Positions 1-64,000 of a DNA stretch of 64,000 nucleotides are shown here, one piece after another. The notes under the pieces were generated by a model. That model was given only the letters and a program-made list of their open reading frames with translations. It was not told where the DNA came from and did no database searches. Origin of the DNA: an uncultured bacterium (GTDB taxonomy: Bacteria; Bacillota_I; Bacilli_A; RF39; UBA660); assembly GCA_946560065.1 (NCBI GenBank), contig CAMNUE010000001.1:250805-314804 (forward strand), given 5' to 3'. Made by a program: the position numbers and the translations under genes. The first letter of the stretch is position 1. Each line of letters opens with the position of its first letter.

Positions 1-421
1 CTCCATTCTTATATAGAGAGTTTGTGATAATAATATCATATTTAAAATTATGAGAGATTCTATCAATAATATCATAGCCTGTTCTAACAACATCTACATT
101 TAGACCAAAACTTTCTAATACTTTTCTAGAATAGTCTGAAGAGGTTTTAGAATAGTCTCCTAAAATAACTTTTTTACCTTCATAAATATTATTCTTCTTA
201 ATTTTTTTTGAATATAAGGTTATATTTTTTAATTCTTTTTTATCTTCTTCATACAAATCTAACTGGATATTACATCTTTCCACTTCTCTACTTAAAAATT
301 CGCATTCACTCTTTAAATGGTTATTAATATTTGAGAGTTTATTATACTCATCAGTTTTATTGATAATAAATAGAACGAGAGCTATAATTATTACTATTAA
401 TATAATAATACATATAATCAT
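1..421 (-). CDS. Membrane-anchored pseudo-receiver protein (partial, 3' end outside window)
   Basis: The frame is open on the minus strand from an ATG at 421 to the window edge, giving 140 residues. Residues 1-20 are a hydrophobic helix. Residues 22-70 are polar and helical, compatible with a coiled coil. From about residue 82 the sequence resembles a response-regulator receiver domain (KKVILGDYSKTSSDYSRKVL, later YDIIITN). The usual phospho-acceptor Asp at the end of beta-3 is Asn here, and only one Asp remains in the first acidic patch, so phosphotransfer is unlikely. An in-frame stop sits just before the ATG. An AGGAGG lies about 36 nt upstream, too far to fix the start. Function is unknown; it belongs to the mobile element. 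Confidence 0.6.
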   Translation of the reverse strand, partial: MIICIIILIVIIIALVLFIINKTDEYNKLSNINNHLKSECEFLSREVERCNIQLDLYEEDKKELKNITLYSKKIKKNNIYEGKKVILGDYSKTSSDYSRKVLESFGLNVDVVRTGYDIIDRISHNFKYDIIITNSLYKNG

Positions 422-547
422 TACTAGTTTTTTAGATTAAAATTTATAATCTTTTCCTCCTTTTTAAAATATTTGTACTGCATTAAGTATATTATTTTCT
501 TAAAAAAATAGGCTTTCAAATAGCAATTTCTTTATTTTTTTAATAAT

Positions 548-571
548 GTCTAATGGATATATCCATTAGAC
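548..571. promoter_or_regulatory. Perfect 24-bp palindrome, probable XRE operator
   Basis: The half-site GTCTAATGGATA is followed directly by its reverse complement. It lies about 40 bp before the first XRE gene. A degenerate copy sits at the same relative place before the second XRE gene (968-991). Binding by the XRE proteins is inferred from position and symmetry. Confidence 0.65.
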
Positions 572-611
572 TTATTTTGTGTGAATCCCCATAATAAATA
601 TGGGGATATAT

Positions 612-896
612 ATGAGAAAAACAAATACTGTTTCTTTGAAAAATAATTTGCCTACAAGAAACATTTTAGCAACTAATATTACATATTTAAGACACTTAAA
701 AAAATGGTCTCAAGAAGAATTAGCACATAAATCTGGACGAAGTGTTTCAGTTATTAGTGATATAGAAAATGCTAATATCGGTGCAACAGTAGATGCAATT
801 GATGATATTGGTTATGCTTTAGGTTGGTCGACCTCTGAGTTAACTAAAGATCATGGTTTTGTAGTAACAAAGAAACGAGTTGATAGCAAACAATGA
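612..896 (+). CDS. XRE-family HTH regulator, copy 1
   Basis: A 94-aa protein made almost entirely of a Cro/CI-type helix-turn-helix: NITYLRHLKKWSQEELAHKS, then GRSVSVISDIENAN as the recognition region. The ATG at 612 is preferred over one at 600 because GGGGA (602-606) lies at suitable spacing. It probably binds the palindrome at 548-571 and represses itself, as is common for element-borne regulators. A second copy at 1037-1324 is almost identical from the HTH onward, so the pair arose by tandem duplication. The C-terminus ends in a basic tail. Confidence 0.85.
   Translation: MRKTNTVSLKNNLPTRNILATNITYLRHLKKWSQEELAHKSGRSVSVISDIENANIGATVDAIDDIGYALGWSTSELTKDHGFVVTKKRVDSKQ
653..896 (+). repeat. 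Direct repeat copy A (XRE coding part)
   Basis: This 244-bp stretch recurs at 1081-1324, offset 428 bp, with scattered mostly silent differences. It covers the HTH and C-terminus of both regulators. Recombination between copies would delete one regulator and the operator between them. Confidence 0.85.
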
Positions 897-967
897 TAGG
901 ATGTTTGCGTTTTATTTGAAAACCTATTAGAAGTATATCACAACGACGGCAAATGCTACAAATAAAA

Positions 968-991
968 GTTCAATGGATATATCCGTTAGAC
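968..991. promoter_or_regulatory. Imperfect copy of the XRE palindrome
   Basis: The core ATGGATATATCCGT is shared with the perfect palindrome at 548-571, and the outer arms differ at a few positions. It precedes the second XRE gene by about 45 bp. The inner ATGGATATATCC(A/G)T is the likely recognition core. Confidence 0.55.
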
Positions 992-1036
992 ATAATTTTA
1001 CAATAATTACATAATATAAGTATGGGAGGTCACAGA

Positions 1037-1324
1037 GTGATTAAATCAAAGAGGACTTCTTTAGACCGCTCGAATTGGACTACAAGAAACGTTCTTGCTA
1101 CTAATGTAGTATATTTAAGACATTTAAAAAAGTGGTCTCAAGAAGAATTAGCACATAAATCTGGACGGAGTGTTTCAGTTATTAGTGATATAGAAAATGC
1201 TAATATTGGTGCGACGGTAGATATTATTGATGACATTGGTTATGCTTTGGGTTGGTCGACTTCTGAGTTAACTAAGGATCATGGTTTTGTAGTAACAAAG
1301 AAACGAGTTGATAGTAGACAATAG
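1037..1324 (+). CDS. XRE-family HTH regulator, copy 2
   Basis: A 95-aa paralogue of the protein at 612-896. GTG at 1037 is chosen because GGGAGG (1024-1029) sits 7 nt upstream; an ATG at 1022 has no ribosome site. The HTH is the same (LRHLKKWSQEELAHKS, RSVSVISDIENAN), while the first 25 residues differ from copy 1. This suggests duplication followed by divergence of the N-terminal arm. It is preceded by a degenerate version of the same operator, so the two regulators may cross-regulate. Confidence 0.85.
   Translation: MIKSKRTSLDRSNWTTRNVLATNVVYLRHLKKWSQEELAHKSGRSVSVISDIENANIGATVDIIDDIGYALGWSTSELTKDHGFVVTKKRVDSRQ
1081..1324 (+). repeat. Direct repeat copy B (XRE coding part)
   Basis: Partner of the repeat at 653-896; the stop codon region aligns exactly at a 428-bp offset. 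Confidence 0.85.
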
Positions 1325-1416
1325 AATTTTGTTTACTATTTTAATTGCCAGTAAATGCTACATATTATTTTTGGAAATTAGTATAAAATTGGTTTTGGAA
1401 TAGATATGTAGGTGGT

Positions 1417-1740
1417 ATGGTGGATAAGGAAGAATTTAAAACTTTAATTAAAGATATAGATGTATTTGATAAAGAAAAAATGGATTGTATAGTTCAAAGA
1501 TTAAAACATAATATTTGTCAAAATCTTAGGATTGCAAGAAAATTATCAAATATTAATCCAGAAAAAGCATCTCAATTACTAGGTCTTGAACCTCAATCTT
1601 TGAGAAGAATTGAGGCTGTAAACGATAGGGATGAGTTTTCTTCAAGAGTTTTAATTTTAGCAATTATGTATTATCATGTGGATGAAGATTTTTATTTTAA
1701 AGATTGGAAAGAAAATGAAAAATTACTACATAGAAAATAG
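1417..1740 (+). CDS. Putative HTH DNA-binding protein
   Basis: A 107-aa protein. The centre (ICQNLRIARKLSNINPEKAS, then QLLGLEPQSLRRIEAV) fits an XRE-type HTH with a weakened second helix. The N-terminal 30 residues are charged and helical. The start is uncertain: AGGTGG (1410-1415) is only 1 nt from the ATG at 1417 and 4 nt from a GTG at 1420. It follows the two XRE genes on the same strand and is probably part of the same control region. No specific family is recognised. Confidence 0.7.
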   Translation: MVDKEEFKTLIKDIDVFDKEKMDCIVQRLKHNICQNLRIARKLSNINPEKASQLLGLEPQSLRRIEAVNDRDEFSSRVLILAIMYYHVDEDFYFKDWKENEKLLHRK

Positions 1741-2107
1741 TTATCTAATTAAAAATGATATTTTATAACAGTTTGAGGAACTTAACTTCGAAGAATTAAT
1801 ACCATTTTTTGTTAAATTATACAAGAATTAATATATTTTTATAAAATTCGACAATGACAATAGAAAACGACAAAATTCGTTTTTTTTTTGTCGTAAAATG
1901 TCTTTGAGATTGCTATATACATTGTAAAAGATGATTATGGTGATAAAAATTAATTCATGATGTTTGTTTTTAATATTGTAAAATCTTTTCAATGTTAATT
2001 TGAGATTCAAATATTTTGTAGTATTTGTATTTGTTTCTCATTATGGCAATTTTATAGAGGGATTGCCTATGGATATAAAATACTATAGAGATAGTCATAT
2101 AGAAGAT

Positions 2108-2157
2108 GTCGAGTATTTTCTTATTAATACTAATAGGGGAATACTCGACTTTTTTTA
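2108..2157 (+). terminator. Intrinsic terminator or attenuator before the sigma-like gene
   Basis: The 10-bp perfect stem GTCGAGTATT (2108-2117) / AATACTCGAC (2140-2149) is followed by eight T residues. It lies between a possible leader start (ATG 2069 behind AGAGGG) and the sigma-like gene. The reading frame from 2069 stays open through the hairpin into that gene, so translation could affect termination. The stretch 1741-2068 holds no convincing gene. It contains one AT-rich hairpin near 1869-1894 (CGACAAAA paired with TTTTGTCG) that I cannot assign. Confidence 0.7.
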
Positions 2158-2239
2158 TTGCACTTTTAATTTTGTTGGGTGTAGATCTCCACCCTCTAAT
2201 CAGTTTTTAAAAAATTTGAAATTGATTGGAGGAAAGAAA

Positions 2240-2725
2240 TTGGTAAAGATGCCAGTACGAAATAAAAGCAAGGATAATCCTTATACTTTAGGTTTCGATG
2301 AACATATAGAAAAATACACTGTAGAATTTATTGATAATAAGAAAGTTATTCGCAAGATAGAAATATCAAATACAATTTATGAAGCATTTAATAAGTTTGA
2401 ATTAGATGATATATCTCAAATGCACAAAGTTCAAAAACATATAGAACATTCAGAAGTTTTTGATGAAACATTATATAAGAGAGCTATTCATAAACCTGTA
2501 TCAATAGAACAGGAAGTAGAGAACATTATACTAAATATGGAATTGATGAAAGCAATTAATCAATTATCAACTATTCAAAAGAGGAGAGTAAAAATGTACT
2601 ATTTTAAGAATATGACACAACAAGAAATAGCAGATTTTGAACATACTTCTATAAGAGCAGTACAATATACATTAAATAGTGCAATTGCTAATTTAAAAGA
2701 AAAATTACAAAAATTTAAAAATTAG
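2240..2725 (+). CDS. Sigma-70 family-like factor (region 4 HTH), element-borne
   Basis: A 161-aa protein. The C-terminal 60 residues look like sigma region 4: an amphipathic helix, then YYFKNMTQQEIADFEHTS and IRAVQYTLNSAIANLKEKL as the HTH. The N-terminal half (MVKMPVRNKSKDNPYTLGF...) resembles small sigma-like proteins common in Firmicutes conjugative elements. TTG at 2240 is chosen because GGAGGA (2228-2233) is 6 nt away. The frame is also open upstream to an ATG at 2069, which would add 57 residues running across a terminator hairpin. Probable role: transcription of transfer or excision genes; not proven. Confidence 0.7.
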   Translation: MVKMPVRNKSKDNPYTLGFDEHIEKYTVEFIDNKKVIRKIEISNTIYEAFNKFELDDISQMHKVQKHIEHSEVFDETLYKRAIHKPVSIEQEVENIILNMELMKAINQLSTIQKRRVKMYYFKNMTQQEIADFEHTSIRAVQYTLNSAIANLKEKLQKFKN

Positions 2726-2749
2726 ACTTCGTAAAATGCCTTATAAAGT

Positions 2750-2801
2750 GAGAAACAAGTGAGAGAGATATTTTCTCTTTCAACCTGTTTCTCTTTTTTT
2801 T
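2750..2801 (+). terminator. Intrinsic terminator after the sigma-like gene
   Basis: GAGAAACA (2750-2757) pairs with TGTTTCTC (2786-2793), followed by an eight-T run. Confidence 0.7.
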
Positions 2802-2888
2802 GAGAAAACAGTGTTCTTTGAAAACTGAATATCATTCATCAAATACGTTTCTATTAATTAAAGCACATTAACAAATACGCTTGTCGAT

Positions 2889-3133
2889 TAATATTTGGTT
2901 ATAAATATTAGGTTGCTCCTAATAATGCGATGATAATTAATAGGTATAATGATACTTCTGCCTAGCCACAGAACACCCAATGGAGGCAGTCTTGTGAGAT
3001 CCACAAGAAGATGAAATTTCTATGGAATTGATTAGCAATCAATCGTTTGATGAAGTCTTTAACTGTGAGACACGAGAAAATATAACAGTTAAATAATCTA
3101 AAAAGAAACCTTCTACTTAAAATGTAGGGGGTT
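2889..3133 (+). ncRNA. Candidate structured RNA of six consecutive hairpins
   Basis: The gene-free interval 2802-3158 contains a series of non-overlapping inverted repeats. TAATATTT/AAATATTA pairs 2889-2896 with 2903-2910. CTGCCT/AGGCAG pairs 2958-2963 with 2984-2989. TCTTGTG/CACAAGA pairs 2990-2996 with 3002-3008. ATTGATT/AATCAAT pairs 3027-3033 with 3037-3043. TTTAACTGT/ACAGTTAAA pairs 3058-3066 with 3085-3093. AACCTTCTAC pairs 3107-3116 with GTAGGGGGTT 3124-3133 through two G-U pairs. There is no T-run after most stems, so these are not terminators. It ends 26 nt before the next start codon, so it could be a 5' leader or an independent RNA. No known family is recognised. Confidence 0.45.
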
Positions 3134-3158
3134 CATACATATAGAAAGGAAATTAATT

Positions 3159-3347
3159 ATGAGGAAGAAAGATAAAGAATATAAAGTTAATATAAAATAT
3201 ATTAAAGTTGTTGATTTGAATGTTATAGCTAGAAATAAAAAAGAGGTAGAAAAAATATTGAAAGATACATTTAAAAATACTAATGTTATTAATAACTTGA
3301 ATACTGATGATGAGAATTATATTTATAATATTATGGAGATAGAATAA
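3159..3347 (+). CDS. Small acidic/basic protein upstream of MazF (possible DpnD/PcfM-like)
   Basis: A 62-aa protein with an AAAGGA ribosome site before ATG 3159. It has a predicted beta strand (KVNIKYIKVVDLNVIA), one helix (KKEVEKILKDTF) and an acidic tail. The strand-helix layout recalls small DpnD/PcfM-type proteins of mobile elements, a weak resemblance. Its stop overlaps the MazF start (TAATG), so the two are translationally coupled. The position is that of an antitoxin, but it lacks a recognisable ribbon-helix-helix or AbrB fold. Confidence 0.6.
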   Translation: MRKKDKEYKVNIKYIKVVDLNVIARNKKEVEKILKDTFKNTNVINNLNTDDENYIYNIMEIE

Positions 3348-3712
3348 TGACAAAAAGAATAATTCGTAAGGGAGACATGTATTATGCAAATCTTGATCCA
3401 ATTAAGGGAAGTGAACAGGGTGGGACTAGACCTGTCTTAGTTATTCAAAACAACACAGGTAATTTTTTTAGTTCCACTGTTCTAATTGCTCCTATATCAA
3501 CAAAAAGTGCAAGATTGCCTACTCATGTCAAAATTAATCATACTGAAAAGATAAAAAAAGACTCAATAGTTATGCTTGAACAAATAAGGGTAATTGATAA
3601 ATGTCGACTGAATCAATTTTTAGGTAAGGAAGACTGTGAAAAGATGAAAGAAATTGATAATTCTATTAATATTTCATTTGGAATAAATAATGAAAGAAAA
3701 ACTATTAATTAA
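3347..3712 (+). CDS. PemK/MazF-family endoribonuclease toxin
   Basis: A 121-aa protein matching the MazF/EndoA family: RKGDMYYANLDPIKGSEQGG, RPVLVIQNN, then LPTHVKIN and IVMLEQIRVIDKCRL. The residues expected for the ribosome-independent RNase fold (GSEQGGxRPV, the Thr of LPTHV, EQIRxID) are present. It would cleave mRNA at specific short sites and may act in element maintenance by addiction. The upstream 62-aa gene overlaps it and is the only candidate antitoxin. The last ten residues are a polar tail. Confidence 0.85.
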   Translation: MTKRIIRKGDMYYANLDPIKGSEQGGTRPVLVIQNNTGNFFSSTVLIAPISTKSARLPTHVKINHTEKIKKDSIVMLEQIRVIDKCRLNQFLGKEDCEKMKEIDNSINISFGINNERKTIN

Positions 3713-3836
3713 TATTTATAAATCTTGTTAATTTATTTAGTCAAGATTCTTTTTTATTATGGAAAAGATATTTAGACAAACTTTGTTGTTATGAATTAAA
3801 AATTGTGTTCATAGAATTTACGGGAGGAAACTTTAA

Positions 3837-3962
3837 ATGAAAGAAGAGAATAAAGAGGTAGTTCTATGTATTTATGATGAAAATGGAGTATCAATTAATG
3901 AAAAGATTTTAGAAGTATTTAGAAAGTATGTAAAGTCAAGACTGCAAAATGGCAGTTTTTAA
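3837..3962 (+). CDS. 41-aa small protein before the recombinases
   Basis: ATG 3837 follows GGGAGG (3822-3827) at good spacing. The product begins MKEENKEVVLCIYDENG and continues with a basic helix (KILEVFRKYVKSRLQNG). Its position between the toxin and the recombinase trio suggests an excision accessory protein. Protein length and ribosome site support a real gene; the function is unknown. Confidence 0.5.
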   Translation: MKEENKEVVLCIYDENGVSINEKILEVFRKYVKSRLQNGSF

Positions 3963-4043
3963 TATATTTACACATTGGTTAAATTTTTCCAGATATTTTA
4001 TGCTTTGGGTGTCTTAAATGACAATTGATTGGAGGAGAAAGAA

Positions 4044-5636
4044 TTGCAGAATTTGGATGAAAAAGAATATGTTGCGGGAGCTTATACTAGACTATCAGTT
4101 GTTGAAAGTGGAAATGGAGAAGAGAGTATAAGTATTATTAATCAGAAACAATATATAAAAGAATTTGCTGAAAAAAATGGTATTGCTTTATATGATTATT
4201 ATGTAGATGATGGATATTCTGGTGGAAACTTTGATAGACCTGGATTTAGGAAAATGATTAATGATATTGAATGTGGTGTAATTAATTGTGTTATTACTAA
4301 AGATACTTCAAGATTGGGTAGGGATTTTATTGAAACTGGAAACTATATATATAAGTATTTTCCAGAGCATGATGTTAGGTATATTGCTATATTAGATAAT
4401 TTTGATACAGAAAGACCAAGTGAAGCTGATGATATTATACCTTTTAAAACTGTAGTTAATGATATGTATTTAAAAGAAACATCTAAAAAAATAAAGACAA
4501 TACGACATAAGTTAATGGATGATGGTTTATTTGTTGGGAGTTCTGTTCCTTATGGATACAAGAGGTCAGATGAGGATAATCGAAAGTTAATTATTGATGA
4601 ATATGCTGCTGAAGTTGTTAAGAGAATTTTTGAAATGAAGTTAGATGGAGAAACCCCTGGTATGATAGCTAGAGCTTTATCTGATGAGGGAATATTAACA
4701 CCTAATGTATATAAGGAAAGAAAAAGAGAAGAAACTATAACTACAAATTTATGGAAACCAAGTACAATTAAACATATTTTATCAAACGAGGTTTATATAG
4801 GTACTCTTATACAGGGAAAATATGGGAGAGTTAGTCTTAAATCGAAAAAAAAGAAATTACTGCCTAAAAGCCAATGGGTAATAAAGAAAAATAATCATCC
4901 TGCTATTATTGATAAAAAAATATTTGAAAAGGTTAATGCAAAAGATAATAAAAGTTGTAATTGTGATACTAGAAATGTTAAGTATGATTATCTTTTAAAG
5001 GGATTAGTTGTATGTGCTGATTGTGGAAAGACTATGCTTGTAAGAAGAGTACCAAGTAGAGCAAAAAATGCAAAGGGAGAAACTCGTTCTATATTTTGTT
5101 GTAGAACTTATGCCAACTATAGAAATCATGTTTGTAGTATGCATTATTTTAGAGAAGATACTTTAAATGACCTTGTTTTTAAAGAAATAAAAAGAGTGTT
5201 TACTCAATATTCTAAAGATAATTTATTAAATATTGAATATGAAAAAACTTTATCTAATGGAAATGTTTTAGATAAATATAAAAAGGAATTAGATGAACAA
5301 CAAGAAAAATTAAAGTATTTAGATAAGGCAATAAGTGAATTATATAGTGATAAGAACTCTGGAATAATTTCAGAAGATGAATTTGTTAATATAAAAAAGG
5401 ATTTAGAAAAGGAAAAGAAAAATTTGACACATTCAATAAATGATTTAAGTAAGATGTTAGGAACAAGTAAAAATAATTTAACTAGTAATAAAGCAAAGAA
5501 TAAAATGATTAATGATTTTTTGAAATTAGAAAACCCTACTAAAAATATATTGAGTGAGATCATTTCAAAAATCACTATAGATAAAAATAAGAAAGTAAGA
5601 ATTTATTTTAATTTTGATATTAATGGAGTTGTGTAG
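4044..5636 (+). CDS. Large serine recombinase 1
   Basis: A 530-aa site-specific recombinase that integrates or excises the element. The N-terminal catalytic domain has YTRLS with nucleophile Ser18, SIINQ, GYSGGNFDRPGF and TSRLGRDF. It is followed by the recombinase domain (PYGYKR... WKPSTIKHILSNEVYIG), a zinc ribbon (CADCGK ... FCCRTY ... VCSMH) and a long C-terminal coiled coil (about 400-470). TTG 4044 is chosen because GGAGGAG (4031-4037) lies 6 nt upstream. It overlaps nothing and is followed 1 nt after its stop by recombinase 2, so the three recombinases form one operon. Confidence 0.93.
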   Translation: MQNLDEKEYVAGAYTRLSVVESGNGEESISIINQKQYIKEFAEKNGIALYDYYVDDGYSGGNFDRPGFRKMINDIECGVINCVITKDTSRLGRDFIETGNYIYKYFPEHDVRYIAILDNFDTERPSEADDIIPFKTVVNDMYLKETSKKIKTIRHKLMDDGLFVGSSVPYGYKRSDEDNRKLIIDEYAAEVVKRIFEMKLDGETPGMIARALSDEGILTPNVYKERKREETITTNLWKPSTIKHILSNEVYIGTLIQGKYGRVSLKSKKKKLLPKSQWVIKKNNHPAIIDKKIFEKVNAKDNKSCNCDTRNVKYDYLLKGLVVCADCGKTMLVRRVPSRAKNAKGETRSIFCCRTYANYRNHVCSMHYFREDTLNDLVFKEIKRVFTQYSKDNLLNIEYEKTLSNGNVLDKYKKELDEQQEKLKYLDKAISELYSDKNSGIISEDEFVNIKKDLEKEKKNLTHSINDLSKMLGTSKNNLTSNKAKNKMINDFLKLENPTKNILSEIISKITIDKNKKVRIYFNFDINGVV

Positions 5637-5637
5637 T

Positions 5638-7200
5638 ATGAGTAATCAAAAAATGACAGTAGCTTATGGAAGATTATCAGAGGCAGATTTAGAATTGGTA
5701 GGAAAATATTCTTCTAGTATTTATAATCAATTAAGCTTGATTAAGGATTTTGCTAAAAGAATGGATATGACTATTGATAAAGAGTATATTGATGATGGCT
5801 ACTCAGGTATTAATTTTGATAGACCTGCTTTTGAACAACTAATCAATGATATAGAAGAAGATAAGATAGAAACAGTTATAACAAAAGATATGTCGAGACT
5901 GGGTAGGGAATTTGTTGATACGTCATATTATATTAGTGAATATTTTCCAAAACATAATGTTAGGTATATAGCTATAAATGATGAATACGATAGTGATAAT
6001 CCCAATAATGCTCAACAGGATGTTATTGTTGGAATTCGTTCTATTATGAATGATAGACATGTTAAAGACTCGTCTATTAAAAGAAAGCAAATTGCTTATT
6101 CTAAAACTAGTAGGGGAGAATTCTTAGGTCCTATTGCTCCTTATGGTTATAAGATTGTTAAGAAAGATGAAAAAAGAACACTAGAAATTGATGATTATGC
6201 TTCAAATATTATAAAGAAGATATTTACTGATATTGCAAGTGGCAAGACAAGAGAAGAAGTAGCAGAAGAATTAAATAAAGAAAAAATTGTTTCACCTATG
6301 AAATATAAGAAAATGACTCCAAGTAAGAATAAAAAGTATTATTATGATTGGACAGATAAAATAATATATAGAATTTTGAAAAATGAAACTTATACGGGTT
6401 GCTTAGTTGTAAGAAAGTCAGAAAAGAAAAACTATAAGCAAAAGAAAAGAACTGTTATAGCAATAAGGGATAGAGAAATAAAAGAAGATACTCATCCCGC
6501 TATTATTAGTAAAAGCTTATTTGATGAAGCTAATTCTAGATTAAAAACAAATAAAAGAAGAGAAAAAAATAACTATGATGGGACATTTAGTGAACTTGTT
6601 ATTTGTGGAGAATGTGGAAGAACAATGACTGCTTGTAGGAAAAATAAAAATGATAAAGTTGTATATTATTTTGATTGTACAGGTACGAATAATAGAAAAA
6701 AGTGTCCTAATAGAACAATTTATGATTCTAAATTGAGGGATATAGTGCAAGATGTTATAAAAGAATTGATAAATAACTTCGTTGATGATGAATATATAAC
6801 TAATACTGTTACAAAGGAATTAGTTCAAAAAGATAGAATGAATTTAAAGCTATATAATATAGAAAGAGATATTGAAAGAATTAGCAATAATATTAAAGAT
6901 TTATATATGAAGAAAACTAAAGGTGAAATTTCATTAGAAGAATTTATTAGTTTAAAAAATGATTATGCTCAAGAAAAGGAGCAAAGAGAACAGGAGTTAA
7001 AACAAAATATAGAAAAAAATAATTCAGATATTAAAAAAGCAAAAGTGATGGAGTCTTATAACCAGTTTATAAATGGAGACGTTATTTTAAAAGATTATAT
7101 TAGAGATATTATAGAAAAGATTGTTATATATAAGGATAGCACTATTAAGTTTATTTTTAAATTTGGTGTTGGGAAAACAAAAACAATTAAATTATATTAG
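5638..7200 (+). CDS. Large serine recombinase 2
   Basis: A 520-aa paralogue of recombinase 1 with the same layout. YGRLS carries Ser14 as the nucleophile, followed by GYSGINFDRPAF, MSRLGREF, the recombinase domain (APYGYKI ... YYYDWTDKIIYRILKNETYTG), a zinc ribbon (CGECGR ... FDCTG ... KKCPNR) and a C-terminal coiled coil. ATG 5638 follows GGAG at 5625-5628 and sits directly after the stop of recombinase 1. Paired large serine recombinases may act together as heteromers on the att sites. Confidence 0.93.
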   Translation: MSNQKMTVAYGRLSEADLELVGKYSSSIYNQLSLIKDFAKRMDMTIDKEYIDDGYSGINFDRPAFEQLINDIEEDKIETVITKDMSRLGREFVDTSYYISEYFPKHNVRYIAINDEYDSDNPNNAQQDVIVGIRSIMNDRHVKDSSIKRKQIAYSKTSRGEFLGPIAPYGYKIVKKDEKRTLEIDDYASNIIKKIFTDIASGKTREEVAEELNKEKIVSPMKYKKMTPSKNKKYYYDWTDKIIYRILKNETYTGCLVVRKSEKKNYKQKKRTVIAIRDREIKEDTHPAIISKSLFDEANSRLKTNKRREKNNYDGTFSELVICGECGRTMTACRKNKNDKVVYYFDCTGTNNRKKCPNRTIYDSKLRDIVQDVIKELINNFVDDEYITNTVTKELVQKDRMNLKLYNIERDIERISNNIKDLYMKKTKGEISLEEFISLKNDYAQEKEQREQELKQNIEKNNSDIKKAKVMESYNQFINGDVILKDYIRDIIEKIVIYKDSTIKFIFKFGVGKTKTIKLY

Positions 7201-7215
7201 GAAAGGAATTTTTAG

Positions 7216-7713
7216 ATGAAGAAAAGTCAAGCAGAAAAGAATACAGAAAAAAAGAATGTTATATATATAAGGATAGCACAAAAAAATGATGAAGAAATAA
7301 AAATACAAGAAGAAGAGGTCAGACATTATACTAATAGTTTAGGAGTTGAGATAACTGATGTTTATGTAGATAATGGTTATTCTGGTAATAATTTTAAAAG
7401 ACCTGAGTTTATAAGATTAATGAATGATGTTAATGATAATAAAATTAATTCAATTTATGTTTTGAATATTTCAAGTTTTGGTAGAGACTTTATAAGAACT
7501 TTTGAAAATATAGACCAATTAACAAATAAGGGAATAGCTTTTATTTCTCTTCAAGACCATTATAATAATTTGGAGGAATGTGATACAACCAAAGAAATTT
7601 TAGATAGTATAAAATCATTATATAAGAAAGAGTTAGGGGAAAAGATAAGGATTGGTAAGAAGTATAGTAGGTTGCAAAAGAGTAAAATAGATAATAAGGA
7701 AAGTGTGAGATAA
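7216..7713 (+). CDS. Serine-recombinase catalytic-domain paralogue lacking the nucleophile
   Basis: A 165-aa protein containing only the resolvase-type N-terminal domain: YIRIAQ, then GYSGNNFKRPEF and ISSFGRDFI. The position of the catalytic Ser in the two neighbours (RLS) is Ala21 here (RIA). The recombinase and zinc-ribbon DNA-binding domains are absent. It is therefore predicted to be inactive in strand exchange. It is probably a natural accessory or inhibitory subunit, since the ribosome site (AGGAAAGGA), the start and the Arg-rich motif are intact and the stop is clean. Truncation by past recombination is the alternative. Confidence 0.85.
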   Translation: MKKSQAEKNTEKKNVIYIRIAQKNDEEIKIQEEEVRHYTNSLGVEITDVYVDNGYSGNNFKRPEFIRLMNDVNDNKINSIYVLNISSFGRDFIRTFENIDQLTNKGIAFISLQDHYNNLEECDTTKEILDSIKSLYKKELGEKIRIGKKYSRLQKSKIDNKESVR

Positions 7714-7748
7714 CTCATGCTATAAAATTTATTTTTGGAGTTACATAA
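7714..7748. other. Right junction of the mobile element (att-like site)
   Basis: Between the last recombinase stop and the first codon of the broken acetyltransferase, element DNA changes to chromosomal coding sequence. The crossover should lie here or slightly downstream, since serine recombinases cut at a central dinucleotide inside a short att core. The left junction lies outside the window, so the core cannot be defined. Confidence 0.55.
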
Positions 7749-8111
7749 CATCAACCAGCAGATGTTGAGTATTTTGAAAGTTCTGATTTTCTATTTATAT
7801 TTGACGACGAAGAACTAATAGGAATGGGTGAGGTAAGACACAATCTCCAAAAACTTGGAGAAGAAACAATTGGTCACATGGCTTGCGGAATCAGACCATC
7901 AAAAAGAAAACAAGGTTATGCTGAAAAATCAATAGAATTAATGTTAGAAATACTTAAAGAATCTGGATTAGAAGAAGCGATTATTTGCCATTACGCCGAA
8001 AATAACATTACTCCAAAAATTGCCAAAAAATTAGGATTTACATACCGCAATAGTGTCGTATCAGAAGTAAGTAAAAAAGAAATAAAATGCCACGTTAAAA
8101 AATTAAAATAA
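7749..8111 (+). pseudogene. GNAT acetyltransferase, 5'-truncated by element insertion
   Basis: Coding similarity begins at about 7749 (HQPADVEYFESSDFLFIFDD) without a start codon and runs to a stop at 8111. The CoA-binding motif region is present (GIRPSKRKQGYAEKSIELML), as are the usual late segments (AENNITPKIAKKLGFTY). The N-terminal part of the fold is missing and should lie at the left end of the element. An internal ATG at 7824 could at most yield a fragment. This marks the integration site of the element. Confidence 0.75.
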
Positions 8112-8147
8112 TAAATCATTACAATATTGAAATAGGGGGGTTCTTAT

Positions 8148-9104
8148 ATGCCTAATGATTTTAACCAAAACATGTTAAACACTATAAAAAGGTGTGAAGG
8201 TTTCATAATAGAAGATGAAGCATTCAAAAAAGGATTTTCCGAAATTTATCCATTTACAACTGAAAATATCTCTGGTTACATTGACTTCTTCGATTTAAAA
8301 GATAAATCACTTTTGACGGTAGGTTCATCACTAGATCAATTACTAAATGCAGTACTTTTCGATTGTAAAGACATAACCGTTCTAGATATAAATCCAAACA
8401 CCAAGCATTACTTTTATTTGAAACTCGCAGCTTTACTAGAACTTAATAGAAAAGAATTTTTAGAGTTTCTTCGATATAAAGATTTTCCAAAAGTATTTAA
8501 AGATAATTATCAAGTTTTTAATAAAACTTTATTTAATGAATTCAAATCAACTCTTAGACTTTTAGATTATGAGTCATACTTATTATGGGATGAAGTTATT
8601 CAAAACTATGAGTCAAGAAAGATTAGAAACAGATTATTTTCACTAGATGAAGAGCGAACTTCAGTAATCATTAGTTGTAACCCATATCTCTCATCTGAAA
8701 CTTCCTATCTAGAAACCAGAAATAAAATTAAAAAAGTTTTTCCTAAATTTATCACTTGCGATATAGAAAAAGCCTCTTTAGATAGAAGTTATGATAATAT
8801 TTGGTTATCAAATATCGGAACTCATGTAGACCTAAATACGCTGAAAAAGATAGTCGATAAAGTTAGTCAACACCTAAATATAGATGGAACACTTCTAATT
8901 AGTTACCTATATTCAACAACTATTTCTACAAAATACCAAGATGATTGGCAAGAAATATATAATCTCGATGAAACATTTAAAATCTTTGCTGAATATAATC
9001 CAACTCTAAAGGATTTTCTGGGTATAAGAGACTTTAGATTTAATTTTGATTCTCAGCACGATTCAGTTTTAATTTACAAAAACAAAAAAAATATAATAAC
9101 ATAA
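8148..9104 (+). CDS. DUF3419-like protein (BtaA-like SAM-dependent transferase family), paralogue 1
   Basis: A 318-aa protein. The segment IYPFTTENISGYIDFFDLKD followed by LTVGSSLDQLLNAVLFDCKD and ITVLDINPNT looks like a Rossmann methyltransferase-type SAM pocket (VGSS as motif I, DINPN as the acidic beta-2 end). The pattern fits the DUF3419/BtaA family, which transfers the aminocarboxypropyl group of SAM in known members. A shorter paralogue is encoded at 21908-22666 with the same core. The ribosome site is a strong AGGGGGG. It is followed after 32 nt by the next gene. The substrate is unknown. Confidence 0.6.
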   Translation: MPNDFNQNMLNTIKRCEGFIIEDEAFKKGFSEIYPFTTENISGYIDFFDLKDKSLLTVGSSLDQLLNAVLFDCKDITVLDINPNTKHYFYLKLAALLELNRKEFLEFLRYKDFPKVFKDNYQVFNKTLFNEFKSTLRLLDYESYLLWDEVIQNYESRKIRNRLFSLDEERTSVIISCNPYLSSETSYLETRNKIKKVFPKFITCDIEKASLDRSYDNIWLSNIGTHVDLNTLKKIVDKVSQHLNIDGTLLISYLYSTTISTKYQDDWQEIYNLDETFKIFAEYNPTLKDFLGIRDFRFNFDSQHDSVLIYKNKKNIIT

Positions 9105-9136
9105 AATTATAACAATAAGGAAGAGGTATAAAACTA

Positions 9137-10033
9137 ATGGAAGAATTATTAGAAAAATATTATGAATATTTTTTAAAACTAAATCATGATGATAGAAAAG
9201 ACTTTAGAAATTTTTATAATCTAATTGTAAATAAGTACGATATAGAAGCTAATGCAAATCTAACAAAAGAATTTCGAGAATATCAAAAACTTTTTAATGT
9301 TTTGGATTCTTTAGGTGGTACAAGAGCAAGAACTATGTCAGTAGAATTAAGAAAAAAAAGATTTGAAAGAAAAAGATTATCCTTTGATTTCTTTGAAGCA
9401 CCTGATAATTTGTATGCTACAGCTGGAAGAGATTTTGAAAATAGTTTTGTTCATACTCAGACTCGTAGTGAAAATGTTCTATGCAAAGCCTATCTTTCTA
9501 TAAAACCAGAAGCCTATATTACAGCAACAATAAAACTACAAGAATTTATTAATCATTTATTTCAAGAATATCCAATAGAAGAAATTGGCAATTGTAAATT
9601 TAGAAGTGTACCAGCAAACGATGCTATTGTTCTACGATTAACTTCTAAGAAGCAACTAGATGAGTTAACAGAATTCGTACAAAATAATAATGAAATAAAA
9701 GACAACCTAGATTTGCCTAATCCATTTATCCCTCAATTAAAAGGAATTGGAATAATGCCAGATGACGGAAAAAGTTATAATGATTTTGTAACAAGTGCCC
9801 TTTGGAATTACATGTTACAATGCAAGAATGAAGAACAAGAGGTTACTGCATCAGGCCTTATTCAATTTATTCAAACTACAGACTTTAAAAAGCCATTCAC
9901 AGAAGAAGAAGTCTCAATCCCAGAATATAGAGAAGTAATTATATCTAAATTAATGAGTATTTCTGATAAAGAAATAATTGAAAGAGTAATATCTTCTGGC
10001 GAATATGAAAATGAAGATAAAAAAACATATTAA
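9137..10033 (+). CDS. Hypothetical protein, faint HopA1-like core
   Basis: A 298-aa soluble protein without a signal peptide. The middle (CKAYLSIKPEAYITATIKLQ ... CKFRSVPAND, then AIVLRLTSKKQLDELTEF) has a strand-helix-strand layout recalling the HopA1 family, but the match is by pattern only. It is probably co-transcribed with the DUF3419-like gene and ends at a strong terminator (10039-10065). Function unknown. Confidence 0.5.
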   Translation: MEELLEKYYEYFLKLNHDDRKDFRNFYNLIVNKYDIEANANLTKEFREYQKLFNVLDSLGGTRARTMSVELRKKRFERKRLSFDFFEAPDNLYATAGRDFENSFVHTQTRSENVLCKAYLSIKPEAYITATIKLQEFINHLFQEYPIEEIGNCKFRSVPANDAIVLRLTSKKQLDELTEFVQNNNEIKDNLDLPNPFIPQLKGIGIMPDDGKSYNDFVTSALWNYMLQCKNEEQEVTASGLIQFIQTTDFKKPFTEEEVSIPEYREVIISKLMSISDKEIIERVISSGEYENEDKKTY

Positions 10034-10038
10034 TATTA

Positions 10039-10065
10039 AATTCTCTCTAAAAGAGAATTTTTTTT
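10039..10065 (+). terminator. Intrinsic terminator
   Basis: AATTCTCT (10039-10046) pairs with AGAGAATT (10052-10059), followed by a T-run. Confidence 0.8.
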
Positions 10066-10086
10066 ATTCCAAAATAAATGTTTTTC

Positions 10087-10116
10087 TTGACAAGTGTACA
10101 TGAATACACATATAAT
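10087..10116 (+). promoter_or_regulatory. Consensus sigma-A promoter with an embedded dyad
   Basis: TTGACA (10087-10092), an 18-bp spacer and TATAAT (10111-10116). The spacer contains GTGTA (10094-10098) and its inverted partner TACAC (10105-10109), a possible repressor site. It drives the AAA-CYTH gene. Confidence 0.7.
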
Positions 10117-10162
10117 TAAAATGTAAGGGAAACAATAATTACCTTATAGGGGAGGAATATTT

Positions 10163-11272
10163 ATGAAATGTCTAAAAGTTGCTTTAACAGGAGGGCCATG
10201 TGGAGGAAAGACCACTTCAATAGATACTATTGTTGAGGAATTCTCAGAGAAAGGCTATAGAGTCCTAATCGTACCAGAGGCTGCTACAATCCTAATTAAT
10301 ATGGGAATAAAACCATTTGGCGATAATAAAATCGATAATGTTGAATTTCAAAGACTAGTAATTGACTTACAATTAAAATTAGAAAGCTACGCAGAAAAGA
10401 TAGCTAATCAGTCAAATAAACCAACAATTATTTTATGTGATAGAGGTATTATGGATGATAAAGCTTACGTTACAAAAGAAGAATTTATAATGTTGCTAAA
10501 AGAAAGAGACTTAACTCAATTTGATGTAATGAATTTCTATGATTTAGTTATTCATCTTGTAACAGCTGCTAATGGTAAAGAAGAATTCTATACATTAGAT
10601 AACAATGCCGCTAGATCTGAAACACCAGCAGAAGCCCGTGAGAAAGATCGTAAGACTTTAGATGCTTGGCTTGGACATGATAACTTAAAAATAATTGGAA
10701 ACAGTACTGACTTTAAAACAAAGATTTCTAATGTTGTAAAAGAAGTTTATTTCATGGTAAATCGTCCATATCCTGTTCAATGTCAAGAAAAATACCTTGT
10801 TGATGATATAGACATCTCTAATATAGATAGATTTAGTCCTACTAAATTAAACATAGAACAGTATATAAAATCATCAGATAACGGTGAAGTTATGTATCGA
10901 AAAACAACATGTGACGGAGAAACTAAGTATACAGAAATCACTAAAATTAACACAGGTATCAACAACGAAAGAATCAAGAAAAGAAGAAATATCAGTGAAA
11001 ATGAATACTATAGTCACATACCAACTACAGAAACTCCTATTAGAAAAGTAAGATATTGTTTTGACTATAATGAACAAAACTTTAGACTAGATATTTTTGA
11101 TGATGGGTTGAAACTTCTAGAAATAGAAGACACGAACAAAACAAGAAAAAGAAATATTCCAGATTATTTATCTGTAATTGAAAATGTCACAACAAATGAA
11201 ACATATCGTAATAGTTCAATTTATTCAAAGAAAAATACAAAGAATAAAACAAAAGAAAAAATTGCTAGTTAA
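10163..11272 (+). CDS. AAA_28-type NTPase fused to a CYTH-like triphosphate tunnel domain
   Basis: A 369-aa protein. Residues 5-200 form a P-loop kinase-like domain: Walker A GGPCGGKT (10-17), an IILCDRGIMDDKAYV segment (89-103) with Asp93/Arg94. This matches the AAA_28 family, related to NadR-type kinases. Residues 205-320 follow the CYTH order: a KYLV start, a beta-rich core with YRKTT and YTEITK, NISENEY, then IRKVRYCFD and FRLDIFDDGLKLLEIE. The hallmark ExExK at the start of CYTH is QxQxK here (206-210). The final 40 residues are basic and probably disordered. It has its own consensus promoter and is followed by a small partner gene 14 nt later. The substrate is not known. Confidence 0.75.
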   Translation: MKCLKVALTGGPCGGKTTSIDTIVEEFSEKGYRVLIVPEAATILINMGIKPFGDNKIDNVEFQRLVIDLQLKLESYAEKIANQSNKPTIILCDRGIMDDKAYVTKEEFIMLLKERDLTQFDVMNFYDLVIHLVTAANGKEEFYTLDNNAARSETPAEAREKDRKTLDAWLGHDNLKIIGNSTDFKTKISNVVKEVYFMVNRPYPVQCQEKYLVDDIDISNIDRFSPTKLNIEQYIKSSDNGEVMYRKTTCDGETKYTEITKINTGINNERIKKRRNISENEYYSHIPTTETPIRKVRYCFDYNEQNFRLDIFDDGLKLLEIEDTNKTRKRNIPDYLSVIENVTTNETYRNSSIYSKKNTKNKTKEKIAS

Positions 11273-11286
11273 AAAGGAGAAAATAA

Positions 11287-11982
11287 ATGTTATTATATAA
11301 TAAATTAGAAGATAGTATCGATATCTATAATATGGAGGCAAAAAAAGAAGAAATAAAAAAGTATCGCGAAAGAGTCTTACGTCAACATAAAAAGAAAGAA
11401 CCATTATTCTACTATTTAAAAACAAACTGCCTAGATACAATCAAATCTTTAAAGGATGCTTCAAATATTGATATCAGATTACTATCTTATGACAATAGTA
11501 CTGTACTAGACTATGGCAGCTATTCAAATATCTATGAAGTAGCCCCAGTAGACTTAGATAGTGACCAAGAAGATATAATAGAAGCCTATATTAATGGTTA
11601 TTATGATAAACTCTCGGTGACAAACGTCTTTCAGTTTAATTGGAAAAAAGAAGATGATGAAGAACTTTTCAGACTATTAAAGCCAAAAAATTATTACATT
11701 TCCAGTACTAACAGTCACGGTAATGTTTATGAAATAGATGACTTACTAAACCTTCCAAGAAACCTTTACTTACTTCATCTTTTGCAACAAGGAAAATATG
11801 CAAAAGTTGCAGATGAAAATATCAATAAATTATTAAAAATGTTTGAAGTAGAGTATATTAAAAATGTTAAATTAAAAGAAATAGAAGAAATGTTAGAAAC
11901 AGGTCTAGTAGATGGTACTATTGAGGGAACAATAAAAAGAGCGGAAACAGGTTCTAAGATATATCAAAAAATTAAAAAATAA
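11287..11982 (+). CDS. Hypothetical protein downstream of the AAA-CYTH gene
   Basis: A 231-aa soluble protein starting behind AAAAGGAGA. It is helical at both ends, with a mixed centre rich in Asp and Tyr (APVDLDSDQEDIIEAYINGY). No family is recognised. It sits 14 nt after the AAA-CYTH gene and before a terminator, so the two probably form a two-gene operon and may act together. Confidence 0.65.
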   Translation: MLLYNKLEDSIDIYNMEAKKEEIKKYRERVLRQHKKKEPLFYYLKTNCLDTIKSLKDASNIDIRLLSYDNSTVLDYGSYSNIYEVAPVDLDSDQEDIIEAYINGYYDKLSVTNVFQFNWKKEDDEELFRLLKPKNYYISSTNSHGNVYEIDDLLNLPRNLYLLHLLQQGKYAKVADENINKLLKMFEVEYIKNVKLKEIEEMLETGLVDGTIEGTIKRAETGSKIYQKIKK

Positions 11983-11994
11983 CTCTAAAAGAAG

Positions 11995-12030
11995 AGTAGT
12001 GAAAGCATGTAGCTGAAAATCACTACTTTT
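11995..12030 (+). terminator. Intrinsic terminator
   Basis: AGTAGTGA (11995-12002) pairs with TCACTACT (12020-12027), followed by T residues. Confidence 0.75.
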
Positions 12031-12154
12031 TATTTACAATAAAATTCATGAACATAATATCTTTTTATTTTTACTCATGTTATAATGTTATTATGATAGG
12101 AGAAGAGTAGTAAGTAAATATATAAAAAGAAAGAATATAAAAGAAGGTGACTAA

Positions 12155-14779
12155 ATGAAAGATGATCGATTTTATACAATGAGTAATGATGAAATATTTA
12201 AAAGATTTCAAACTAATGAGAATGGGCTAAGTAGTAGAGAAGCTCAAAGAAGATTAGAAAAAAATGGTAAGAATGAATTACCAAGAAAAAAACCAGATAG
12301 TATATTAAAAATATTTATTACTGAATTATTAGATCCAATTGTTTTACTACTAATAGTCGCAATAATTGCTTCCCTTATAGTAGGTGAAGTAGTTGATGCA
12401 GTAGCTATTGCTTTTATCATCACTGTTGATTTAGTAATGGGAACATTCCAAGAAAAGAAAGCCTCAAATACTGCCGAAGCTTTATCTAATCTCGTAAGAG
12501 AAAAAGTTAAAGTAGCAAGAGACGGAAAAGAGGTACTAGTTGATTCGACTGAATTAACAATAGGAGATTATGTTTATTTAGAGTCCGGTGACAAAATAGC
12601 CGCAGACTTAAGAATAATCGAATCTCACAATTTTACAGTTGATGAATCAATATTAACTGGAGAAAGTTTAGCAGTAGAGAAAAACTCTAAGAAACTTCAA
12701 AATAAATCTCTTGCAATTACATCTCAGACAAACATGTTATTTGCTGGAACAAGTGTTGTAACAGGACGTGCTAGAGCCATCGTTGTAAAAGTAGCTCTAG
12801 CAACAGAAATAGGTAAAATAGCCAGTACAATTAATGAAACAAAAGAAGAGAAGTCTCCTCTAACAATCAGAGTAGAAAATTTTTCAAAACAAATTACTTT
12901 ATTAATTGCTATTATCTCAGTGATAATTGCCATTTTACTAGCAACAAAAAATGTTCCACTAGAAGAAATACTTCTATCTGTTGTAGCCTTAGGAGTATCT
13001 GCAATGCCAGAGGGCTTACCATTAGCCTTAACAATGGCCCTAACAATAGCCTCTAATAAAATGGCTAAACATAAAGTAGTAGCCAGAAAGCTTCATTCAG
13101 TTGAGTCACTTGGAAGCTGTACTGTAATCGCAAGTGATAAAACAGGAACTTTAACCGTTAATGAGCAAACTGCCAAGAAGATAGTATTACCAAATAATTT
13201 AGAATATATGGTGACAGGTTCCGGTTATTCTGTTAATGGAAGTGTTACAGGAGAAAGAATAGAATATGCTAAAGAAATGGCTCTACTAGGAATGATAAAT
13301 AATGAAGCTAAATTTAGCAAGGATGAACGTATTGGTGATTCAATAGACATAGCGTTCCTAGTTTTAGCAGAAAAATTAAAATTAAAAACAAATGATATCG
13401 AAATATTAGAAACAATTCCATATGAATCAGCTAATAAGTATTCAGCAGTATTCTATAAGAAAAATAATGAAACATATTGTACTATAAAAGGCTCTTTGGA
13501 AACTGTAACTTCTTTTTGTAAAAGTATTAATCTAAGAAAGGATTTCGATGTTAAAAAATTAGAAGAACAAAATGAAAATCTTGCTAAAGATGGTTACCGA
13601 GTAATAGCTATTGCTAATGGTAAAATAAAAGCAAAGGACAATTATACAGAAAAAGATATTCAAGATTTATGTTTTATGGGAATGGTTGGCTTCATCGATC
13701 CTATTCGTAAAGAAGCAGTACCAGCTATTAAAAAATGTACAACTGCTGGTATTAAGGTCTTAATGATTACAGGAGATCATCCACTAACAGCCTTTAAAAT
13801 AGCCAAAGATTTAAAATTAACTAAGGACTTTGATGATGTAACAACAGGAGATGAAGTAGAAAAATATTTGAAGGGACCAGAAGAAGAATTTGATGAATTC
13901 GTAAAAAGTAAAAAGATATTCACAAGAGTTACACCATTAGAAAAATTAAAGATAGTTGAATCTTTAAAAAGACAAGGTGAATTTGTTGCAGTAACAGGTG
14001 ATGGTGTTAACGATGCTCCAGCTTTACGTGCAGCTAACGTTGGTATCGCTATGGGAAGCGGTACTGATATAGCCCGTGAGACTGCCAAGATGATTGTAAT
14101 GGATGATAACTTTAAATCAATCGTTAATGGCGTATTAGAAGGAAGAGTTGCATATGCCAATATTCGAAAAATAATTTATTTCTTAATCTCTAATGGTTTA
14201 GCAGAAGTCTTATTTTTCACACTAGCAATTGTTTGTGATATGCCAATGCCATTAGTTGCAATTCAACTATTATGGTTAAATGTTGTAACTGACGGTATTC
14301 AAGACTTTGCCTTATCATTTGAAAAGGCTGAAAAAGATATTATGAAAGAAAAGCCACGTAGTCCAAAAGAGAACCTTTTTGATAAAACATTAATAGAAGA
14401 AATAGCTATATCAGGTATAACAATAGGTCTCCTTGTTTTCGCACTATGGTTCTATTTACTTAGAATAGTTCATGTTGAAGTAACAACAGCCAGAGCTTAT
14501 GTAATGGCTTTAATGATTATTATTCAAAATATTCATGCATTTAATTGCCGCAGTGAGAAAAGTAGTGTTTTCACAATTTCTCCAATAAGTAATCCTATCT
14601 TCATCATAGGCGTAATTGGTTCAATGATTTTAGGAATCGCTGTAATGGAAATTGATTTCCTATCAATCTTCTTAAAAACAACATCAATCCCAGCCACAAA
14701 CTTACTTGGATTATTTTGTTTAGGTTTATCAATATTAGTTATAATGGAATGCTATAAAAAAATTAAATATCATAAATAA
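12155..14779 (+). CDS. P-type cation-transporting ATPase (Ca2+-ATPase-like, P2 type)
   Basis: An 874-aa membrane pump, the usual length for P2 ATPases. In order: an N-terminal cation ATPase domain (SSREAQRRLEKNGKNELP), the actuator loop with TGES (168-171), M4 with PEGLP (285-289), the phosphorylation site SDKTGT with Asp328, the MITGDHP hinge, and TGDGVNDAPAL followed by MGSGTDIARETA. Six C-terminal membrane helices follow. The M4 motif agrees with Ca2+ (SERCA/PMCA-like) pumps, though Mn2+ or Na+ cannot be excluded. It exports the ion from the cytosol using ATP. The ribosome site is GAAGGTG. It stands alone between a terminator and tkt. Confidence 0.9.
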   Translation: MKDDRFYTMSNDEIFKRFQTNENGLSSREAQRRLEKNGKNELPRKKPDSILKIFITELLDPIVLLLIVAIIASLIVGEVVDAVAIAFIITVDLVMGTFQEKKASNTAEALSNLVREKVKVARDGKEVLVDSTELTIGDYVYLESGDKIAADLRIIESHNFTVDESILTGESLAVEKNSKKLQNKSLAITSQTNMLFAGTSVVTGRARAIVVKVALATEIGKIASTINETKEEKSPLTIRVENFSKQITLLIAIISVIIAILLATKNVPLEEILLSVVALGVSAMPEGLPLALTMALTIASNKMAKHKVVARKLHSVESLGSCTVIASDKTGTLTVNEQTAKKIVLPNNLEYMVTGSGYSVNGSVTGERIEYAKEMALLGMINNEAKFSKDERIGDSIDIAFLVLAEKLKLKTNDIEILETIPYESANKYSAVFYKKNNETYCTIKGSLETVTSFCKSINLRKDFDVKKLEEQNENLAKDGYRVIAIANGKIKAKDNYTEKDIQDLCFMGMVGFIDPIRKEAVPAIKKCTTAGIKVLMITGDHPLTAFKIAKDLKLTKDFDDVTTGDEVEKYLKGPEEEFDEFVKSKKIFTRVTPLEKLKIVESLKRQGEFVAVTGDGVNDAPALRAANVGIAMGSGTDIARETAKMIVMDDNFKSIVNGVLEGRVAYANIRKIIYFLISNGLAEVLFFTLAIVCDMPMPLVAIQLLWLNVVTDGIQDFALSFEKAEKDIMKEKPRSPKENLFDKTLIEEIAISGITIGLLVFALWFYLLRIVHVEVTTARAYVMALMIIIQNIHAFNCRSEKSSVFTISPISNPIFIIGVIGSMILGIAVMEIDFLSIFLKTTSIPATNLLGLFCLGLSILVIMECYKKIKYHK

Positions 14780-14823
14780 ATATAGAATATGGTATAATAT
14801 ATATCGATGGGAGTGATATTATC

Positions 14824-16815
14824 ATGATGAATCAAATAAAAGATGTATCCGAAATTAATCAAGAAAAAATAATTGATCAGATAAGATGTTTAGGAATTGA
14901 CATGATAAATGAAGCCAGAAGTGGACATCCAGGAATTGTTTTAGGAGCAGCGCCAGCAATCTATGCCCTATATGCGCATCATTTAAGAATGGACCCAGCT
15001 AATCCAAATTACTTTAATAGAGATAGGTTTGTAATGTCTGCAGGACATGGGTCAGCTTTGTTATATGCAACTTTATATATGGCGGGTTATGATTTAAGTA
15101 TTGATGACTTAAAAAACTTCAGACAACTAGATTCTAAAACACCTGGACATCCAGAATATGGAATAACACCAGGAGTTGATTGCACAACAGGTCCATTAGG
15201 TCAAGGTTTTGCAACAGCAGTAGGTATGGCTATGGCTGAAGCTAACTTAAGAACACGTTACAATGAAGGAAAAAAAGAAATAATTGATTTCTACACTTAC
15301 GTATTATGTGGTGATGGCGATTTGATGGAGGGAATTTCCTATGAAGCAGCATCACTTGCGGGAAGTCTAAAATTAAATAAATTAATCGTCTTATATGATT
15401 CAAATAATATTTGCCTAGATGGAAAAACATCAGATACATTCAATGATAATGTCGCAATGCGCTTTATTTCTCAAGGATGGAACGTCATAACGGTAGAAGA
15501 CGGTAATAGTTTTGAATTAGTATCAAAAGCAATTGAAGAAGCAAAGACAAGTATCGATAAACCTACATTAATTGAAATGAAAACAACAATTGGAAAATAT
15601 TCTACCTTAGAAGGAACGAACAAAGTTCATGGAACTCCGCTATCAAAAGAAGATATTTCTTCTATTAAAGAAAAGCTAGGTATTCGTGACATACCATTCA
15701 CTATTTCACAAAATACCTGTGATGAATTTAGATTTTTAATTAATGAAAGATGTAAGAATTTAAGTGATAAGTTCACAAAGAATATTCAAGGTCTATCAGA
15801 AGAAGCTCAACAAGAATTAACTTATTTCATGGGCGAAAATAAAAAAATAGATTTTGTTGATTTAATCTATGATGCTCCTGAAAATAAAATAGAAGCTCCA
15901 AGAGATACATCTTCAAAAATTTTGAACTCAATTGTTCCAAGACATCCTTATTTAATTGGTGGCTCTGCAGATTTATTTGCTGCCAACAAAACATATATAA
16001 AAGAAGGTGGCAATTTCCAAAGAGAAAACTATTTAGGAAAAAATATCTTCTTTGGTGTTAGAGAGCATGCAATGGGAGCAATTCTAAATGGTTTAAGCCT
16101 TTGTGGTTTTAGACCATATGGCTCAACATTCTTGTCATTTAGTGACTATCTAAAGCCAGCGTTAAGACTTACAACACTTATGAATCTACCAAATATTTAT
16201 ATCTTTACTCATGATTCTATAAGTGTCGGAGAAGATGGTCCAACACATCAACCAGTAGAACAATTGCTAGACTTAAGAATCTTACCAAATATGGATACTT
16301 TTAGACCGGCTGATGCTAATGAAGTAATTGGTACATATAAAGCAATCTTCGAAAAAGAAAGTGGGCCAAGTGCTATAACTTTATCACGTAATAAATTACC
16401 AATCTTAGAGTACACAAAAGCCAACGAAGTAGAAAAGGGTGGTTATGTCGTAATTGACACCATTCGTAAACCAGATGGTATTATAATTTCTAGTGGTGAA
16501 GAATTACATCAAGTAATTGAAGCCGCTAAAAATCTTAAAACTAAAGGAATTGAGTTACGTGTAGTTTCAATGCCAAACTTAAACAGATTTATGAATCAAA
16601 GCAAAGAATACATCGAAAGTGTTTTACCAGTAGAAATAAGAAAAGTCGTTGTTGAAGCCTCACCGTCATATTCTTGGAATTGCCTAATCTTTAATGATAA
16701 ATACATTATTTCTCAAGAAGAATATGGTACAAGTGGTAAATGGCAAGATGTCTACAAAAAATTCGGATTTGATGCCAAAAGTCTAGAAGAAAAAATCGAA
16801 AAACTTCTAAAATAA
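14824..16815 (+). CDS. tkt: Transketolase
   Basis: A 663-aa thiamine-diphosphate enzyme of the non-oxidative pentose phosphate pathway, full length for the family. The thiamine-diphosphate motif is GDGDLMEGISYEAASLAG followed by YDSNN. The pyrimidine domain has REHAMGAILNGLSL, and DSISVGEDGPTHQP is the conserved sugar-phosphate segment. GGGAGTGAT precedes the ATG at 14824; a second ATG follows directly. A TATAAT lies at 14793-14798. The following genes are a SirA-like protein and YneF, the same order as in Bacillus subtilis. Confidence 0.96.
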   Translation: MMNQIKDVSEINQEKIIDQIRCLGIDMINEARSGHPGIVLGAAPAIYALYAHHLRMDPANPNYFNRDRFVMSAGHGSALLYATLYMAGYDLSIDDLKNFRQLDSKTPGHPEYGITPGVDCTTGPLGQGFATAVGMAMAEANLRTRYNEGKKEIIDFYTYVLCGDGDLMEGISYEAASLAGSLKLNKLIVLYDSNNICLDGKTSDTFNDNVAMRFISQGWNVITVEDGNSFELVSKAIEEAKTSIDKPTLIEMKTTIGKYSTLEGTNKVHGTPLSKEDISSIKEKLGIRDIPFTISQNTCDEFRFLINERCKNLSDKFTKNIQGLSEEAQQELTYFMGENKKIDFVDLIYDAPENKIEAPRDTSSKILNSIVPRHPYLIGGSADLFAANKTYIKEGGNFQRENYLGKNIFFGVREHAMGAILNGLSLCGFRPYGSTFLSFSDYLKPALRLTTLMNLPNIYIFTHDSISVGEDGPTHQPVEQLLDLRILPNMDTFRPADANEVIGTYKAIFEKESGPSAITLSRNKLPILEYTKANEVEKGGYVVIDTIRKPDGIIISSGEELHQVIEAAKNLKTKGIELRVVSMPNLNRFMNQSKEYIESVLPVEIRKVVVEASPSYSWNCLIFNDKYIISQEEYGTSGKWQDVYKKFGFDAKSLEEKIEKLLK

Positions 16816-16862
16816 AACAAATATAGACTTTCAAATTTGTTACCATAATTTTGGTGATAAAA

Positions 16863-17294
16863 ATGAAAGTCTATTATATTTTTAGATTAAAAAAAGAATT
16901 CATAAATCTCTATAAAGATAACCCAAGTGTTTTATTTAATATTCTTAAAAGTATTTACTTTCTTGATAAAACTGAAGTCGATTATGGCTATAATTTATTC
17001 AATCAATTAATTTCTCCATATAAGAAAAATGAGTTAGATAAAAATCTCTATGTAAAACTTCACAAGGAAATTCCTTATTCTAAGAGAAAAGATACTCATT
17101 GTATCAATAATCTTTATAAAGATGAAATAAGTCGTTTAGTTGTAAATAACTTTTATTTAAAATTAGAAGTAGAACAAGAAAACTCTAGTTTCTTTGAAAT
17201 TCTAAATCAAGAATTAGATAATCTCTTTGTTTGCTCCTTCAAAAATATTGATTTCTTCTTTCTAAGTGAATATCTGCGAAAAGAACTTGTCTAA
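16863..17294 (+). CDS. sirA: SirA-like sporulation inhibitor of replication
   Basis: A 143-aa protein. The N-terminus MKVYYIFRLKKEFINLYKDN resembles Bacillus SirA (a hydrophobic strand, then a KEEF-type motif), as do the length and the Tyr/Phe-rich helical remainder. The main argument is position: between tkt and yneF, exactly where sirA sits in B. subtilis. SirA binds DnaA domain I and blocks new replication when sporulation starts. ATG 16863 is chosen because GGTGAT (16853-16858) lies 4 nt upstream. Direct sequence similarity is weak, so the name is tentative. Confidence 0.6.
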   Translation: MKVYYIFRLKKEFINLYKDNPSVLFNILKSIYFLDKTEVDYGYNLFNQLISPYKKNELDKNLYVKLHKEIPYSKRKDTHCINNLYKDEISRLVVNNFYLKLEVEQENSSFFEILNQELDNLFVCSFKNIDFFFLSEYLRKELV

Positions 17295-17335
17295 TATCCG
17301 TTTTTTAGGTAAAATAAGCATAAGGAGATGAATTT

Positions 17336-17545
17336 ATGTTACATGATATATTATTAGTAGTAGTCGGACTTCTTCTCGGCTTAGTAATAGGTTTCTTCGC
17401 TGCAAGAACATTTATGCAAAAATACTTAAAGAAGAATCCACCAATCAATGAAGATATGATTAAAGCTTTAATGATGCAAATGGGAAGGAAACCAAATCAA
17501 AAACAAATTAATCAAATGATGAAAGCAATGGAAAAGTATCAATAA
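17336..17545 (+). CDS. yneF: UPF0154 membrane protein YneF
   Basis: A 69-aa protein with one N-terminal membrane helix ([19 protein letters not shown]) and the conserved tail [20 protein letters not shown] and [11 protein letters not shown], diagnostic of UPF0154. The function is unknown. It follows the SirA-like gene as in Bacillus. The stop codon lies inside the terminator stem (17532-17561). Confidence 0.93.
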
Positions 17546-17563
17546 TTGAATTGATACTTTTAT
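17532..17563 (+). terminator. Intrinsic terminator overlapping the yneF end
   Basis: The 12-bp stem AAAAGTATCAAT (17532-17543) / ATTGATACTTTT (17550-17561) has a 6-nt loop and a T-rich tail. Confidence 0.8.
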
Positions 17564-17624
17564 TGTAAATATAAAATAACCGTGTTACTATATAAAACAC
17601 TAGAAAAATGAAAGAGGTATTAAA

Positions 17625-18176
17625 ATGGCAGGAAAAAGAGAAGATTACTTAAGTTGGAATGAATATTTTATGGGAATAGCCCTTTTATCATCTATGCGTA
17701 GTAAAGACCCTCATAACCAAATAGGAGCCTGTATAGTTGATGAAGAGAGCAAAAGAATTTTATCAATTGGATATAATGGATTAACTCGTCAAATGGAGGA
17801 TGACAAATTTGATTGGAATTCAACTGGTGAACAAACTAATATTTTAAAAAATGTAAAAGATTACTACGTTGTCCATGCAGAGCGAAATGCAGTACTAAAT
17901 TATCGTGGAAGCATGAAAGACCTTGAAGGAAAAACTCTTTATGTAACTTGGTTTCCTTGCACAGAATGTACTAAAGAAATAATTCAAGTAGGAATCAAAA
18001 AAATAGTCTATCTTCGTATGTATTCTAAAAAAGAACTTATTGAAATAAGTAAAATTATGTTAGAAGCTGCAGGCATAGAGGTAGTAGAATATAATCCTAA
18101 TCGTGAAATTACAAGAGAGGAAATGGAGTCAATTGTTAAAGAAATTCAAAATAAATTCAAAAGATTTACTATCTAA
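17625..18176 (+). CDS. dCMP deaminase (ComEB-like)
   Basis: A 183-aa zinc enzyme that converts dCMP to dUMP for thymidylate synthesis. The zinc site is complete: HAE (84-86) and PCTEC (111-115). The N-terminal WNEYFMGIALLSSMRSKDP and NQIGACIV are typical of the deoxycytidylate deaminase family. The start follows AAAGAGG. It is monocistronic, between two terminators. Confidence 0.9.
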   Translation: MAGKREDYLSWNEYFMGIALLSSMRSKDPHNQIGACIVDEESKRILSIGYNGLTRQMEDDKFDWNSTGEQTNILKNVKDYYVVHAERNAVLNYRGSMKDLEGKTLYVTWFPCTECTKEIIQVGIKKIVYLRMYSKKELIEISKIMLEAAGIEVVEYNPNREITREEMESIVKEIQNKFKRFTI

Positions 18177-18183
18177 TAAAAGG

Positions 18184-18206
18184 GTATTCAAAAGGAATAC
18201 TTTTTC
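18184..18206 (+). terminator. Intrinsic terminator
   Basis: GTATTC (18184-18189) pairs with GAATAC (18195-18200), followed by TTTTTCTTTTT. Confidence 0.7.
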
Positions 18207-18293
18207 TTTTTAAGACATTAGACATTAGCCTATGTTTTATGATAATATAAACACAGAAATATCAAAGTATCTAAATATCCTAGGAGGAAAAAC

Positions 18294-20054
18294 ATGAAAG
18301 ATTTTAAAGAAAAACTTAGCTTAGTTCCAACCAAACCAGGTAGTTACCAAATGAAAAACAAAGATGGAGTAATCATTTATGTCGGAAAAGCAAAAAATCT
18401 TCAACGCAGACTTAGAAGTTACTTCACTAGAACAGTAACTGGGAAAACTAAAATGCTAGTTGAAGACATTGATGATTTTGAATATATCGTCACATCATCT
18501 GAACTTGAAAGTCTAATCCTAGAAATAACTCTTATTAAAAAATATGATCCAAAATATAACATTCTCCTACGTGATGATAAATCCTATCCCTACATAGAAC
18601 TAACAAACGATAAATATCCAACTTTAAAAATAGTTCGAAATGTCAAACGTAAAAAGAATAAGAATCACCTTTACGGACCATATCCAAACGTCAGTGCTGC
18701 AAGAAAAACAGTCAATATGATAAACCGTATTTATCCTTTAAGAAAATGTGATAATTTGAAAAAAGATTTATGCCTATACTATCATATTAATGAATGTCTG
18801 GGTTATTGTAAGAAAGAAGTTGACAAAGATACAATTGATACTATGAAAAAAGAAATAATTACATTTCTAAAGGGAGACAGTAGTATTATTTCTAAAAAAA
18901 TTGAAGTTGAAATGCAAAAAGCAAGTGAAAATTTAAATTTTGAAAAAGCCTTAGAATTGAAAAATATGTTAAATGACATTGATACTACTTTAAAGAAACA
19001 AAAGATTGATTTAAATAAAAACTACAATTTTGACCTTGTTAACTTCTATTATGATAATAATTATTTAGGAATAGAGCTTTTCTTCATTAGAGAAGGATTA
19101 CTTTTTGGAAGACATAATGAAATAATTTCCTCCCTTGGGGATATTTCTAATGAGATAACAGAATATCTTATTAAATTTTATGATAAAGGAATTCTTCCTC
19201 ACGAATTAGTAATCTCTGAAGAATTAGATGAAGAATTGTTAAGCAATTATTTCCATATTAAAGTTACAAAACCCCAAAAAGGTAAATTAAAAAATCTTGT
19301 TAATCTTGCAAGAGAAAATGCCAAAGAACAAATGGAATTAGAAAAGGAAACTTTAAAAAGAGATGATGAAGAACGCCTAAATGCCTTAAATGAATTAAAA
19401 AATCTTCTAGGTTTAGAAAAATTAAGTCGTATGGAATCATTTGATAACTCCCACTTATTTGGAACATTTTATGTTGGTGGAATGGTAGTATTTGACGATT
19501 TCCTTCCAAATAAAGATTTATATCGTAAATATAAAATCTCAACAGAAGTAAAAGATGATTTATCAGCCATGAGGGAAGTAATTTATAGACGCTACTTTAA
19601 GACTTTAATGGAAGAGTCTTATAAACCAGACTTAATAGTTATGGATGGAGGACAACTTCAAATAAGTGTTTGTAAAGAAATAATCGATTCCTTAGGTCTA
19701 GATATTCCAATAATCGGTTTGGTAAAAGATAAATCTCATCGTACTAGTTATATCATGAATGATAAATATGAAATATTAGATGTTTCTAAAGACTCAAAAC
19801 TATTTCTCTTTCTAACAAGAATTCAAGAAGAAGTCCATCGTTATGCCATAGCATATCACAGAAACATAAAAGCTAAAGGAGCACTCTCAAGTGTTCTAGA
19901 TGTAGTGCCAGGTATTGGTGAAGTTAGAAAAAAAGAATTATTAAAACATTTTGGTTCATTAAAGAAAATGAAGGAAGCCAATCTTGAAGAATTAGAAAAA
20001 ATAGTTGGGAAAGAAGTAGCGGAAAAGCTCTTTGAATATTTAAAAGAAGTGTAG
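18294..20054 (+). CDS. uvrC: Excinuclease ABC subunit C
   Basis: A 586-aa nucleotide-excision repair nuclease. In order: the GIY-YIG nuclease (PGSYQMKN, IIYVGKAKNLQRRLRSYF), a Cys-containing segment (LRKCDNLKKDLCLYYHINEC), the UVR motif (KASENLNFEKALELKNML), the RNase H-like 5' nuclease (MESFDNSHLFG, DGGQLQIS) and a C-terminal helix-hairpin-helix pair (VVPGIGEVRKKELLKHFGS). It makes both incisions around lesions with UvrB. The ribosome site is AGGAGG. It is followed 9 nt later by mutL, forming a repair operon. Confidence 0.96.
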   Translation: MKDFKEKLSLVPTKPGSYQMKNKDGVIIYVGKAKNLQRRLRSYFTRTVTGKTKMLVEDIDDFEYIVTSSELESLILEITLIKKYDPKYNILLRDDKSYPYIELTNDKYPTLKIVRNVKRKKNKNHLYGPYPNVSAARKTVNMINRIYPLRKCDNLKKDLCLYYHINECLGYCKKEVDKDTIDTMKKEIITFLKGDSSIISKKIEVEMQKASENLNFEKALELKNMLNDIDTTLKKQKIDLNKNYNFDLVNFYYDNNYLGIELFFIREGLLFGRHNEIISSLGDISNEITEYLIKFYDKGILPHELVISEELDEELLSNYFHIKVTKPQKGKLKNLVNLARENAKEQMELEKETLKRDDEERLNALNELKNLLGLEKLSRMESFDNSHLFGTFYVGGMVVFDDFLPNKDLYRKYKISTEVKDDLSAMREVIYRRYFKTLMEESYKPDLIVMDGGQLQISVCKEIIDSLGLDIPIIGLVKDKSHRTSYIMNDKYEILDVSKDSKLFLFLTRIQEEVHRYAIAYHRNIKAKGALSSVLDVVPGIGEVRKKELLKHFGSLKKMKEANLEELEKIVGKEVAEKLFEYLKEV

Positions 20055-20063
20055 GTGAAGTAA

Positions 20064-21860
20064 ATGAGTAAGATTAAAGTAATGGATGAAGTCCTTGCTA
20101 ATAAAATTGCAGCAGGAGAAGTTGTTGAGAAAACAATGAATGTTGTTAAAGAGTTAGTAGAAAATTCTATTGATGCCAAGTCAACTGAAATTTCGATAAA
20201 GTTAATTGATTCTGGTGTTAAAGAAATAGAAGTATCAGATAACGGAATAGGTATGGATGAAGAAGATGCCAAAATGGCCTTTCAAAGACATGCGACTTCA
20301 AAATTAAAAAATTTAGATGACTTATTCTATATTGAAAGTCTAGGTTTTCGAGGGGAGGCCTTGCCATCTATTGCCAGTGTTTCCAACGTCCGCCTAAAAA
20401 CAAGTGATGGTACTTGTGGAACTTTAGTAACCATCTCTGGTGGAAAGGATATGAAAGTAGAAAGATGTGACCTTCAAACAGGAACAACAATTACTGTCAG
20501 TGATTTATTTTATAATACTCCTGTTCGTTTAAAATATTTAAAGAATCTTTATGTAGAATTAGCTCATATCGTTGAATACATAAATAAGATGGCACTTTCC
20601 TATCCAAACATTAAATTTACTCTTATTAATAATGACAAGACACTTCTTCAAACAGATGGAAATGGTGATTTATTAAAAGTAATTTATGCTATTTATGGAA
20701 TTGATATAACAAAAAAGATGATTCCAATTTCAGGTGAGAATGATGATTATTATCTAAATGGCTATATATCATATCCAGAGGTTACTAAGGGTAATAGAAA
20801 TTCTATAACGACTTTAGTAAATGGTCGTGTAATTAAGAATAATGAATTAAATAAATGCATTGTTGATTGTTATCACACATATATTCATAAAGACAGATAT
20901 CCTATAATTGTTTTAAATATTGATGTAGATCCAATCTTAATTGATATTAATATTCATCCAACTAAAATGGATATTAAATTTTCAAAAATGGATACTCTAA
21001 AAGACTTAGTAATAGAACTAATCACTAAAAGATTAGAAGAATTAACACTAATACCAGAAGTTTCAGTAAGAGATAGTTACTCAGTAAGTGAAGTTCATAG
21101 ACAAATAGTAACTAAAGAACCAGAAAAAGAACTGATAGAAGTAGATAATAAAACTTATGAAGAAATGACTCTAGACTTTGAAGTTGCTGAAGCAAAACAA
21201 GTTTACCAGGAAAGTACTGAAGTAAAAGAAACAGAAGAGACTATTAGCGAAGAAGAAACATCAAAAGAAAAAAAGATTCGTATCAAGAAAATGATTCCTC
21301 GAGGTGTAGTTTTATTAACTTACATTGTTGCAGAAAATGAAGACGGTATGTATTTGATTGACCAACATGCCGCAGCAGAAAGAATTAATTATGAAAAAAT
21401 TCTAAAACAAATGAATGAGAAACCAGTCATTGTTGACTTACTAGTTCCAATAAAAATAGAACTTCGTCCTGATGAATTTATCCTAATAAAAGAAAGATTT
21501 GAACTACTAGAAAAGTATGGCTTCAATGTTTCTGAATTTGGCTTTAATACAATTATCATTAGAAGCCATCCTGCTTGGATTGTCGAAGATAGGGCAGAAG
21601 ACATCATTAGAAAGATTGTTGACATTATTATTGAAAAAGGATCATTTGATTTTGACCAATTTGTTTGGAGAATGGCCGCAACAACTGCCTGTCGTATGTC
21701 TGTAATGGCAAATACTTATATTTCCGAAGAAGACCAAGAATGGATTTTAGAAAATATCAGATACTGTGACAATCCTTTTACTTGTCCTCATGGAAGGCCC
21801 ACAATCATTACTTATACTAGATATGAATTAGAGCGCCTATTCAAGCGCCAACTTGACTAA
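20064..21860 (+). CDS. mutL: DNA mismatch repair protein MutL
   Basis: A 598-aa protein. The N-terminal GHKL ATPase has VVKELVENSIDA, DNGIGM, GFRGEALPSIA and the late HPTKMDIKF. A polar linker lies at about 340-415. The C-terminal endonuclease domain carries DQHAAAERINYE (about 432-443) with ACRMSVMANTY and CPHGRP, so this is a nicking-type MutL as in bacteria without MutH. Transcribed with uvrC. No mutS is in the window. Confidence 0.95.
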   Translation: MSKIKVMDEVLANKIAAGEVVEKTMNVVKELVENSIDAKSTEISIKLIDSGVKEIEVSDNGIGMDEEDAKMAFQRHATSKLKNLDDLFYIESLGFRGEALPSIASVSNVRLKTSDGTCGTLVTISGGKDMKVERCDLQTGTTITVSDLFYNTPVRLKYLKNLYVELAHIVEYINKMALSYPNIKFTLINNDKTLLQTDGNGDLLKVIYAIYGIDITKKMIPISGENDDYYLNGYISYPEVTKGNRNSITTLVNGRVIKNNELNKCIVDCYHTYIHKDRYPIIVLNIDVDPILIDINIHPTKMDIKFSKMDTLKDLVIELITKRLEELTLIPEVSVRDSYSVSEVHRQIVTKEPEKELIEVDNKTYEEMTLDFEVAEAKQVYQESTEVKETEETISEEETSKEKKIRIKKMIPRGVVLLTYIVAENEDGMYLIDQHAAAERINYEKILKQMNEKPVIVDLLVPIKIELRPDEFILIKERFELLEKYGFNVSEFGFNTIIIRSHPAWIVEDRAEDIIRKIVDIIIEKGSFDFDQFVWRMAATTACRMSVMANTYISEEDQEWILENIRYCDNPFTCPHGRPTIITYTRYELERLFKRQLD

Positions 21861-21907
21861 ATCACCAAAAAATGGTATAATCTGCACTAACAATTGGGGG
21901 TGGTTGT

Positions 21908-22666
21908 GTGAAAAAAGTACCAGAAGAAAAGGTATTTCAAAAGGTTTATCCTTTCACGACAGAAAATATTGGGGAATACTTTAAAAGACTTGATTTAAAA
22001 GATAAAGATGTCTTTACAGTTGGTTCATCACTAGATCAAGCATTTAATGCCTTATTACTAGGAGCAAAGAATATAACAGTCTTTGATTTAAATGCTAATA
22101 CTGAAGAATTTTACAAACTAAAAAGAGATATGATTTTATCAGTCCCAAGAGAAAAATTATTCAGTGAAGTATTAAAACAAAATAAAGTAAGTCTGGATCC
22201 AGATAATTTTCCCAAAGAAACAGTAATGCATATTAATCCATATTTAAAAAATGACTATTACTTCAATGTGTTAAGAGAAAAGTTACAAGAAGATAGAATT
22301 TCTATAGTTTATGGAGATATTTTTAATATTGATGACTATTTAGAAAAACAAAAATTTGATTGTATGATTTTCTCAAATATTCTTCAGTACCTAGATTTCT
22401 TTGCCAAAAATGAAGATTCCTATCAATTCTTAAGTAAAAACTTTCAAAAATGGAAAGAATATTTAAATAAAGATGGTATCATGCAACTTTTATATCTATA
22501 TTCGTTCAGTATGGAAGATGCTATAAAGCCTAACAATTATTTATCAACTTATAATTTAAGAAAAGTTATGGCAGCTTTAAAAGGAAATGAATTAATGATT
22601 GAATGGTTTGATGATAGTTTTAATAATGAAAAAGATGCCATAGTAACTTATACAAAGAAAATGTAA
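21908..22666 (+). CDS. DUF3419-like protein (BtaA-like family), paralogue 2
   Basis: A 252-aa paralogue of the protein at 8148-9104. It has VYPFTTENIGEYFKRLDLKD, VFTVGSSLDQAFNALLLGAK and ITVFDLNANT, with the same SAM-type pocket and a shorter middle. The start is GTG 21908 behind GGGGGTGG. It stands between mutL and miaA, with 30 nt to miaA, so co-transcription with the tRNA-modification gene is likely. The substrate is unknown. Confidence 0.6.
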   Translation: MKKVPEEKVFQKVYPFTTENIGEYFKRLDLKDKDVFTVGSSLDQAFNALLLGAKNITVFDLNANTEEFYKLKRDMILSVPREKLFSEVLKQNKVSLDPDNFPKETVMHINPYLKNDYYFNVLREKLQEDRISIVYGDIFNIDDYLEKQKFDCMIFSNILQYLDFFAKNEDSYQFLSKNFQKWKEYLNKDGIMQLLYLYSFSMEDAIKPNNYLSTYNLRKVMAALKGNELMIEWFDDSFNNEKDAIVTYTKKM

Positions 22667-22696
22667 ATATATTAATTGAAAGGAATGAAACTAAAT

Positions 22697-23575
22697 ATGA
22701 AAGATATCATAGTTATAGTAGGACCAACTGGAGTAGGTAAGACAAAGTTAAGTATTGAGCTTGCTAAGAAGTTAGATGCTGAAATAATTAATGGTGACAG
22801 TGTCGCAATCTATAAAAGATTAGACATTGGTAGTGCTAAACCGAGTATCCAAGAAAGAGATGGCATTCCTCATCATTTAATTGATATAAGAGATGTCGAA
22901 GAAGACTATACTGTCTTTGATTATCAAAAAGATTTAAGAGAGAAAATAACAGAGATTTCTAGTCGAAACAAAAGAGTAATCATTGTCGGAGGAACAGGTC
23001 TATATATAAAAGCTGGTCTTTACGACTACACTTTTCAGCCAGGAACGTCAAATGATTCTTATGATGATTTATCTAATGAAGAAATACTAAATAAAATTAA
23101 GTCTTATAGTCCAAAAACCATTCCTGAATTAAATAACCGTCGTCGACTTGTAAGATTGTTAAATAAATTGGAAAATGATGAAATAATAACTAACAATAAG
23201 GATAATTTACTATACAATATTAAGGTAATTGGACTAACTACCTCAAGAGAGAATCTATATAATCGAATAAATAAGCGAGTAGATATTATGATGGAAAATG
23301 GTCTTTTAAATGAAATAATTGCTTTAAAAGACTTCTATAAAACTTCAAGAATTCTAAATAGTGCCATCGGCTATAAAGAGTTTTACGATTATCTCTATAA
23401 TAATAAATCTTTAGAAGAGGTACTAGAAGAAATAAAATTGAACTCTAGAAGATTTGCTAAAAGACAATATACTTTCTTTAGAAATCAATTTAAAACTAAC
23501 TGGTTTGATGTGAACTTTGAAGATTTTTCTAAAACCATAGAAGAAGTATCAGATTTTATAGATAAGACTAATTAA
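22697..23575 (+). CDS. miaA: tRNA dimethylallyltransferase
   Basis: A 292-aa enzyme that transfers a dimethylallyl group to A37 of tRNAs reading UNN codons. The P-loop is GPTGVGKTKLSIELAKKL, the substrate motif NGDSVAIYKRLDIGSAKPS, plus HHLIDI, IIVGGTGLYIKA and the RRFAKRQYTFFRNQ tRNA-binding tail. ATG 22697 fits the family N-terminus; two upstream in-frame starts lie on or too near the AAAGGA site. Confidence 0.94.
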   Translation: MKDIIVIVGPTGVGKTKLSIELAKKLDAEIINGDSVAIYKRLDIGSAKPSIQERDGIPHHLIDIRDVEEDYTVFDYQKDLREKITEISSRNKRVIIVGGTGLYIKAGLYDYTFQPGTSNDSYDDLSNEEILNKIKSYSPKTIPELNNRRRLVRLLNKLENDEIITNNKDNLLYNIKVIGLTTSRENLYNRINKRVDIMMENGLLNEIIALKDFYKTSRILNSAIGYKEFYDYLYNNKSLEEVLEEIKLNSRRFAKRQYTFFRNQFKTNWFDVNFEDFSKTIEEVSDFIDKTN

Positions 23576-23592
23576 CTAGTCTTATTTTTTTA
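23562..23592 (+). terminator. Intrinsic terminator at the miaA end
   Basis: ATAAGACTA (23562-23570) pairs with TAGTCTTAT (23577-23585), followed by a T-run. The miaA stop is in the loop. Confidence 0.8.
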
Positions 23593-23656
23593 TAAAAAAA
23601 AGATTATCTAAAAGTTTCTAATTAGTCACACTTTTTCAATAATCTTTTTCTTCATT

Positions 23657-24571
23657 TTATACATTCTTAAATTCACTAAACACTTCTTGATCAAAAACAT
23701 GCTCAGTAGTATCTAAACTAAGCAATTTATCGGTACCAATTAGAAAATAGTTAAACTCTAAATAATCTCTTCCATCACTCGCAACAGGATCATCCCAAGT
23801 TAGGTCTAAATGATACCACGTATCGTTCAAATATACTGCATTCCAAATATGTTTATCACTAGATATTTTAAAACTCTTAACACCAAGTCTTTCTAAAAAT
23901 AATTCCATTAAATCTGTATAACCACCACATATTGCATAACCTTCAAATAGTGGTCCATAAGCAATATCTGATCTATATTGTTCAATATTTTGTTCACTTC
24001 TTAAAGAATCATATTTCGAATTATTAATTATATAATTGTGAATACTACGAATATTATCAATCTCACTATAATTATTATTAACAAGTTGTGGAAGTAATTC
24101 ATCAATCTTACTACTAATTGCTAAAATATCTTCTTCTGAATAACTTTTTACAATACTAATAGTAACCTTCCCAAGGCTATCATATTCTGTCTCTATATGA
24201 GCAAATCCATTATAAGGATGTACATAATTATTAATATTAGATAATTTATCTTGACTATTTGCTAAATCCCTAACATCAGCAATACATGTTTCATATTCCT
24301 TTGGACAATTAAAAGTAAAAGATGTTTTACCTGCATTAATCGCTGTATAGTAAATATTTAATATATCCTGCATACTATGTGGTGAAAAATTCTCTGTATT
24401 TTGAACAAAGTTAAAATTATAATCTCGGTAATATTCATTTTTTTCACCTAATGTAATAGTAGTATCTTTCGGGATAATGTAAAGATCTACTAACTCTAAT
24501 ATATCATCTTTAACTGTCAGAATAATTCCAATCAAGATTAAGAACAGTCCAAATGATGCAATCTTCTTCAT
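23657..24571 (-). CDS. Membrane-anchored or secreted transglutaminase-like protein
   Basis: A 304-aa protein. Residues 5-22 are a signal or anchor helix. The C-terminal half is a transglutaminase-like cysteine-protease fold with Cys215 (GYAICGGYTDLMELFLERLG), His241 (SSDKHIWNAVYL) and Asp256 (YHLDLTWDDP), a complete triad. It acts outside the membrane, probably in peptide or wall protein processing. ATG at 24571 is chosen because GGAGG (complement of 24576-24580) is 4 nt away. It is convergent with miaA and downstream of rpsT. Confidence 0.85.
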   Translation of the reverse strand: MKKIASFGLFLILIGIILTVKDDILELVDLYIIPKDTTITLGEKNEYYRDYNFNFVQNTENFSPHSMQDILNIYYTAINAGKTSFTFNCPKEYETCIADVRDLANSQDKLSNINNYVHPYNGFAHIETEYDSLGKVTISIVKSYSEEDILAISSKIDELLPQLVNNNYSEIDNIRSIHNYIINNSKYDSLRSEQNIEQYRSDIAYGPLFEGYAICGGYTDLMELFLERLGVKSFKISSDKHIWNAVYLNDTWYHLDLTWDDPVASDGRDYLEFNYFLIGTDKLLSLDTTEHVFDQEVFSEFKNV

Positions 24572-24620
24572 AACGCCTCCTATTATAAGTATAATTTTAT
24601 AATAAATAAATATGAAAGTA

Positions 24621-24648
24621 AATAAAAAACCAATTATAAAAATTGGTT
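24621..24648 (-). terminator. Intrinsic terminator of rpsT
   Basis: AACCAATT (24628-24635) pairs with AATTGGTT (24641-24648). The T-run on the minus strand is the complement of 24621-24627. Confidence 0.75.
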
Positions 24649-24911
24649 TATTCCATTGCATTCTTCATCTTAGTTAATCTTGATTTTAAACGAGCTGCTT
24701 TATTTTTATGAACTAATCCGCTAGTTACAGCCTTATCAATTCTTTGAAGTGCAATATTTAAGTTGTTGCTAGCTTCTTCTTTGTTTCCAGCTTTAACTTC
24801 TTTTTCTAATTTTTTAATTGCAGTTTTCATACTTGAAGTTACTAAAGTGTTAACTTCTGCTTTTTTAGCATTTGAACGCATACGTTTTTTAGCGCTTTTA
24901 ATATTTGGCAT
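24648..24911 (-). CDS. rpsT: 30S ribosomal protein S20
   Basis: An 87-aa protein, typical S20 length and composition: MPNIKSAKKRMRSNAKKAEV at the start, HKNKAARLKSRLTK at the end. The ribosome site is GAGGTG. It is divergent from gpr, recalling the rpsT/gpr neighbourhood of Bacillus. Confidence 0.97.
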   Translation of the reverse strand: MPNIKSAKKRMRSNAKKAEVNTLVTSSMKTAIKKLEKEVKAGNKEEASNNLNIALQRIDKAVTSGLVHKNKAARLKSRLTKMKNAME

Positions 24912-25011
24912 TTTTTCACCTCACTTTTTGTAAACACATTAATTTTATCAAAAAAAAAAGAAAAAAGCAAATAAAATCGTTAATTTTGTCAATATTATTA
25001 CTGGTGATAAT

Positions 25012-25818
25012 ATGCATACAATTAATACTTCAAATCTAAATTTAAGAACTGATTTAGTAATAGAACAAAAATTACTCCAAAAAAATGAAAAAATTCAAGA
25101 AATAGATGATATTAAAATAACTACTACAACACTAGCAGATGCTTCATATACAACTATATCTTTTAATGATATAACTGATAAAGACAATTTTGAAAAAGTT
25201 CAAAATGTTTTTATTAAAGAACTAAAAAAATATTTAAAATTAACTAAAAGTGATAGTATTTTAGTAGTTGGCCTAGGTAACAGTAATAGTACTCCAGACT
25301 CCCTAGGACCAAAAACACTAGACAATATCTTAGTAACAAGACATCTTTTTTTATTAGGAAATGTCGATAGTGATTATTTAAGTGTTTCTAAATTTAAACC
25401 AAGCGTTACAGGTGAAACAGGAATTGAAACAATAAATGTCTTAAAAAGTATTATTAAAGAAAGTGAGGCAACTAAAGTAATTGTAATTGATTCTCTAAAA
25501 GCCAGTAAAGTAGAGCGCCTAAATAAAATAATCCAAATCACTAATAGTGGAATTCACCCAGGAAGTGGTATTAACAATAATCGTGGCGAAGTTAGTAAAA
25601 AAACAATGCATAAAGACATAATCGCCATTGGAGTACCTACAGTAGTTGATGTAAAAACAATAGTAGAGGAAATTTTAAAAGAAGAAGTTTTATTAAAAGA
25701 AAATTTAATTGTAACACCCACTGATATTGACTTTATAATAGAAAAATTATCTCTCCTAATTGGTAACGGAATAAATATTACTCTTCACAAAGACTTTAAA
25801 CGACAAAATAACTATTAA
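25012..25818 (+). CDS. gpr: Germination protease GPR
   Basis: A 268-aa endopeptidase that degrades small acid-soluble spore proteins at germination. Matching segments are LRTDLVIEQ (the autoprocessing region near residue 12), VVGLGNSNSTPDSLGPKT, KFKPSVTGETGIET, VIVIDSLKA, NSGIHPGSGINNNRGEVS and GVPTVVDVKTI. It is about 100 residues shorter than Bacillus GPR, mainly in the C-terminal third, but keeps the core. The ribosome site is GGTGAT 3 nt before the ATG. It is followed by spoIIP. Confidence 0.93.
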   Translation: MHTINTSNLNLRTDLVIEQKLLQKNEKIQEIDDIKITTTTLADASYTTISFNDITDKDNFEKVQNVFIKELKKYLKLTKSDSILVVGLGNSNSTPDSLGPKTLDNILVTRHLFLLGNVDSDYLSVSKFKPSVTGETGIETINVLKSIIKESEATKVIVIDSLKASKVERLNKIIQITNSGIHPGSGINNNRGEVSKKTMHKDIIAIGVPTVVDVKTIVEEILKEEVLLKENLIVTPTDIDFIIEKLSLLIGNGINITLHKDFKRQNNY

Positions 25819-25847
25819 AGATTATATACAATAATCTTGGTGATAAA

Positions 25848-26768
25848 ATGAAAAGAAAATTTATTACTAAGAAATTTAAACCAAATAAAAAACTTAAATT
25901 TGTCTTTCTATTCATAATGTTTATTATAGGAATGTATGTTAGCTACAGAAATCTTGAAAAATCAAAAATTGAGATATCTGACAAAGAGCTAGTAAATCTT
26001 GTAGTAAATAATAGTTTTAATAATGACAATAATATTCTCGAAAAAATGATTGATGAAACTTTAAAAGTAAGTAATCCCATTAAATTATTAAACAAAAATT
26101 ATAGTAAATACATAGAAAAAACTAGTTCTGAAAAAGAAGTATATAATACAGAGAAAGAATCTCCTATAATATACATATATAATACTCATCAAAGTGAGGA
26201 ATATGCACCAAGTAGTTATGCCGAATTTAGTATTAATCCAACTGTAATTATGAATGATTATATTTTAGAAGATATATTCAATAAGAATGGTTATAGTACT
26301 TTAGTAGAAGAACGTAGTATTAAAGAAATACTAAATCAAAATAATTGGAAATATGCCAACAGTTACAAAGCAAGTAGAATTTTCTTAGAAGATATCATTA
26401 TTAAACAACCAACTCTAAAATATTTCATAGATGTCCATAGAGATAGTTTAAAAAGAGATAAAACAACTACTACAATTGATGGGAAAGACTATGCCAAAAT
26501 AATTTTTTTGATTGGAACTGAAAATGAAAATTATCAAGCAAACCTAACTTTAACAGAAAAAATAAATAATAAATTAAATGAACATTATCCAGGTCTAAGC
26601 AAAGGTATCTATAAAAAAGGTGGCCCAGGAGTTAATGGAGTTTATAATCAAGATTTCTCTCCTAATACAATTCTAGTAGAAATGGGTGGCTATGAAAATA
26701 CAACAACAGAAGTTTTAAATACATCAATAGCCTTTTCAAAATGTTTTTTGGAGGTAATCAATGAATAA
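25848..26768 (+). CDS. spoIIP: Stage II sporulation protein P
   Basis: A 306-aa membrane-anchored peptidoglycan amidase/endopeptidase of the forespore engulfment complex (with SpoIID and SpoIIM). There is one membrane helix (19-37), then the amidase domain: IIYIYNTHQSEEYAP, a YFIDVHRDSLKRD metal region and ILVEMGGYENT, with His and Glu ligands in place. The ribosome site is GGTGAT. It is shorter than Bacillus SpoIIP because the linker after the membrane helix is short. Its stop overlaps the next gene. Confidence 0.92.
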   Translation: MKRKFITKKFKPNKKLKFVFLFIMFIIGMYVSYRNLEKSKIEISDKELVNLVVNNSFNNDNNILEKMIDETLKVSNPIKLLNKNYSKYIEKTSSEKEVYNTEKESPIIYIYNTHQSEEYAPSSYAEFSINPTVIMNDYILEDIFNKNGYSTLVEERSIKEILNQNNWKYANSYKASRIFLEDIIIKQPTLKYFIDVHRDSLKRDKTTTTIDGKDYAKIIFLIGTENENYQANLTLTEKINNKLNEHYPGLSKGIYKKGGPGVNGVYNQDFSPNTILVEMGGYENTTTEVLNTSIAFSKCFLEVINE

Positions 26769-27057
26769 AACAATAAAACTAGTTTTTATTATTGTTTTAA
26801 TATTCTTCTTTTCTCTTTTCTTTAGTCGATACAATAACTATTATGAAAATAAAACAGTTCTAACAGATAGTGCTATTGAAAGATTTGAAAAAGATTTAAA
26901 GGAAGGAAAAGAAATTGTAGCTAGTAACTATATTGAAGAAGAAAAAGACTACAATAATAAAGCCGCAAAGATTGGAATAAAAACATCTAAGTTTATAGAA
27001 AACTCTTTTAATAAGGTTATGAAAACAATGATGAAATACTTAGAAAAAATTCAATAA
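26761..27057 (+). CDS. Small single-pass membrane protein coupled to spoIIP
   Basis: A 98-aa protein with one membrane helix (LVFIIVLIFFFSLFFSRYNN) and a charged extracytoplasmic helical domain. It starts 8 nt before the spoIIP stop behind GGAGG, so it is translationally coupled. No family name is known to me. The coupling suggests a sporulation role, for example with SpoIIP at the septum. Confidence 0.75.
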   Translation: MNKTIKLVFIIVLIFFFSLFFSRYNNYYENKTVLTDSAIERFEKDLKEGKEIVASNYIEEEKDYNNKAAKIGIKTSKFIENSFNKVMKTMMKYLEKIQ

Positions 27058-27142
27058 AAAGAGTAATATTTTTCATAAATAATACTTTTTTTTTGCTTTT
27101 AAATAAGGTATAATTTATATAGTATAGGGTAAGAGGTGTATT

Positions 27143-27907
27143 ATGGGGAACACAATGATGAATCAAACTCTCTTTGAAGACTTTTTAATACAGTTAGAAT
27201 ACTTAGCACTAAGCACAGAAGATAAAATAGCAGTACTTGAAGAAATAAATGCTGATTACAAGTATATTAGTGATTTACTTGAAGTACTAAAAAAATCTAA
27301 ATTAGCTTTTGCAGAAGGTTATTGTAGTCTAACAAAAGAAAAAGAAGAGGAGTTTAAAGACACAATTACAAGAAGAATTATCTATAAAGAATTATTATCG
27401 AAAGTTTTAAAAGAATGTAGAAATTTATACTATCTTAAAAAAAGTGATTTATACCAAAGAGAAGAAACAAAAAGTCAACGTCAATCCTCAGAACAAGTCC
27501 TTGAACAATTTATTGAAAAACTAGAAGAATTCATAAATAAAGTAAATTACCCAAAAAATAGAGATGAAATTAAGCGTTTAAAAGCCTATGTCGAAGATAT
27601 AATCGCATTAGCCAACAATTTTGAAGAATACGGATCGGTTAAAAACATAGATTTCTTCGAGGACGTAATTGAAGAAATTGATTTAAGCGATAACGAAAAA
27701 AAAGAAATAATTAGTCTAGCACTTATCAATAATTTAGAAATGTATAAAAGTAAACCAAAAGAAGTGGAAATTGAAGAATACGAAACAGAAACTGAGAAAG
27801 CAGCTACATTAGAAAATAACTCTAAAGAAAAAATAGAGGAACTACTAGATGAAATGTTATCCGAAACAATAGTGGAAGAAGAAACAAAAAAGAGTAAGAA
27901 AAAATAA
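27143..27907 (+). CDS. Helical protein of unknown function
   Basis: A 254-aa soluble, almost all-helical acidic protein. Residues 105-170 may form a coiled coil, and the last 50 residues are a highly charged tail. It has its own TATAAT near 27109 and AAGAGGTG ribosome site, and is followed 21 nt later by a second helical protein. No recognised domain. Confidence 0.65.
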   Translation: MGNTMMNQTLFEDFLIQLEYLALSTEDKIAVLEEINADYKYISDLLEVLKKSKLAFAEGYCSLTKEKEEEFKDTITRRIIYKELLSKVLKECRNLYYLKKSDLYQREETKSQRQSSEQVLEQFIEKLEEFINKVNYPKNRDEIKRLKAYVEDIIALANNFEEYGSVKNIDFFEDVIEEIDLSDNEKKEIISLALINNLEMYKSKPKEVEIEEYETETEKAATLENNSKEKIEELLDEMLSETIVEEETKKSKKK

Positions 27908-27928
27908 TTATAGAAAGGGGAATTATTA

Positions 27929-28510
27929 ATGTTAGAAGAACAAACAGTCTTAATAACAATTTTAAGAGAAGTAATTGCAAGCTATGATAGAAAAATGGAA
28001 ACTCTAATTAAAAGTAATAATTCTGTCCTTTTATTAAATAGTGGAGCTTTAGATAGTTTAAGAGATAATTTAGAATTTATCACAGAGATGGATTTAAGTA
28101 TTGCCTTATCAGTATTAAATGAATTAAATATCAAGAAAGAAGAAAAAGATAAGATATACAACTATTTAGATTCCATAAAAAAGCTTCTAACCTTAAATAA
28201 AGAAGAACATACAACATATGAAATAACTAATGACCAGTTGGCATATGTTGAGTTATTTTTTAAAAAGGTTGATGAATTAGCTGAAAAAAATAAACAACAA
28301 CATCTTGATAATTTAAAGAAAATAGCTAAATTGAATAGTATTCGTAGCAAATATGGTGACCTTCTAGATCAAATAGAAGATAGTAATAATAAAAAGTACA
28401 TATCTGATTTAAACCTTATTAGTCTATTACTAAATGAATATGAGCTAGAAGAAAAAACAAAAAGAAGTATTTTAATTAATATTATGAAATACAATCAAAA
28501 AGTAAATTAA
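27929..28510 (+). CDS. Helical protein of unknown function, partner of the preceding gene
   Basis: A 193-aa soluble helical protein behind AAAGGGG. It is rich in Leu, Lys, Glu and Asn without Cys or Trp. Its composition resembles its neighbour, suggesting an old paralogous pair, which only structure prediction could show. Function unknown. Confidence 0.65.
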   Translation: MLEEQTVLITILREVIASYDRKMETLIKSNNSVLLLNSGALDSLRDNLEFITEMDLSIALSVLNELNIKKEEKDKIYNYLDSIKKLLTLNKEEHTTYEITNDQLAYVELFFKKVDELAEKNKQQHLDNLKKIAKLNSIRSKYGDLLDQIEDSNNKKYISDLNLISLLLNEYELEEKTKRSILINIMKYNQKVN

Positions 28511-28612
28511 AATTAAAAAAAGACTATTGTAAATAAATATAAATTTTATTTAATTGACTATTTTCAATTAGAATTTATTTATGTATAATTATAATAGAGA
28601 GGAGTATTTAAT

Positions 28613-29536
28613 ATGAATAAGTGTATGTATTGTGGAGCAGATTTGGCTGAGGCTGCCAAGTTTTGTACAAGTTGTGGTAAGGAGCAGGTAACTTCTGAAC
28701 CATCAATAATAGCAACACAACCAATTGAATCAACGGAAACAGTAGAGAAAGTAGAACCTACATCAATGGTTCAAGTGCCACCTGAACTAGGAAATATAGC
28801 ACCAGCAATGCCAGAACAGGTTGCTATCAATCCAGCAGCACCTGCTATAATGCCTCCAAGTATTGGAACAACACCACAGACTGCTATGCTAGATCAATCA
28901 ATGCCAAATAATGAAACACCAGTATTATCACAACCAATAGCTGCCAAAAAAGAGCCGAATAAAATAATTGAAGAGTTAAAAGGAAAACTAACTGAAAAGT
29001 TTGTTGGGAAAGTCCCAACATGGACAGCTTTTTTAATAGTTATAATAGTATCACTATTAATAGGATTTACTATTGGCTCAGCTGTTAAAGGTGGAAGTAG
29101 ATTAAGTAGTAGTGGAGAAACTATAACTTCATCAGCTAAAACAAAAAAATACAAATTAGGAGACAGTTTTAAATTTGCTGGTTATAAACTCACAACTAGC
29201 AAGGAACTTGAATTAACAACAATAGCTGATCAGTATTCTAGCTATAATGGAAAAGAAATAATAAAAGTTCCAGTAATAGTTCAAAATTTAACACCAACGG
29301 TGGGGAAATTAAATATGTTTTACTATAAATATTTAGGTCCAAAGGGCATAGAAGTAGAAAATCCTGCCATATCAATTACTGACAAAGATAGTATCGACTA
29401 TTCTGGAGAATTAGCTCCTAATGCTACATCAGAACAACTTTATTTCTACATTCTATATGCGGGAGATGGTAAATATACAATTTCATTTGATAATCTAGAA
29501 GAAAAAGCAATAATCGAATTTAATGTAAAAAAATAA
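28613..29536 (+). CDS. Zinc-ribbon membrane protein with a C-terminal DUF4352-like domain
   Basis: A 307-aa protein. An N-terminal zinc ribbon (CMYCGADL ... FCTSCGKEQ, residues 4-24) is followed by a Pro/Thr-rich linker, one membrane helix (about 140-163) and an extracytoplasmic beta domain. That domain starts KYKLGDSFKFAGYKLTTSKE and has the IVQNLTPTVGKLN segment seen in DUF4352-type proteins. Zinc ribbon inside and beta domain outside suggest an envelope sensor or scaffold. Monocistronic. Confidence 0.75.
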   Translation: MNKCMYCGADLAEAAKFCTSCGKEQVTSEPSIIATQPIESTETVEKVEPTSMVQVPPELGNIAPAMPEQVAINPAAPAIMPPSIGTTPQTAMLDQSMPNNETPVLSQPIAAKKEPNKIIEELKGKLTEKFVGKVPTWTAFLIVIIVSLLIGFTIGSAVKGGSRLSSSGETITSSAKTKKYKLGDSFKFAGYKLTTSKELELTTIADQYSSYNGKEIIKVPVIVQNLTPTVGKLNMFYYKYLGPKGIEVENPAISITDKDSIDYSGELAPNATSEQLYFYILYAGDGKYTISFDNLEEKAIIEFNVKK

Positions 29537-29560
29537 AAAATCCAATTAAGGATTTTTTTT
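29537..29560. terminator. Bidirectional intrinsic terminator
   Basis: AAATCC and GGATTT arms flank AATTAA, with A- and T-runs on both sides. It serves the two convergent genes. Confidence 0.7.
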
Positions 29561-30434
29561 ATTGATATAATTCTTTCTTTATAAGTTCTAAATTATCATT
29601 CATTATTGAAATATAATTATGTTTTTCTTTTCTTTCATCATCAGAAATATTATCAAGTTTATGAAGTTCTAACTTATTCATATCAGGATACTTATCAGCT
29701 AGCTTTTTCGCATTATCATTTAATTTTTGTCCTTTAAACATTAATATGTAACTTACTTTACCAGTCTTTATTAAATTTTCAGCATCACTTAAAACTTTTT
29801 GCGTTGCATCACTATCTATACAAATAACTTCAAGACCAAATTTCTCTAAATATTTTAATGCACTATCTGCTACTATAATTGTACTATTATTGGTACTATC
29901 AACAGTAACACGATAATTAGCATCCAACTCAGAAAGCTCAATCTTTAATTTGTCATATGCGGTATCAACTTCTTTTTGTAAATAAGTACTTGTAATATAT
30001 TCTTCAAGACCAATTCTTACATTTTGACTCATCATAAGTAGTGAAGAAGGGTTTAACCATAATTCCTCTGGAGAATAATCAGTCTCCAAGACATAAGCAG
30101 TATCTATGATTTTTAATTCCGGATTAATCTCTAATAAATCGACTGCTAAATTTCTTTCTTTTTCAAGTAAACCATTATAAACAAACAAATCTTTCTTAGA
30201 CCAATCTTGTTTTTGTTTGTTACTAATTTTGTAATCGTTAATATCAACACCATCTGGATAAATTGAAGTTATAGTAGCATGGTCTCCATACAAACTCTTA
30301 ACTACATATTCATTAGGATAGTTAGTAACAATAATTTCAATATTATCCATACTGTCATTAGTACATCCAGTAGTAAATAATGTCATTGGAATTAAAAATA
30401 ATATAATAAGTAATAAATAATTAGTTTTTCGCAT
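29559..30434 (-). CDS. TroA/ZnuA-like substrate-binding lipoprotein with altered metal site
   Basis: A 291-aa lipoprotein (lipobox FTTGC, Cys23). It follows the cluster A-1 metal-binding fold: [56 protein letters not shown] and [16 protein letters not shown]. The His normally found in GxxPHxY is Asn65, and the second His expected before WLNP is replaced, so Zn/Mn binding by the usual residues is unlikely. No permease or ATPase gene is nearby. It overlaps yidD by 14 nt and is probably translated with it. Confidence 0.75.
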
Positions 30435-30657
30435 TTTTATTCTCCTTTTTTAATGGTACAGGATCATAACCAGAAGGTCCAAGTGGATTACATTTTAAGA
30501 TTCTTTTAAAAGTTAAAATGCTTCCCTTTACTAATCCATATGTATTAATTGCTTCTCTAGCATAATTAGAACATGTAGGAATAAACCTACAATGATTGTG
30601 ACTAGAAAACGGTATCTTTTGATAAATATTAATAATGGAAATTAGTATCTTCTTCAT
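30421..30657 (-). CDS. yidD: Membrane protein insertion efficiency factor YidD
   Basis: A 78-aa protein with the full family signature: [51 protein letters not shown]. It helps YidC-dependent insertion at the membrane. The ribosome site is GGTGAT. Confidence 0.93.
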
Positions 30658-30727
30658 ACCATCACCACTTTAATTTTATATTATTTTAGACATTTTTACA
30701 AGTCTCGTTTTAAATAAATAAAAGCAA

Positions 30728-30756
30728 TTGAATAAAAAAGTAGTATATGATAAAAT
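30728..30756 (+). promoter_or_regulatory. Sigma-A-like promoter
   Basis: TTGAAT (30728-30733), a 17-bp spacer and TAAAAT (30751-30756), upstream of the 665-aa helical protein. Confidence 0.5.
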
Positions 30757-30778
30757 ACTAGCATAAGGAGGGGCATAT

Positions 30779-32776
30779 ATGAAGTTGTTTAAACAGCAGA
30801 AAAATACTGTTGACGAATTAGAAGATAATTCTGAAATTATTGACCAAAAAATCAATGAAACAGTTGAGACATTACTATTAATTTTAGAAAATTTAGGTTT
30901 TTTAAATCCCTCTAAAATCGATAATAGAATTACAGAAGAATTAAATTATGAGTACGATAGAAGTCTACTTTATCGACTTAGAATATCTTCAGCTGATAAT
31001 CTAAAAGAAATTTCAGAAAGATTTCCCGCAAGTATTCTAGGTTATGGAAAACTAAAAATAGAAAAATTAAGAGATAATTATATTAAGCTAGTAAATAAAA
31101 GTAAAGAAGCAGGAAAAAACTATTTAGAAATTGAAGAAGAATTAATCTTCGAAGTAAAATTAGAAATATCTCGCTACAGTAAAATTATAAATGATTTTAA
31201 CTCTACAGTAAAAAGCTTAATCGAAAATGAAAAATTAACTGAAATAGAAACTATTGTCATGATTGATTATTGGACATCATACTATAAAGAACAAAAACTT
31301 GGCTATCCTCCAAGTATTAATCAAAAAATAGTATCATTAATTGAAAATCTTAAAAGACTTGAATATGGTGGTTATGGAGAAATTGAAATCAATCACTTTT
31401 TAGAAAAATGTCAAATAGCTATAAGAGCAATGAAAAAAAACAATTCAACGAATGAAGAAATAATCGACTATATTGGAGAAAATATCTATAATCCACTAAT
31501 GAAAAAGTACGAAAATGCTCTTAAAATACTTAGAAAAAGAATAGATTTATTAGAAAACTCTCAAGAATTATCTCAAAAAGAAAAAGAATTAGAAATCGAG
31601 AAATTCATAATTGACTTTAATGAACGAAATGGTCATAAAATAGACTTAAGTAGTCAATTATTAGAAATGAAAAATAGTCTTAGAAGTCTAAAATATAGTG
31701 AAAATGAAAATACTATTGCTGATTGGTTTATTAACAAAGCTCAAAATATCATTATTAGAGAAAAAAAAGCCAATAAATCCGATAAATTAATATTAGCTAT
31801 TATTAGACTAGAATTTGAAAAATATCTAACATACTATAGTAATCGTTTAGAAAAATTAGAAAGACAATTAAAAAAATCAAGTCTTAAAGAAGAGGCTTTT
31901 GAAATTTTTAAAGATGAGATTAACTCTTCATTTGACATTGGTCTCCAAATAGAGAAATTAGTCAACAAACTTAAAAATGCTAATTTATATTCAAAAGAAA
32001 CAATTGCTAGTTTTAAAAAAGAATGTCTAGAAATAGAACGTGAGAGTATCTTTACAAATGATAAGCACTCATCCCAAGAAAAAATAAATAATCTTTATGA
32101 AGACTTAGTTGCTAGAACTAAATTATATGAGCAACAAAAGTTTGCAGAGATAACAAAAAAGATTCAAGAATTTTCTACTTCATTAAAAACACTAGAAGAA
32201 AATGGCTATAATGAAAATACCATCAATGAATTTAAAAATGACTGCGAAGAAATACTAAGCGCAAATAATTCAATTCAAGAAAAAGAGTTAATAATTACTC
32301 AAAAATATAATCTATTGAAGGAAAATTATTATGAAAATTTAAAACTATTTAATATATGGAAAAATACAGAAACAAAGAAACATCCAGAGTCAAAGTCAGA
32401 TATCGAAAAAACAATGAACTATCTTATCACACTATCTCCTAAAGAATTACAACTCTATTATGAAGATGATGATCGAAGAAAAAGAGAATCAATGGAAAAA
32501 CATAATAATAGATTATTAGTTAAATTTCTTGCAGAAGAGGAGGCAAGGTCTAAAAATGATTCAGAACTCATAACAAAACGACTTAATGCCTATGATAATG
32601 GTTTTATTCCTTATATTTCTGAAGAATTAGAAAGAGCAAGAGAAGAACTTGAAGAACAAGAATATCTAGCTGATGAAATATCACCATCAGAAAAATTAAT
32701 ATCAGTTACTGAATATATTGATAGTACATTATTCAAACAAATTTCAGATATAAAAGTAGCAGAATTAAATAACTAA
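30779..32776 (+). CDS. Large helical repeat protein of unknown function
   Basis: A 665-aa soluble protein that is nearly all alpha-helical. At least four diverged repeats of about 100-115 residues can be seen, each with a pattern like L..LK...Y....I..F...C..I, then a Ser/Asn-rich turn, then Y..L......Y...L (starting near 185, 290, 385 and 455). No known domain. The ribosome site is AAGGAGG. The following rnc gene has its own GGTGAT site 54 nt later. Confidence 0.7.
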   Translation: MKLFKQQKNTVDELEDNSEIIDQKINETVETLLLILENLGFLNPSKIDNRITEELNYEYDRSLLYRLRISSADNLKEISERFPASILGYGKLKIEKLRDNYIKLVNKSKEAGKNYLEIEEELIFEVKLEISRYSKIINDFNSTVKSLIENEKLTEIETIVMIDYWTSYYKEQKLGYPPSINQKIVSLIENLKRLEYGGYGEIEINHFLEKCQIAIRAMKKNNSTNEEIIDYIGENIYNPLMKKYENALKILRKRIDLLENSQELSQKEKELEIEKFIIDFNERNGHKIDLSSQLLEMKNSLRSLKYSENENTIADWFINKAQNIIIREKKANKSDKLILAIIRLEFEKYLTYYSNRLEKLERQLKKSSLKEEAFEIFKDEINSSFDIGLQIEKLVNKLKNANLYSKETIASFKKECLEIERESIFTNDKHSSQEKINNLYEDLVARTKLYEQQKFAEITKKIQEFSTSLKTLEENGYNENTINEFKNDCEEILSANNSIQEKELIITQKYNLLKENYYENLKLFNIWKNTETKKHPESKSDIEKTMNYLITLSPKELQLYYEDDDRRKRESMEKHNNRLLVKFLAEEEARSKNDSELITKRLNAYDNGFIPYISEELERAREELEEQEYLADEISPSEKLISVTEYIDSTLFKQISDIKVAELNN

Positions 32777-32830
32777 AAATATAACTATCTAAGTTATGTT
32801 TTTTTTGTTATAATTGTAATGGTGATTTTA

Positions 32831-33502
32831 ATGGAAGAATTATTTAATAAACTAGCAATAAAACCAAAAGATTTAAGTCTTTATCAAACAGCGTTTTCTC
32901 ATAGTTCATATGTTAATGAACATAAAGTGAAGAACAATTATGAAAGACTAGAGTTTTTAGGAGATGCAGTCTTAGATTTAGTTGTAGCTGATTACTTATA
33001 TACCCATCACAAAGAAGATGAAGGTGAAATGACTAAAGTTCGTGCAAGTTATGTTTGTGAAAATGCCAATTATTGTTACGCAACAGGATTGGGTTTATCA
33101 AAATATATCCTCGTAGGTCATGGAGAACAAAAAGATGGTGGAAATCTAAAAAAGGCTATCGTTGCGGATATCTTTGAAGCTCTAATGGGAGCAATCTATA
33201 TTGATTTAGGCTATGCAACAGTAAGAAAAGTTATTATGAATGTTGTTGTTCCCTACATTGAAAATCCTGATATAATCTTCTTTAATGATTACAAAAGTAC
33301 ACTACAAGAATTTGTTCAAACAGAGCAAAAGTCTTTAGAATATAATCTAGTAGGTGAAGAAGGCCCTGCTCATGATAAAAGGTTTACTGTTGAAGTTAAA
33401 ATTGATAGTATCATATATGGAATAGGTATTGGAACATCAAAAAAAGAAGCAGAGCAAGAAGCGGCTAAAGAAGCTATTAATAAACTTGCAATCAAAAAGT
33501 AA
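32831..33502 (+). CDS. rnc: Ribonuclease III
   Basis: A 223-aa endonuclease for double-stranded RNA (rRNA processing). It has the signature NYERLEFLGDAVLDLVVADY, the distal catalytic ADIFEALMGAIYID, and a C-terminal dsRNA-binding domain (DYKSTLQEFVQ ... GIGTSKKEAEQEAAKEAI). ATG 32831 is chosen for the GGTGAT 4 nt upstream and the family N-terminus; an ATG at 32819 overlaps that site. Confidence 0.95.
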   Translation: MEELFNKLAIKPKDLSLYQTAFSHSSYVNEHKVKNNYERLEFLGDAVLDLVVADYLYTHHKEDEGEMTKVRASYVCENANYCYATGLGLSKYILVGHGEQKDGGNLKKAIVADIFEALMGAIYIDLGYATVRKVIMNVVVPYIENPDIIFFNDYKSTLQEFVQTEQKSLEYNLVGEEGPAHDKRFTVEVKIDSIIYGIGIGTSKKEAEQEAAKEAINKLAIKK

Positions 33503-33666
33503 AGAACAAATAAATCTTTCTTTTTTTTAGTTAAAGTGATATAATGTCTATGTGCTTATTCTTATGTATATTTAATTTATATCGGAAAAAAATTATTATT
33601 AAATAAAATTATAGTAACATATAAAATTTTTAATATGTCTTAATTAAATAATGAAAGGAGAAATTT

Positions 33667-35319
33667 ATGAGTAAAATAAAAATATTTAGTCTTGGTGGTC
33701 TAAATGAAAATGGCAAGAATATGTACATTGTCAATGTTGATAAAGACATTTTCGTTTTTGATGCAGGACTAAAATACGATAATGATCTAAATTTAGGAAT
33801 TGATTATATAATTCCAAGTTTTGATTACTTAATAAAAAATAGAAAGAAAATAAAAGGTATATTTTTAACTCACGGTCATGAGGGTAATATGGGAGCAGTT
33901 CCAGATATTATTGAAAAAATACCAGAAGTTCCAGTTTATGGAACAAAATTAACTTTAGAATTAGTAAAAAAAGATTTAGATAAAAACAGTTTAGAAAAAG
34001 CTAAATTAATAGAAATAAAGCCACATAATAAATTAGAGTTCGGTAAAAACTCACTATTTCCGATTAGTGTAACACACTCTATACCTGATGCAGTTTGTTA
34101 TGTATTATATACAGAAGATGGAGCTATAGTATACACAGGGGATTTCGTTTTTGATTCAACTATGATGGGTGCTTACAAGACTGATATTGGAAAACTTGCC
34201 TATGTAGGAAAACAAGGAGTTTTATGTTTACTATCAGAGTCATTCTACGCAGATAAAAAAGGACACACAAGTCCAAACAACAGAGTAAGCGATTTTATAA
34301 GAGAAGTATTAAATAAAGCAGACAATCGTATTATTGCAACAATACTTCCAGCTCACTTCTATAGAATGCAAGAAATATTCAACGAAGTTGCCCAAACTCA
34401 TCGTAAAGTAATCATTATGGGAAAAGCTCTTCAAGAATTAATTAATAGTGCAATAGATGAAGGCTATTTATCAATAAAAAAAGATCGTATAGGCACACTT
34501 GCAGATTTAGAAAGTAAGAATGCAATCGTCCTTATATCTGATGAAAAAGAAAAACCATTTGGAAATTTAGAAAGAATCATCAAAGGATTTGATAAATTTA
34601 TAACCATCAAAGAAACTGATACAATTTTTATTACTGAACCAAGTTATCCAGGTATTGAAAAAAGATTAGCTGTTATCATGGATGAAATAGCAATGTTAGG
34701 TGCCGATGCTATATGTTTATCTAGTAAGAAACACTTATTACACCATGCATCACGTGAAGATTTAATGTTGATGATAAATCTAATGAATCCAAAATACTAT
34801 TTCCCGGTAAAAGGTGAATATAGAAATCAATATGCCAATGCTGAAATAGCAGAAGAATTAGGAATACCAAAAGAAAATATTATCTTAAAATTAAATGGTG
34901 ATGTTTTTGAAATGATTAAAGGAAAAAATACTAATTCAACAGAACATATTGAAGTTGATGAAGTATTAATTGATGGTAAAAGTCAAGGTGATATTGGTAA
35001 TCTTGTTTTAAAAGATCGAGAGATGTTAGGAGAAAATGGAATTGTCATAATCAGCTGTACTTTAGATAAAAATTCCAAAAAAGTAGTTGGTGGTCCAGAA
35101 ATTCTAACTAGAGGATTCATCTATGTAAAAGAAAGTCAAGACTTACTAGAAGAAACAAAAAAGGTTTCAAGAGAAGTAATAGAATCAAATATTGAATTAA
35201 ACACTAAGAGAGTAGATTATTCAAAAATAAAAAATGAAGTACGTGATGTACTTGGAAAATTCTTCTATAAAGAAACCGAATCAAAACCAATGATTATTAC
35301 CGTAATTCAAGAGGTTTAA
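33667..35319 (+). CDS. RNase J family protein lacking catalytic residues
   Basis: A 550-aa protein with the RNase J order: metallo-beta-lactamase core, beta-CASP insert and C-terminal domain (RGFIYVKESQDLLEE). The metal motif HxHxDH is THGHEGN (68-74), so Asp and the final His are lost. HSIPD and YTGDF remain, while the last ligand in VHGEYR is Lys382 (FPVKGEYR). Nuclease activity is therefore unlikely. B. subtilis RNase J2 is also altered at the HxHxDH motif and partners J1, so a J2-like scaffold is the best reading. A 164-nt leader without a gene precedes it. The next gene follows 1 nt later. Confidence 0.85.
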   Translation: MSKIKIFSLGGLNENGKNMYIVNVDKDIFVFDAGLKYDNDLNLGIDYIIPSFDYLIKNRKKIKGIFLTHGHEGNMGAVPDIIEKIPEVPVYGTKLTLELVKKDLDKNSLEKAKLIEIKPHNKLEFGKNSLFPISVTHSIPDAVCYVLYTEDGAIVYTGDFVFDSTMMGAYKTDIGKLAYVGKQGVLCLLSESFYADKKGHTSPNNRVSDFIREVLNKADNRIIATILPAHFYRMQEIFNEVAQTHRKVIIMGKALQELINSAIDEGYLSIKKDRIGTLADLESKNAIVLISDEKEKPFGNLERIIKGFDKFITIKETDTIFITEPSYPGIEKRLAVIMDEIAMLGADAICLSSKKHLLHHASREDLMLMINLMNPKYYFPVKGEYRNQYANAEIAEELGIPKENIILKLNGDVFEMIKGKNTNSTEHIEVDEVLIDGKSQGDIGNLVLKDREMLGENGIVIISCTLDKNSKKVVGGPEILTRGFIYVKESQDLLEETKKVSREVIESNIELNTKRVDYSKIKNEVRDVLGKFFYKETESKPMIITVIQEV

Positions 35320-35320
35320 A

Positions 35321-35797
35321 ATGAATAAAAAAGTTATCTATAGCAGCTTAGCTATAGTAATTCTAATAACAATATCGATTATTCTATTTAATATACTAAA
35401 TCCAACTAATGGTACTTTAATTTGTACCTATAATAATAAAACAGATGTCTACAACATTTCAACAAGGTATGAAATAAAATTTACCAATAGAGTAGTTACT
35501 AATCTATATACTGAAGAAATAATAGAAGTTGCTGATGAAGAAATGCTCAGTGAATACAAAACATCTTTAGGATTGGTATATAGTAAGTATCATGATTTAA
35601 AATATTATGATAATTCTATAAAGGTAAAAAATAATAAATTAATATCTAAAACAAATATAAATTATCAAAAATTAGATATTTCTAAATTCATTGCTCTTGA
35701 CAAGAATAATCGAAAGTTGTTTACTAATAATAAAGTAGAATTAAAATTATTAAGGAAAACCTACGAAGAAAAAGGTTCAAGATGTACATACAAATAA
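35321..35797 (+). CDS. Small membrane-anchored extracytoplasmic protein
   Basis: A 158-aa protein with an N-terminal membrane helix (5-27) and an extracytoplasmic domain that has one Cys near each end (LICTYNN, SRCTYK), possibly a disulfide. It starts right after the RNase J-like stop and is probably co-transcribed. An ACTTCATTTC/GAAATGAAGT hairpin lies between its stop and the tRNA. Function unknown. Confidence 0.65.
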   Translation: MNKKVIYSSLAIVILITISIILFNILNPTNGTLICTYNNKTDVYNISTRYEIKFTNRVVTNLYTEEIIEVADEEMLSEYKTSLGLVYSKYHDLKYYDNSIKVKNNKLISKTNINYQKLDISKFIALDKNNRKLFTNNKVELKLLRKTYEEKGSRCTYK

Positions 35798-35827
35798 ACT
35801 TCATTTCTATAATGAAATGAAGTATCT

Positions 35828-35904
35828 GTTCTCGTAGCTCAGTAGGATAGAGCAATCGCCTCCTAAGCGATAGGTCGGCAGTTCGACTCTGCCCGGGAAC
35901 ACCA
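35828..35904 (+). tRNA. tRNA-Arg (anticodon CCT)
   Basis: The cloverleaf is complete over 77 nt. Acceptor GTTCTCG pairs with CGGGAAC. The anticodon stem ATCGC/GCGAT encloses the loop CTCCTAA with anticodon CCT. The T-arm is GGCAG/CTGCC with loop TTCGACT. The discriminator is A and CCA is encoded. Confidence 0.95.
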
Positions 35905-35914
35905 TAATAAAAAC

Positions 35915-35945
35915 AACTGTTACATTGTAACAGTTTTTCTTTTTG
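35915..35945 (+). terminator. Intrinsic terminator after tRNA-Arg
   Basis: The 9-bp stem AACTGTTAC (35915-35923) / GTAACAGTT (35927-35935) is followed by TTTCTTTTT. Confidence 0.85.
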
Positions 35946-36002
35946 AAGATATATTTAGTAAAAATAAATTGTGATATAATTAAATAATAAGAGGTGATTC
36001 TA

Positions 36003-37166
36003 ATGCTAAGCAGGGAAGAAATTATTGAATACTGCAGCACTTACAAAGTAGTAAATGATAAAATTATAAATATAAAAACCACCCAAGAAGTAACAGATAC
36101 TAACATGATTTTAAAGATAAAATCAGCTATATTAATATATAGAGAAGCCCATCTTTCATATAAAGAAGATCTTCAACAATTTGGAAAAGTAAATCGCTCA
36201 AAAGAACAATACATAGAAAAGACAATGGAAAAATTTGGCGTTAATGGTGAGAAAAATAACTATGGTATCAATAAATTAGTTAATGCCATTCTTTCATCTG
36301 ATGGTCATTACGAAGAAATGATGGGAGGAGGAAATCTAACAAACAGTAAATTTTCTATTCTAGTTGAACCAAAGAAAGACTTTACACTTGCTTACTTAAG
36401 AATGCTTTCTAGAGAACAAGGATTCGATTTTGAAAATCTTCAAGTAAGCCAAGATTTATCAGAACTAAAACATAATGGAGTTTCCAAAGTAATAATAGAT
36501 TTTAAGAAAAAAACACTAAAAAGAGAAACAGAAAATAAGGATTCAAATAGCATAACATTTTCCCATCCAAAAGCTGCAGATTTAAACTATCTTGAAGAAC
36601 AGAAAAGACTTGCTAAAAAAAATAACGATGAAGAAGCATATAATTATGCAGTAAAAAACATTGAAAGAATTGTAAGTGAAAATCAAGTTGTAATTACAGA
36701 AGAGCAGTGGGATAAAATGACTAATCAAGAAAAAGTAGACTTCGTAAAGTTAAAAATGAATGAATCTATAGTTTTAAAAGATAAAGAAGCCTTTAATTAC
36801 TGGAATGCAAACTTAAAACACCTTCAAGAAATGTCAAAAGCAAATGTTGAGGATATAGAAAACCATTCTTCTCCGTCACAAGAAAAACAAGAACAATCAG
36901 AATTCCAATTGCAGATTAATAACTTACGAAAAACATTAGACGATATTTCTAAGGAATACCATAAAATGCTTGCAGATAGCTATATTGATGTAACTGAAAA
37001 AAGAACTTTAATAAAAAGAATTAAAGATTTAGAAGAAGATGCCCATGTTATAAAACCTCTAGCAACAAATTACTTTGAAAAAGAGTTACTCGCATCAATT
37101 ATTGAAATATTAAAACAAGAACAAGAAAAGATGTTAAACGGTTTAAACAATGCTAGAACTAATTAA
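36003..37166 (+). CDS. Hypothetical helical protein
   Basis: A 387-aa soluble protein. The N-terminal 170 residues are mixed alpha/beta. A Gly-rich turn (EEMMGGGNLTN) lies near 105, and the C-terminal 130 residues form a probable coiled coil (QLQINNLRKTLDDISKEYHK). ATG 36003 follows GAGGTGAT; TATAAT lies at 35975-35980. No family recognised. It is the first of three genes between the tRNA and the LRR genes. Confidence 0.65.
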   Translation: MLSREEIIEYCSTYKVVNDKIINIKTTQEVTDTNMILKIKSAILIYREAHLSYKEDLQQFGKVNRSKEQYIEKTMEKFGVNGEKNNYGINKLVNAILSSDGHYEEMMGGGNLTNSKFSILVEPKKDFTLAYLRMLSREQGFDFENLQVSQDLSELKHNGVSKVIIDFKKKTLKRETENKDSNSITFSHPKAADLNYLEEQKRLAKKNNDEEAYNYAVKNIERIVSENQVVITEEQWDKMTNQEKVDFVKLKMNESIVLKDKEAFNYWNANLKHLQEMSKANVEDIENHSSPSQEKQEQSEFQLQINNLRKTLDDISKEYHKMLADSYIDVTEKRTLIKRIKDLEEDAHVIKPLATNYFEKELLASIIEILKQEQEKMLNGLNNARTN

Positions 37167-37278
37167 AGTGAAATTGTCCAATTATTAACACTAGTATTAC
37201 TAACAAATTAATTTAAAAAATACTTAATTGTGTTAGAATAAATAATTAAAGTAATGAAAGGTGTAGTAGGAGGATAAA

Positions 37279-38046
37279 ATGAAAATAAAAAATGATGACT
37301 TATATCCTGATATCTATGGATTATACTTATATTTTTTAGATAAAGGTCATACAAAAGGACTCACTTATTCTGATCTAAAAGCTTTAAAAAGACTAGAACA
37401 AGATATTAGCGACAGATTAATTATCAGTGATAATAAATGGTTTGATTTATATAACAAAATATCTAGTTTAAAACAGGAAATGTACCAAAGTGGGATTTTT
37501 CATAAATATCGTTATGAAGGAATAAATTATTTAAAAGAAAACACATATATACTGCCACTTGTACTTGCAAATGATGATTCAGATAAAATAAAAATGTACT
37601 CTGATGCTAGTTATTACTTTTCATGCCAATTTCACAATGAAAGAACGCCATCTATGGGGGTATCAGATGATAAAAACTTCTTTTATTGTTTTGGTTGTGG
37701 TCAATCAGGAGATGCTATCCGTTATCTTAAGTCATATGAAAATCTAAATTTCAAAGAAGCTATAGAATTACTCTCAACCATATATTTAATAGATCCAGAA
37801 ATGAAAAATAATAACTCCCAAGAACAGGCAAAAAAATACCAAGAAACAATTATAGGGCCTAGATATCAAGAACTTCTCGAGATAGGAAAAAAACGTCTAG
37901 AAAGACGTAATCAAAATGAAGTGGCCTATCAAAGTGTTGAAGACTTTTATCAAAAACGTTATTCTATGATTGAGAGAGTAAAAGCAAAAGAATATGATCA
38001 AAATTTTACAGTAAAAAAACTTACTAAGAGAATGTACTTAGATTAA
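37279..38046 (+). CDS. Standalone CHC2-type zinc-finger protein
   Basis: A 255-aa protein. Residues 113-165 match the DnaG-type zinc-binding domain: Cys116 and His119 (SCQFHNERTPSM), Cys137 and Cys140 (FYCFGCGQSGDAI), then a helix resembling primase (LNFKEAIELLS). No TOPRIM/RNA-polymerase domain follows; the remainder is helical and basic. It may bind single-stranded DNA or regulate a primase, or be a remnant of element replication genes. The ribosome site is AGGAGG. Confidence 0.75.
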   Translation: MKIKNDDLYPDIYGLYLYFLDKGHTKGLTYSDLKALKRLEQDISDRLIISDNKWFDLYNKISSLKQEMYQSGIFHKYRYEGINYLKENTYILPLVLANDDSDKIKMYSDASYYFSCQFHNERTPSMGVSDDKNFFYCFGCGQSGDAIRYLKSYENLNFKEAIELLSTIYLIDPEMKNNNSQEQAKKYQETIIGPRYQELLEIGKKRLERRNQNEVAYQSVEDFYQKRYSMIERVKAKEYDQNFTVKKLTKRMYLD

Positions 38047-38061
38047 AAGAAGATAATTACT

Positions 38062-38742
38062 GTGTATAATAACTTATTTTGGAAACATCTCTCAAAAGAT
38101 AAAAATAAATTAGAAATATTTAAAAAAGGTCTCAAAACAGGACAAATTCAACCGTTCGATATAAACGTACTATCCCGCCTAAGAAGGCTATATTATTCTT
38201 GTTATTCTGCACTTATTTATCTATATGGAGAAGAAACAAATTTTGAAACTATTGGTAATAAAATTGAACTGTTATCATTAGTCTTTGAAAAAGAAGATTA
38301 TACAATAGTTCATGCTGACACTGATTCTACTAGAGAAATTCCTTTTTACCTTTATAAACATAAACATCTAGATAATAATTCTTATATGGAAGTCAAAAGA
38401 GGAAATAAAACTTATGTTTATGACACATTTTCTATGTTACGATTCGCTAAAGAAATCTATGAACAATTAGAACATCCGAAAATTCTTAGAAAGGTTTCTA
38501 AGAAAAAAATTTTATCACGCCCTGCACGTCTTTGTGATAGAAAGTCATACGATTCTCCTCATGACGATTGGCTAGCAATTGGAATGATTCCGCACTTAGA
38601 AAAAAATCTAAAAAATAGTCCCTACAAAAATATTCTGAAAAAAGAACTGCTTAGATATAAAAAAGAACTAGATTATGAAAGCATACTGCAAAATTGGTGG
38701 AAAGAAGAATCAAAAATTTTTGGTAAAGCAAAAAGAAAGTAA
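38062..38742 (+). CDS. Hypothetical basic protein
   Basis: A 226-aa soluble, Lys- and Tyr-rich protein. GTG 38062 follows the CHC2 gene by 15 nt with a weak site, so it is probably coupled. The segment RPARLCDRKSYDSPHDDWLA is the most distinctive. No recognised domain. The stop lies in a bidirectional terminator. Confidence 0.6.
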   Translation: MYNNLFWKHLSKDKNKLEIFKKGLKTGQIQPFDINVLSRLRRLYYSCYSALIYLYGEETNFETIGNKIELLSLVFEKEDYTIVHADTDSTREIPFYLYKHKHLDNNSYMEVKRGNKTYVYDTFSMLRFAKEIYEQLEHPKILRKVSKKKILSRPARLCDRKSYDSPHDDWLAIGMIPHLEKNLKNSPYKNILKKELLRYKKELDYESILQNWWKEESKIFGKAKRK

Positions 38743-38760
38743 TAAAATACTTTCTTTATT
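38732..38760. terminator. Bidirectional terminator between convergent genes
   Basis: AAAGAAAGTA (38732-38741) pairs with TACTTTCTTT (38748-38757), with A/T runs on both sides. Confidence 0.8.
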
Positions 38761-41700
38761 TTTTTAATATTAAAATTTGATTATCAGAAGAATCACCTTC
38801 ATATCCACCGACTAATTTTCCGTCAATTTCATAACCATATGCTGAATAATTTATAGGAATACAAGGTGAGACTTCTTCATGATTTTCCTCAAGTAGATAG
38901 TCCTCAATAACATTCCTTTTTCTACCAATTGTTACATATGTAATTGGTTTATCTGGATAATTGTTATTATACTTTTCAATAAAAGCTTTTGTTCCTTCAA
39001 TAAATGTTTGATAAATCTTTTCAACTGGAATAATATTTCGAGCTAACATATTCATCTCCATAGTATTAAAAACAGCATACCCTGCTTCTTTATTAACAAA
39101 TAGAGTAGCCTTCGCAATTATTTTTCCAAATCCGTTTCTAATAACTAAGTTCTGACAGCAATCAAGAATCATACTAGCACGCATAATACCAGCTCCAGCA
39201 CCATTCAAATGAGCGCAACAATTACAATACTTTCCAAGAATCATGTTCTCAACTGATTGCTTAGGAAGCCATTCATAAGATAATTCTATATTGGCAGATC
39301 CTTTTAAATCATTATTAGAATCATTATCATAATATATATTTCCTTCTTCATCATGATATGTCTTTGTAAAAATATTTCTCGGAGCCTTCAATGATTCATG
39401 AAGAATCAATTTAGCCTTCTTTAATAAACTATTAGTTGGAGTGAAATACTTTCCTAAAAGTTCTACTAAATCTTTGTCATCATCATCGAAGTCCAAATCA
39501 TTAAGTTCCATTAAAAAATAATTTTTACACTTATCGATAGTAACGTTTAAATGCCTCTGTTCACCACTATCAGCCATCGAACACTCTGAAATATTTCTAA
39601 AGGAATTATAGACCCTTGAGATAAAACCAGAGGCTGCTTTCTCTATACTAATTAGTTCTTTATAATTTTCAATAAAAAACAAAATAAACTCTTCATCCAA
39701 TTCTTCTCTAGGATGCATATCACAGAAAACTCTATGTATGTCATCTCCAACAATTCTATTTTCATTGTTTGTTCTATCAGGCAATACTTCACAAAATAAC
39801 TTTTCAGTAAGGAAATTACACACTCTTTGACAAAGTCTATCATTATCAGAAAAAATACCTAATGCCAATGAAAGTTTAAATAAATCATTTAAATTATTTC
39901 CTTGATAATCACCAGTTTCATTGACTAGACTAGCTTTAATTAATCTCTTAATATTAGAATTATAACATTTTACAAGATATTCCTGATTTTCATAATTTGT
40001 GTCTAGAAAAAACTTTGCATTATATAGAAACCTATCATATCTTTGATATTGCTCTAATAAATTGCAGTATCTAACTAATTTAGGAATATTATTAAATAGT
40101 TTAGTAATTTCATTATCATCATACTCCTCATCTTCAGTGTTTTCTCTAACAGTAAAAGCTTTAGAAAATCTAAAAAATCTATCTAGAGAAGGAGACATAT
40201 TTTTAATTATCAACTCTAAATCATTCTTTTTAACATTTTGCATTAAAACGCCATTAAATAAAGTTTCATCTTTAACATCATTAGCATCTAACATCTCTCG
40301 AATTGCTCTATAGTGTTTTCCTTCTGCAATTTCTTGTACAAAATCAATATCTGTTATAAATCTTTCAAAAATCCCACTGAGTTTTTTATTAAACAAAATG
40401 CTTTGCATTAATGAACTACAATCAGCATTAATAGACAATAAGTTATATAAGTAATCTACAAATATATCAGGTTTATCTTCAAGTAAATGTGAAGTAGAAG
40501 ATACCTCTCTAATTTCATCTTTTGACACCTTTACTGCATCATAATCATCAATTGACACATAATATGTTCCATCCGCAAGTGAGAAAATTCTAATATTGTC
40601 TTTATCAAAATACCTTTTATAAAAATCCTCAGAAGTCTTAGTCTCCAACATATTAAATTTCCTTGCCTTCATTTTCATAGAATCAAAAAAATTAATAGTA
40701 GTCTCAGGATAAAAAGTATTGGGCATAATCATTCTTATATCTTCTGGAATCCTTAATTCCTTTAACTTTCTTGATTTTTTAAAAACATTACTACCAATAT
40801 GCTGTAATGAAGAGGGGAGACTAACTTCAATTGCATTCATAAAAATATCGCTCATATCATCTGTTAAAGTAGTAATTCCTTCATCAATTGTAATTTTATT
40901 AAAAGGAATATGGGCCTCCTCCAATATACTCTTATGTACATTAAACAATAATGTTTTACCATACGGAGTATGAAATATATTTGCCTCTTTTAATTTATTA
41001 CAATTAAGAAAAGTCTTTGGACCTATACTTTCTATTTCAGAAGGAATATAAATTCTTTTTAAATATTTAGCCCCCGCAAAAGAATAATTAGATAAATTAT
41101 AAACTAATGAATGATACATAGTTTCATCATCTATTATATTTAAATAATATCCGACAACAAATTCTTCGTTCTTTGAATTGATTGCATATTGTAATAAAAC
41201 TCCATCATTTTTATCAATTAAAGCAATGCCTTCATCACTCATATATTTAGGATTTCGAGAATCAACAGTAATCTCTTTTAAAGAAGTCATTAAACTAAAG
41301 GCAGCAGTTTCAATATTATCTAGTGACTTAGGTATAAAAAGTTTTTCTATTTTATTGCAACCACATAAAGCCATAACTCCAATACTTTTAACATTCTTTG
41401 GCAAAAGAAAATCTTTAAGTCGTCGACAATTATACAAAGCAAAATCATCAATATATTCAATTTTATCATGGATGTTAACTTGTTTTAAATTTCGACAGTA
41501 AGAAAACATTCCACGAGAAAGATAAGTAAGATATTCTGGAATTGTAATCCCTTCTAAAGAAGTACAATTAGCAAAAACATCACTACCAATAAGCTTTAAG
41601 TTTTTAGGCAAATTTACCTTTTTTAATTTAGAACAACCCATAAAAGCACTATCACCAATAAAGACTACTGAATCGGGAATAATTACTTCTTCGACATCTT

Positions 41701-41776
41701 TATAATTCATGAACTCGCCATTTTCTATCCTAGTAGTTCCCTCTGGAATGACAAGACATTTACAATTTTTATCCAT
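38756..41776 (-). CDS. Giant cytoplasmic LRR protein 1 with conserved C-terminal module
   Basis: A 1006-aa protein without a signal peptide or membrane helix. Residues 1-360 are BspA-type leucine-rich repeats of about 23 residues (VEEVIIPDSVVFIGDSAFMG, CSKLKKVNLPKNLKLIGSD). Residues 380-1006 match the C-terminal part of the neighbour at 41792-45610: FSLADGTYYV, NRIVGDDIHRVF, SGFISRVYNSFRNIS and RNIFTK. They share a Cys/Gly motif near residue 850 (LGKYCNCCAHLNGAGAGIMR), then CCQNLVIRNGFGKIIAKATL. The end looks like a GNAT-type strand order, a weak inference. It lies 15 nt downstream of LRR protein 2 in one operon, next to the MoxR/vWA operon. Confidence 0.85.
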   Translation of the reverse strand: MDKNCKCLVIPEGTTRIENGEFMNYKDVEEVIIPDSVVFIGDSAFMGCSKLKKVNLPKNLKLIGSDVFANCTSLEGITIPEYLTYLSRGMFSYCRNLKQVNIHDKIEYIDDFALYNCRRLKDFLLPKNVKSIGVMALCGCNKIEKLFIPKSLDNIETAAFSLMTSLKEITVDSRNPKYMSDEGIALIDKNDGVLLQYAINSKNEEFVVGYYLNIIDDETMYHSLVYNLSNYSFAGAKYLKRIYIPSEIESIGPKTFLNCNKLKEANIFHTPYGKTLLFNVHKSILEEAHIPFNKITIDEGITTLTDDMSDIFMNAIEVSLPSSLQHIGSNVFKKSRKLKELRIPEDIRMIMPNTFYPETTINFFDSMKMKARKFNMLETKTSEDFYKRYFDKDNIRIFSLADGTYYVSIDDYDAVKVSKDEIREVSSTSHLLEDKPDIFVDYLYNLLSINADCSSLMQSILFNKKLSGIFERFITDIDFVQEIAEGKHYRAIREMLDANDVKDETLFNGVLMQNVKKNDLELIIKNMSPSLDRFFRFSKAFTVRENTEDEEYDDNEITKLFNNIPKLVRYCNLLEQYQRYDRFLYNAKFFLDTNYENQEYLVKCYNSNIKRLIKASLVNETGDYQGNNLNDLFKLSLALGIFSDNDRLCQRVCNFLTEKLFCEVLPDRTNNENRIVGDDIHRVFCDMHPREELDEEFILFFIENYKELISIEKAASGFISRVYNSFRNISECSMADSGEQRHLNVTIDKCKNYFLMELNDLDFDDDDKDLVELLGKYFTPTNSLLKKAKLILHESLKAPRNIFTKTYHDEEGNIYYDNDSNNDLKGSANIELSYEWLPKQSVENMILGKYCNCCAHLNGAGAGIMRASMILDCCQNLVIRNGFGKIIAKATLFVNKEAGYAVFNTMEMNMLARNIIPVEKIYQTFIEGTKAFIEKYNNNYPDKPITYVTIGRKRNVIEDYLLEENHEEVSPCIPINYSAYGYEIDGKLVGGYEGDSSDNQILILKK

Positions 41777-41791
41777 AATGATTTTACCTTT

Positions 41792-44700
41792 CTATTTTCT
41801 TAGTACTAATCTTTGCGATTCATGACAATCTCCTTGATAATGACCACCACCTCTATCTTTAATCCAGTAATCACCATAAGAAATACAATTTCTAACTTCA
41901 TGCATTGGATGTTTTATATCATCAAAGTAATCGGAAATGACATTTCTCTTTGCTCCAATTAAAATCTCAGCAATTGGAATTTCATTATTCTTGTTGTATG
42001 CATTAAGAAATGCTTTTGCCCCGCGAATTACAGCCTCATAAATATTAGCACAGTCTTCGCTACTACGTTGTTTAAGAGTAACCTCAACGTTATTGAAAAT
42101 AGCATAACCCTCTTTTCTATTAACATATAAAGTTGCCTTCGCAATAATTTTGCCAAAAGAATTTCTAATAACTAAATTCTGACAACAATCAAGAATTATA
42201 CTAGCGCGCATAATTCCAGCACCAGCACCATTTAGATGCGCACAACAACTACAATATTTACCTAAAACAAAATTATCATATTCTTGCTTTGGCAACCATT
42301 CATAAGAAAAATCATGTCTAATTGGCTCTCTCAAATCATTTGCAGGACTGTAATCATAAATAGGGTTGCCGTCTTCATCATACTCAACTTTAGTAAAAAT
42401 ATTTCTAGGAGCCATTAATGCTTCTTTATAAATAGTTTTTGCAAGCTGCCAAACTTTATTGTCATCAAACCAGTTACCAATAACTTTAGCAAATTCATTT
42501 TCATCAGGTCCAACATTATCAAATTTAATTTCATTCAAATAGTTATAACATTTATCCATAGTAACTTTTAATTTTCTTTGATGACCTTTGTCAGAAGTAG
42601 AAGTATCTGATATTTGCCTAAAATTAGTATATACTCTCTGAATAAAACCAGATTTTCCTGTTTCTTCTTCTATCATTCTCTTATAATTGGCCATAAAGAA
42701 TTCTACAAATTCAGCATCAAATTCTTCCCTAACTTCAGGAAAATCAAAAATTCTATGAACATCATCTCCAACAATTCTATATGGATTATCATTACCATTA
42801 GGAAGTGATTTTAGAAATAACTTTTCCGTAATAAAAGTACTAGCTCTTTGTCTTATTACCGGATCATCTTCAAAGCATCCCATAATCTTTAATAGTTTTA
42901 ATAAATCTCCTAAGTTTTCTTTAGCAGTTGAATCATCATCTAATATTTTACTTTTCTTAACTAGTCTCTTCATATTAGCATCGTAATATTTAAAGAAAGA
43001 TTCAATAAGTGAATCAGCAGCACTTGCAATAAATGTCTTGTTAAACAAGAACCCATCATTTAAAGAATATTTATCCATATATTTAATAAATTCTTCTAAT
43101 ATATTATTCTCTAAAATATCTTCAACAGCTATCGGTTTCTTTTCAACAGATGCATCTTCTTTAATATCTAAAAATCCACCCTCAACAAGACTTCTTTTAA
43201 GTAATTCTTCATAATTAATAAGTAATTTTTCTAAGTTTTCAACATTATAAAATGCCATTAAAATTTTATTACAAAATAATGGATTCGTAATATTATATTT
43301 TCTAAGTAATTCTATATATTCAACACATTTTAGAAAATTATTCTTTTCAAGTAATTTCAAAGTAGTGTAATCTTTCTGCTCTAAAAGCCCAGATTTTTCA
43401 AGAATTTCTAACGCAAATTCATCTTCCTTTTTGATATGTTCAAAAAAGACTTTTCTATTTTCTAAACTCATATGAGCCATTAAAATCCCGTCTAAGAATT
43501 GTTTGATAACTAAATCATACTTAAATAAGTCATCCATAAAGTCAAGATAAAGAACTGGGTTTGTTTCAATTTCTTCTGAATGAGTGCAACTTCTTTTTAT
43601 ATCATTTTGTGTCAATTTAGTAACTTTATCTCCTTGTTCAAGATAATAAGTTCCATCACTAAGAGTATAAAGTCTACAATTTTCTACATACTCATTATTT
43701 GTTTCTAAACTTATAAAATTATCAAACATAAGACCATTGTCAAATTTAATCCTAGTTCCTTCAGGAATAGAATCCCTGTAAATAGTAGATATACTTCTAG
43801 GAACTTCTAGTTTCTCTATATTACAATTACTGAGTGCTCCAGTAGCAATAGAATATATTCCTTTTTTAGGAAATATAATTTTCTTCACTTTTTTAAAATA
43901 AGACAAAGCATCATTATTAAGATAAGCAGGTTCTTCTTCATTTTCTAAGAATTCTATTGTTTCAAAATCAAATGTCAGCTTGTCTTTGGTATTGCCTTCA
44001 GAATAATATCTCCCATGAGATCTAGCATTCAAATATATTGAAGTTCCAAAAGTAATAGGAGCAATGTTTAATTTTTTTAATCTTTCACACTCAGCAAAAG
44101 CATTAGACTCAATGTTATTAGTACAACCACAAATAGTAAGTTCTTCTAAATTTTTAGCTCCCGCAAAAGCGCCTCTTCCAATACCATCAATAGGTCTAAC
44201 AATACTTCTACCTAAAGCATCAATTTCTAAATTATAATCTTTTAAGGAATAACTCTTATCTTTTAAACCATTAGCATATAACATTAATTTTTGATAAATC
44301 GTATGAATTAATATTTTATTATCAGGAGTCATTAAATATTTATTACCATTTTCAACTTCAATTCTCTCTAAAGAATCCATAGAAGCAAAAGCAAAATCAC
44401 CAAAACTACCCAAACTAGCTGGAATCACTAATTTCTTAACATTATCACAGTATTTAAAAGCTTCTTTCGCAATGTACTCACAAGAACCAATAAAGTTCAA
44501 ATCTTCTAAAACTGTGCAGTCATAAAAAGCTCTAGATTCAACTCTTTTAATAGGACACTTATTTATTACTTTTCTAAGACTTTTACAATGACTAAAAGCT
44601 TCTGCTCCAATGGAACCATCTAAAAGCCTAGAAATAGTAAACTCTTCCAAACTCTTACAACCAGAAAAAGCAAATGCATTGATACTTTCAATTTTCTCTT

Positions 44701-45610
44701 GATTATTTATTGTTCTAAGATTAGAACAGCCTCTAAAGCAAGCCATAGGTATAACACTATCAGTAACTGTAATTGATTCTATACCAGTACAATTTTCAAA
44801 CATTCTTCTAGCATACTTTTTTACAAAGGAAGGAATTCTCTGAAGAGACTTACAATTTCTAAAGCATCTATCTCCACATTTAATTTCTCTACCAAATAAA
44901 GAAGAAATATCCTTAAGATTAATACAACCATCAAAAGCTCCAGTAGCTAAGCTAGCAATGTTATCATTTAATACTACTTTTTCTAAACTACGACAATTTC
45001 TAAAAGCATCAACACCTAATTCCACAATCTGAGTAGGGTATTTACTTAAACTATAGCAATTTTCAAAAACTTTATCTCCTAATTTATTAATCTTAGAATC
45101 AAGAACAATATCTAAATTGTGACAACCTTTAAATATTTCATCCGGTAAACTAGTCACACCATTAGGGAGAATAATTCTTTTTAACTTTTTACAATTCAAA
45201 AATAGTTGAGGACTAAGTTTCTTTAAAGAATTAGGAAGAACAACTTCTTCTAGATTTTCACATCCGGCAAAAGCTCCCCAATCGATTTTTTCACATCCCT
45301 CAGGTATAACTAAACGTTTTAATCTTTTACAATTCGCAAAAGCTCTATGACCAATAACCTTAAGTGTATCTGGTAATATTATTTCCTCAATGCTTTCACA
45401 TCCACTAAAAGCACCATTTTTTATAGTTATTAAATTTTCTGGTAAAATAACTTTTTTCAATTTCTTACATTTACCAAATGCTCTTTCTCCAATAATTTCA
45501 ACATTATCAGTAATCTTAATATTAATTAAATCTTCCTTCTCAAAATATTCGTAATCAAGAGCCGAACTGATGATAAAATCAGAAGGATCTATATTAGTAT
45601 TATTATTCAT
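41792..45610 (-). CDS. Giant cytoplasmic LRR protein 2 with conserved C-terminal module
   Basis: A 1272-aa protein without a signal peptide. Residues 30-640 hold many BspA-type LRR units (VILPENLITIKNGAFSGCES and similar, often with Cys at the same place). Residues 655-1272 are the module shared with LRR protein 1: YTLSDGTYYLEQG, YRIVGDDVHRIF, SGFIQRVYTNFRQIS, LGKYCSCCAHLNGAGAGIMR, then NLVIRNSFGKIIAKATLYVN, and a closing QGDCHESQRLVLRK. ATG at 45610 is set by GGGAGG (complement of 45618-45623). A good promoter lies on the minus strand. LRRs of this type are usually on the cell surface, so a cytoplasmic form suggests an internal sensor. Confidence 0.85.
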   Translation of the reverse strand: MNNNTNIDPSDFIISSALDYEYFEKEDLINIKITDNVEIIGERAFGKCKKLKKVILPENLITIKNGAFSGCESIEEIILPDTLKVIGHRAFANCKRLKRLVIPEGCEKIDWGAFAGCENLEEVVLPNSLKKLSPQLFLNCKKLKRIILPNGVTSLPDEIFKGCHNLDIVLDSKINKLGDKVFENCYSLSKYPTQIVELGVDAFRNCRSLEKVVLNDNIASLATGAFDGCINLKDISSLFGREIKCGDRCFRNCKSLQRIPSFVKKYARRMFENCTGIESITVTDSVIPMACFRGCSNLRTINNQEKIESINAFAFSGCKSLEEFTISRLLDGSIGAEAFSHCKSLRKVINKCPIKRVESRAFYDCTVLEDLNFIGSCEYIAKEAFKYCDNVKKLVIPASLGSFGDFAFASMDSLERIEVENGNKYLMTPDNKILIHTIYQKLMLYANGLKDKSYSLKDYNLEIDALGRSIVRPIDGIGRGAFAGAKNLEELTICGCTNNIESNAFAECERLKKLNIAPITFGTSIYLNARSHGRYYSEGNTKDKLTFDFETIEFLENEEEPAYLNNDALSYFKKVKKIIFPKKGIYSIATGALSNCNIEKLEVPRSISTIYRDSIPEGTRIKFDNGLMFDNFISLETNNEYVENCRLYTLSDGTYYLEQGDKVTKLTQNDIKRSCTHSEEIETNPVLYLDFMDDLFKYDLVIKQFLDGILMAHMSLENRKVFFEHIKKEDEFALEILEKSGLLEQKDYTTLKLLEKNNFLKCVEYIELLRKYNITNPLFCNKILMAFYNVENLEKLLINYEELLKRSLVEGGFLDIKEDASVEKKPIAVEDILENNILEEFIKYMDKYSLNDGFLFNKTFIASAADSLIESFFKYYDANMKRLVKKSKILDDDSTAKENLGDLLKLLKIMGCFEDDPVIRQRASTFITEKLFLKSLPNGNDNPYRIVGDDVHRIFDFPEVREEFDAEFVEFFMANYKRMIEEETGKSGFIQRVYTNFRQISDTSTSDKGHQRKLKVTMDKCYNYLNEIKFDNVGPDENEFAKVIGNWFDDNKVWQLAKTIYKEALMAPRNIFTKVEYDEDGNPIYDYSPANDLREPIRHDFSYEWLPKQEYDNFVLGKYCSCCAHLNGAGAGIMRASIILDCCQNLVIRNSFGKIIAKATLYVNRKEGYAIFNNVEVTLKQRSSEDCANIYEAVIRGAKAFLNAYNKNNEIPIAEILIGAKRNVISDYFDDIKHPMHEVRNCISYGDYWIKDRGGGHYQGDCHESQRLVLRK

Positions 45611-45638
45611 GAAATAGCCTCCCACTTAATAGTTTCAT

Positions 45639-45667
45639 ATTATAATCATTTACAAGTAATTATGCAA
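45639..45667 (-). promoter_or_regulatory. Promoter of the LRR operon
   Basis: On the minus strand: TTGCAT (complement of 45662-45667), a 17-bp spacer and TATAAT (complement of 45639-45644). Confidence 0.65.
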
Positions 45668-45687
45668 TAAAATAGTTTTCAAATTTA

Positions 45688-45716
45688 TTGCTAAAAAAAA
45701 TAAATAATGGTAGTAT
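45688..45716 (+). promoter_or_regulatory. Promoter of the vWA-MoxR operon
   Basis: TTGCTA (45688-45693), a 17-bp spacer and TAGTAT (45711-45716). It is divergent from the LRR promoter in the 129-bp region 45611-45739, so a shared regulator could act on both. Confidence 0.55.
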
Positions 45717-45739
45717 AGAGAATTACTGGAGGAGAGGTT

Positions 45740-46489
45740 ATGAAGATTAAACCAAAAATAGAAAATCCAATTACTTTGAAAATAAAAAAGAACAAATCTG
45801 TAGTCTTAGCAGATGGCACTTCACCTAAAGAGTATTCATTAATTCCAGGAGTGATGTTTAAAGAAGGGCATTATGGTATTGTTATGATAATTGATCATAA
45901 TAATAACCAAGAAGAATATGTTTATCCAACTCAATGCGATATCGAAATGCTTGGTATTGAAGGAAATAAATTAAAAATCTATGAAAAATATAAAAAAAAG
46001 CCTTGGATTTTTAATAAATCAACAGGTGTTCTAGAACATGATACCCAGGATGATTTTACTTTAGAAGGATTAGCTGAACTGGTCGAGACTAGTATTGAAG
46101 AAGATAATGAAACAGGGGAAGCAGTAATTAAAAATCCTGTGACAATAGAAATTTCTGAAAATAATCCTCAAGATTCTAGAATAATAGTTGACAATAATCA
46201 AGATAAAAAATATCCATTATATCCAGGTGTTATGCTAGGAAAAGGACGTTATGGTTTTGTAATGAGAGTAGCAACTGCAAAAGGTATAGAAGAAAGGACA
46301 TATGGGACAGAAGGTAGCATTGAAGCAGTCGGAAAAGACAAAGAGCAAGATCCAGCACTAAAAATTTTCGAAGCAGGTAAATATCATCCATGGCGCTTTG
46401 ATGATGAGGGGAATTTAGTAGATAAAGCATGCATTTATAAAAATCCTAGAAAGGACAAAACACTTGTTTTAGAAAAAAGGAATATTTAA
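45740..46489 (+). CDS. Two-repeat protein opening the vWA-MoxR operon
   Basis: A 249-aa soluble protein made of two copies of a domain of about 100 residues. Copy 1 (about 9-105) has NPITLKIKKN, EYSLIPGVMFKEGHYGIVM and PWIFNKSTGVLEHD. Copy 2 (about 130-240) has NPVTIEISEN, KYPLYPGVMLGKGRYGFVM and PWRFDDEGNLVDKA. It is beta-rich. An acidic linker joins the copies. No family is recognised. AGGAG precedes ATG 45740. The next gene begins 5 nt after its stop, so it is part of the operon and may bind the vWA or LRR partner. Confidence 0.75.
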   Translation: MKIKPKIENPITLKIKKNKSVVLADGTSPKEYSLIPGVMFKEGHYGIVMIIDHNNNQEEYVYPTQCDIEMLGIEGNKLKIYEKYKKKPWIFNKSTGVLEHDTQDDFTLEGLAELVETSIEEDNETGEAVIKNPVTIEISENNPQDSRIIVDNNQDKKYPLYPGVMLGKGRYGFVMRVATAKGIEERTYGTEGSIEAVGKDKEQDPALKIFEAGKYHPWRFDDEGNLVDKACIYKNPRKDKTLVLEKRNI

Positions 46490-46494
46490 TAAAA

Positions 46495-48846
46495 ATGTAT
46501 ATTTGGAGATATGAAAAAAATGCTTTTAAAAATAAAAGCCAACCTAATTCAAATACCACTGATCAAGACAAGCTAAAGCCAGAAAACCTAGAAAAACAAG
46601 AAGATCTTGAAATGCCACCAATTTCTGAACCAAGTGAAAATAAAAATATTGGAGAGCAAGCAGAACAATCTATGTCGTCAGAAGATGCTAACAAAACCGA
46701 TAGTAATGGTGAAGAGAATAATCGTGATAATAATGATTCAGCTTCTCAAAATGAAAATATAACCTCTCAAGGCGAATCTGATTCATCAAATGATAGCAAA
46801 GAAAATCAAGATAAATCAGAAAATTCCGACAACAAACAGAATTATGATTCTAAACCTGATTCAGAAGCTGAAAAAACTGAAGAGAAAAATTATAATAAAA
46901 GTTCAGCTGATTCAAGCACCCAAGAGGAAAGTAATTCTCAAGATAGAGAAGAAAATGAAACAGAAACTCAAAAATCAAAACAAAGTGATTCTCAGTCAGA
47001 ATCAGAGCAGTCTGATACACCATCAAATAAAAGCAATAACTCTCAAGAACAAACAGAATCACAAGAAAATAACTCAAGTGGAATTGAAGAGCCAGAAAAC
47101 GCCTCAAATGATGAAGATAAATCTCAGACCAATTCAGAATCATTCTCAACTGATAATCAAATGAATGAATCTGAAAATAGTAATAAGGAAAATGAAACAG
47201 AAACTCAAAAACCAAAACAAAGTGATTCTCAGTCAGAATCAGAGCAGTCTAATGCACCATCAAATAAAAGCAATAACTCTCAAGAACAAACAGAATCACA
47301 AGAAAATAATTCAAGTGAGTCAAAATATTTACCAAATAATAAAAATGTACAAACAAACCAAAATGAAGATATGAATTCTCAAAATACTGCAAAAGAAAAT
47401 CAAGAAAGTAATAAGAGAAACACTAAATCGCAAAGCAACGATTCTAATTTAGACAACACTTCAGAAACATCCAGTTCTAAAGACAAGAATTCTAATGTTG
47501 AAGAAAACACTTCTAATCAAAAAAAAGATTCATCTCAAGAAACAGAAAACTCAGAAACTCAACAAGAATCAAACCAAGAAAAAACAAGTTCAGAAGATAG
47601 TAATGATACTAAGGAAAACAATATAAAAGATAATCAAACAAATCAGTCTAACTCAGAAGAAACTCCTTCTCCATCGGAAGAAGCCAAAGAAACTAGAGAA
47701 AATCAAGAAAACAAAGACTTAGAAGATAATCAATCAGCAAAAGAAGCAAATGAATCTAAAGATGAAAATCAAGACAAGAAAAAAACAATAGAAGATATAC
47801 AAAAAACTAGCAATTCTTCAGAAAACTTAGAATCAAGAAAAGAGAGTTTAGAAAGATTAAAAGAAACAATCAAACATTATGCTCAAAAGAAGCAACAAAT
47901 GCTTAGACAAGATTTACCAGAAAGCCAAAGCAAAAAAAGAGAAGAAAAATCACAAAACGAGGAGATTGACTATCAAAATAAATTCCTTGAAGAACTAAAA
48001 AAGGACTTACCATCATTTAAAGAACGTAATAGAGGAGATGGTTACAGTATCGATACTAACGGTACAACAGAATTACCAAATAGTTTAGTTAGAACTTTAA
48101 TTACTAAATTTCTAAATCAACGTTTCTGTAAAAAGAATAGTGATTTAAATGTTCGCAGTAATTCTTTAGAAAAAACAGATGGTTTTTATAAATGGGATGT
48201 AAAAAATATAATAGTTCATCTAAAAACAAATCAATTAAATAAAGTATTAAATGATAAATATGGTTACGATTATGACTTTGGGAAGTCAGAATTTGTTCCT
48301 TTGTCATTCTATTTCGATATGTCCGGAAGTATGAGTAGATACACAAATATGTTAGCAGTACTTGCTATTGAATTACTAAAAAAAGATGTAAAAGTTTTGA
48401 TAGGGTTCAACGAAAAGATTAATGTTCAGATTGATAGAATAGCAAGCACAATGGATATTAAAGAATTAGCAAGTATTTTGAGTAAAGCTGGCTACTCATC
48501 ATATGGTCATCAAAAAAATGATATTCTTAAGGAATCTCGTATATCTTGTAAATTTATTGAAAGAAATATCGATAATTATTTAATTGAAAAACAAGCTGAA
48601 AAGTGTGTAGTCTTTGCTGATTGTGATCCAATAGATGAAGTTATAACACTTTCAAAGTATGCAGAGGTTTATTGGTTTTGTTTTGAAAACCAATTAGAAA
48701 ACGAAGATTTGACTGAATATAAAGGATTTTTATATCAAGTGGAAAATGCTCAAAATATTGCCGAAGGATTAGTTAAAGTTAGTGAAAAAAGATTTGAATC
48801 ACTTGTGTTTTTAGACAATCCCAAAATATTACAAAAGGAGGAATAA
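46495..48846 (+). CDS. vWA (MIDAS) protein with long Ser/Asn/Glu/Gln-rich linker
   Basis: A 783-aa protein. Residues 15-430 are low-complexity, acidic and Ser/Asn/Gln/Glu-rich, without hydrophobic segments or a signal peptide. Residues 440-590 are charged and helical, starting RKESLERLKETIKHYAQKKQ. Residues 600-783 are a von Willebrand A domain with MIDAS FDMSGSMS (Asp608, Ser610, Ser612) and a later VVFADCDP. The linker contains two nearly identical 130-bp copies, 79 codons apart. Like RavA-ViaA and midasin systems, the vWA should couple to the MoxR ATPase encoded 3 nt downstream. ATG 46495 lacks a close ribosome site, so coupling to the upstream gene is likely. Confidence 0.85.
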   Translation: MYIWRYEKNAFKNKSQPNSNTTDQDKLKPENLEKQEDLEMPPISEPSENKNIGEQAEQSMSSEDANKTDSNGEENNRDNNDSASQNENITSQGESDSSNDSKENQDKSENSDNKQNYDSKPDSEAEKTEEKNYNKSSADSSTQEESNSQDREENETETQKSKQSDSQSESEQSDTPSNKSNNSQEQTESQENNSSGIEEPENASNDEDKSQTNSESFSTDNQMNESENSNKENETETQKPKQSDSQSESEQSNAPSNKSNNSQEQTESQENNSSESKYLPNNKNVQTNQNEDMNSQNTAKENQESNKRNTKSQSNDSNLDNTSETSSSKDKNSNVEENTSNQKKDSSQETENSETQQESNQEKTSSEDSNDTKENNIKDNQTNQSNSEETPSPSEEAKETRENQENKDLEDNQSAKEANESKDENQDKKKTIEDIQKTSNSSENLESRKESLERLKETIKHYAQKKQQMLRQDLPESQSKKREEKSQNEEIDYQNKFLEELKKDLPSFKERNRGDGYSIDTNGTTELPNSLVRTLITKFLNQRFCKKNSDLNVRSNSLEKTDGFYKWDVKNIIVHLKTNQLNKVLNDKYGYDYDFGKSEFVPLSFYFDMSGSMSRYTNMLAVLAIELLKKDVKVLIGFNEKINVQIDRIASTMDIKELASILSKAGYSSYGHQKNDILKESRISCKFIERNIDNYLIEKQAEKCVVFADCDPIDEVITLSKYAEVYWFCFENQLENEDLTEYKGFLYQVENAQNIAEGLVKVSEKRFESLVFLDNPKILQKEE
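46951..47080 (+). repeat. Intragenic direct repeat, copy A
   Basis: 130 bp inside the vWA linker, repeated at 47188-47317 with only a few differences (offset 237 bp, a multiple of three). Slippage or recombination would change linker length in frame. Confidence 0.9.
47188..47317 (+). repeat. Intragenic direct repeat, copy B
   Basis: Partner of 46951-47080. The near identity despite a low-complexity context indicates recent duplication. Confidence 0.9.
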
Positions 48847-48849
48847 ACA

Positions 48850-50652
48850 ATGATTATAAATAAAAAAAGTATCAAACAATTATTTGAAGAAAATGGCTAC
48901 TATATATCAAATTATATTTTGGCAAAAGCCTACATTGCTTTAAAATATTTAGTAGAAGAAGAAACAGTTGGGCAAAAAGTTAACTCAACGTGTCTTGATG
49001 GTCCAAGTGGAGCAGGAAAAACACATTTTGTAGATGTCTATTGTAAGGTTGCTTCTAAATTATTAGGAAAGAGAGTTAAATTTATCAATTTCCAACTCGA
49101 TGCCGAAACAGGAAAAAGTGAATTATATGAAGATATTGATGTAGTTGCTACTTTTGAAAACGATCCAAGTAAAATCAGATTACCAGGGAAAATAGTTGAG
49201 GCAATTAAAGCAGTAAATAACGGAGAATATGTTATTTTAAAGATGGACGAGTATGACAAAGCAAGAGATGCTACAGATACATTCTTTAATAACTTTTTAC
49301 AAGAAGCACTAATAAATACTACTCAACATGGTGATGTTTTTGTTAATAAAAATAGTGGTGGCAAATTACAAGTCTTCCTTTGTAAAAATGATCAAAGAGC
49401 AGAATTATCAGAACCTATGATGCGTCGTAATAGAATGATAAGACTAGATTATATGACTCCAGAGCGTATGCATCAAATCCTATCAACCTTTGCTGAAAAA
49501 TATAATTGTCCATCGGAAATAGTAAATATGGTCACTTTGTTCTATGAAGAAATGTTTTTAAATAAAGAAAAGTATCGAAAATTACCATCTTGTTCTGAAT
49601 GTCAACAAGCCATTATTGATGCCAAACTATTATTACAAGATAGCGAATTTACTCAATCTGATATCTATGTAAACATTATTGAGAACATGTTAAAGATGGA
49701 AGACGATATTAAAACTTTTGAATCACTATTAGCAAGTGGTAGGAATCAAAAAACAGAACAACTAAATCAGCTAGTAACAAAAATGAAGAATTCCGAAACA
49801 GAAGAACAAAATTTTGATTTAAATGAAGTTATGCTCCAAACAGTATTTAAAAATGAAGGAGCCAAACTTACATCTAAAATAGCAGAAATTCAGGGTTTAA
49901 TCGAAGAATATCGACAGAAGTTCGCTGAAATGGAGGCAAAAAGACAAGCTTCAATTGATGAAGAAATAGCAAAAATTTCCCTTAATAATGGTACTTTGGT
50001 TTCTGCTAAAACTAATCCTAACGTGTCAACAAACTTTGAAGACGAATCATCTCGTATCAAAAGAGGACATAACATCTTTGAACTTTCAGATGACAATTGG
50101 ACAGATATTGCTACCCTTCACATAACAGAACTATCACATCACATCCTAATAGATAAAATGATAGAACACATCAATGAATTAGGAATTACTATTTACGAAA
50201 ATGGAACTCTTTTAAAAGAAGATGGCTCACTTAAATTAATAGTTGTTAAAGATATTGATGAAGATAATTTACCACGATATAGAATTATGGCTAGTCACCC
50301 AGTAATTCCTTCAACTTATCTAAACGATATTACTAATTTCTTCTCATTTGCGACTCAAGTATATGAAGAACAACCAAAAACAGCTGCTCAAATAACCAGT
50401 GCAGCCTCAAATACATCAATTCCAATTAATTATGATATAAATGCTCTTGTTTATAATGACGAAGACTCCTTTGCTTTAGATTATGAAAGTGTCGATGAAA
50501 ATATTTATTATATTGAAAAGAGTGGTATTTCAAGATTAGATACAGACTATTCTGACCTTACTTCTAAGGCTTCTTGTCAAAATCCTGAAAACGCAATTGC
50601 AGCTTCTAATAAGATAATGTCAGGTAATCAGAAGGTGCTTACAAATGAATAA
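48850..50652 (+). CDS. MoxR-like AAA+ ATPase
   Basis: A 600-aa protein. The AAA+ core occupies residues 40-270: Walker A GPSGAGKT (51-58), Walker B VILKMDE (Asp133/Glu134), the NNFLQEALI helix, and ELSEPMMRRNRMIRLDY as the sensor/arginine-finger region. A long helical coiled-coil segment (about 330-375, RQKFAEMEAKRQASIDEEIA) and a C-terminal alpha/beta part of about 200 residues follow; these are not typical of short MoxR proteins. It probably remodels a client with the vWA protein (gene 3 nt upstream). The stop overlaps the ankyrin gene by 8 nt. The ribosome site is AAGGAGG. Confidence 0.87.
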   Translation: MIINKKSIKQLFEENGYYISNYILAKAYIALKYLVEEETVGQKVNSTCLDGPSGAGKTHFVDVYCKVASKLLGKRVKFINFQLDAETGKSELYEDIDVVATFENDPSKIRLPGKIVEAIKAVNNGEYVILKMDEYDKARDATDTFFNNFLQEALINTTQHGDVFVNKNSGGKLQVFLCKNDQRAELSEPMMRRNRMIRLDYMTPERMHQILSTFAEKYNCPSEIVNMVTLFYEEMFLNKEKYRKLPSCSECQQAIIDAKLLLQDSEFTQSDIYVNIIENMLKMEDDIKTFESLLASGRNQKTEQLNQLVTKMKNSETEEQNFDLNEVMLQTVFKNEGAKLTSKIAEIQGLIEEYRQKFAEMEAKRQASIDEEIAKISLNNGTLVSAKTNPNVSTNFEDESSRIKRGHNIFELSDDNWTDIATLHITELSHHILIDKMIEHINELGITIYENGTLLKEDGSLKLIVVKDIDEDNLPRYRIMASHPVIPSTYLNDITNFFSFATQVYEEQPKTAAQITSAASNTSIPINYDINALVYNDEDSFALDYESVDENIYYIEKSGISRLDTDYSDLTSKASCQNPENAIAASNKIMSGNQKVLTNE

Positions 50653-51436
50653 GATTGTCGATTTAAAACTAGAAGAAAGAAAAAGACAAGTCCTTCTAGG
50701 AAGTTATGGATTAGATGAAGAGTCAATAATAAAAGAGCGTCAACAAATCAAAGAAGTTTCAAAAGAAGAAAGCGAAAGATTAGGAAAAGAACTTTATGAT
50801 ATAATTCGTAAAAAGAAATATGATGAGGCAACTCAATATTCCAGAGTAGAAGATTTAGTTCATTCTGGTGCTAATGTAAACTATAAAGATAAAAGTACTG
50901 ATTCAAATAGAGGAAATACACCATTATTATTTTGTAGTCGAAAAAATAAAATAAAAACATTTACACTTTTAGTAAGAGCTGGTGCTGATATCAATCAAAC
51001 AAATAACTATGGAACAACTTGCACAATGTCTAGTGCTAGACACAATAACCATGAAATACTTCAAATCCTAATCGCCCTAAAAGCAGATTTAAATGCTCGT
51101 TGCTATGATGGGGATAATGCCATTATGAGCGCCAAAAGAAATAATAGTGAAGAAAGTTTTAGATTACTTGAAGAGGCTCAAGTGTATCTAAATAACCATA
51201 ACGTAGTAGGAGAATCAATACTTAATATGAAACATAATACATCTCCAACAATTGATACAGCAGGATTACTTTTAAAAGATAGTTATCAAGAGGAACAAGT
51301 AGCACAAATAAATCAGCAAAAAGCAGAAGAACTGCTACTAGAAGCTCTTGAAAGATTAGATAATTTGTCTTCACTAACTCAAAAAGACATAGCCAAAAAT
51401 AGCGAAATAAGAGAAAAAATTCTTACAAAACATTAA
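50645..51436 (+). CDS. Ankyrin-repeat protein
   Basis: A 263-aa soluble protein. Residues 75-190 contain ankyrin repeats (GNTPLLFCSRKNKIKTFTLL, VRAGADINQTNNYGTT, LIALKADLNARCYDGDNAIM). Helical segments flank them. It overlaps the MoxR-like gene by 8 nt, so it is translated with it and is the last gene of the operon. It is likely a protein-binding adaptor for the ATPase complex. Confidence 0.82.
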   Translation: MNKIVDLKLEERKRQVLLGSYGLDEESIIKERQQIKEVSKEESERLGKELYDIIRKKKYDEATQYSRVEDLVHSGANVNYKDKSTDSNRGNTPLLFCSRKNKIKTFTLLVRAGADINQTNNYGTTCTMSSARHNNHEILQILIALKADLNARCYDGDNAIMSAKRNNSEESFRLLEEAQVYLNNHNVVGESILNMKHNTSPTIDTAGLLLKDSYQEEQVAQINQQKAEELLLEALERLDNLSSLTQKDIAKNSEIREKILTKH

Positions 51437-51512
51437 TGGTATTTAAAACTTTATAAAAAGACTCATGCATGTTATACTTAAAAAGTAAGAAGAAAGTGAA
51501 AGGAGGAATATA

Positions 51513-51842
51513 ATGATAGAATTAGAGGATTTTGATAAAGTAGATATGCGAGTAGGGACTATCTTAGAGGTTTCTCTAAATAGAAGAGCCAGAAAATCAG
51601 CTTACAAGGTCAAAATAGATTTAGGTGAAAAATTAGGAATAAAAAATTCTTCAGCTCAAATAACAGACCTATATCAACCAGAAGACTTAATTGGAAAACA
51701 AATAATCGTCGTTGCCAATTTTGAACCAATTAGAATTGCTGATGTAAAAAGTGAGGTACGAATATTAGGAGCTGATGCTAATGAAGGAGTAGTTCTATTA
51801 AATTTAGAAAGAAAAGTACCAAATGGTGCCAAAATATTTTAA
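51513..51842 (+). CDS. CsaA-like tRNA-binding (EMAP/OB-fold) protein
   Basis: A 109-aa single OB-fold: FDKVDMRVGTILEVSLNRRA, KKID-type core, NSSAQITDLY, LIGKQIIVVANFEPIRIADV, SEVRILGA. This matches the CsaA/MetRS C-terminal tRNA-binding family. It binds tRNA or acts as a chaperone-like factor. AAAGGAGG precedes ATG 51513. folD follows after 18 nt. Confidence 0.85.
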   Translation: MIELEDFDKVDMRVGTILEVSLNRRARKSAYKVKIDLGEKLGIKNSSAQITDLYQPEDLIGKQIIVVANFEPIRIADVKSEVRILGADANEGVVLLNLERKVPNGAKIF

Positions 51843-51860
51843 AAAGAGAGTGAGTAGTAA

Positions 51861-52766
51861 ATGAAAGATAAAAATATCAATGGGACAAAAGTTAGTAAAG
51901 TACTATATGAAGAATTAAAAAAGTATCTTGATAATCATGAAATAAATCCTACTATTGTTGATATTTCAATAGGAGATGATTTTGGAGGATTAATGTACTC
52001 TAAAATGAAACAAAAGAAAATTAATCAGGAGACAGGGATTGAATTTCAAAGTATTCATTATGATAAAATAACTAAAACTAACCTTATAAAATATCTAAAA
52101 AAATTAAATAAAGATGAAAATGTCAATGGAATTATGATTCAATTGCCACTGCCTAAAAATCTAGCTAAGTATGAAAGAGAAATTCTAGATACAATCACTC
52201 CTTCAAAGGATGTTGATGGACTAACAACCATGTCATCAGGAAAATTAAGCATTGGTACAGATACTTTTGTTCCTTGTACAGCCCTAGGAATTGAAATGCT
52301 ATTAAAGGCTTATGATATTAAACTAACAGGAAAAACAGTTGCAATCATCAATAGAAGCAACATTGTTGGAAAGCCACTTGCAGAGCTAATGCTAAAAAAT
52401 AATGCTACTCCAATTATTTGTCATTCAAAAACAAAAAATTTAAAAGAAATAACTAGGAAATGTGATATCGTAGTAGCAGCTTTAAATAAAAAAGAACATA
52501 TCGATGCGGATTACATCGAAAAATCATCTGTTATCATAGATGTAGGAGTTCATAAAAATGCAGAAGGAAAAACAGTAGGTGATGTTGATTATAATGCCGT
52601 AATAGAAAAAGCAGAACTAATTACCCCACCAACTGGAGCTGTAGGTCCAATGACAATTTGTATGCTAGCTTATAATGCTGCAAAAAGTGTATATGGTGAA
52701 GAGATAAATGAAATTTTAAAAACTGGCGTTGAAAAGGCCAAAGAAATAATAAAACAAACTAATTAA
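51861..52766 (+). CDS. folD: Bifunctional methylene-THF dehydrogenase/cyclohydrolase
   Basis: A 301-aa folate enzyme interconverting methylene- and formyl-tetrahydrofolate. It has YSKMKQKK (catalytic Lys region), GIMIQLPLPKNL, PSKDVDGL, PCTALGIEMLL, the NADP site INRSNIVGKPLAELML and the closing TPPTGAVGPMTICML. Length and motifs are typical. Confidence 0.95.
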   Translation: MKDKNINGTKVSKVLYEELKKYLDNHEINPTIVDISIGDDFGGLMYSKMKQKKINQETGIEFQSIHYDKITKTNLIKYLKKLNKDENVNGIMIQLPLPKNLAKYEREILDTITPSKDVDGLTTMSSGKLSIGTDTFVPCTALGIEMLLKAYDIKLTGKTVAIINRSNIVGKPLAELMLKNNATPIICHSKTKNLKEITRKCDIVVAALNKKEHIDADYIEKSSVIIDVGVHKNAEGKTVGDVDYNAVIEKAELITPPTGAVGPMTICMLAYNAAKSVYGEEINEILKTGVEKAKEIIKQTN

Positions 52767-52794
52767 AATATAAATTATAATAGGAGGATTAATT

Positions 52795-53358
52795 ATGAAA
52801 TTAAGAAAAATATTTGTTTATCTAATTATGGGAGTTGTAACACTAGGTTTAGTTACTGGTTGTACAGATACAACAAAAACAGAAACTTCTAAAAAAGAAG
52901 AAGAGAAAGTTCAAGGAAAATGTAAAGTAGAAGAATGTATAAAACTAATAGAACCATCAAATACTATTGAAGAAATTAATGAGATTATTGGTTTTGAAGC
53001 TGAAAAAAGTGAATACTCTGAAACATACAAATGGAAATTATCAGATAAAACCTGGATAGATGCAACTCCAAGTACAAGTGATGAAAGCTATAGCTTATCT
53101 GCTAATTATGACAAGTCTACAATAAAAAATGATAAAGCAGATTTCTCAAAATTCAATGATTTGAAATCATCACTAGGAAAGGGTGAATCATTTACTTATG
53201 AAGAAATGAATGAAAAAGTAGGTGGAGTAGAAGGTATATTAGCTGGGAAAACTTCAACATCTAAAAGATATATTTGGGTAAATAAAAATGAACAAACATT
53301 TAGTGCAACTTTCTCGGATACTATGGATGGTAAAGCTTCAATTATTTCTCTTCGTTAA
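52795..53358 (+). CDS. Putative lipoprotein
   Basis: A 187-aa protein. The signal peptide ends in the lipobox LVTGC (Cys23), followed by a Lys/Glu/Thr-rich spacer. The mature part has two related halves around residues 45-100 and 115-185, each with a WKL- or YIW-type strand (TYKWKLSDKTWID, RYIWVNKNEQTFS). This resembles small SmpA/DUF3862-type beta proteins, weakly. The ribosome site is AGGAGG. Confidence 0.75.
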   Translation: MKLRKIFVYLIMGVVTLGLVTGCTDTTKTETSKKEEEKVQGKCKVEECIKLIEPSNTIEEINEIIGFEAEKSEYSETYKWKLSDKTWIDATPSTSDESYSLSANYDKSTIKNDKADFSKFNDLKSSLGKGESFTYEEMNEKVGGVEGILAGKTSTSKRYIWVNKNEQTFSATFSDTMDGKASIISLR

Positions 53359-53366
53359 AAAAAGAT

Positions 53367-53397
53367 AAAACTGTAATAATAATTGCAGTTTTTTTTG
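53367..53397 (+). terminator. Intrinsic terminator
   Basis: AAAACTG (53367-53373) pairs with CAGTTTT (53386-53392), followed by T residues. Confidence 0.75.
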
Positions 53398-53509
53398 AAA
53401 AAAAAACTATATAATGCATAATAATGGTAAAAAATAAAAAAATATGTAATCACAAGTAGCAATATGATAAAAAATGTGCTACAATTAAGTAGGAAAGGGA
53501 GTAGTGTAT

Positions 53510-53878
53510 ATGATAAAGAAGAGAGATATTGTAACAAGTATTATTTTATCTTTTGTTACGTGTGGAATTTATGCCATAATTTGGTTCATTAGCTTAACTG
53601 ATGATGTAGGGCAAGTAAGTGGAGATGAACGCCTATCTGGCGGAAAATGCTTCCTATTAACATTAATTACTTGTGGTATCTACGGATATTATTGGGCATA
53701 CTTAATGGGTAAGGCAATGATGCAAGCAAAAGCAAAAAATAATATGCCTGCAGAAGACAATTCAGTTCTATATATCATCTTACAGGTTGTTGGACTTGGA
53801 ATTGTTACACATTGTTTAGTTCAAAATGATTTAAACACTATAGCAGACAAAGGTGCTAATAACACAGTAACTGCATAA
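53510..53878 (+). CDS. DUF4234 family membrane protein
   Basis: A 122-aa protein with repeated TCGIYAIIWF / TCGIYGYYWAY motifs and three predicted membrane helices, typical of DUF4234. ATG 53510 follows GGGAG. Function unknown. Confidence 0.82.
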   Translation: MIKKRDIVTSIILSFVTCGIYAIIWFISLTDDVGQVSGDERLSGGKCFLLTLITCGIYGYYWAYLMGKAMMQAKAKNNMPAEDNSVLYIILQVVGLGIVTHCLVQNDLNTIADKGANNTVTA

Positions 53879-53902
53879 AAAAGAATTTTATAATTCTTTT
53901 TT
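53877..53902 (+). terminator. Intrinsic terminator
   Basis: AAAAGAATT pairs with AATTCTTTT around TTAT, followed by a T-run. Confidence 0.65.
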
Positions 53903-53917
53903 GTTATACAAAGAAAT

Positions 53918-54307
53918 ATGAAAAAGAAATTAATTACTAATTTTCTTTGGCTAATCCTATTAATAATATATTTATTAGTTGGAAGTCACTTTAATATTTA
54001 TCTGTTTTGTCCAATAAAAAAAGTTACAGGACTCTATTGTCCTGGATGCGGAGTAACTCGTATGCTACTAAGCCTTCTAAAAGGTCAATTCTATCAAGCA
54101 TTTCGTTATAACCCTCTTATTTTTATTACATTACCATTCTTTATTATCTACTATATTGACTATTTATACGCCCTTTATAAAAATAAAAAAAATAAATTAC
54201 ATGTTTTAGAACCAAATATTTGGTATGTTTTAATAGGTATTTTTCTAATTTATGGAATCCTTCGCAATATCCCATTATTTGATTTTCTAAAACCAACTAC
54301 TATCTAA
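53918..54307 (+). CDS. DUF2752 family membrane protein
   Basis: A 129-aa protein. The signature CPIKKVTGLYCPGCGVTRML lies between the first and second of three membrane helices and is diagnostic of DUF2752. The upstream site is weak (AAAGAAAT). Function unknown. Confidence 0.85.
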   Translation: MKKKLITNFLWLILLIIYLLVGSHFNIYLFCPIKKVTGLYCPGCGVTRMLLSLLKGQFYQAFRYNPLIFITLPFFIIYYIDYLYALYKNKKNKLHVLEPNIWYVLIGIFLIYGILRNIPLFDFLKPTTI

Positions 54308-54322
54308 TTAAAAAAATGTTCA

Positions 54323-54351
54323 GAATTATCTTTAAAGATAATTCTTTTTTT
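54323..54351 (+). terminator. Intrinsic terminator
   Basis: GAATTATC (54323-54330) pairs with GATAATTC (54337-54344), followed by seven T residues. Confidence 0.85.
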
Positions 54352-54379
54352 AAGAAAATAATTTTCTAAGGATTACTTA

Positions 54380-54410
54380 TTGACACGGGAGCAAGTCACA
54401 AGTGTAAAAT
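54380..54410 (+). promoter_or_regulatory. Promoter with 19-bp spacer, probable MerR target
   Basis: TTGACA (54380-54385) and TAAAAT (54405-54410) are 19 bp apart, the stretched spacing that MerR-family activators correct. It precedes the disrupted flavodoxin-type gene, and the MerR-like gene lies 2 kb downstream. Confidence 0.55.
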
Positions 54411-54445
54411 TAAATTATAATTATTTTAAAGTGAGGAGGAACAAT

Positions 54446-54913
54446 ATGAAAAAAATAGTATTTATTAATAGTAGTCCATATAAAGATGGAAATACTGAAA
54501 GAATAGGATTAGAACTATTAAAGAATATTGAACATAAAACAATCCAAATGTCTGAATATAAAATATCACAATAGGGAGCAGTTTATGAAGATGATCAAAT
54601 AAAAGAACTTTTGAATGAATTAAAAGATGCAGATATATTGGTAATTGGTTCACCAGTTTATTGGTATACAGTTGGAGGAATCTTAAAAACATTTATTGAT
54701 AGATTATATTTATTAGCAGAAGCAGAAATCCTAAAAGGAAAAGAATTATATTTCTTTGCTCAGGGATCAAGACCAGATGAAGGTACTGTAAAAACAATAA
54801 CTCATTTGGCAGAAAGAGTTGCAACCCTAATGGAAATGAATTTAAGGAGTGTTGTAGTCGATTCTAATGACGGAAATAAAATATTAAGAGAAATGTCTAT
54901 TGAAAATAATTAG
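54446..54913 (+). pseudogene. Flavodoxin-like NAD(P)H-dependent oxidoreductase with in-frame amber stop
   Basis: The gene opens behind AGGAGGA with MKKIVFINSSPYKDGNTERI, the FMN-binding P-loop of the NADPH-dependent FMN reductase family. A TAG at 54572-54574 (codon 43) interrupts it. The same frame then continues with DADILVIGSPVYWYTVGGIL and KTFIDRLYLL to a stop at 54913. No insertion or deletion is needed, so a single point mutation has disabled it. TAG is used as a normal stop elsewhere in this window, so readthrough is not assumed. Confidence 0.8.
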
Positions 54914-54921
54914 GATAAAAA

Positions 54922-55892
54922 ATGAAAAAGGTAATAATTTTACTAATAACACTAGGGGTGATTCTAATGTATGGTTGTAGTAAAGGTGAAAATGATTCAC
55001 TAAAGACTAATTCAATCAAGTGCTTTACAAAAGAATCAGAAATTTCTGATGTTATCAATAATGAGTCATTCACCGGTTTTGGAAATTTAATATTTCCTGT
55101 TGACTTGGATTTTGACAAGAATATGAAATTAGAAGATGTTGGAGATATCTATATTTGGTATAACTACATAAATCCTGACAAAACTGTTGAGATAGTTAAC
55201 TTTTTAAAAGAAGAAGCAGATAAAGGAGAGCAAGTATTCTATAACATTTACACAGAAGAAGAAATGCGAAAAGACAAGGAAAAAGAAATACAGGATTATT
55301 CTTCTTTAGAGGAAAAGAAAATTCAAAAATGGCGATTTTTAATGATGGAGGAGGATTTATGTATGTTGGAGCAATGCAAGATAGTTTTCCTCATGCTCTA
55401 GAATTAGCCAAGAATGGATATAATGCTTTTGCTTTAATCTATCGACCAGACTCCGAAAAAGCCATGGAAGATTTAGCTAGAGCAGTAGCTTTTATTCATG
55501 ATAACAAAGAAAAGCTTAAAGTAGATACAGAAGGCTATTCTGTTTGGGGTGGATCAGCAGGCGGCAGAATGGCAGCTTGGCTTGGAAGTTATGGAACAGA
55601 AGAGTTTGGTGAAAAGAAATATCCAAAACCAAGTACTGTAGTTATGCAATACACTAGTCTATCTGAAGTAACAGGCAATGAGCCACCAACTTATAACGGT
55701 GTTGGAACAAGCGACGGAATTGCAAGTTACCTAACTATGGAAAATAGAATTAATAAAATGAAAGAGAATGGAACCAACACAAAAATAGAAGTCTTTGAGG
55801 GACTACCTCATGGTTTCGGACTTGGAGAAGGAACAAAGGCTGAAGGTTGGATTGATAATGCCATTAAATTTTGGGAGGAGAATATAAAATGA
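54922..55892 (+). pseudogene. Alpha/beta-hydrolase lipoprotein with a single-base frameshift
   Basis: The 5' part encodes a lipoprotein signal (LMYGC, Cys19) and about 115 residues. The frame then breaks at an A-run (55325-55329). One added A would restore IQKMAIFNDGGGFMYVG and the rest of the hydrolase. That part has the oxyanion loop GGGF, the nucleophile motif GGSAG and the late GLPHGFG with the catalytic His. The frameshift may be a recent mutation, a sequencing error in the homopolymer, or a phase-variable switch. The 3' end overlaps the start of the next gene (ATGA). Confidence 0.75.
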
Positions 55893-56371
55893 AAACACTA
55901 ATAGTTTATTATGGTTATGGTAACCATACAAGAATGATTGCTAATATGATTAAAGAAGAGTTAGGATGTGATATTTTAGAAATAAAACCTAAAATTCCAT
56001 ATTCAGCTGATTATCAAACTGTTGTTGATGAAACAGAAGATAACTTAGAGACTAGAGAAACACCTGAGATAGAAGATATAAATATTGATTTAGGAAATTA
56101 TGACAAAATAATTTTAGGAACACCAGTTTGGTGGTATACAATAACTCCACCAATTAGAACATTCTTAACTACATATGATTTGAGTGGAAAAATAGTAATT
56201 CCTTTCGCAACTAACGCCGGTTGGTTAGGTTCTACATTTGAAGAAATCAAAGAGCTTTGTAAAGGAAAAGTAGAAAATGAACTAAGCATCAAATTTACAA
56301 CAGAACACTCAGAAAACAAACTACTTACTAGTAATAAAGAAATAACCGATTGGATTAATAAAATTAAATAA
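55889..56371 (+). CDS. Flavodoxin-like protein
   Basis: A 160-aa protein with an FMN loop of the type YYGYGNHTRMIANMIKEEL, IILGTPVWWYTITPPIRTFL and IVIPFATNAGW. It is the flavodoxin_4-like class, which probably reduces quinones or acts as an electron carrier. ATG 55889 follows GGAGGAG. It is one of several related flavodoxin genes in the cluster and one of three that are intact. Confidence 0.85.
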   Translation: MKTLIVYYGYGNHTRMIANMIKEELGCDILEIKPKIPYSADYQTVVDETEDNLETRETPEIEDINIDLGNYDKIILGTPVWWYTITPPIRTFLTTYDLSGKIVIPFATNAGWLGSTFEEIKELCKGKVENELSIKFTTEHSENKLLTSNKEITDWINKIK

Positions 56372-56400
56372 AGCTGTGTAAATTAGGAGAAAAATAAATA

Positions 56401-56433
56401 AAACGATGACCATCCAATAATTAGTCATCGTTT
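56401..56433. terminator. Bidirectional terminator
   Basis: AAACGATGAC (56401-56410) pairs with GTCATCGTTT (56424-56433), between convergent genes. Confidence 0.8.
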
Positions 56434-56843
56434 TTTGTTGCAATTAAATTACTATAATATTTCTTTTTTTCAGTTAAAATATCTTCATAAAACTTTTGCT
56501 TCCAATGAATATAATCTATACTTTCTTGTAATTCTTGCTTCTTATGCTCAAGTTCTTTTAATTTCACTTCTAATATTTCTTGTCTATCTGGAATAGAAGA
56601 TTCTCCTTTTAAACATAAGTCAAGATATTCCTTCATCTCAATTATACTCATTCCACAATTCTTTAAACATTGGAGACTTCCAATCCAAGCAATGTCCTTT
56701 TCGTCAAAAACACGATAGTTATTCTTATTTCTTTTTACATTTGGAACAAGACCTTCATTGCAATAAAATTTTAAGGTATCATATGTTAAACCAGTTTTTT
56801 CACAAGCCTGTTTCATTGAATATAATTCTTTAGTTTTCTCCAT
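56421..56843 (-). CDS. MerR-family transcriptional regulator
   Basis: A 140-aa protein. The winged HTH is YSMKQACEKTGLTYDTLKFY, NEGLVPNVKRNKNNYRVFDE, then DIAWIGSLQCLKNCGMSI. The dimerisation coiled coil covers residues 80-125. The only Cys residues of note are in the HTH region and one at 72; no metal-binding Cys pair is seen, so it resembles the aldehyde/quinone/redox-responsive branch (AdhR/NmlR-like). It is divergent from the aldo/keto reductase gene and its 19-bp-spacer promoter, which it probably activates. Confidence 0.88.
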   Translation of the reverse strand: MEKTKELYSMKQACEKTGLTYDTLKFYCNEGLVPNVKRNKNNYRVFDEKDIAWIGSLQCLKNCGMSIIEMKEYLDLCLKGESSIPDRQEILEVKLKELEHKKQELQESIDYIHWKQKFYEDILTEKKKYYSNLIATKNDD

Positions 56844-56877
56844 AATATAGTTACCTCCAAAAAAATAAAAAAATGTA

Positions 56878-56908
56878 TTGACCGAGAGTTACACACGACA
56901 TTTATAAT
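56878..56908 (+). promoter_or_regulatory. Promoter with 19-bp spacer at the merR/reductase divergence
   Basis: TTGACC (56878-56883), a 19-bp spacer and TATAAT (56903-56908). The flanking AAATGT (56871-56876) and its inverted partner ACATTT (56898-56903) form a dyad around the spacer. This is the classic MerR-activated layout. Confidence 0.65.
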
Positions 56909-56955
56909 CGAAGTATACTAAATACAATTTTAGTTGTCAAGAAAGGAATAATAAT

Positions 56956-57846
56956 ATGGAATATGTAAAATTAAATAATGGTGTTGAAATGCCAATCTTA
57001 GGATTCGGTGTTTATCAAATACCAAAAGAGGAAACAAAAAGATGTGTTTTAGATGCTATTGAAGTAGGTTATAGAAGTATCGACACAGCTCAAAGTTACT
57101 TTAATGAAAGTGAAGTAGGGGATGCCATTGTTGAGTGTGGTGTACCCCGAGAAGAATTGTTCATCACTACAAAAGTCTGGATTGATAATTATGGCTATGA
57201 AAAATGTAAAGAATCTGTTTTAGAATCTTTATAGAAATTAAAAACAGACTATCTTGACTTAGTTTTACTACATCAACCATTCAGTGATTATTATGGCGCT
57301 TATCGTGCCTTAGAAGATTTATATGAAGAAGGGAAAATAAAAGCAATCGGAGTATCTAATTTTTACCCAGATAGACTAAGTGACATTTGCTTATTCGAAA
57401 GAAAAGTAATTCCAGCTGTTAACCAAGTAGAAACAAATCCGATTAATGCTCAAGTAAAAGCCCAAGAAAATATGAAGAAATATGGTGTGAAAATCGAAGC
57501 TTGGGCACCATTCGGTGAAGGAAGAAATGGCTTATTCGAAAACGAAACTTTAGTTAATATTGGAAAGAAATATAATAAGAGTGCTGCTCAGGTAATACTT
57601 AGATGGCTAATTCAAAGAGGAATTATTATCGCTTGTAAATCTACTCACAAAGAAAGAATGGAACAAAATTTTAATGTTTTTAATTTCACACTAACAGATG
57701 AAGATATGGCAGAAATAAAAAAATTAGATAGCGCAGAAAGTTTATTCTTTAATCATCAAGATCCATCAATGGTAGAATGGTTTGATAAAATAGTAGTAGA
57801 AAGAAGAGAAAATGAAGATTGCCGTAAAGATAAGAAAAGTTGGTAA
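56956..57846 (+). pseudogene. Aldo/keto reductase with in-frame amber stop
   Basis: It starts behind AGAAAGGA as MEYVKLNNGVEMPILGFGVY with catalytic Asp43, Tyr48 and Lys73. A TAG at 57232-57234 (codon 93) follows. The same frame continues KLKTDYLDLVLLHQPFSDYY with the catalytic His, then IKAIGVSNFYPDRL and IEAWAPFGEG, to a stop at 57846. Family members usually have Lys at the interrupted position, so one base change explains the loss. The next ATG overlaps no stop but follows directly. Confidence 0.82.
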
Positions 57847-57939
57847 ATGAAAGGCTCATTAATAAAAACAATTGGAATAATAGATACAGTAATACTTGTA
57901 ATTTGAATTGAACTAGTTCTAAATACAATAATTGGTTAA
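57847..57939 (+). pseudogene. Remnant of a 30-codon membrane peptide gene
   Basis: It starts immediately after the reductase stop: MKGSLIKTIGIIDTVILVI, a TGA (57904-57906), then IELVLNTIIG. A Trp codon changed to TGA would restore a single membrane helix. The region to 58020 contains two AT-rich hairpins. Low certainty. Confidence 0.35.
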
Positions 57940-58023
57940 TCAAATGCTAAATAGCATTCTTTAAAAGAATGTTATATAATATCTAAATATAATTTAAATT
58001 ATATAATATTTCGAGGTGAAAAT

Positions 58024-58842
58024 ATGAACCAATATTTAATTAGCATTATCATAACTGTATACAATAAGGGAGCAACTTTAAAAAGATGCTTAAATAGCAT
58101 TTTAAAAAACAATGATAAGAATTATGAACTTGTTATTATAAATGATGGAAGTACAGATAGTAGCATAAAAATAATCGAGGAATACAGTAGAATTTATTCT
58201 AATATCAAAGTTTACAATCAAGAACATACTGGAATAGCAGCTATACGAAAAAATATTACTTCTTACATATCTGGGAAATATTTGCTATTTGTTGATGCTG
58301 ATGACACCATTAATGACAAATTGCTTACTAAGCTAAGTAATTGTATAAATACTTATAAACCTGACATTATTAAGTTCGATGTAAATGAAATTAATTCGGT
58401 TAAAGACAAAAACAGATATATGCTAGGTGTAAATAAAATATATAGTACTGGTAAAGAAGCTTTATATGAATGGCATGACTATAATGTACGCTATGGAATG
58501 TTTTGTATGTATTGTTTTAAAAAAGAATTATACGAAAAAAGTATAAAGGATTGGTTTTGTTCTTTAGAATGTTATGAAGACGTTGCCAATATTCCCAAAA
58601 TAATATATTTTTCTAAAAAAATAGTATCTATCGATTATTTAGGTTATAATTATCATCGTAATAAAGGTAGCATAACTAGTAGATACACCAAAGAATATAA
58701 ACTATCACAATTTCAAACAGCTTATGATAATTTATTAGACTTTTTTCAATATCAATTAGGAAAAGATGACAAATTATATCTAAGTATTAAAGATTATTAT
58801 ACTTTTCATTTGAAAAGAAAAATGAAAGAGTTAGATAATTAA
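58024..58842 (+). CDS. Glycosyltransferase family 2
   Basis: A 272-aa GT-A fold enzyme: SIIITVYNKGATLKRCLNSI, LVIINDGSTDSS, LLFVDADDTIND (DxD-type metal site) and a later CYEDVANIPKIIYF. It has no membrane helix. It probably transfers a sugar in surface polysaccharide synthesis; the acceptor is unknown. AGGTGAAA precedes ATG 58024. It stands alone, transcriptionally separate from the redox genes. The 249 bp after it (58843-59091) hold no gene that I can support. Confidence 0.88.
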   Translation: MNQYLISIIITVYNKGATLKRCLNSILKNNDKNYELVIINDGSTDSSIKIIEEYSRIYSNIKVYNQEHTGIAAIRKNITSYISGKYLLFVDADDTINDKLLTKLSNCINTYKPDIIKFDVNEINSVKDKNRYMLGVNKIYSTGKEALYEWHDYNVRYGMFCMYCFKKELYEKSIKDWFCSLECYEDVANIPKIIYFSKKIVSIDYLGYNYHRNKGSITSRYTKEYKLSQFQTAYDNLLDFFQYQLGKDDKLYLSIKDYYTFHLKRKMKELDN

Positions 58843-59091
58843 TTAGCCAAAAGTTATATTTGAAACTAAATATATATTGTCATGATTGCTATCATACTAG
58901 TGAATACATTTATGAAATCCCATGTTTTTATTAGCAAGACAGATATTCTTTTATATATCGACTTAATCTAGCTTAGGTGAAAGTGGCAACTATCTAGAAA
59001 AAAACAAGTTATAGAAGAGAATATATTAAATGGAAATCATTTTAATTCAAGTCCAAATGATAATAATATAAAATAAATAGGAGGAAAATTT

Positions 59092-59817
59092 ATGAATAAA
59101 AGAGCAATGATAGGAATAGTAGCAGTTATACTAATTGCTATAGTAGGAGTAGGAGGACATTTCTTATTAAATGGAAAAAGTAATACTCCAACAAAGACAA
59201 CAGAACCAGAAGAAAAAGTAACAGTAGGAGATGGTAATACTAAAATTGATGCCAACGGTAAGAAGGTATTAGTAGTATATTTCTCAGTACCAGAAACTGA
59301 TGATGCTAAGAAGAAAATGACTACTGAAGAAGAAAATAGTGCAATTGTAGTAGATGGAAAGGTTTTAGGTAACACTCAATATGCAGCCATGTTGATTAGT
59401 GAAAATACTGGTGCTGATATTTATAGAATCGAACCTAAAACACCATACACAACAAATCATAAAGATTTGATAGATCAAGCAAGCAAAGAACAAGACGAAG
59501 ATGCTCGTCCAGAAATAAAAGACAAAATAAGTAATTTTGATGATTATGACATAATTTATGTAGGCTATCCAATTTGCTGGAGCGATATGCCTCAAATTAT
59601 GTACATATTCTTTGAGTTATATGACTTTTCTGGGAAAACAGTTATTCCATTCTCAACTCATGGAGGTTCAAGATTAGCTGGAACTGTAAGTACAATCAAA
59701 AATAAATTAAGCAGTGCAACAGTAGAAGAAAATGCTTTCACAATGTCTCGAAACAATATGGAAAGAGTCCCAAAAGAAATTGAAGCTTGGCTAAAAGAAA
59801 TTGGAACAATTGAATAG
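59092..59817 (+). CDS. Membrane-anchored or secreted flavodoxin-like protein
   Basis: A 241-aa protein. There is a membrane helix at 5-26, a Thr/Glu-rich spacer to 55, then the flavodoxin fold: KVLVVYFSVPETDD, YAAMLISENTGADIYRIEPK, DIIYVGYPICWSDMPQIMYI, IPFSTHGGSRLAGTVSTI. It probably works in extracytoplasmic electron transfer or quinone reduction. AGGAGGA precedes the ATG. It is followed by the remains of another flavodoxin gene. Confidence 0.85.
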   Translation: MNKRAMIGIVAVILIAIVGVGGHFLLNGKSNTPTKTTEPEEKVTVGDGNTKIDANGKKVLVVYFSVPETDDAKKKMTTEEENSAIVVDGKVLGNTQYAAMLISENTGADIYRIEPKTPYTTNHKDLIDQASKEQDEDARPEIKDKISNFDDYDIIYVGYPICWSDMPQIMYIFFELYDFSGKTVIPFSTHGGSRLAGTVSTIKNKLSSATVEENAFTMSRNNMERVPKEIEAWLKEIGTIE

Positions 59818-59831
59818 AAAGGAAGCTATCC

Positions 59832-60511
59832 ATGAATAAAAAGTAATAATAATTGCAATTGTCGTTGCAATAATATTAGTTACTTGTGCTGGAACTTCTT
59901 TCCTTTTTAATAAGAGTAACGATACTGGACTAGATAACAACATTAAAAATGAGAACAAGAAAAAATGAACCAGAATGATTGATTTAGAAAGTAGTAAAGT
60001 TTTAGTAACTTATTTTTCAGAGACAGGAAATACTCAAAAACTAGCTAAATTAATCTCTGATGAAGTTGGAGGAGACTTTAGAAAAATAGAAACTGTTAAA
60101 TCATATCCAGTTAAAAATATAAGTTTTATAATAACATCTAGCTTATCGCTTATTTTTGGTATACTATCAAGTGAAGATATCTTAAGCTTTTTAAATATAA
60201 GAAATCTTCAAATAATTAAATTTCATAAAATGATTTCGTATATAAGTTTAGTTTTAGTTGGTCTTCATTTAGGTATCAATCTAAACATCATGATAATTAA
60301 GATTCAAAGATTAATTAAGAACAGAGTACTTTTAAATTTAATTAGAGTTCCAATTATAATGTATGGAGTATATTCTTTCTGTAAACATGATATTATAAAA
60401 CATATTACAGGATATTATGAATTTGCTTTTAGTGATTGTATCTTTATTGTAAATTTTATAAGATACACAAGCATCATTCTAGCAAGTTCTTTAATTACAA
60501 ATTATATATAA
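59832..60511 (+). pseudogene. Flavodoxin remnant fused to part of a DUF4405-like membrane protein
   Basis: ATG 59832 (behind AAAGGAAG) stops after four codons. A shifted frame encodes a signal helix (VIIIAIVVAIILVTCAGT). After a TGA, another frame gives the flavodoxin start VLVTYFSETGNTQKLAKLIS for about 45 residues. From about 60110 the frame switches identity to a multi-helix membrane protein (HKMISYISLVLVGLHLGIN, typical of DUF4405). This is best explained by a deletion joining two genes plus frameshifts. An open frame from 59975 to 60511 remains but is unlikely to be functional. Confidence 0.65.
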
Positions 60512-60538
60512 TATGACCACCAAAAAAGGAGAAAGATA

Positions 60539-61060
60539 ATGAGTAATGATGAAAATCATAGAAATAAAAAAAGTATTGTTATTTATTTTAGTAGAGCTGA
60601 TGAAAATTATGCAGTAGGCTACATTGACAAAGGAAATACTGAAGTAATCGCCGAATATATAAGTGAACTAACTAATGCCGATATGTTTAAAGTAGAGCCA
60701 GCTAATCCTTATTCAAAAGACTATGATACTTGTATCCAAGAAGCCGAAGAAAGACAATCAAAACATGACGCTCCAATTACCAAATGTCTTCCAGATTTAA
60801 AAAACTATGAAGTTATATATATTGGTTCCCCAGTATATTGGAACATTATGCCAGAAGAAATGGTTACTGCCTTAAAAGAAATTGACTTTAATGACAAAGT
60901 AATTAGACTTTTTGTTACACACGAGGGCTCAGGCCTAGGTGAAATTCCAGAACAAATCAAGAATATCTGTAGAGGAGCAGAGGTGCTTGACGGACTTACT
61001 ATTCGAGGGGCATTGGTTAATACTTCAAAAGACAAAGTAATAAATTGGATTAAAAAATAG
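60539..61060 (+). CDS. Flavodoxin-like protein
   Basis: A 173-aa protein with IVIYFSRADENYAVGYIDKG, then NTEVIAEYISELTNADMFKV, YIGSPVYWNIMPEEMVTAL and FVTHEGSGLGEIPEQIKNIC. The pattern YxxGxxxKGNTE is typical of flavodoxin_4 proteins in gut Firmicutes. AAAGGAGA precedes the ATG. It is followed 15 nt later by a cupin gene. Confidence 0.87.
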   Translation: MSNDENHRNKKSIVIYFSRADENYAVGYIDKGNTEVIAEYISELTNADMFKVEPANPYSKDYDTCIQEAEERQSKHDAPITKCLPDLKNYEVIYIGSPVYWNIMPEEMVTALKEIDFNDKVIRLFVTHEGSGLGEIPEQIKNICRGAEVLDGLTIRGALVNTSKDKVINWIKK

Positions 61061-61075
61061 AGAGAAGGTAATATC

Positions 61076-61540
61076 ATGAATAAAGAACAATTTGATAAAG
61101 ACAATGTATTTGGATTAGGAAACTTCAATGAAGGATTTAAAGAGTATTTTAGTGGAGAATCTTTCTTAAATCCGCTAACAAATCCTAAAGAGTGTCCATT
61201 ATTTTTAGCAAATGTAACATTTGAACCAGGTTGTAGAAATAATTGGCACATTCATCACGCAAAAAGCGGAGGAGGACAACTGTTAATTTGTACAGCAGGA
61301 GAAGGTTGGTATCAGGAAGAAGGTAAAGAAGCAATTAGCTTAAAACCAGGAGTAGTAATCACAATCCCAGCTAATGTTAAACATTGGCATGGAGCAAAAA
61401 AAGATTCTTGGTTTAGTCATATTGCGATTGAAGTGCCAGGAGAAGATACATCTAACGAATGGTTAGAACCAGTAAGTGATGAAGAATACGATAAGTTAGG
61501 AGGCACAAAATGGAAAAATCAGTTGTTTATGTTTCCATGA
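61076..61540 (+). CDS. Cupin-domain protein
   Basis: A 154-aa single beta-barrel. The metal motif is WHIHHAKSGGGQLLICTAGE (His ligands and Glu region) and the second motif PANVKHWHGAKKDSWFSHIA. It is often found with carboxymuconolactone decarboxylase-like and flavodoxin genes and may be a small dioxygenase or isomerase. It is in an operon with the flavodoxin upstream; the next gene overlaps its end. Confidence 0.87.
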   Translation: MNKEQFDKDNVFGLGNFNEGFKEYFSGESFLNPLTNPKECPLFLANVTFEPGCRNNWHIHHAKSGGGQLLICTAGEGWYQEEGKEAISLKPGVVITIPANVKHWHGAKKDSWFSHIAIEVPGEDTSNEWLEPVSDEEYDKLGGTKWKNQLFMFP

Positions 61541-61932
61541 GAGATGATAATAATTATGATTGTAGCTATGCAATTGTAACAAAAGCGAAAAATAAAATTC
61601 AAAAAAGTGTAATTATTATTCTTAAAGATCTAGAATGTGGTGTTTTTGACTATGAGAAGTTTAAACTTACTGAAGATTTAAGATTTTTATTATTAAAACA
61701 ATATGATAATAGTGATTATGCTTTAAAGGATTTTTATAAAATAGTAGGAAAAATGTGTCATAAAAATATAGAAAGTAAATACTTTTTAAATCATAAAGAA
61801 GAATACAATAGAATAAAATTTGTAGATTTTCAAACAGAGACTATGGATTTTGATTATAATGATGAAAAATTATTTTTTAGATATAATTCTTTCCTAAAAT
61901 TTGTAGAAGAAAAAAGAAGGCTCATTAAATAA
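61510..61932 (+). CDS. Hypothetical protein overlapping the cupin gene
   Basis: A 140-aa soluble protein. AGGAGG (61498-61503) lies 6 nt before ATG 61510, inside the cupin gene, giving a 31-nt overlap and likely coupling. It is Lys-, Asp- and Phe-rich, with no known motif. Confidence 0.6.
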   Translation: MEKSVVYVSMRDDNNYDCSYAIVTKAKNKIQKSVIIILKDLECGVFDYEKFKLTEDLRFLLLKQYDNSDYALKDFYKIVGKMCHKNIESKYFLNHKEEYNRIKFVDFQTETMDFDYNDEKLFFRYNSFLKFVEEKRRLIK

Positions 61933-62028
61933 TATATGGTCTCATAAATACAAGCCTCTTATCGAGAAGAGAGTATAATAAATTGAAATAGTAAGACACA
62001 TGTTTTGCTATTTTTTTAGTTATGCGAA

Positions 62029-62080
62029 AAAAATATGAAGCATGGTTTGTTAGTAGAAAAATATGAAGCTATGATATAAT
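62029..62080 (+). promoter_or_regulatory. Direct repeats and -10 box before the UvrA-like gene
   Basis: AAAAATATGAAGC occurs at 62029-62041 and AAAAATATGAAGC again at 62057-62069, one 28-bp step apart. TATAAT follows at 62075-62080. The -35 box is poor (TTGTTA, spacer too long), so the repeats may bind an activator or repressor. Confidence 0.45.
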
Positions 62081-62114
62081 AAGACTATCAATTTACTTAA
62101 GGGGTGATTTATTA

Positions 62115-64000
62115 ATGAATGATATCTTAATAGAAGAAAGTAACGATTTTAATAAAATTAAAATTATTAATGCCAAGGAAAATAATCTTAAAAATATCTC
62201 ACTCGAATTAGAAAAACATAAGTTTAATGTTGTTACTGGTGTATCAGGAAGTGGAAAATCATCATTAGTTTTTGATTGTATCTATGCCATGGCTCAGACA
62301 TCTTTTTATGAAACTTTATCGACTTATATAACAAAAAATCTTCCTAAAGTTAGTAAACCAAATGTAGAAAAGATTATTAATTTATCACCTTGCGTAGTAG
62401 TAGAACAAAAAAAGCTTGGGACCAATCCTAGAAGCACGGTTGGAACCTATACAGAAATTTATACTTATTTAAGACTATTATATTCAAGAGTGGGTTATCC
62501 TATCTATGATAGTAGTCATTTTTCCTTCAATACCGCTAAAGGTGCTTGCCGAAAATGTGGAGGTTTAGGAGTAGAATTAATAATAGATTTGTCAAAGTTA
62601 ATTGATTTTAATCTATCTTTGAATGAAGGAGCTATTAAACACCGAACTTGGAAAGTAGGTTCCAGATATTTTAATATTCAAAAATCAACAGGCTATTTTG
62701 ATATGGATAAGAAACTTAAAGATTATTCAGAAGAAGAATTGAATTTACTTCTATATAAGGAAACAACATCTTTTATGAATGAAAATGAAGGCTTTGTTCA
62801 AAATTGGTCTTATGAAGGAATTGTAAGTAGATTAATTAAACGTCAATCTGATTCTAGAGGATTGCAAATAAATGATTATGATCGAGAATTCTTTAAAGAA
62901 GCAGAATGTTCTCTCTGTGGTGGTTCCAGATTAAATGCTACTGCCTTAAGTGTAAAAGTTCATGGAAAAACTTTAAAAGATATTTTAAAATTAGAAATAG
63001 TTGACTTATATGATTTTATCTCAACAATAGATGAAGTACAAGCTAGTGAGATAGTTTTTAAGATGGCAAAAGATTTAAAAAAATTAATTGATTTAGGTAT
63101 TGGATATTTAACATTAAATAGAGGTATTGGTACACTATCTGGAGGAGAGGCTCAAAAAATCAAATTAGCCAAAAGTATGAATAACACTTTAAATGAACTT
63201 ATTTATATTATGGACGAACCTAGTTTAGGTTTTCATAGTAGAGATGTCAATAAAATAATCCACTCTATAAAAAATATTGTTGCAAACAACAATACAGCTA
63301 TCATTGTTGAACATAATAGAGAAGTGATAAATAGTGCAGACAATATTATTGATATTGGTCCAGAATCTGGAACAAATGGCGGAATGGTAGTTTATAATGG
63401 AAAACTTGATGGGATATTAGAAAACACCAATTCCATAACAGGTAAATATTTAAAATTAAAAAAGCAACTTGGTAAAACAACAAAACCAATTAAAAGTTTC
63501 TATGAAGTAAAAGACATTAATATAAACAATATAAAAGATTTAGATATAAAAATTCCATATCAAGCATTAACATGTATTACTGGAGTGTCAGGGAGCGGAA
63601 AGTCATCTTTAATTAAATATTTAATTAAGAATGATGATAAAATTATAAAAATTGGCAAAGAAAATATCGGCTTAAACAGTAGAAGTAATGTCGCAACATA
63701 TACTAAAACGTTCGACATTATTAGAGAAATATTTTCAAAAGAAAATAATGTACCATCAAGTTTCTTTAGTTTCAATTCAACAGGTGCTTGTGAAAACTGT
63801 GGTGGTTCTGGAATAATAAAAATGGATATGCACTTTTTAGGAGATGTTAAGCAAGTATGTGAAATTTGTCATGGAAAAAGATATAAAAAAGAAGTTTTAA
63901 ATTATTTATATAAAAATAAAAATATAAATGATATCTTAGAAATGACTATTTTAGAAGCTTTAGATTTTTTTACCAATAACGAGATAAAGAATAGATTAGA
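62115..64000 (+). CDS. UvrA-like ABC ATPase without the UvrB-binding region (partial, 3' end outside window)
   Basis: ATG 62115 follows GGGGTGAT and the frame is open to the window end (628 codons). The first half has Walker A GVSGSGKSS (about 43-51), a CxxC zinc motif (ACRKCGGLG, about 145), its partner CSLCGGSRLN (about 266), the signature LSGGEAQKIKLA (about 342) and IMDEPSLGFHSRDV. The second half starts with GVSGSGKSSLIKYL and the zinc-finger pairs CENCGGSG and CEICHGKRY. The distance from Walker A to the zinc motif is about 120 residues shorter than in repair UvrA, matching loss of the UvrB-binding domain. Members of this class often accompany drug-resistance genes or have unknown roles. 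Confidence 0.85.
   Translation, partial: MNDILIEESNDFNKIKIINAKENNLKNISLELEKHKFNVVTGVSGSGKSSLVFDCIYAMAQTSFYETLSTYITKNLPKVSKPNVEKIINLSPCVVVEQKKLGTNPRSTVGTYTEIYTYLRLLYSRVGYPIYDSSHFSFNTAKGACRKCGGLGVELIIDLSKLIDFNLSLNEGAIKHRTWKVGSRYFNIQKSTGYFDMDKKLKDYSEEELNLLLYKETTSFMNENEGFVQNWSYEGIVSRLIKRQSDSRGLQINDYDREFFKEAECSLCGGSRLNATALSVKVHGKTLKDILKLEIVDLYDFISTIDEVQASEIVFKMAKDLKKLIDLGIGYLTLNRGIGTLSGGEAQKIKLAKSMNNTLNELIYIMDEPSLGFHSRDVNKIIHSIKNIVANNNTAIIVEHNREVINSADNIIDIGPESGTNGGMVVYNGKLDGILENTNSITGKYLKLKKQLGKTTKPIKSFYEVKDININNIKDLDIKIPYQALTCITGVSGSGKSSLIKYLIKNDDKIIKIGKENIGLNSRSNVATYTKTFDIIREIFSKENNVPSSFFSFNSTGACENCGGSGIIKMDMHFLGDVKQVCEICHGKRYKKEVLNYLYKNKNINDILEMTILEALDFFTNNEIKNRL

Follow-up and report, generated by a model that had tools for sequence, protein, structure and literature searches.

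vWA-AAA+ loci with divergent LRR-GNAT-fold genes in gut Bacilli: a candidate intracellular conflict system

Do two giant LRR genes and a divergent operon with vWA-like and AAA+ ATPase genes, found side by side in the 64,000-nucleotide stretch of bacterial DNA analysed here (the window), belong together, and what would their products do? The earlier note on this DNA had described a six-gene system, whose six open reading frames, divergent layout and spacing (5 and 3 nt apart, then an 8-nt overlap) all proved exact (Table 1). For LRR-A, an ATG at 45610 with GGGAGG in front of it appears to fit better as a start than the GTG at 45625, and with this start the divergent region measures 129 bp, as had been given. 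The recognisable promoters claimed for this region did not survive comparison with shuffled sequences, since 84 promoter-like sites were found where 94 were expected, which is no excess over chance. The six genes do stand as one conserved locus, but they are not a fixed set: the LRR pair and the two-repeat gene vary between loci, and a seventh gene had been missed.

Table 1. Features of the locus and its surroundings in the window.
Feature	Coordinates	Strand	Remarks
LRR-A	41792..45610	-	ATG start with GGGAGG; ORF from GTG starts at 45625; BspA-type LRRs ~aa 25-630, helical middle, C-terminal GNAT-fold domain
LRR-B	38756..41776	-	1006 aa; LRR-A paralogue, LRR + helical + GNAT-fold
GNAT-fold domain of LRR-A	41795..42322	-	model residues 470-645
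GNAT-fold domain of LRR-B	38759..39298	-	by alignment to LRR-A; start approximate
Two-repeat protein	45740..46489	+	all-beta, two ~95-aa copies
vWA-like protein	46495..48846	+	MIDAS motif and weak profile match
Low-complexity S/E/N/K/Q-rich region of vWA protein	46531..47904	+	
MIDAS motif DMSGSMS of vWA protein	48316..48336	+	residue 608
AAA+ ATPase	48850..50652	+	AAA_5-like, "MoxR-like"; AAA module ~aa 1-300 and variable C-terminal half
Walker A GPSGAGKT of ATPase	49000..49023	+	
Ankyrin-repeat protein	50645..51436	+	8-nt overlap with ATPase gene
Intergenic region separating the two divergent transcription units	45611..45739		129 bp
Seventh gene	38062..38742	+	convergent to LRR-B
tRNA-Arg(CCT)	35828..35904	+	

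Both LRR proteins contain LRR_5 repeats (Pfam E 4e-56 and 2e-95). The BspA-type label therefore holds for the repeats, but the C-terminal GNAT-fold domain had been overlooked, and the proteins are of an LRR + helical + GNAT-fold type, not plain BspA-like. Neither an N-terminal hydrophobic segment nor a TM-like stretch was found in LRR-A or LRR-B (max KD19 1.37), which by this simple measure agrees with the lack of signal peptides noted before, and the proteins look cytoplasmic. An AF2 model of the 645 C-terminal residues of LRR-A, built on an 18-sequence alignment, reached a mean pLDDT of 89 and a pTM of 0.82. Residues 470-645 of this model match GNATs in VIA (best Z 11.1, rmsd 3.3 Å over 141 residues), GNATs appear throughout the VIA matches listed, and the Foldseek matches listed are likewise GNATs (best E 0.017, so that the E-values themselves are weak). 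The fold predicted for the LRR C-terminus is that of a GNAT. Fold, strand order and a conserved Glu in beta-4 are shared with the GNAT superfamily, whereas the canonical CoA-binding motif A (R/QxxGxG/A) in the beta-4/alpha-3 loop is absent from all LRR-GNATs scanned; because of this absence, enzymatic activity is something that we infer for the domain. On the other hand, CxCC.H, N and E in beta-4 of the domain are invariant (C248/C250/C251/H253, N301 and E304 in alignment numbering) in 13/13 operon LRR-GNATs aligned.

Between one and three LRR genes occur per locus. In a quick tree made without bootstraps, the operon LRR-GNATs group together in one clade (SH-aLRT 99) to the exclusion of solo LRR-GNATs, and the LRR-B copies form a subclade within it (SH-aLRT 100), which indicates that the LRR-A/LRR-B duplication is probably old and preceded the split of the two ATPase clades. 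The solo LRR-GNATs (L013-L016, from the same bacterial family) have the domain plan, the CC(A) core and the N..E motif in common with the operon proteins, but they form a separate clade, and vWA/AAA+ neighbours are absent from the short flanks read. A short ORF adjoining the solo GNAT-fold relatives L015, L017 and L018 resembles, by eye, the start of a ProA-type aldehyde dehydrogenase. It was also found that the GNAT-fold half resembles, with weak scores, phage proteins in BFVD, some of them annotated as PcfJ-like; a relationship to PcfJ (PF14284), considered on this fold hint, received no support from hhalign against three PcfJ proteins. PADLOC 2.0 returned for the core proteins only ankyrin repeats and one weak PDC-M46A match, to LRR-A (2.9e-5), which 1 of 20 relatives keeps and which was set aside as chance.

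With regard to the divergent operon, the vWA protein has a conserved M.(I/F)W(R/K)(Y/F) motif at its N-terminus and a disordered S/E/N/Q-rich stretch of ~450 aa, followed by a C-terminal vWA-like domain. Pfam has no match for this protein, the two-repeat protein or the seventh-gene product. The putative vWA assignment rests on the MIDAS motif, a conserved FAD(F/C)DP strand and an hhalign match to true vWAs that is weak but in register; in the window and the aligned relatives, the protein ends ~175 residues past the MIDAS. The ATPase had been called MoxR, and this label, which should be read as "MoxR-like", draws on its probable place in the AAA_5 clade, its conserved Walker A and Walker B (MDEYDKA), its tandem arginines (R192 R193) and its pairing with a vWA gene, but the AAA_5 and AAA matches (E 0.0016 and 0.0069) lie below the curated Pfam cut-offs and AAA_3 gave no match. 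A PDB sequence search with the ATPase and vWA profiles returned nothing useful.

The ankyrin protein matches Pfam Ank_2 (E 5e-19), and ankyrin genes are duplicated or fused at some loci. Ankyrin proteins of L008 (3894-6986), L036 and L033 (8559-8849) have an extra domain with a YGEYPQ-type motif, fused or adjacent, and a tandem duplicate occurs in G025. The fold model of the two-repeat protein (pLDDT 73, pTM 0.46, best Z 4.6) is too poor for fold assignment, and a Tox-REase-9 match to one of its relatives (E 0.004, below cut-off) was not repeated and was dropped. The seventh gene is present at four loci, its homologues in L129, L130 and L025 occupying the same position with 42-47% identity; an H..W.EV..G...W.YD stretch in it recalls transglutaminase-like folds, as an impression only.

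How widely is this arrangement distributed? Searching 145 same-family genomes at the protein level turned up five further genomes with the ATPase; in 5/5 the vWA gene lies upstream and an ankyrin gene downstream, the latter present in G081 as LRR-ankyrin fusions. One of the five, G114, shows the divergent arrangement of the window with one LRR gene, flanked by trpS and other chromosomal genes. When genomes were scanned with the ATPase alignment, 38 related MAG loci emerged, mostly from gut/rumen MAGs labelled Bacilli, Bacillales, Erysipelotrichaceae or Tenericutes, together with a diverged Clostridia type. The vWA and ATPase genes adjoin in all loci compared. LRR genes divergent to the operon occur in the window and in L020, L022, L023, L025, L028, L030, L032, L034 and L035, with L020/L035 and L022/L032 being close pairs; the LRR gene is absent from at least four loci whose upstream sequence is long enough to show it (L033, L038, L040 and L045), and the two-repeat gene is missing from at least three further ones (L022, L023 and L032). 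The constant core is the vWA-AAA+ pair, usually with the ankyrin gene, while the LRR-GNAT and two-repeat genes are clade-specific (two clades).

The Clostridia-type loci (L046-L048, L050-L052, L055 and L057) comprise a vWA gene, usually an ORF of ~105 aa, and a larger ATPase, ~680-890 aa where complete, and no ankyrin or LRR gene was recognised there. An Erysipelotrichaceae-labelled variant (L053 5951-12139; L056 9085-12157) combines a vWA gene with a 720-aa ATPase, and L053 encodes just upstream a further AAA_5 protein, of 717 aa.

The association of the LRR genes with the operon was assessed by independent searches with the LRR C-terminus and the ATPase in the same 386 family genomes, an E below 1e-100 defining an operon-type LRR gene. 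Such a gene was found in 11 genomes and the ATPase in 20, with both in 9 where 0.57 was expected (p=2e-11). A two-repeat or vWA gene lies divergently beside LRR-A in 9/9 LRR genomes with readable upstream sequence, the contigs of the remaining 2/11 (G631 and G528) stopping within the LRR gene or at its edge. Contig breaks are frequent in MAGs at or in the low-complexity region of the vWA gene, and such breaks hide the LRR linkage from co-occurrence surveys. G543 and G527, which have the LRR gene and no ATPase match, carry the two-repeat gene and the vWA N-terminus at the contig end, and the LRR and two-repeat proteins of G543 are identical to those of L030, where the full operon is present. 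The co-occurrence that the earlier note proposed to test holds for the operon-type subfamily, as does the adjacency of LRR homologues to the MoxR/vWA operon at every informative locus, but distant LRR relatives live elsewhere. Weak LRR-GNAT relatives and the ATPase share 3 genomes vs 0.9 expected (p 0.05), at most a marginal association. We are confident that the genes form one working unit.

Pairwise Ka/Ks was below 1 in every part compared, and the genes are on this measure under purifying selection. Across pairs, values were 0.02-0.08 for AAA, 0.05-0.20 for vWA, 0.07-0.14 for GNAT and 0.06 for two-repeat parts, as against 0.20-0.26 for LRR and 0.13-0.22 for ankyrin parts. In the best pair (L030 vs G631), AAA (0.045), vWA (0.052), two-repeat (0.056) and GNAT (0.066) parts were the slowest, the GNAT-fold domain being about as constrained as the ATPase, and ankyrin (0.20), LRR (0.26), the ATPase C-terminus (0.27) and the disordered region (0.71) followed. 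Rates of change in the LRR and ankyrin parts and in the ATPase C-terminus are several times those of the GNAT-fold domain and the AAA module; other pairs show the same trend, but Ks varies between segments of one pair, and recombination could account for part of the difference among the domains of a pair. The L022/L032 pair has few ATPase changes (Ka/Ks 0.64 on a Ks of 0.04). An LRR Ka/Ks of 0.2-0.26 is best read as relaxed constraint, not positive selection, and the overall pattern would fit a conserved machine with faster-evolving binding surfaces. In addition, the ATPase and the LRR/two-repeat parts of the window disagree in how similar they are to L025 and L030, which suggests an exchange of parts between loci.

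The genomic context points in more than one direction. Similarity to the same-genus genome G013 spans an rnjA-like gene and the tRNA-Arg and ends at ~35916, and the ATPase is absent from three congeners (G013, G511 and G672). A FolD search in a congener found nothing, which left the insertion placed on its left side only, with no right-hand border found. An ORF at 37279-38046, just after the tRNA-Arg and ORF 35994, is CHC2 zinc-finger primase-like, with no recognised TOPRIM part; neither it nor ORF 35994 has a homologue beside other loci, and both were rejected as members of the system. The match of the CHC2 ORF to reverse-transcriptase defence models reflects a shared zinc finger, no RT being present. 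Elsewhere, the loci adjoin trpS, rbfA or the mraY/ftsW region, and in the clade of L038, L040, L045 and G408 the genes keep to a single chromosomal site, which follows mraY and an ftsW-like gene. The LRR-less operons L084, L040 and L045 lie downstream of these two genes, and genes that look ORF6N-like by their sequence start come in between. An HTH_36 protein is encoded beside the G543 copy. The G527 copy (L134) sits in a dense defence island (4251-12874) with Fic, a YobI/Tmn-like NTPase, GmrSD and an N6-methylase. Apart from that island, 70 neighbours compared with PADLOC gave scattered matches and were mostly housekeeping genes, so that the defence-island neighbourhoods suggested earlier amount to one locus of about a dozen.

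Taken together, there is about an even chance that the unit is a conflict (defence) system, as had been raised with a "perhaps". Patchiness, variable neighbours, turnover of the repeat surfaces and the one defence island favour this role, and the island-like position in the window is also in keeping with it, but these are circumstantial points, and the other loci, near trpS, rbfA or mraY/ftsW, speak against it, as do the loci without LRR genes and the sub-threshold MoxR and vWA assignments. In molecular terms, the products may be a cytoplasmic sensing-and-remodelling machine whose overall role is that of an NTP-dependent intracellular conflict system, a description to which we give equal weight for and against. 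Briefly, the LRR parts would recognise an internal ligand, most likely a phage or mobile-element component, and the ankyrin protein would provide a second variable binding surface. The vWA protein, via its MIDAS site, could link the ATPase ring to the LRR-GNAT proteins, which ATP hydrolysis would remodel or release. The GNAT-fold domain might then modify or bind a target in the cell or the invader; as the usual CoA loop is missing, its donor may not be acetyl-CoA. That L033, L038, L040 and L045 lack LRR genes indicates that the core can apparently work without them. A bolder version, which we regard as rather doubtful, is a further class of AAA+/vWA immune-like machines whose sensor-effector would be a cytoplasmic LRR receptor joined to a GNAT-fold transferase with a non-standard donor; if true, it would be a bacterial parallel to plant and animal LRR immune receptors in which another protein supplies the AAA+ motor.

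The main rival, somewhat unlikely in our judgement, is a housekeeping activase, in which a vWA-AAA+ chaperone matures or reactivates the LRR-GNAT enzymes, like CbbQ-CbbO or RavA-ViaA, and has no conflict role. Strong purifying selection on the AAA, vWA, GNAT and two-repeat parts would suit such a function, as would the loci beside trpS or rbfA and the single position downstream of mraY; however, only ~5% of the family genomes (20/386) have the genes, the partners vary, and the clade with that single position is without LRR-GNAT, so the loci that look most vertically inherited lack the supposed client. It is quite improbable that the genes are cargo or a maintenance module serving a carrier element, not the host, through establishment, anti-restriction or exclusion of rivals. 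The place after the tRNA-Arg, the CHC2 ORF, the HTH_36 neighbour of G543 and the BFVD resemblance could be taken that way, but the PcfJ profile comparison lent no help, no integrase, relaxase or phage structural gene was among the flanking ORFs examined, neither the ATPase nor the LRR C-terminus had a homologue in IMG/VR scans or among INPHARED phages, and PLSDB gave for the ATPase only one AAA match, at 25% identity. That two unrelated operons lie side by side by chance is strongly disfavoured by the co-occurrence, the invariant divergent adjacency in unrelated neighbourhoods and the G081 fusions directly downstream of the ATPase, even though distant LRR-GNAT relatives stand alone (L013-L016) and some vWA-AAA+-Ank operons have no LRR genes.

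In the open-access literature searched, no description of a system combining LRR, GNAT, MoxR and vWA was found, in line with the earlier statement that no MoxR-vWA system with BspA-type LRR proteins lacking signal peptides was known, and the locus is the first link there of an AAA+/vWA pair to giant intracellular LRR proteins with a GNAT-fold domain. If the role is defence, bacterial immunity would gain an LRR-receptor architecture, and this in gut bacteria whose defence systems have received little study; if not, the locus would represent a new AAA+/vWA client family and a family of GNAT-fold proteins lacking the usual CoA loop.

Compared with BspA-type surface LRR proteins, the LRR_5 repeats are common to both, but a signal or anchor sequence is absent here, the C-terminus is helical and GNAT-fold, and the genes are tied to an AAA+ operon. 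RavA-ViaA, CbbQ-CbbO and NorQ-NorD are AAA+/vWA two-protein remodelling machines, of which CbbQ-CbbO acts on Rubisco and RavA-ViaA on its clients. Unlike these, the present proteins have no AAA_3 or VWA_CoxE Pfam match at E 1, and they feature a long disordered region in the vWA protein and dedicated LRR-GNAT and ankyrin partners.

The MoxR-vWA ternary conflict systems have been described in four classes, VMAP, iSTAND, FtsH and beta-propeller (Kaur et al. 2020, PMC7159879), to which iSTAND2 and TERNS3 were added (PMC8195603), and their vWA proteins carry C-terminal effectors (PMC7159879, PMC8195603). A single LRR mention was found in PMC7159879, and "ankyrin" is absent from it, which suggests that it holds no LRR/ankyrin MoxR-vWA class. 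Searches of the six proteins for VMAP, iSTAND, FtsH-type, beta-propeller and TERNS3 domains gave no Pfam/NCBIfam match, in libraries that may not model all of them. The present locus resembles these systems in adjacent genes for a putative MoxR-type AAA+ ATPase and a putative vWA protein, an extra variable large protein, repeat superstructures and a patchy distribution. It differs in its third component, an LRR-GNAT pair with ankyrin and two-repeat proteins, in a vWA protein without an effector domain C-terminal to the vWA, and in its hosts, small-genome gut Bacilli instead of multicellular bacteria. As LRR-GNAT/ankyrin partners are unreported in those papers and C-terminal effectors absent here, the locus is not filed as a member of the MoxR-vWA conflict systems and is best described as resembling them in its working.
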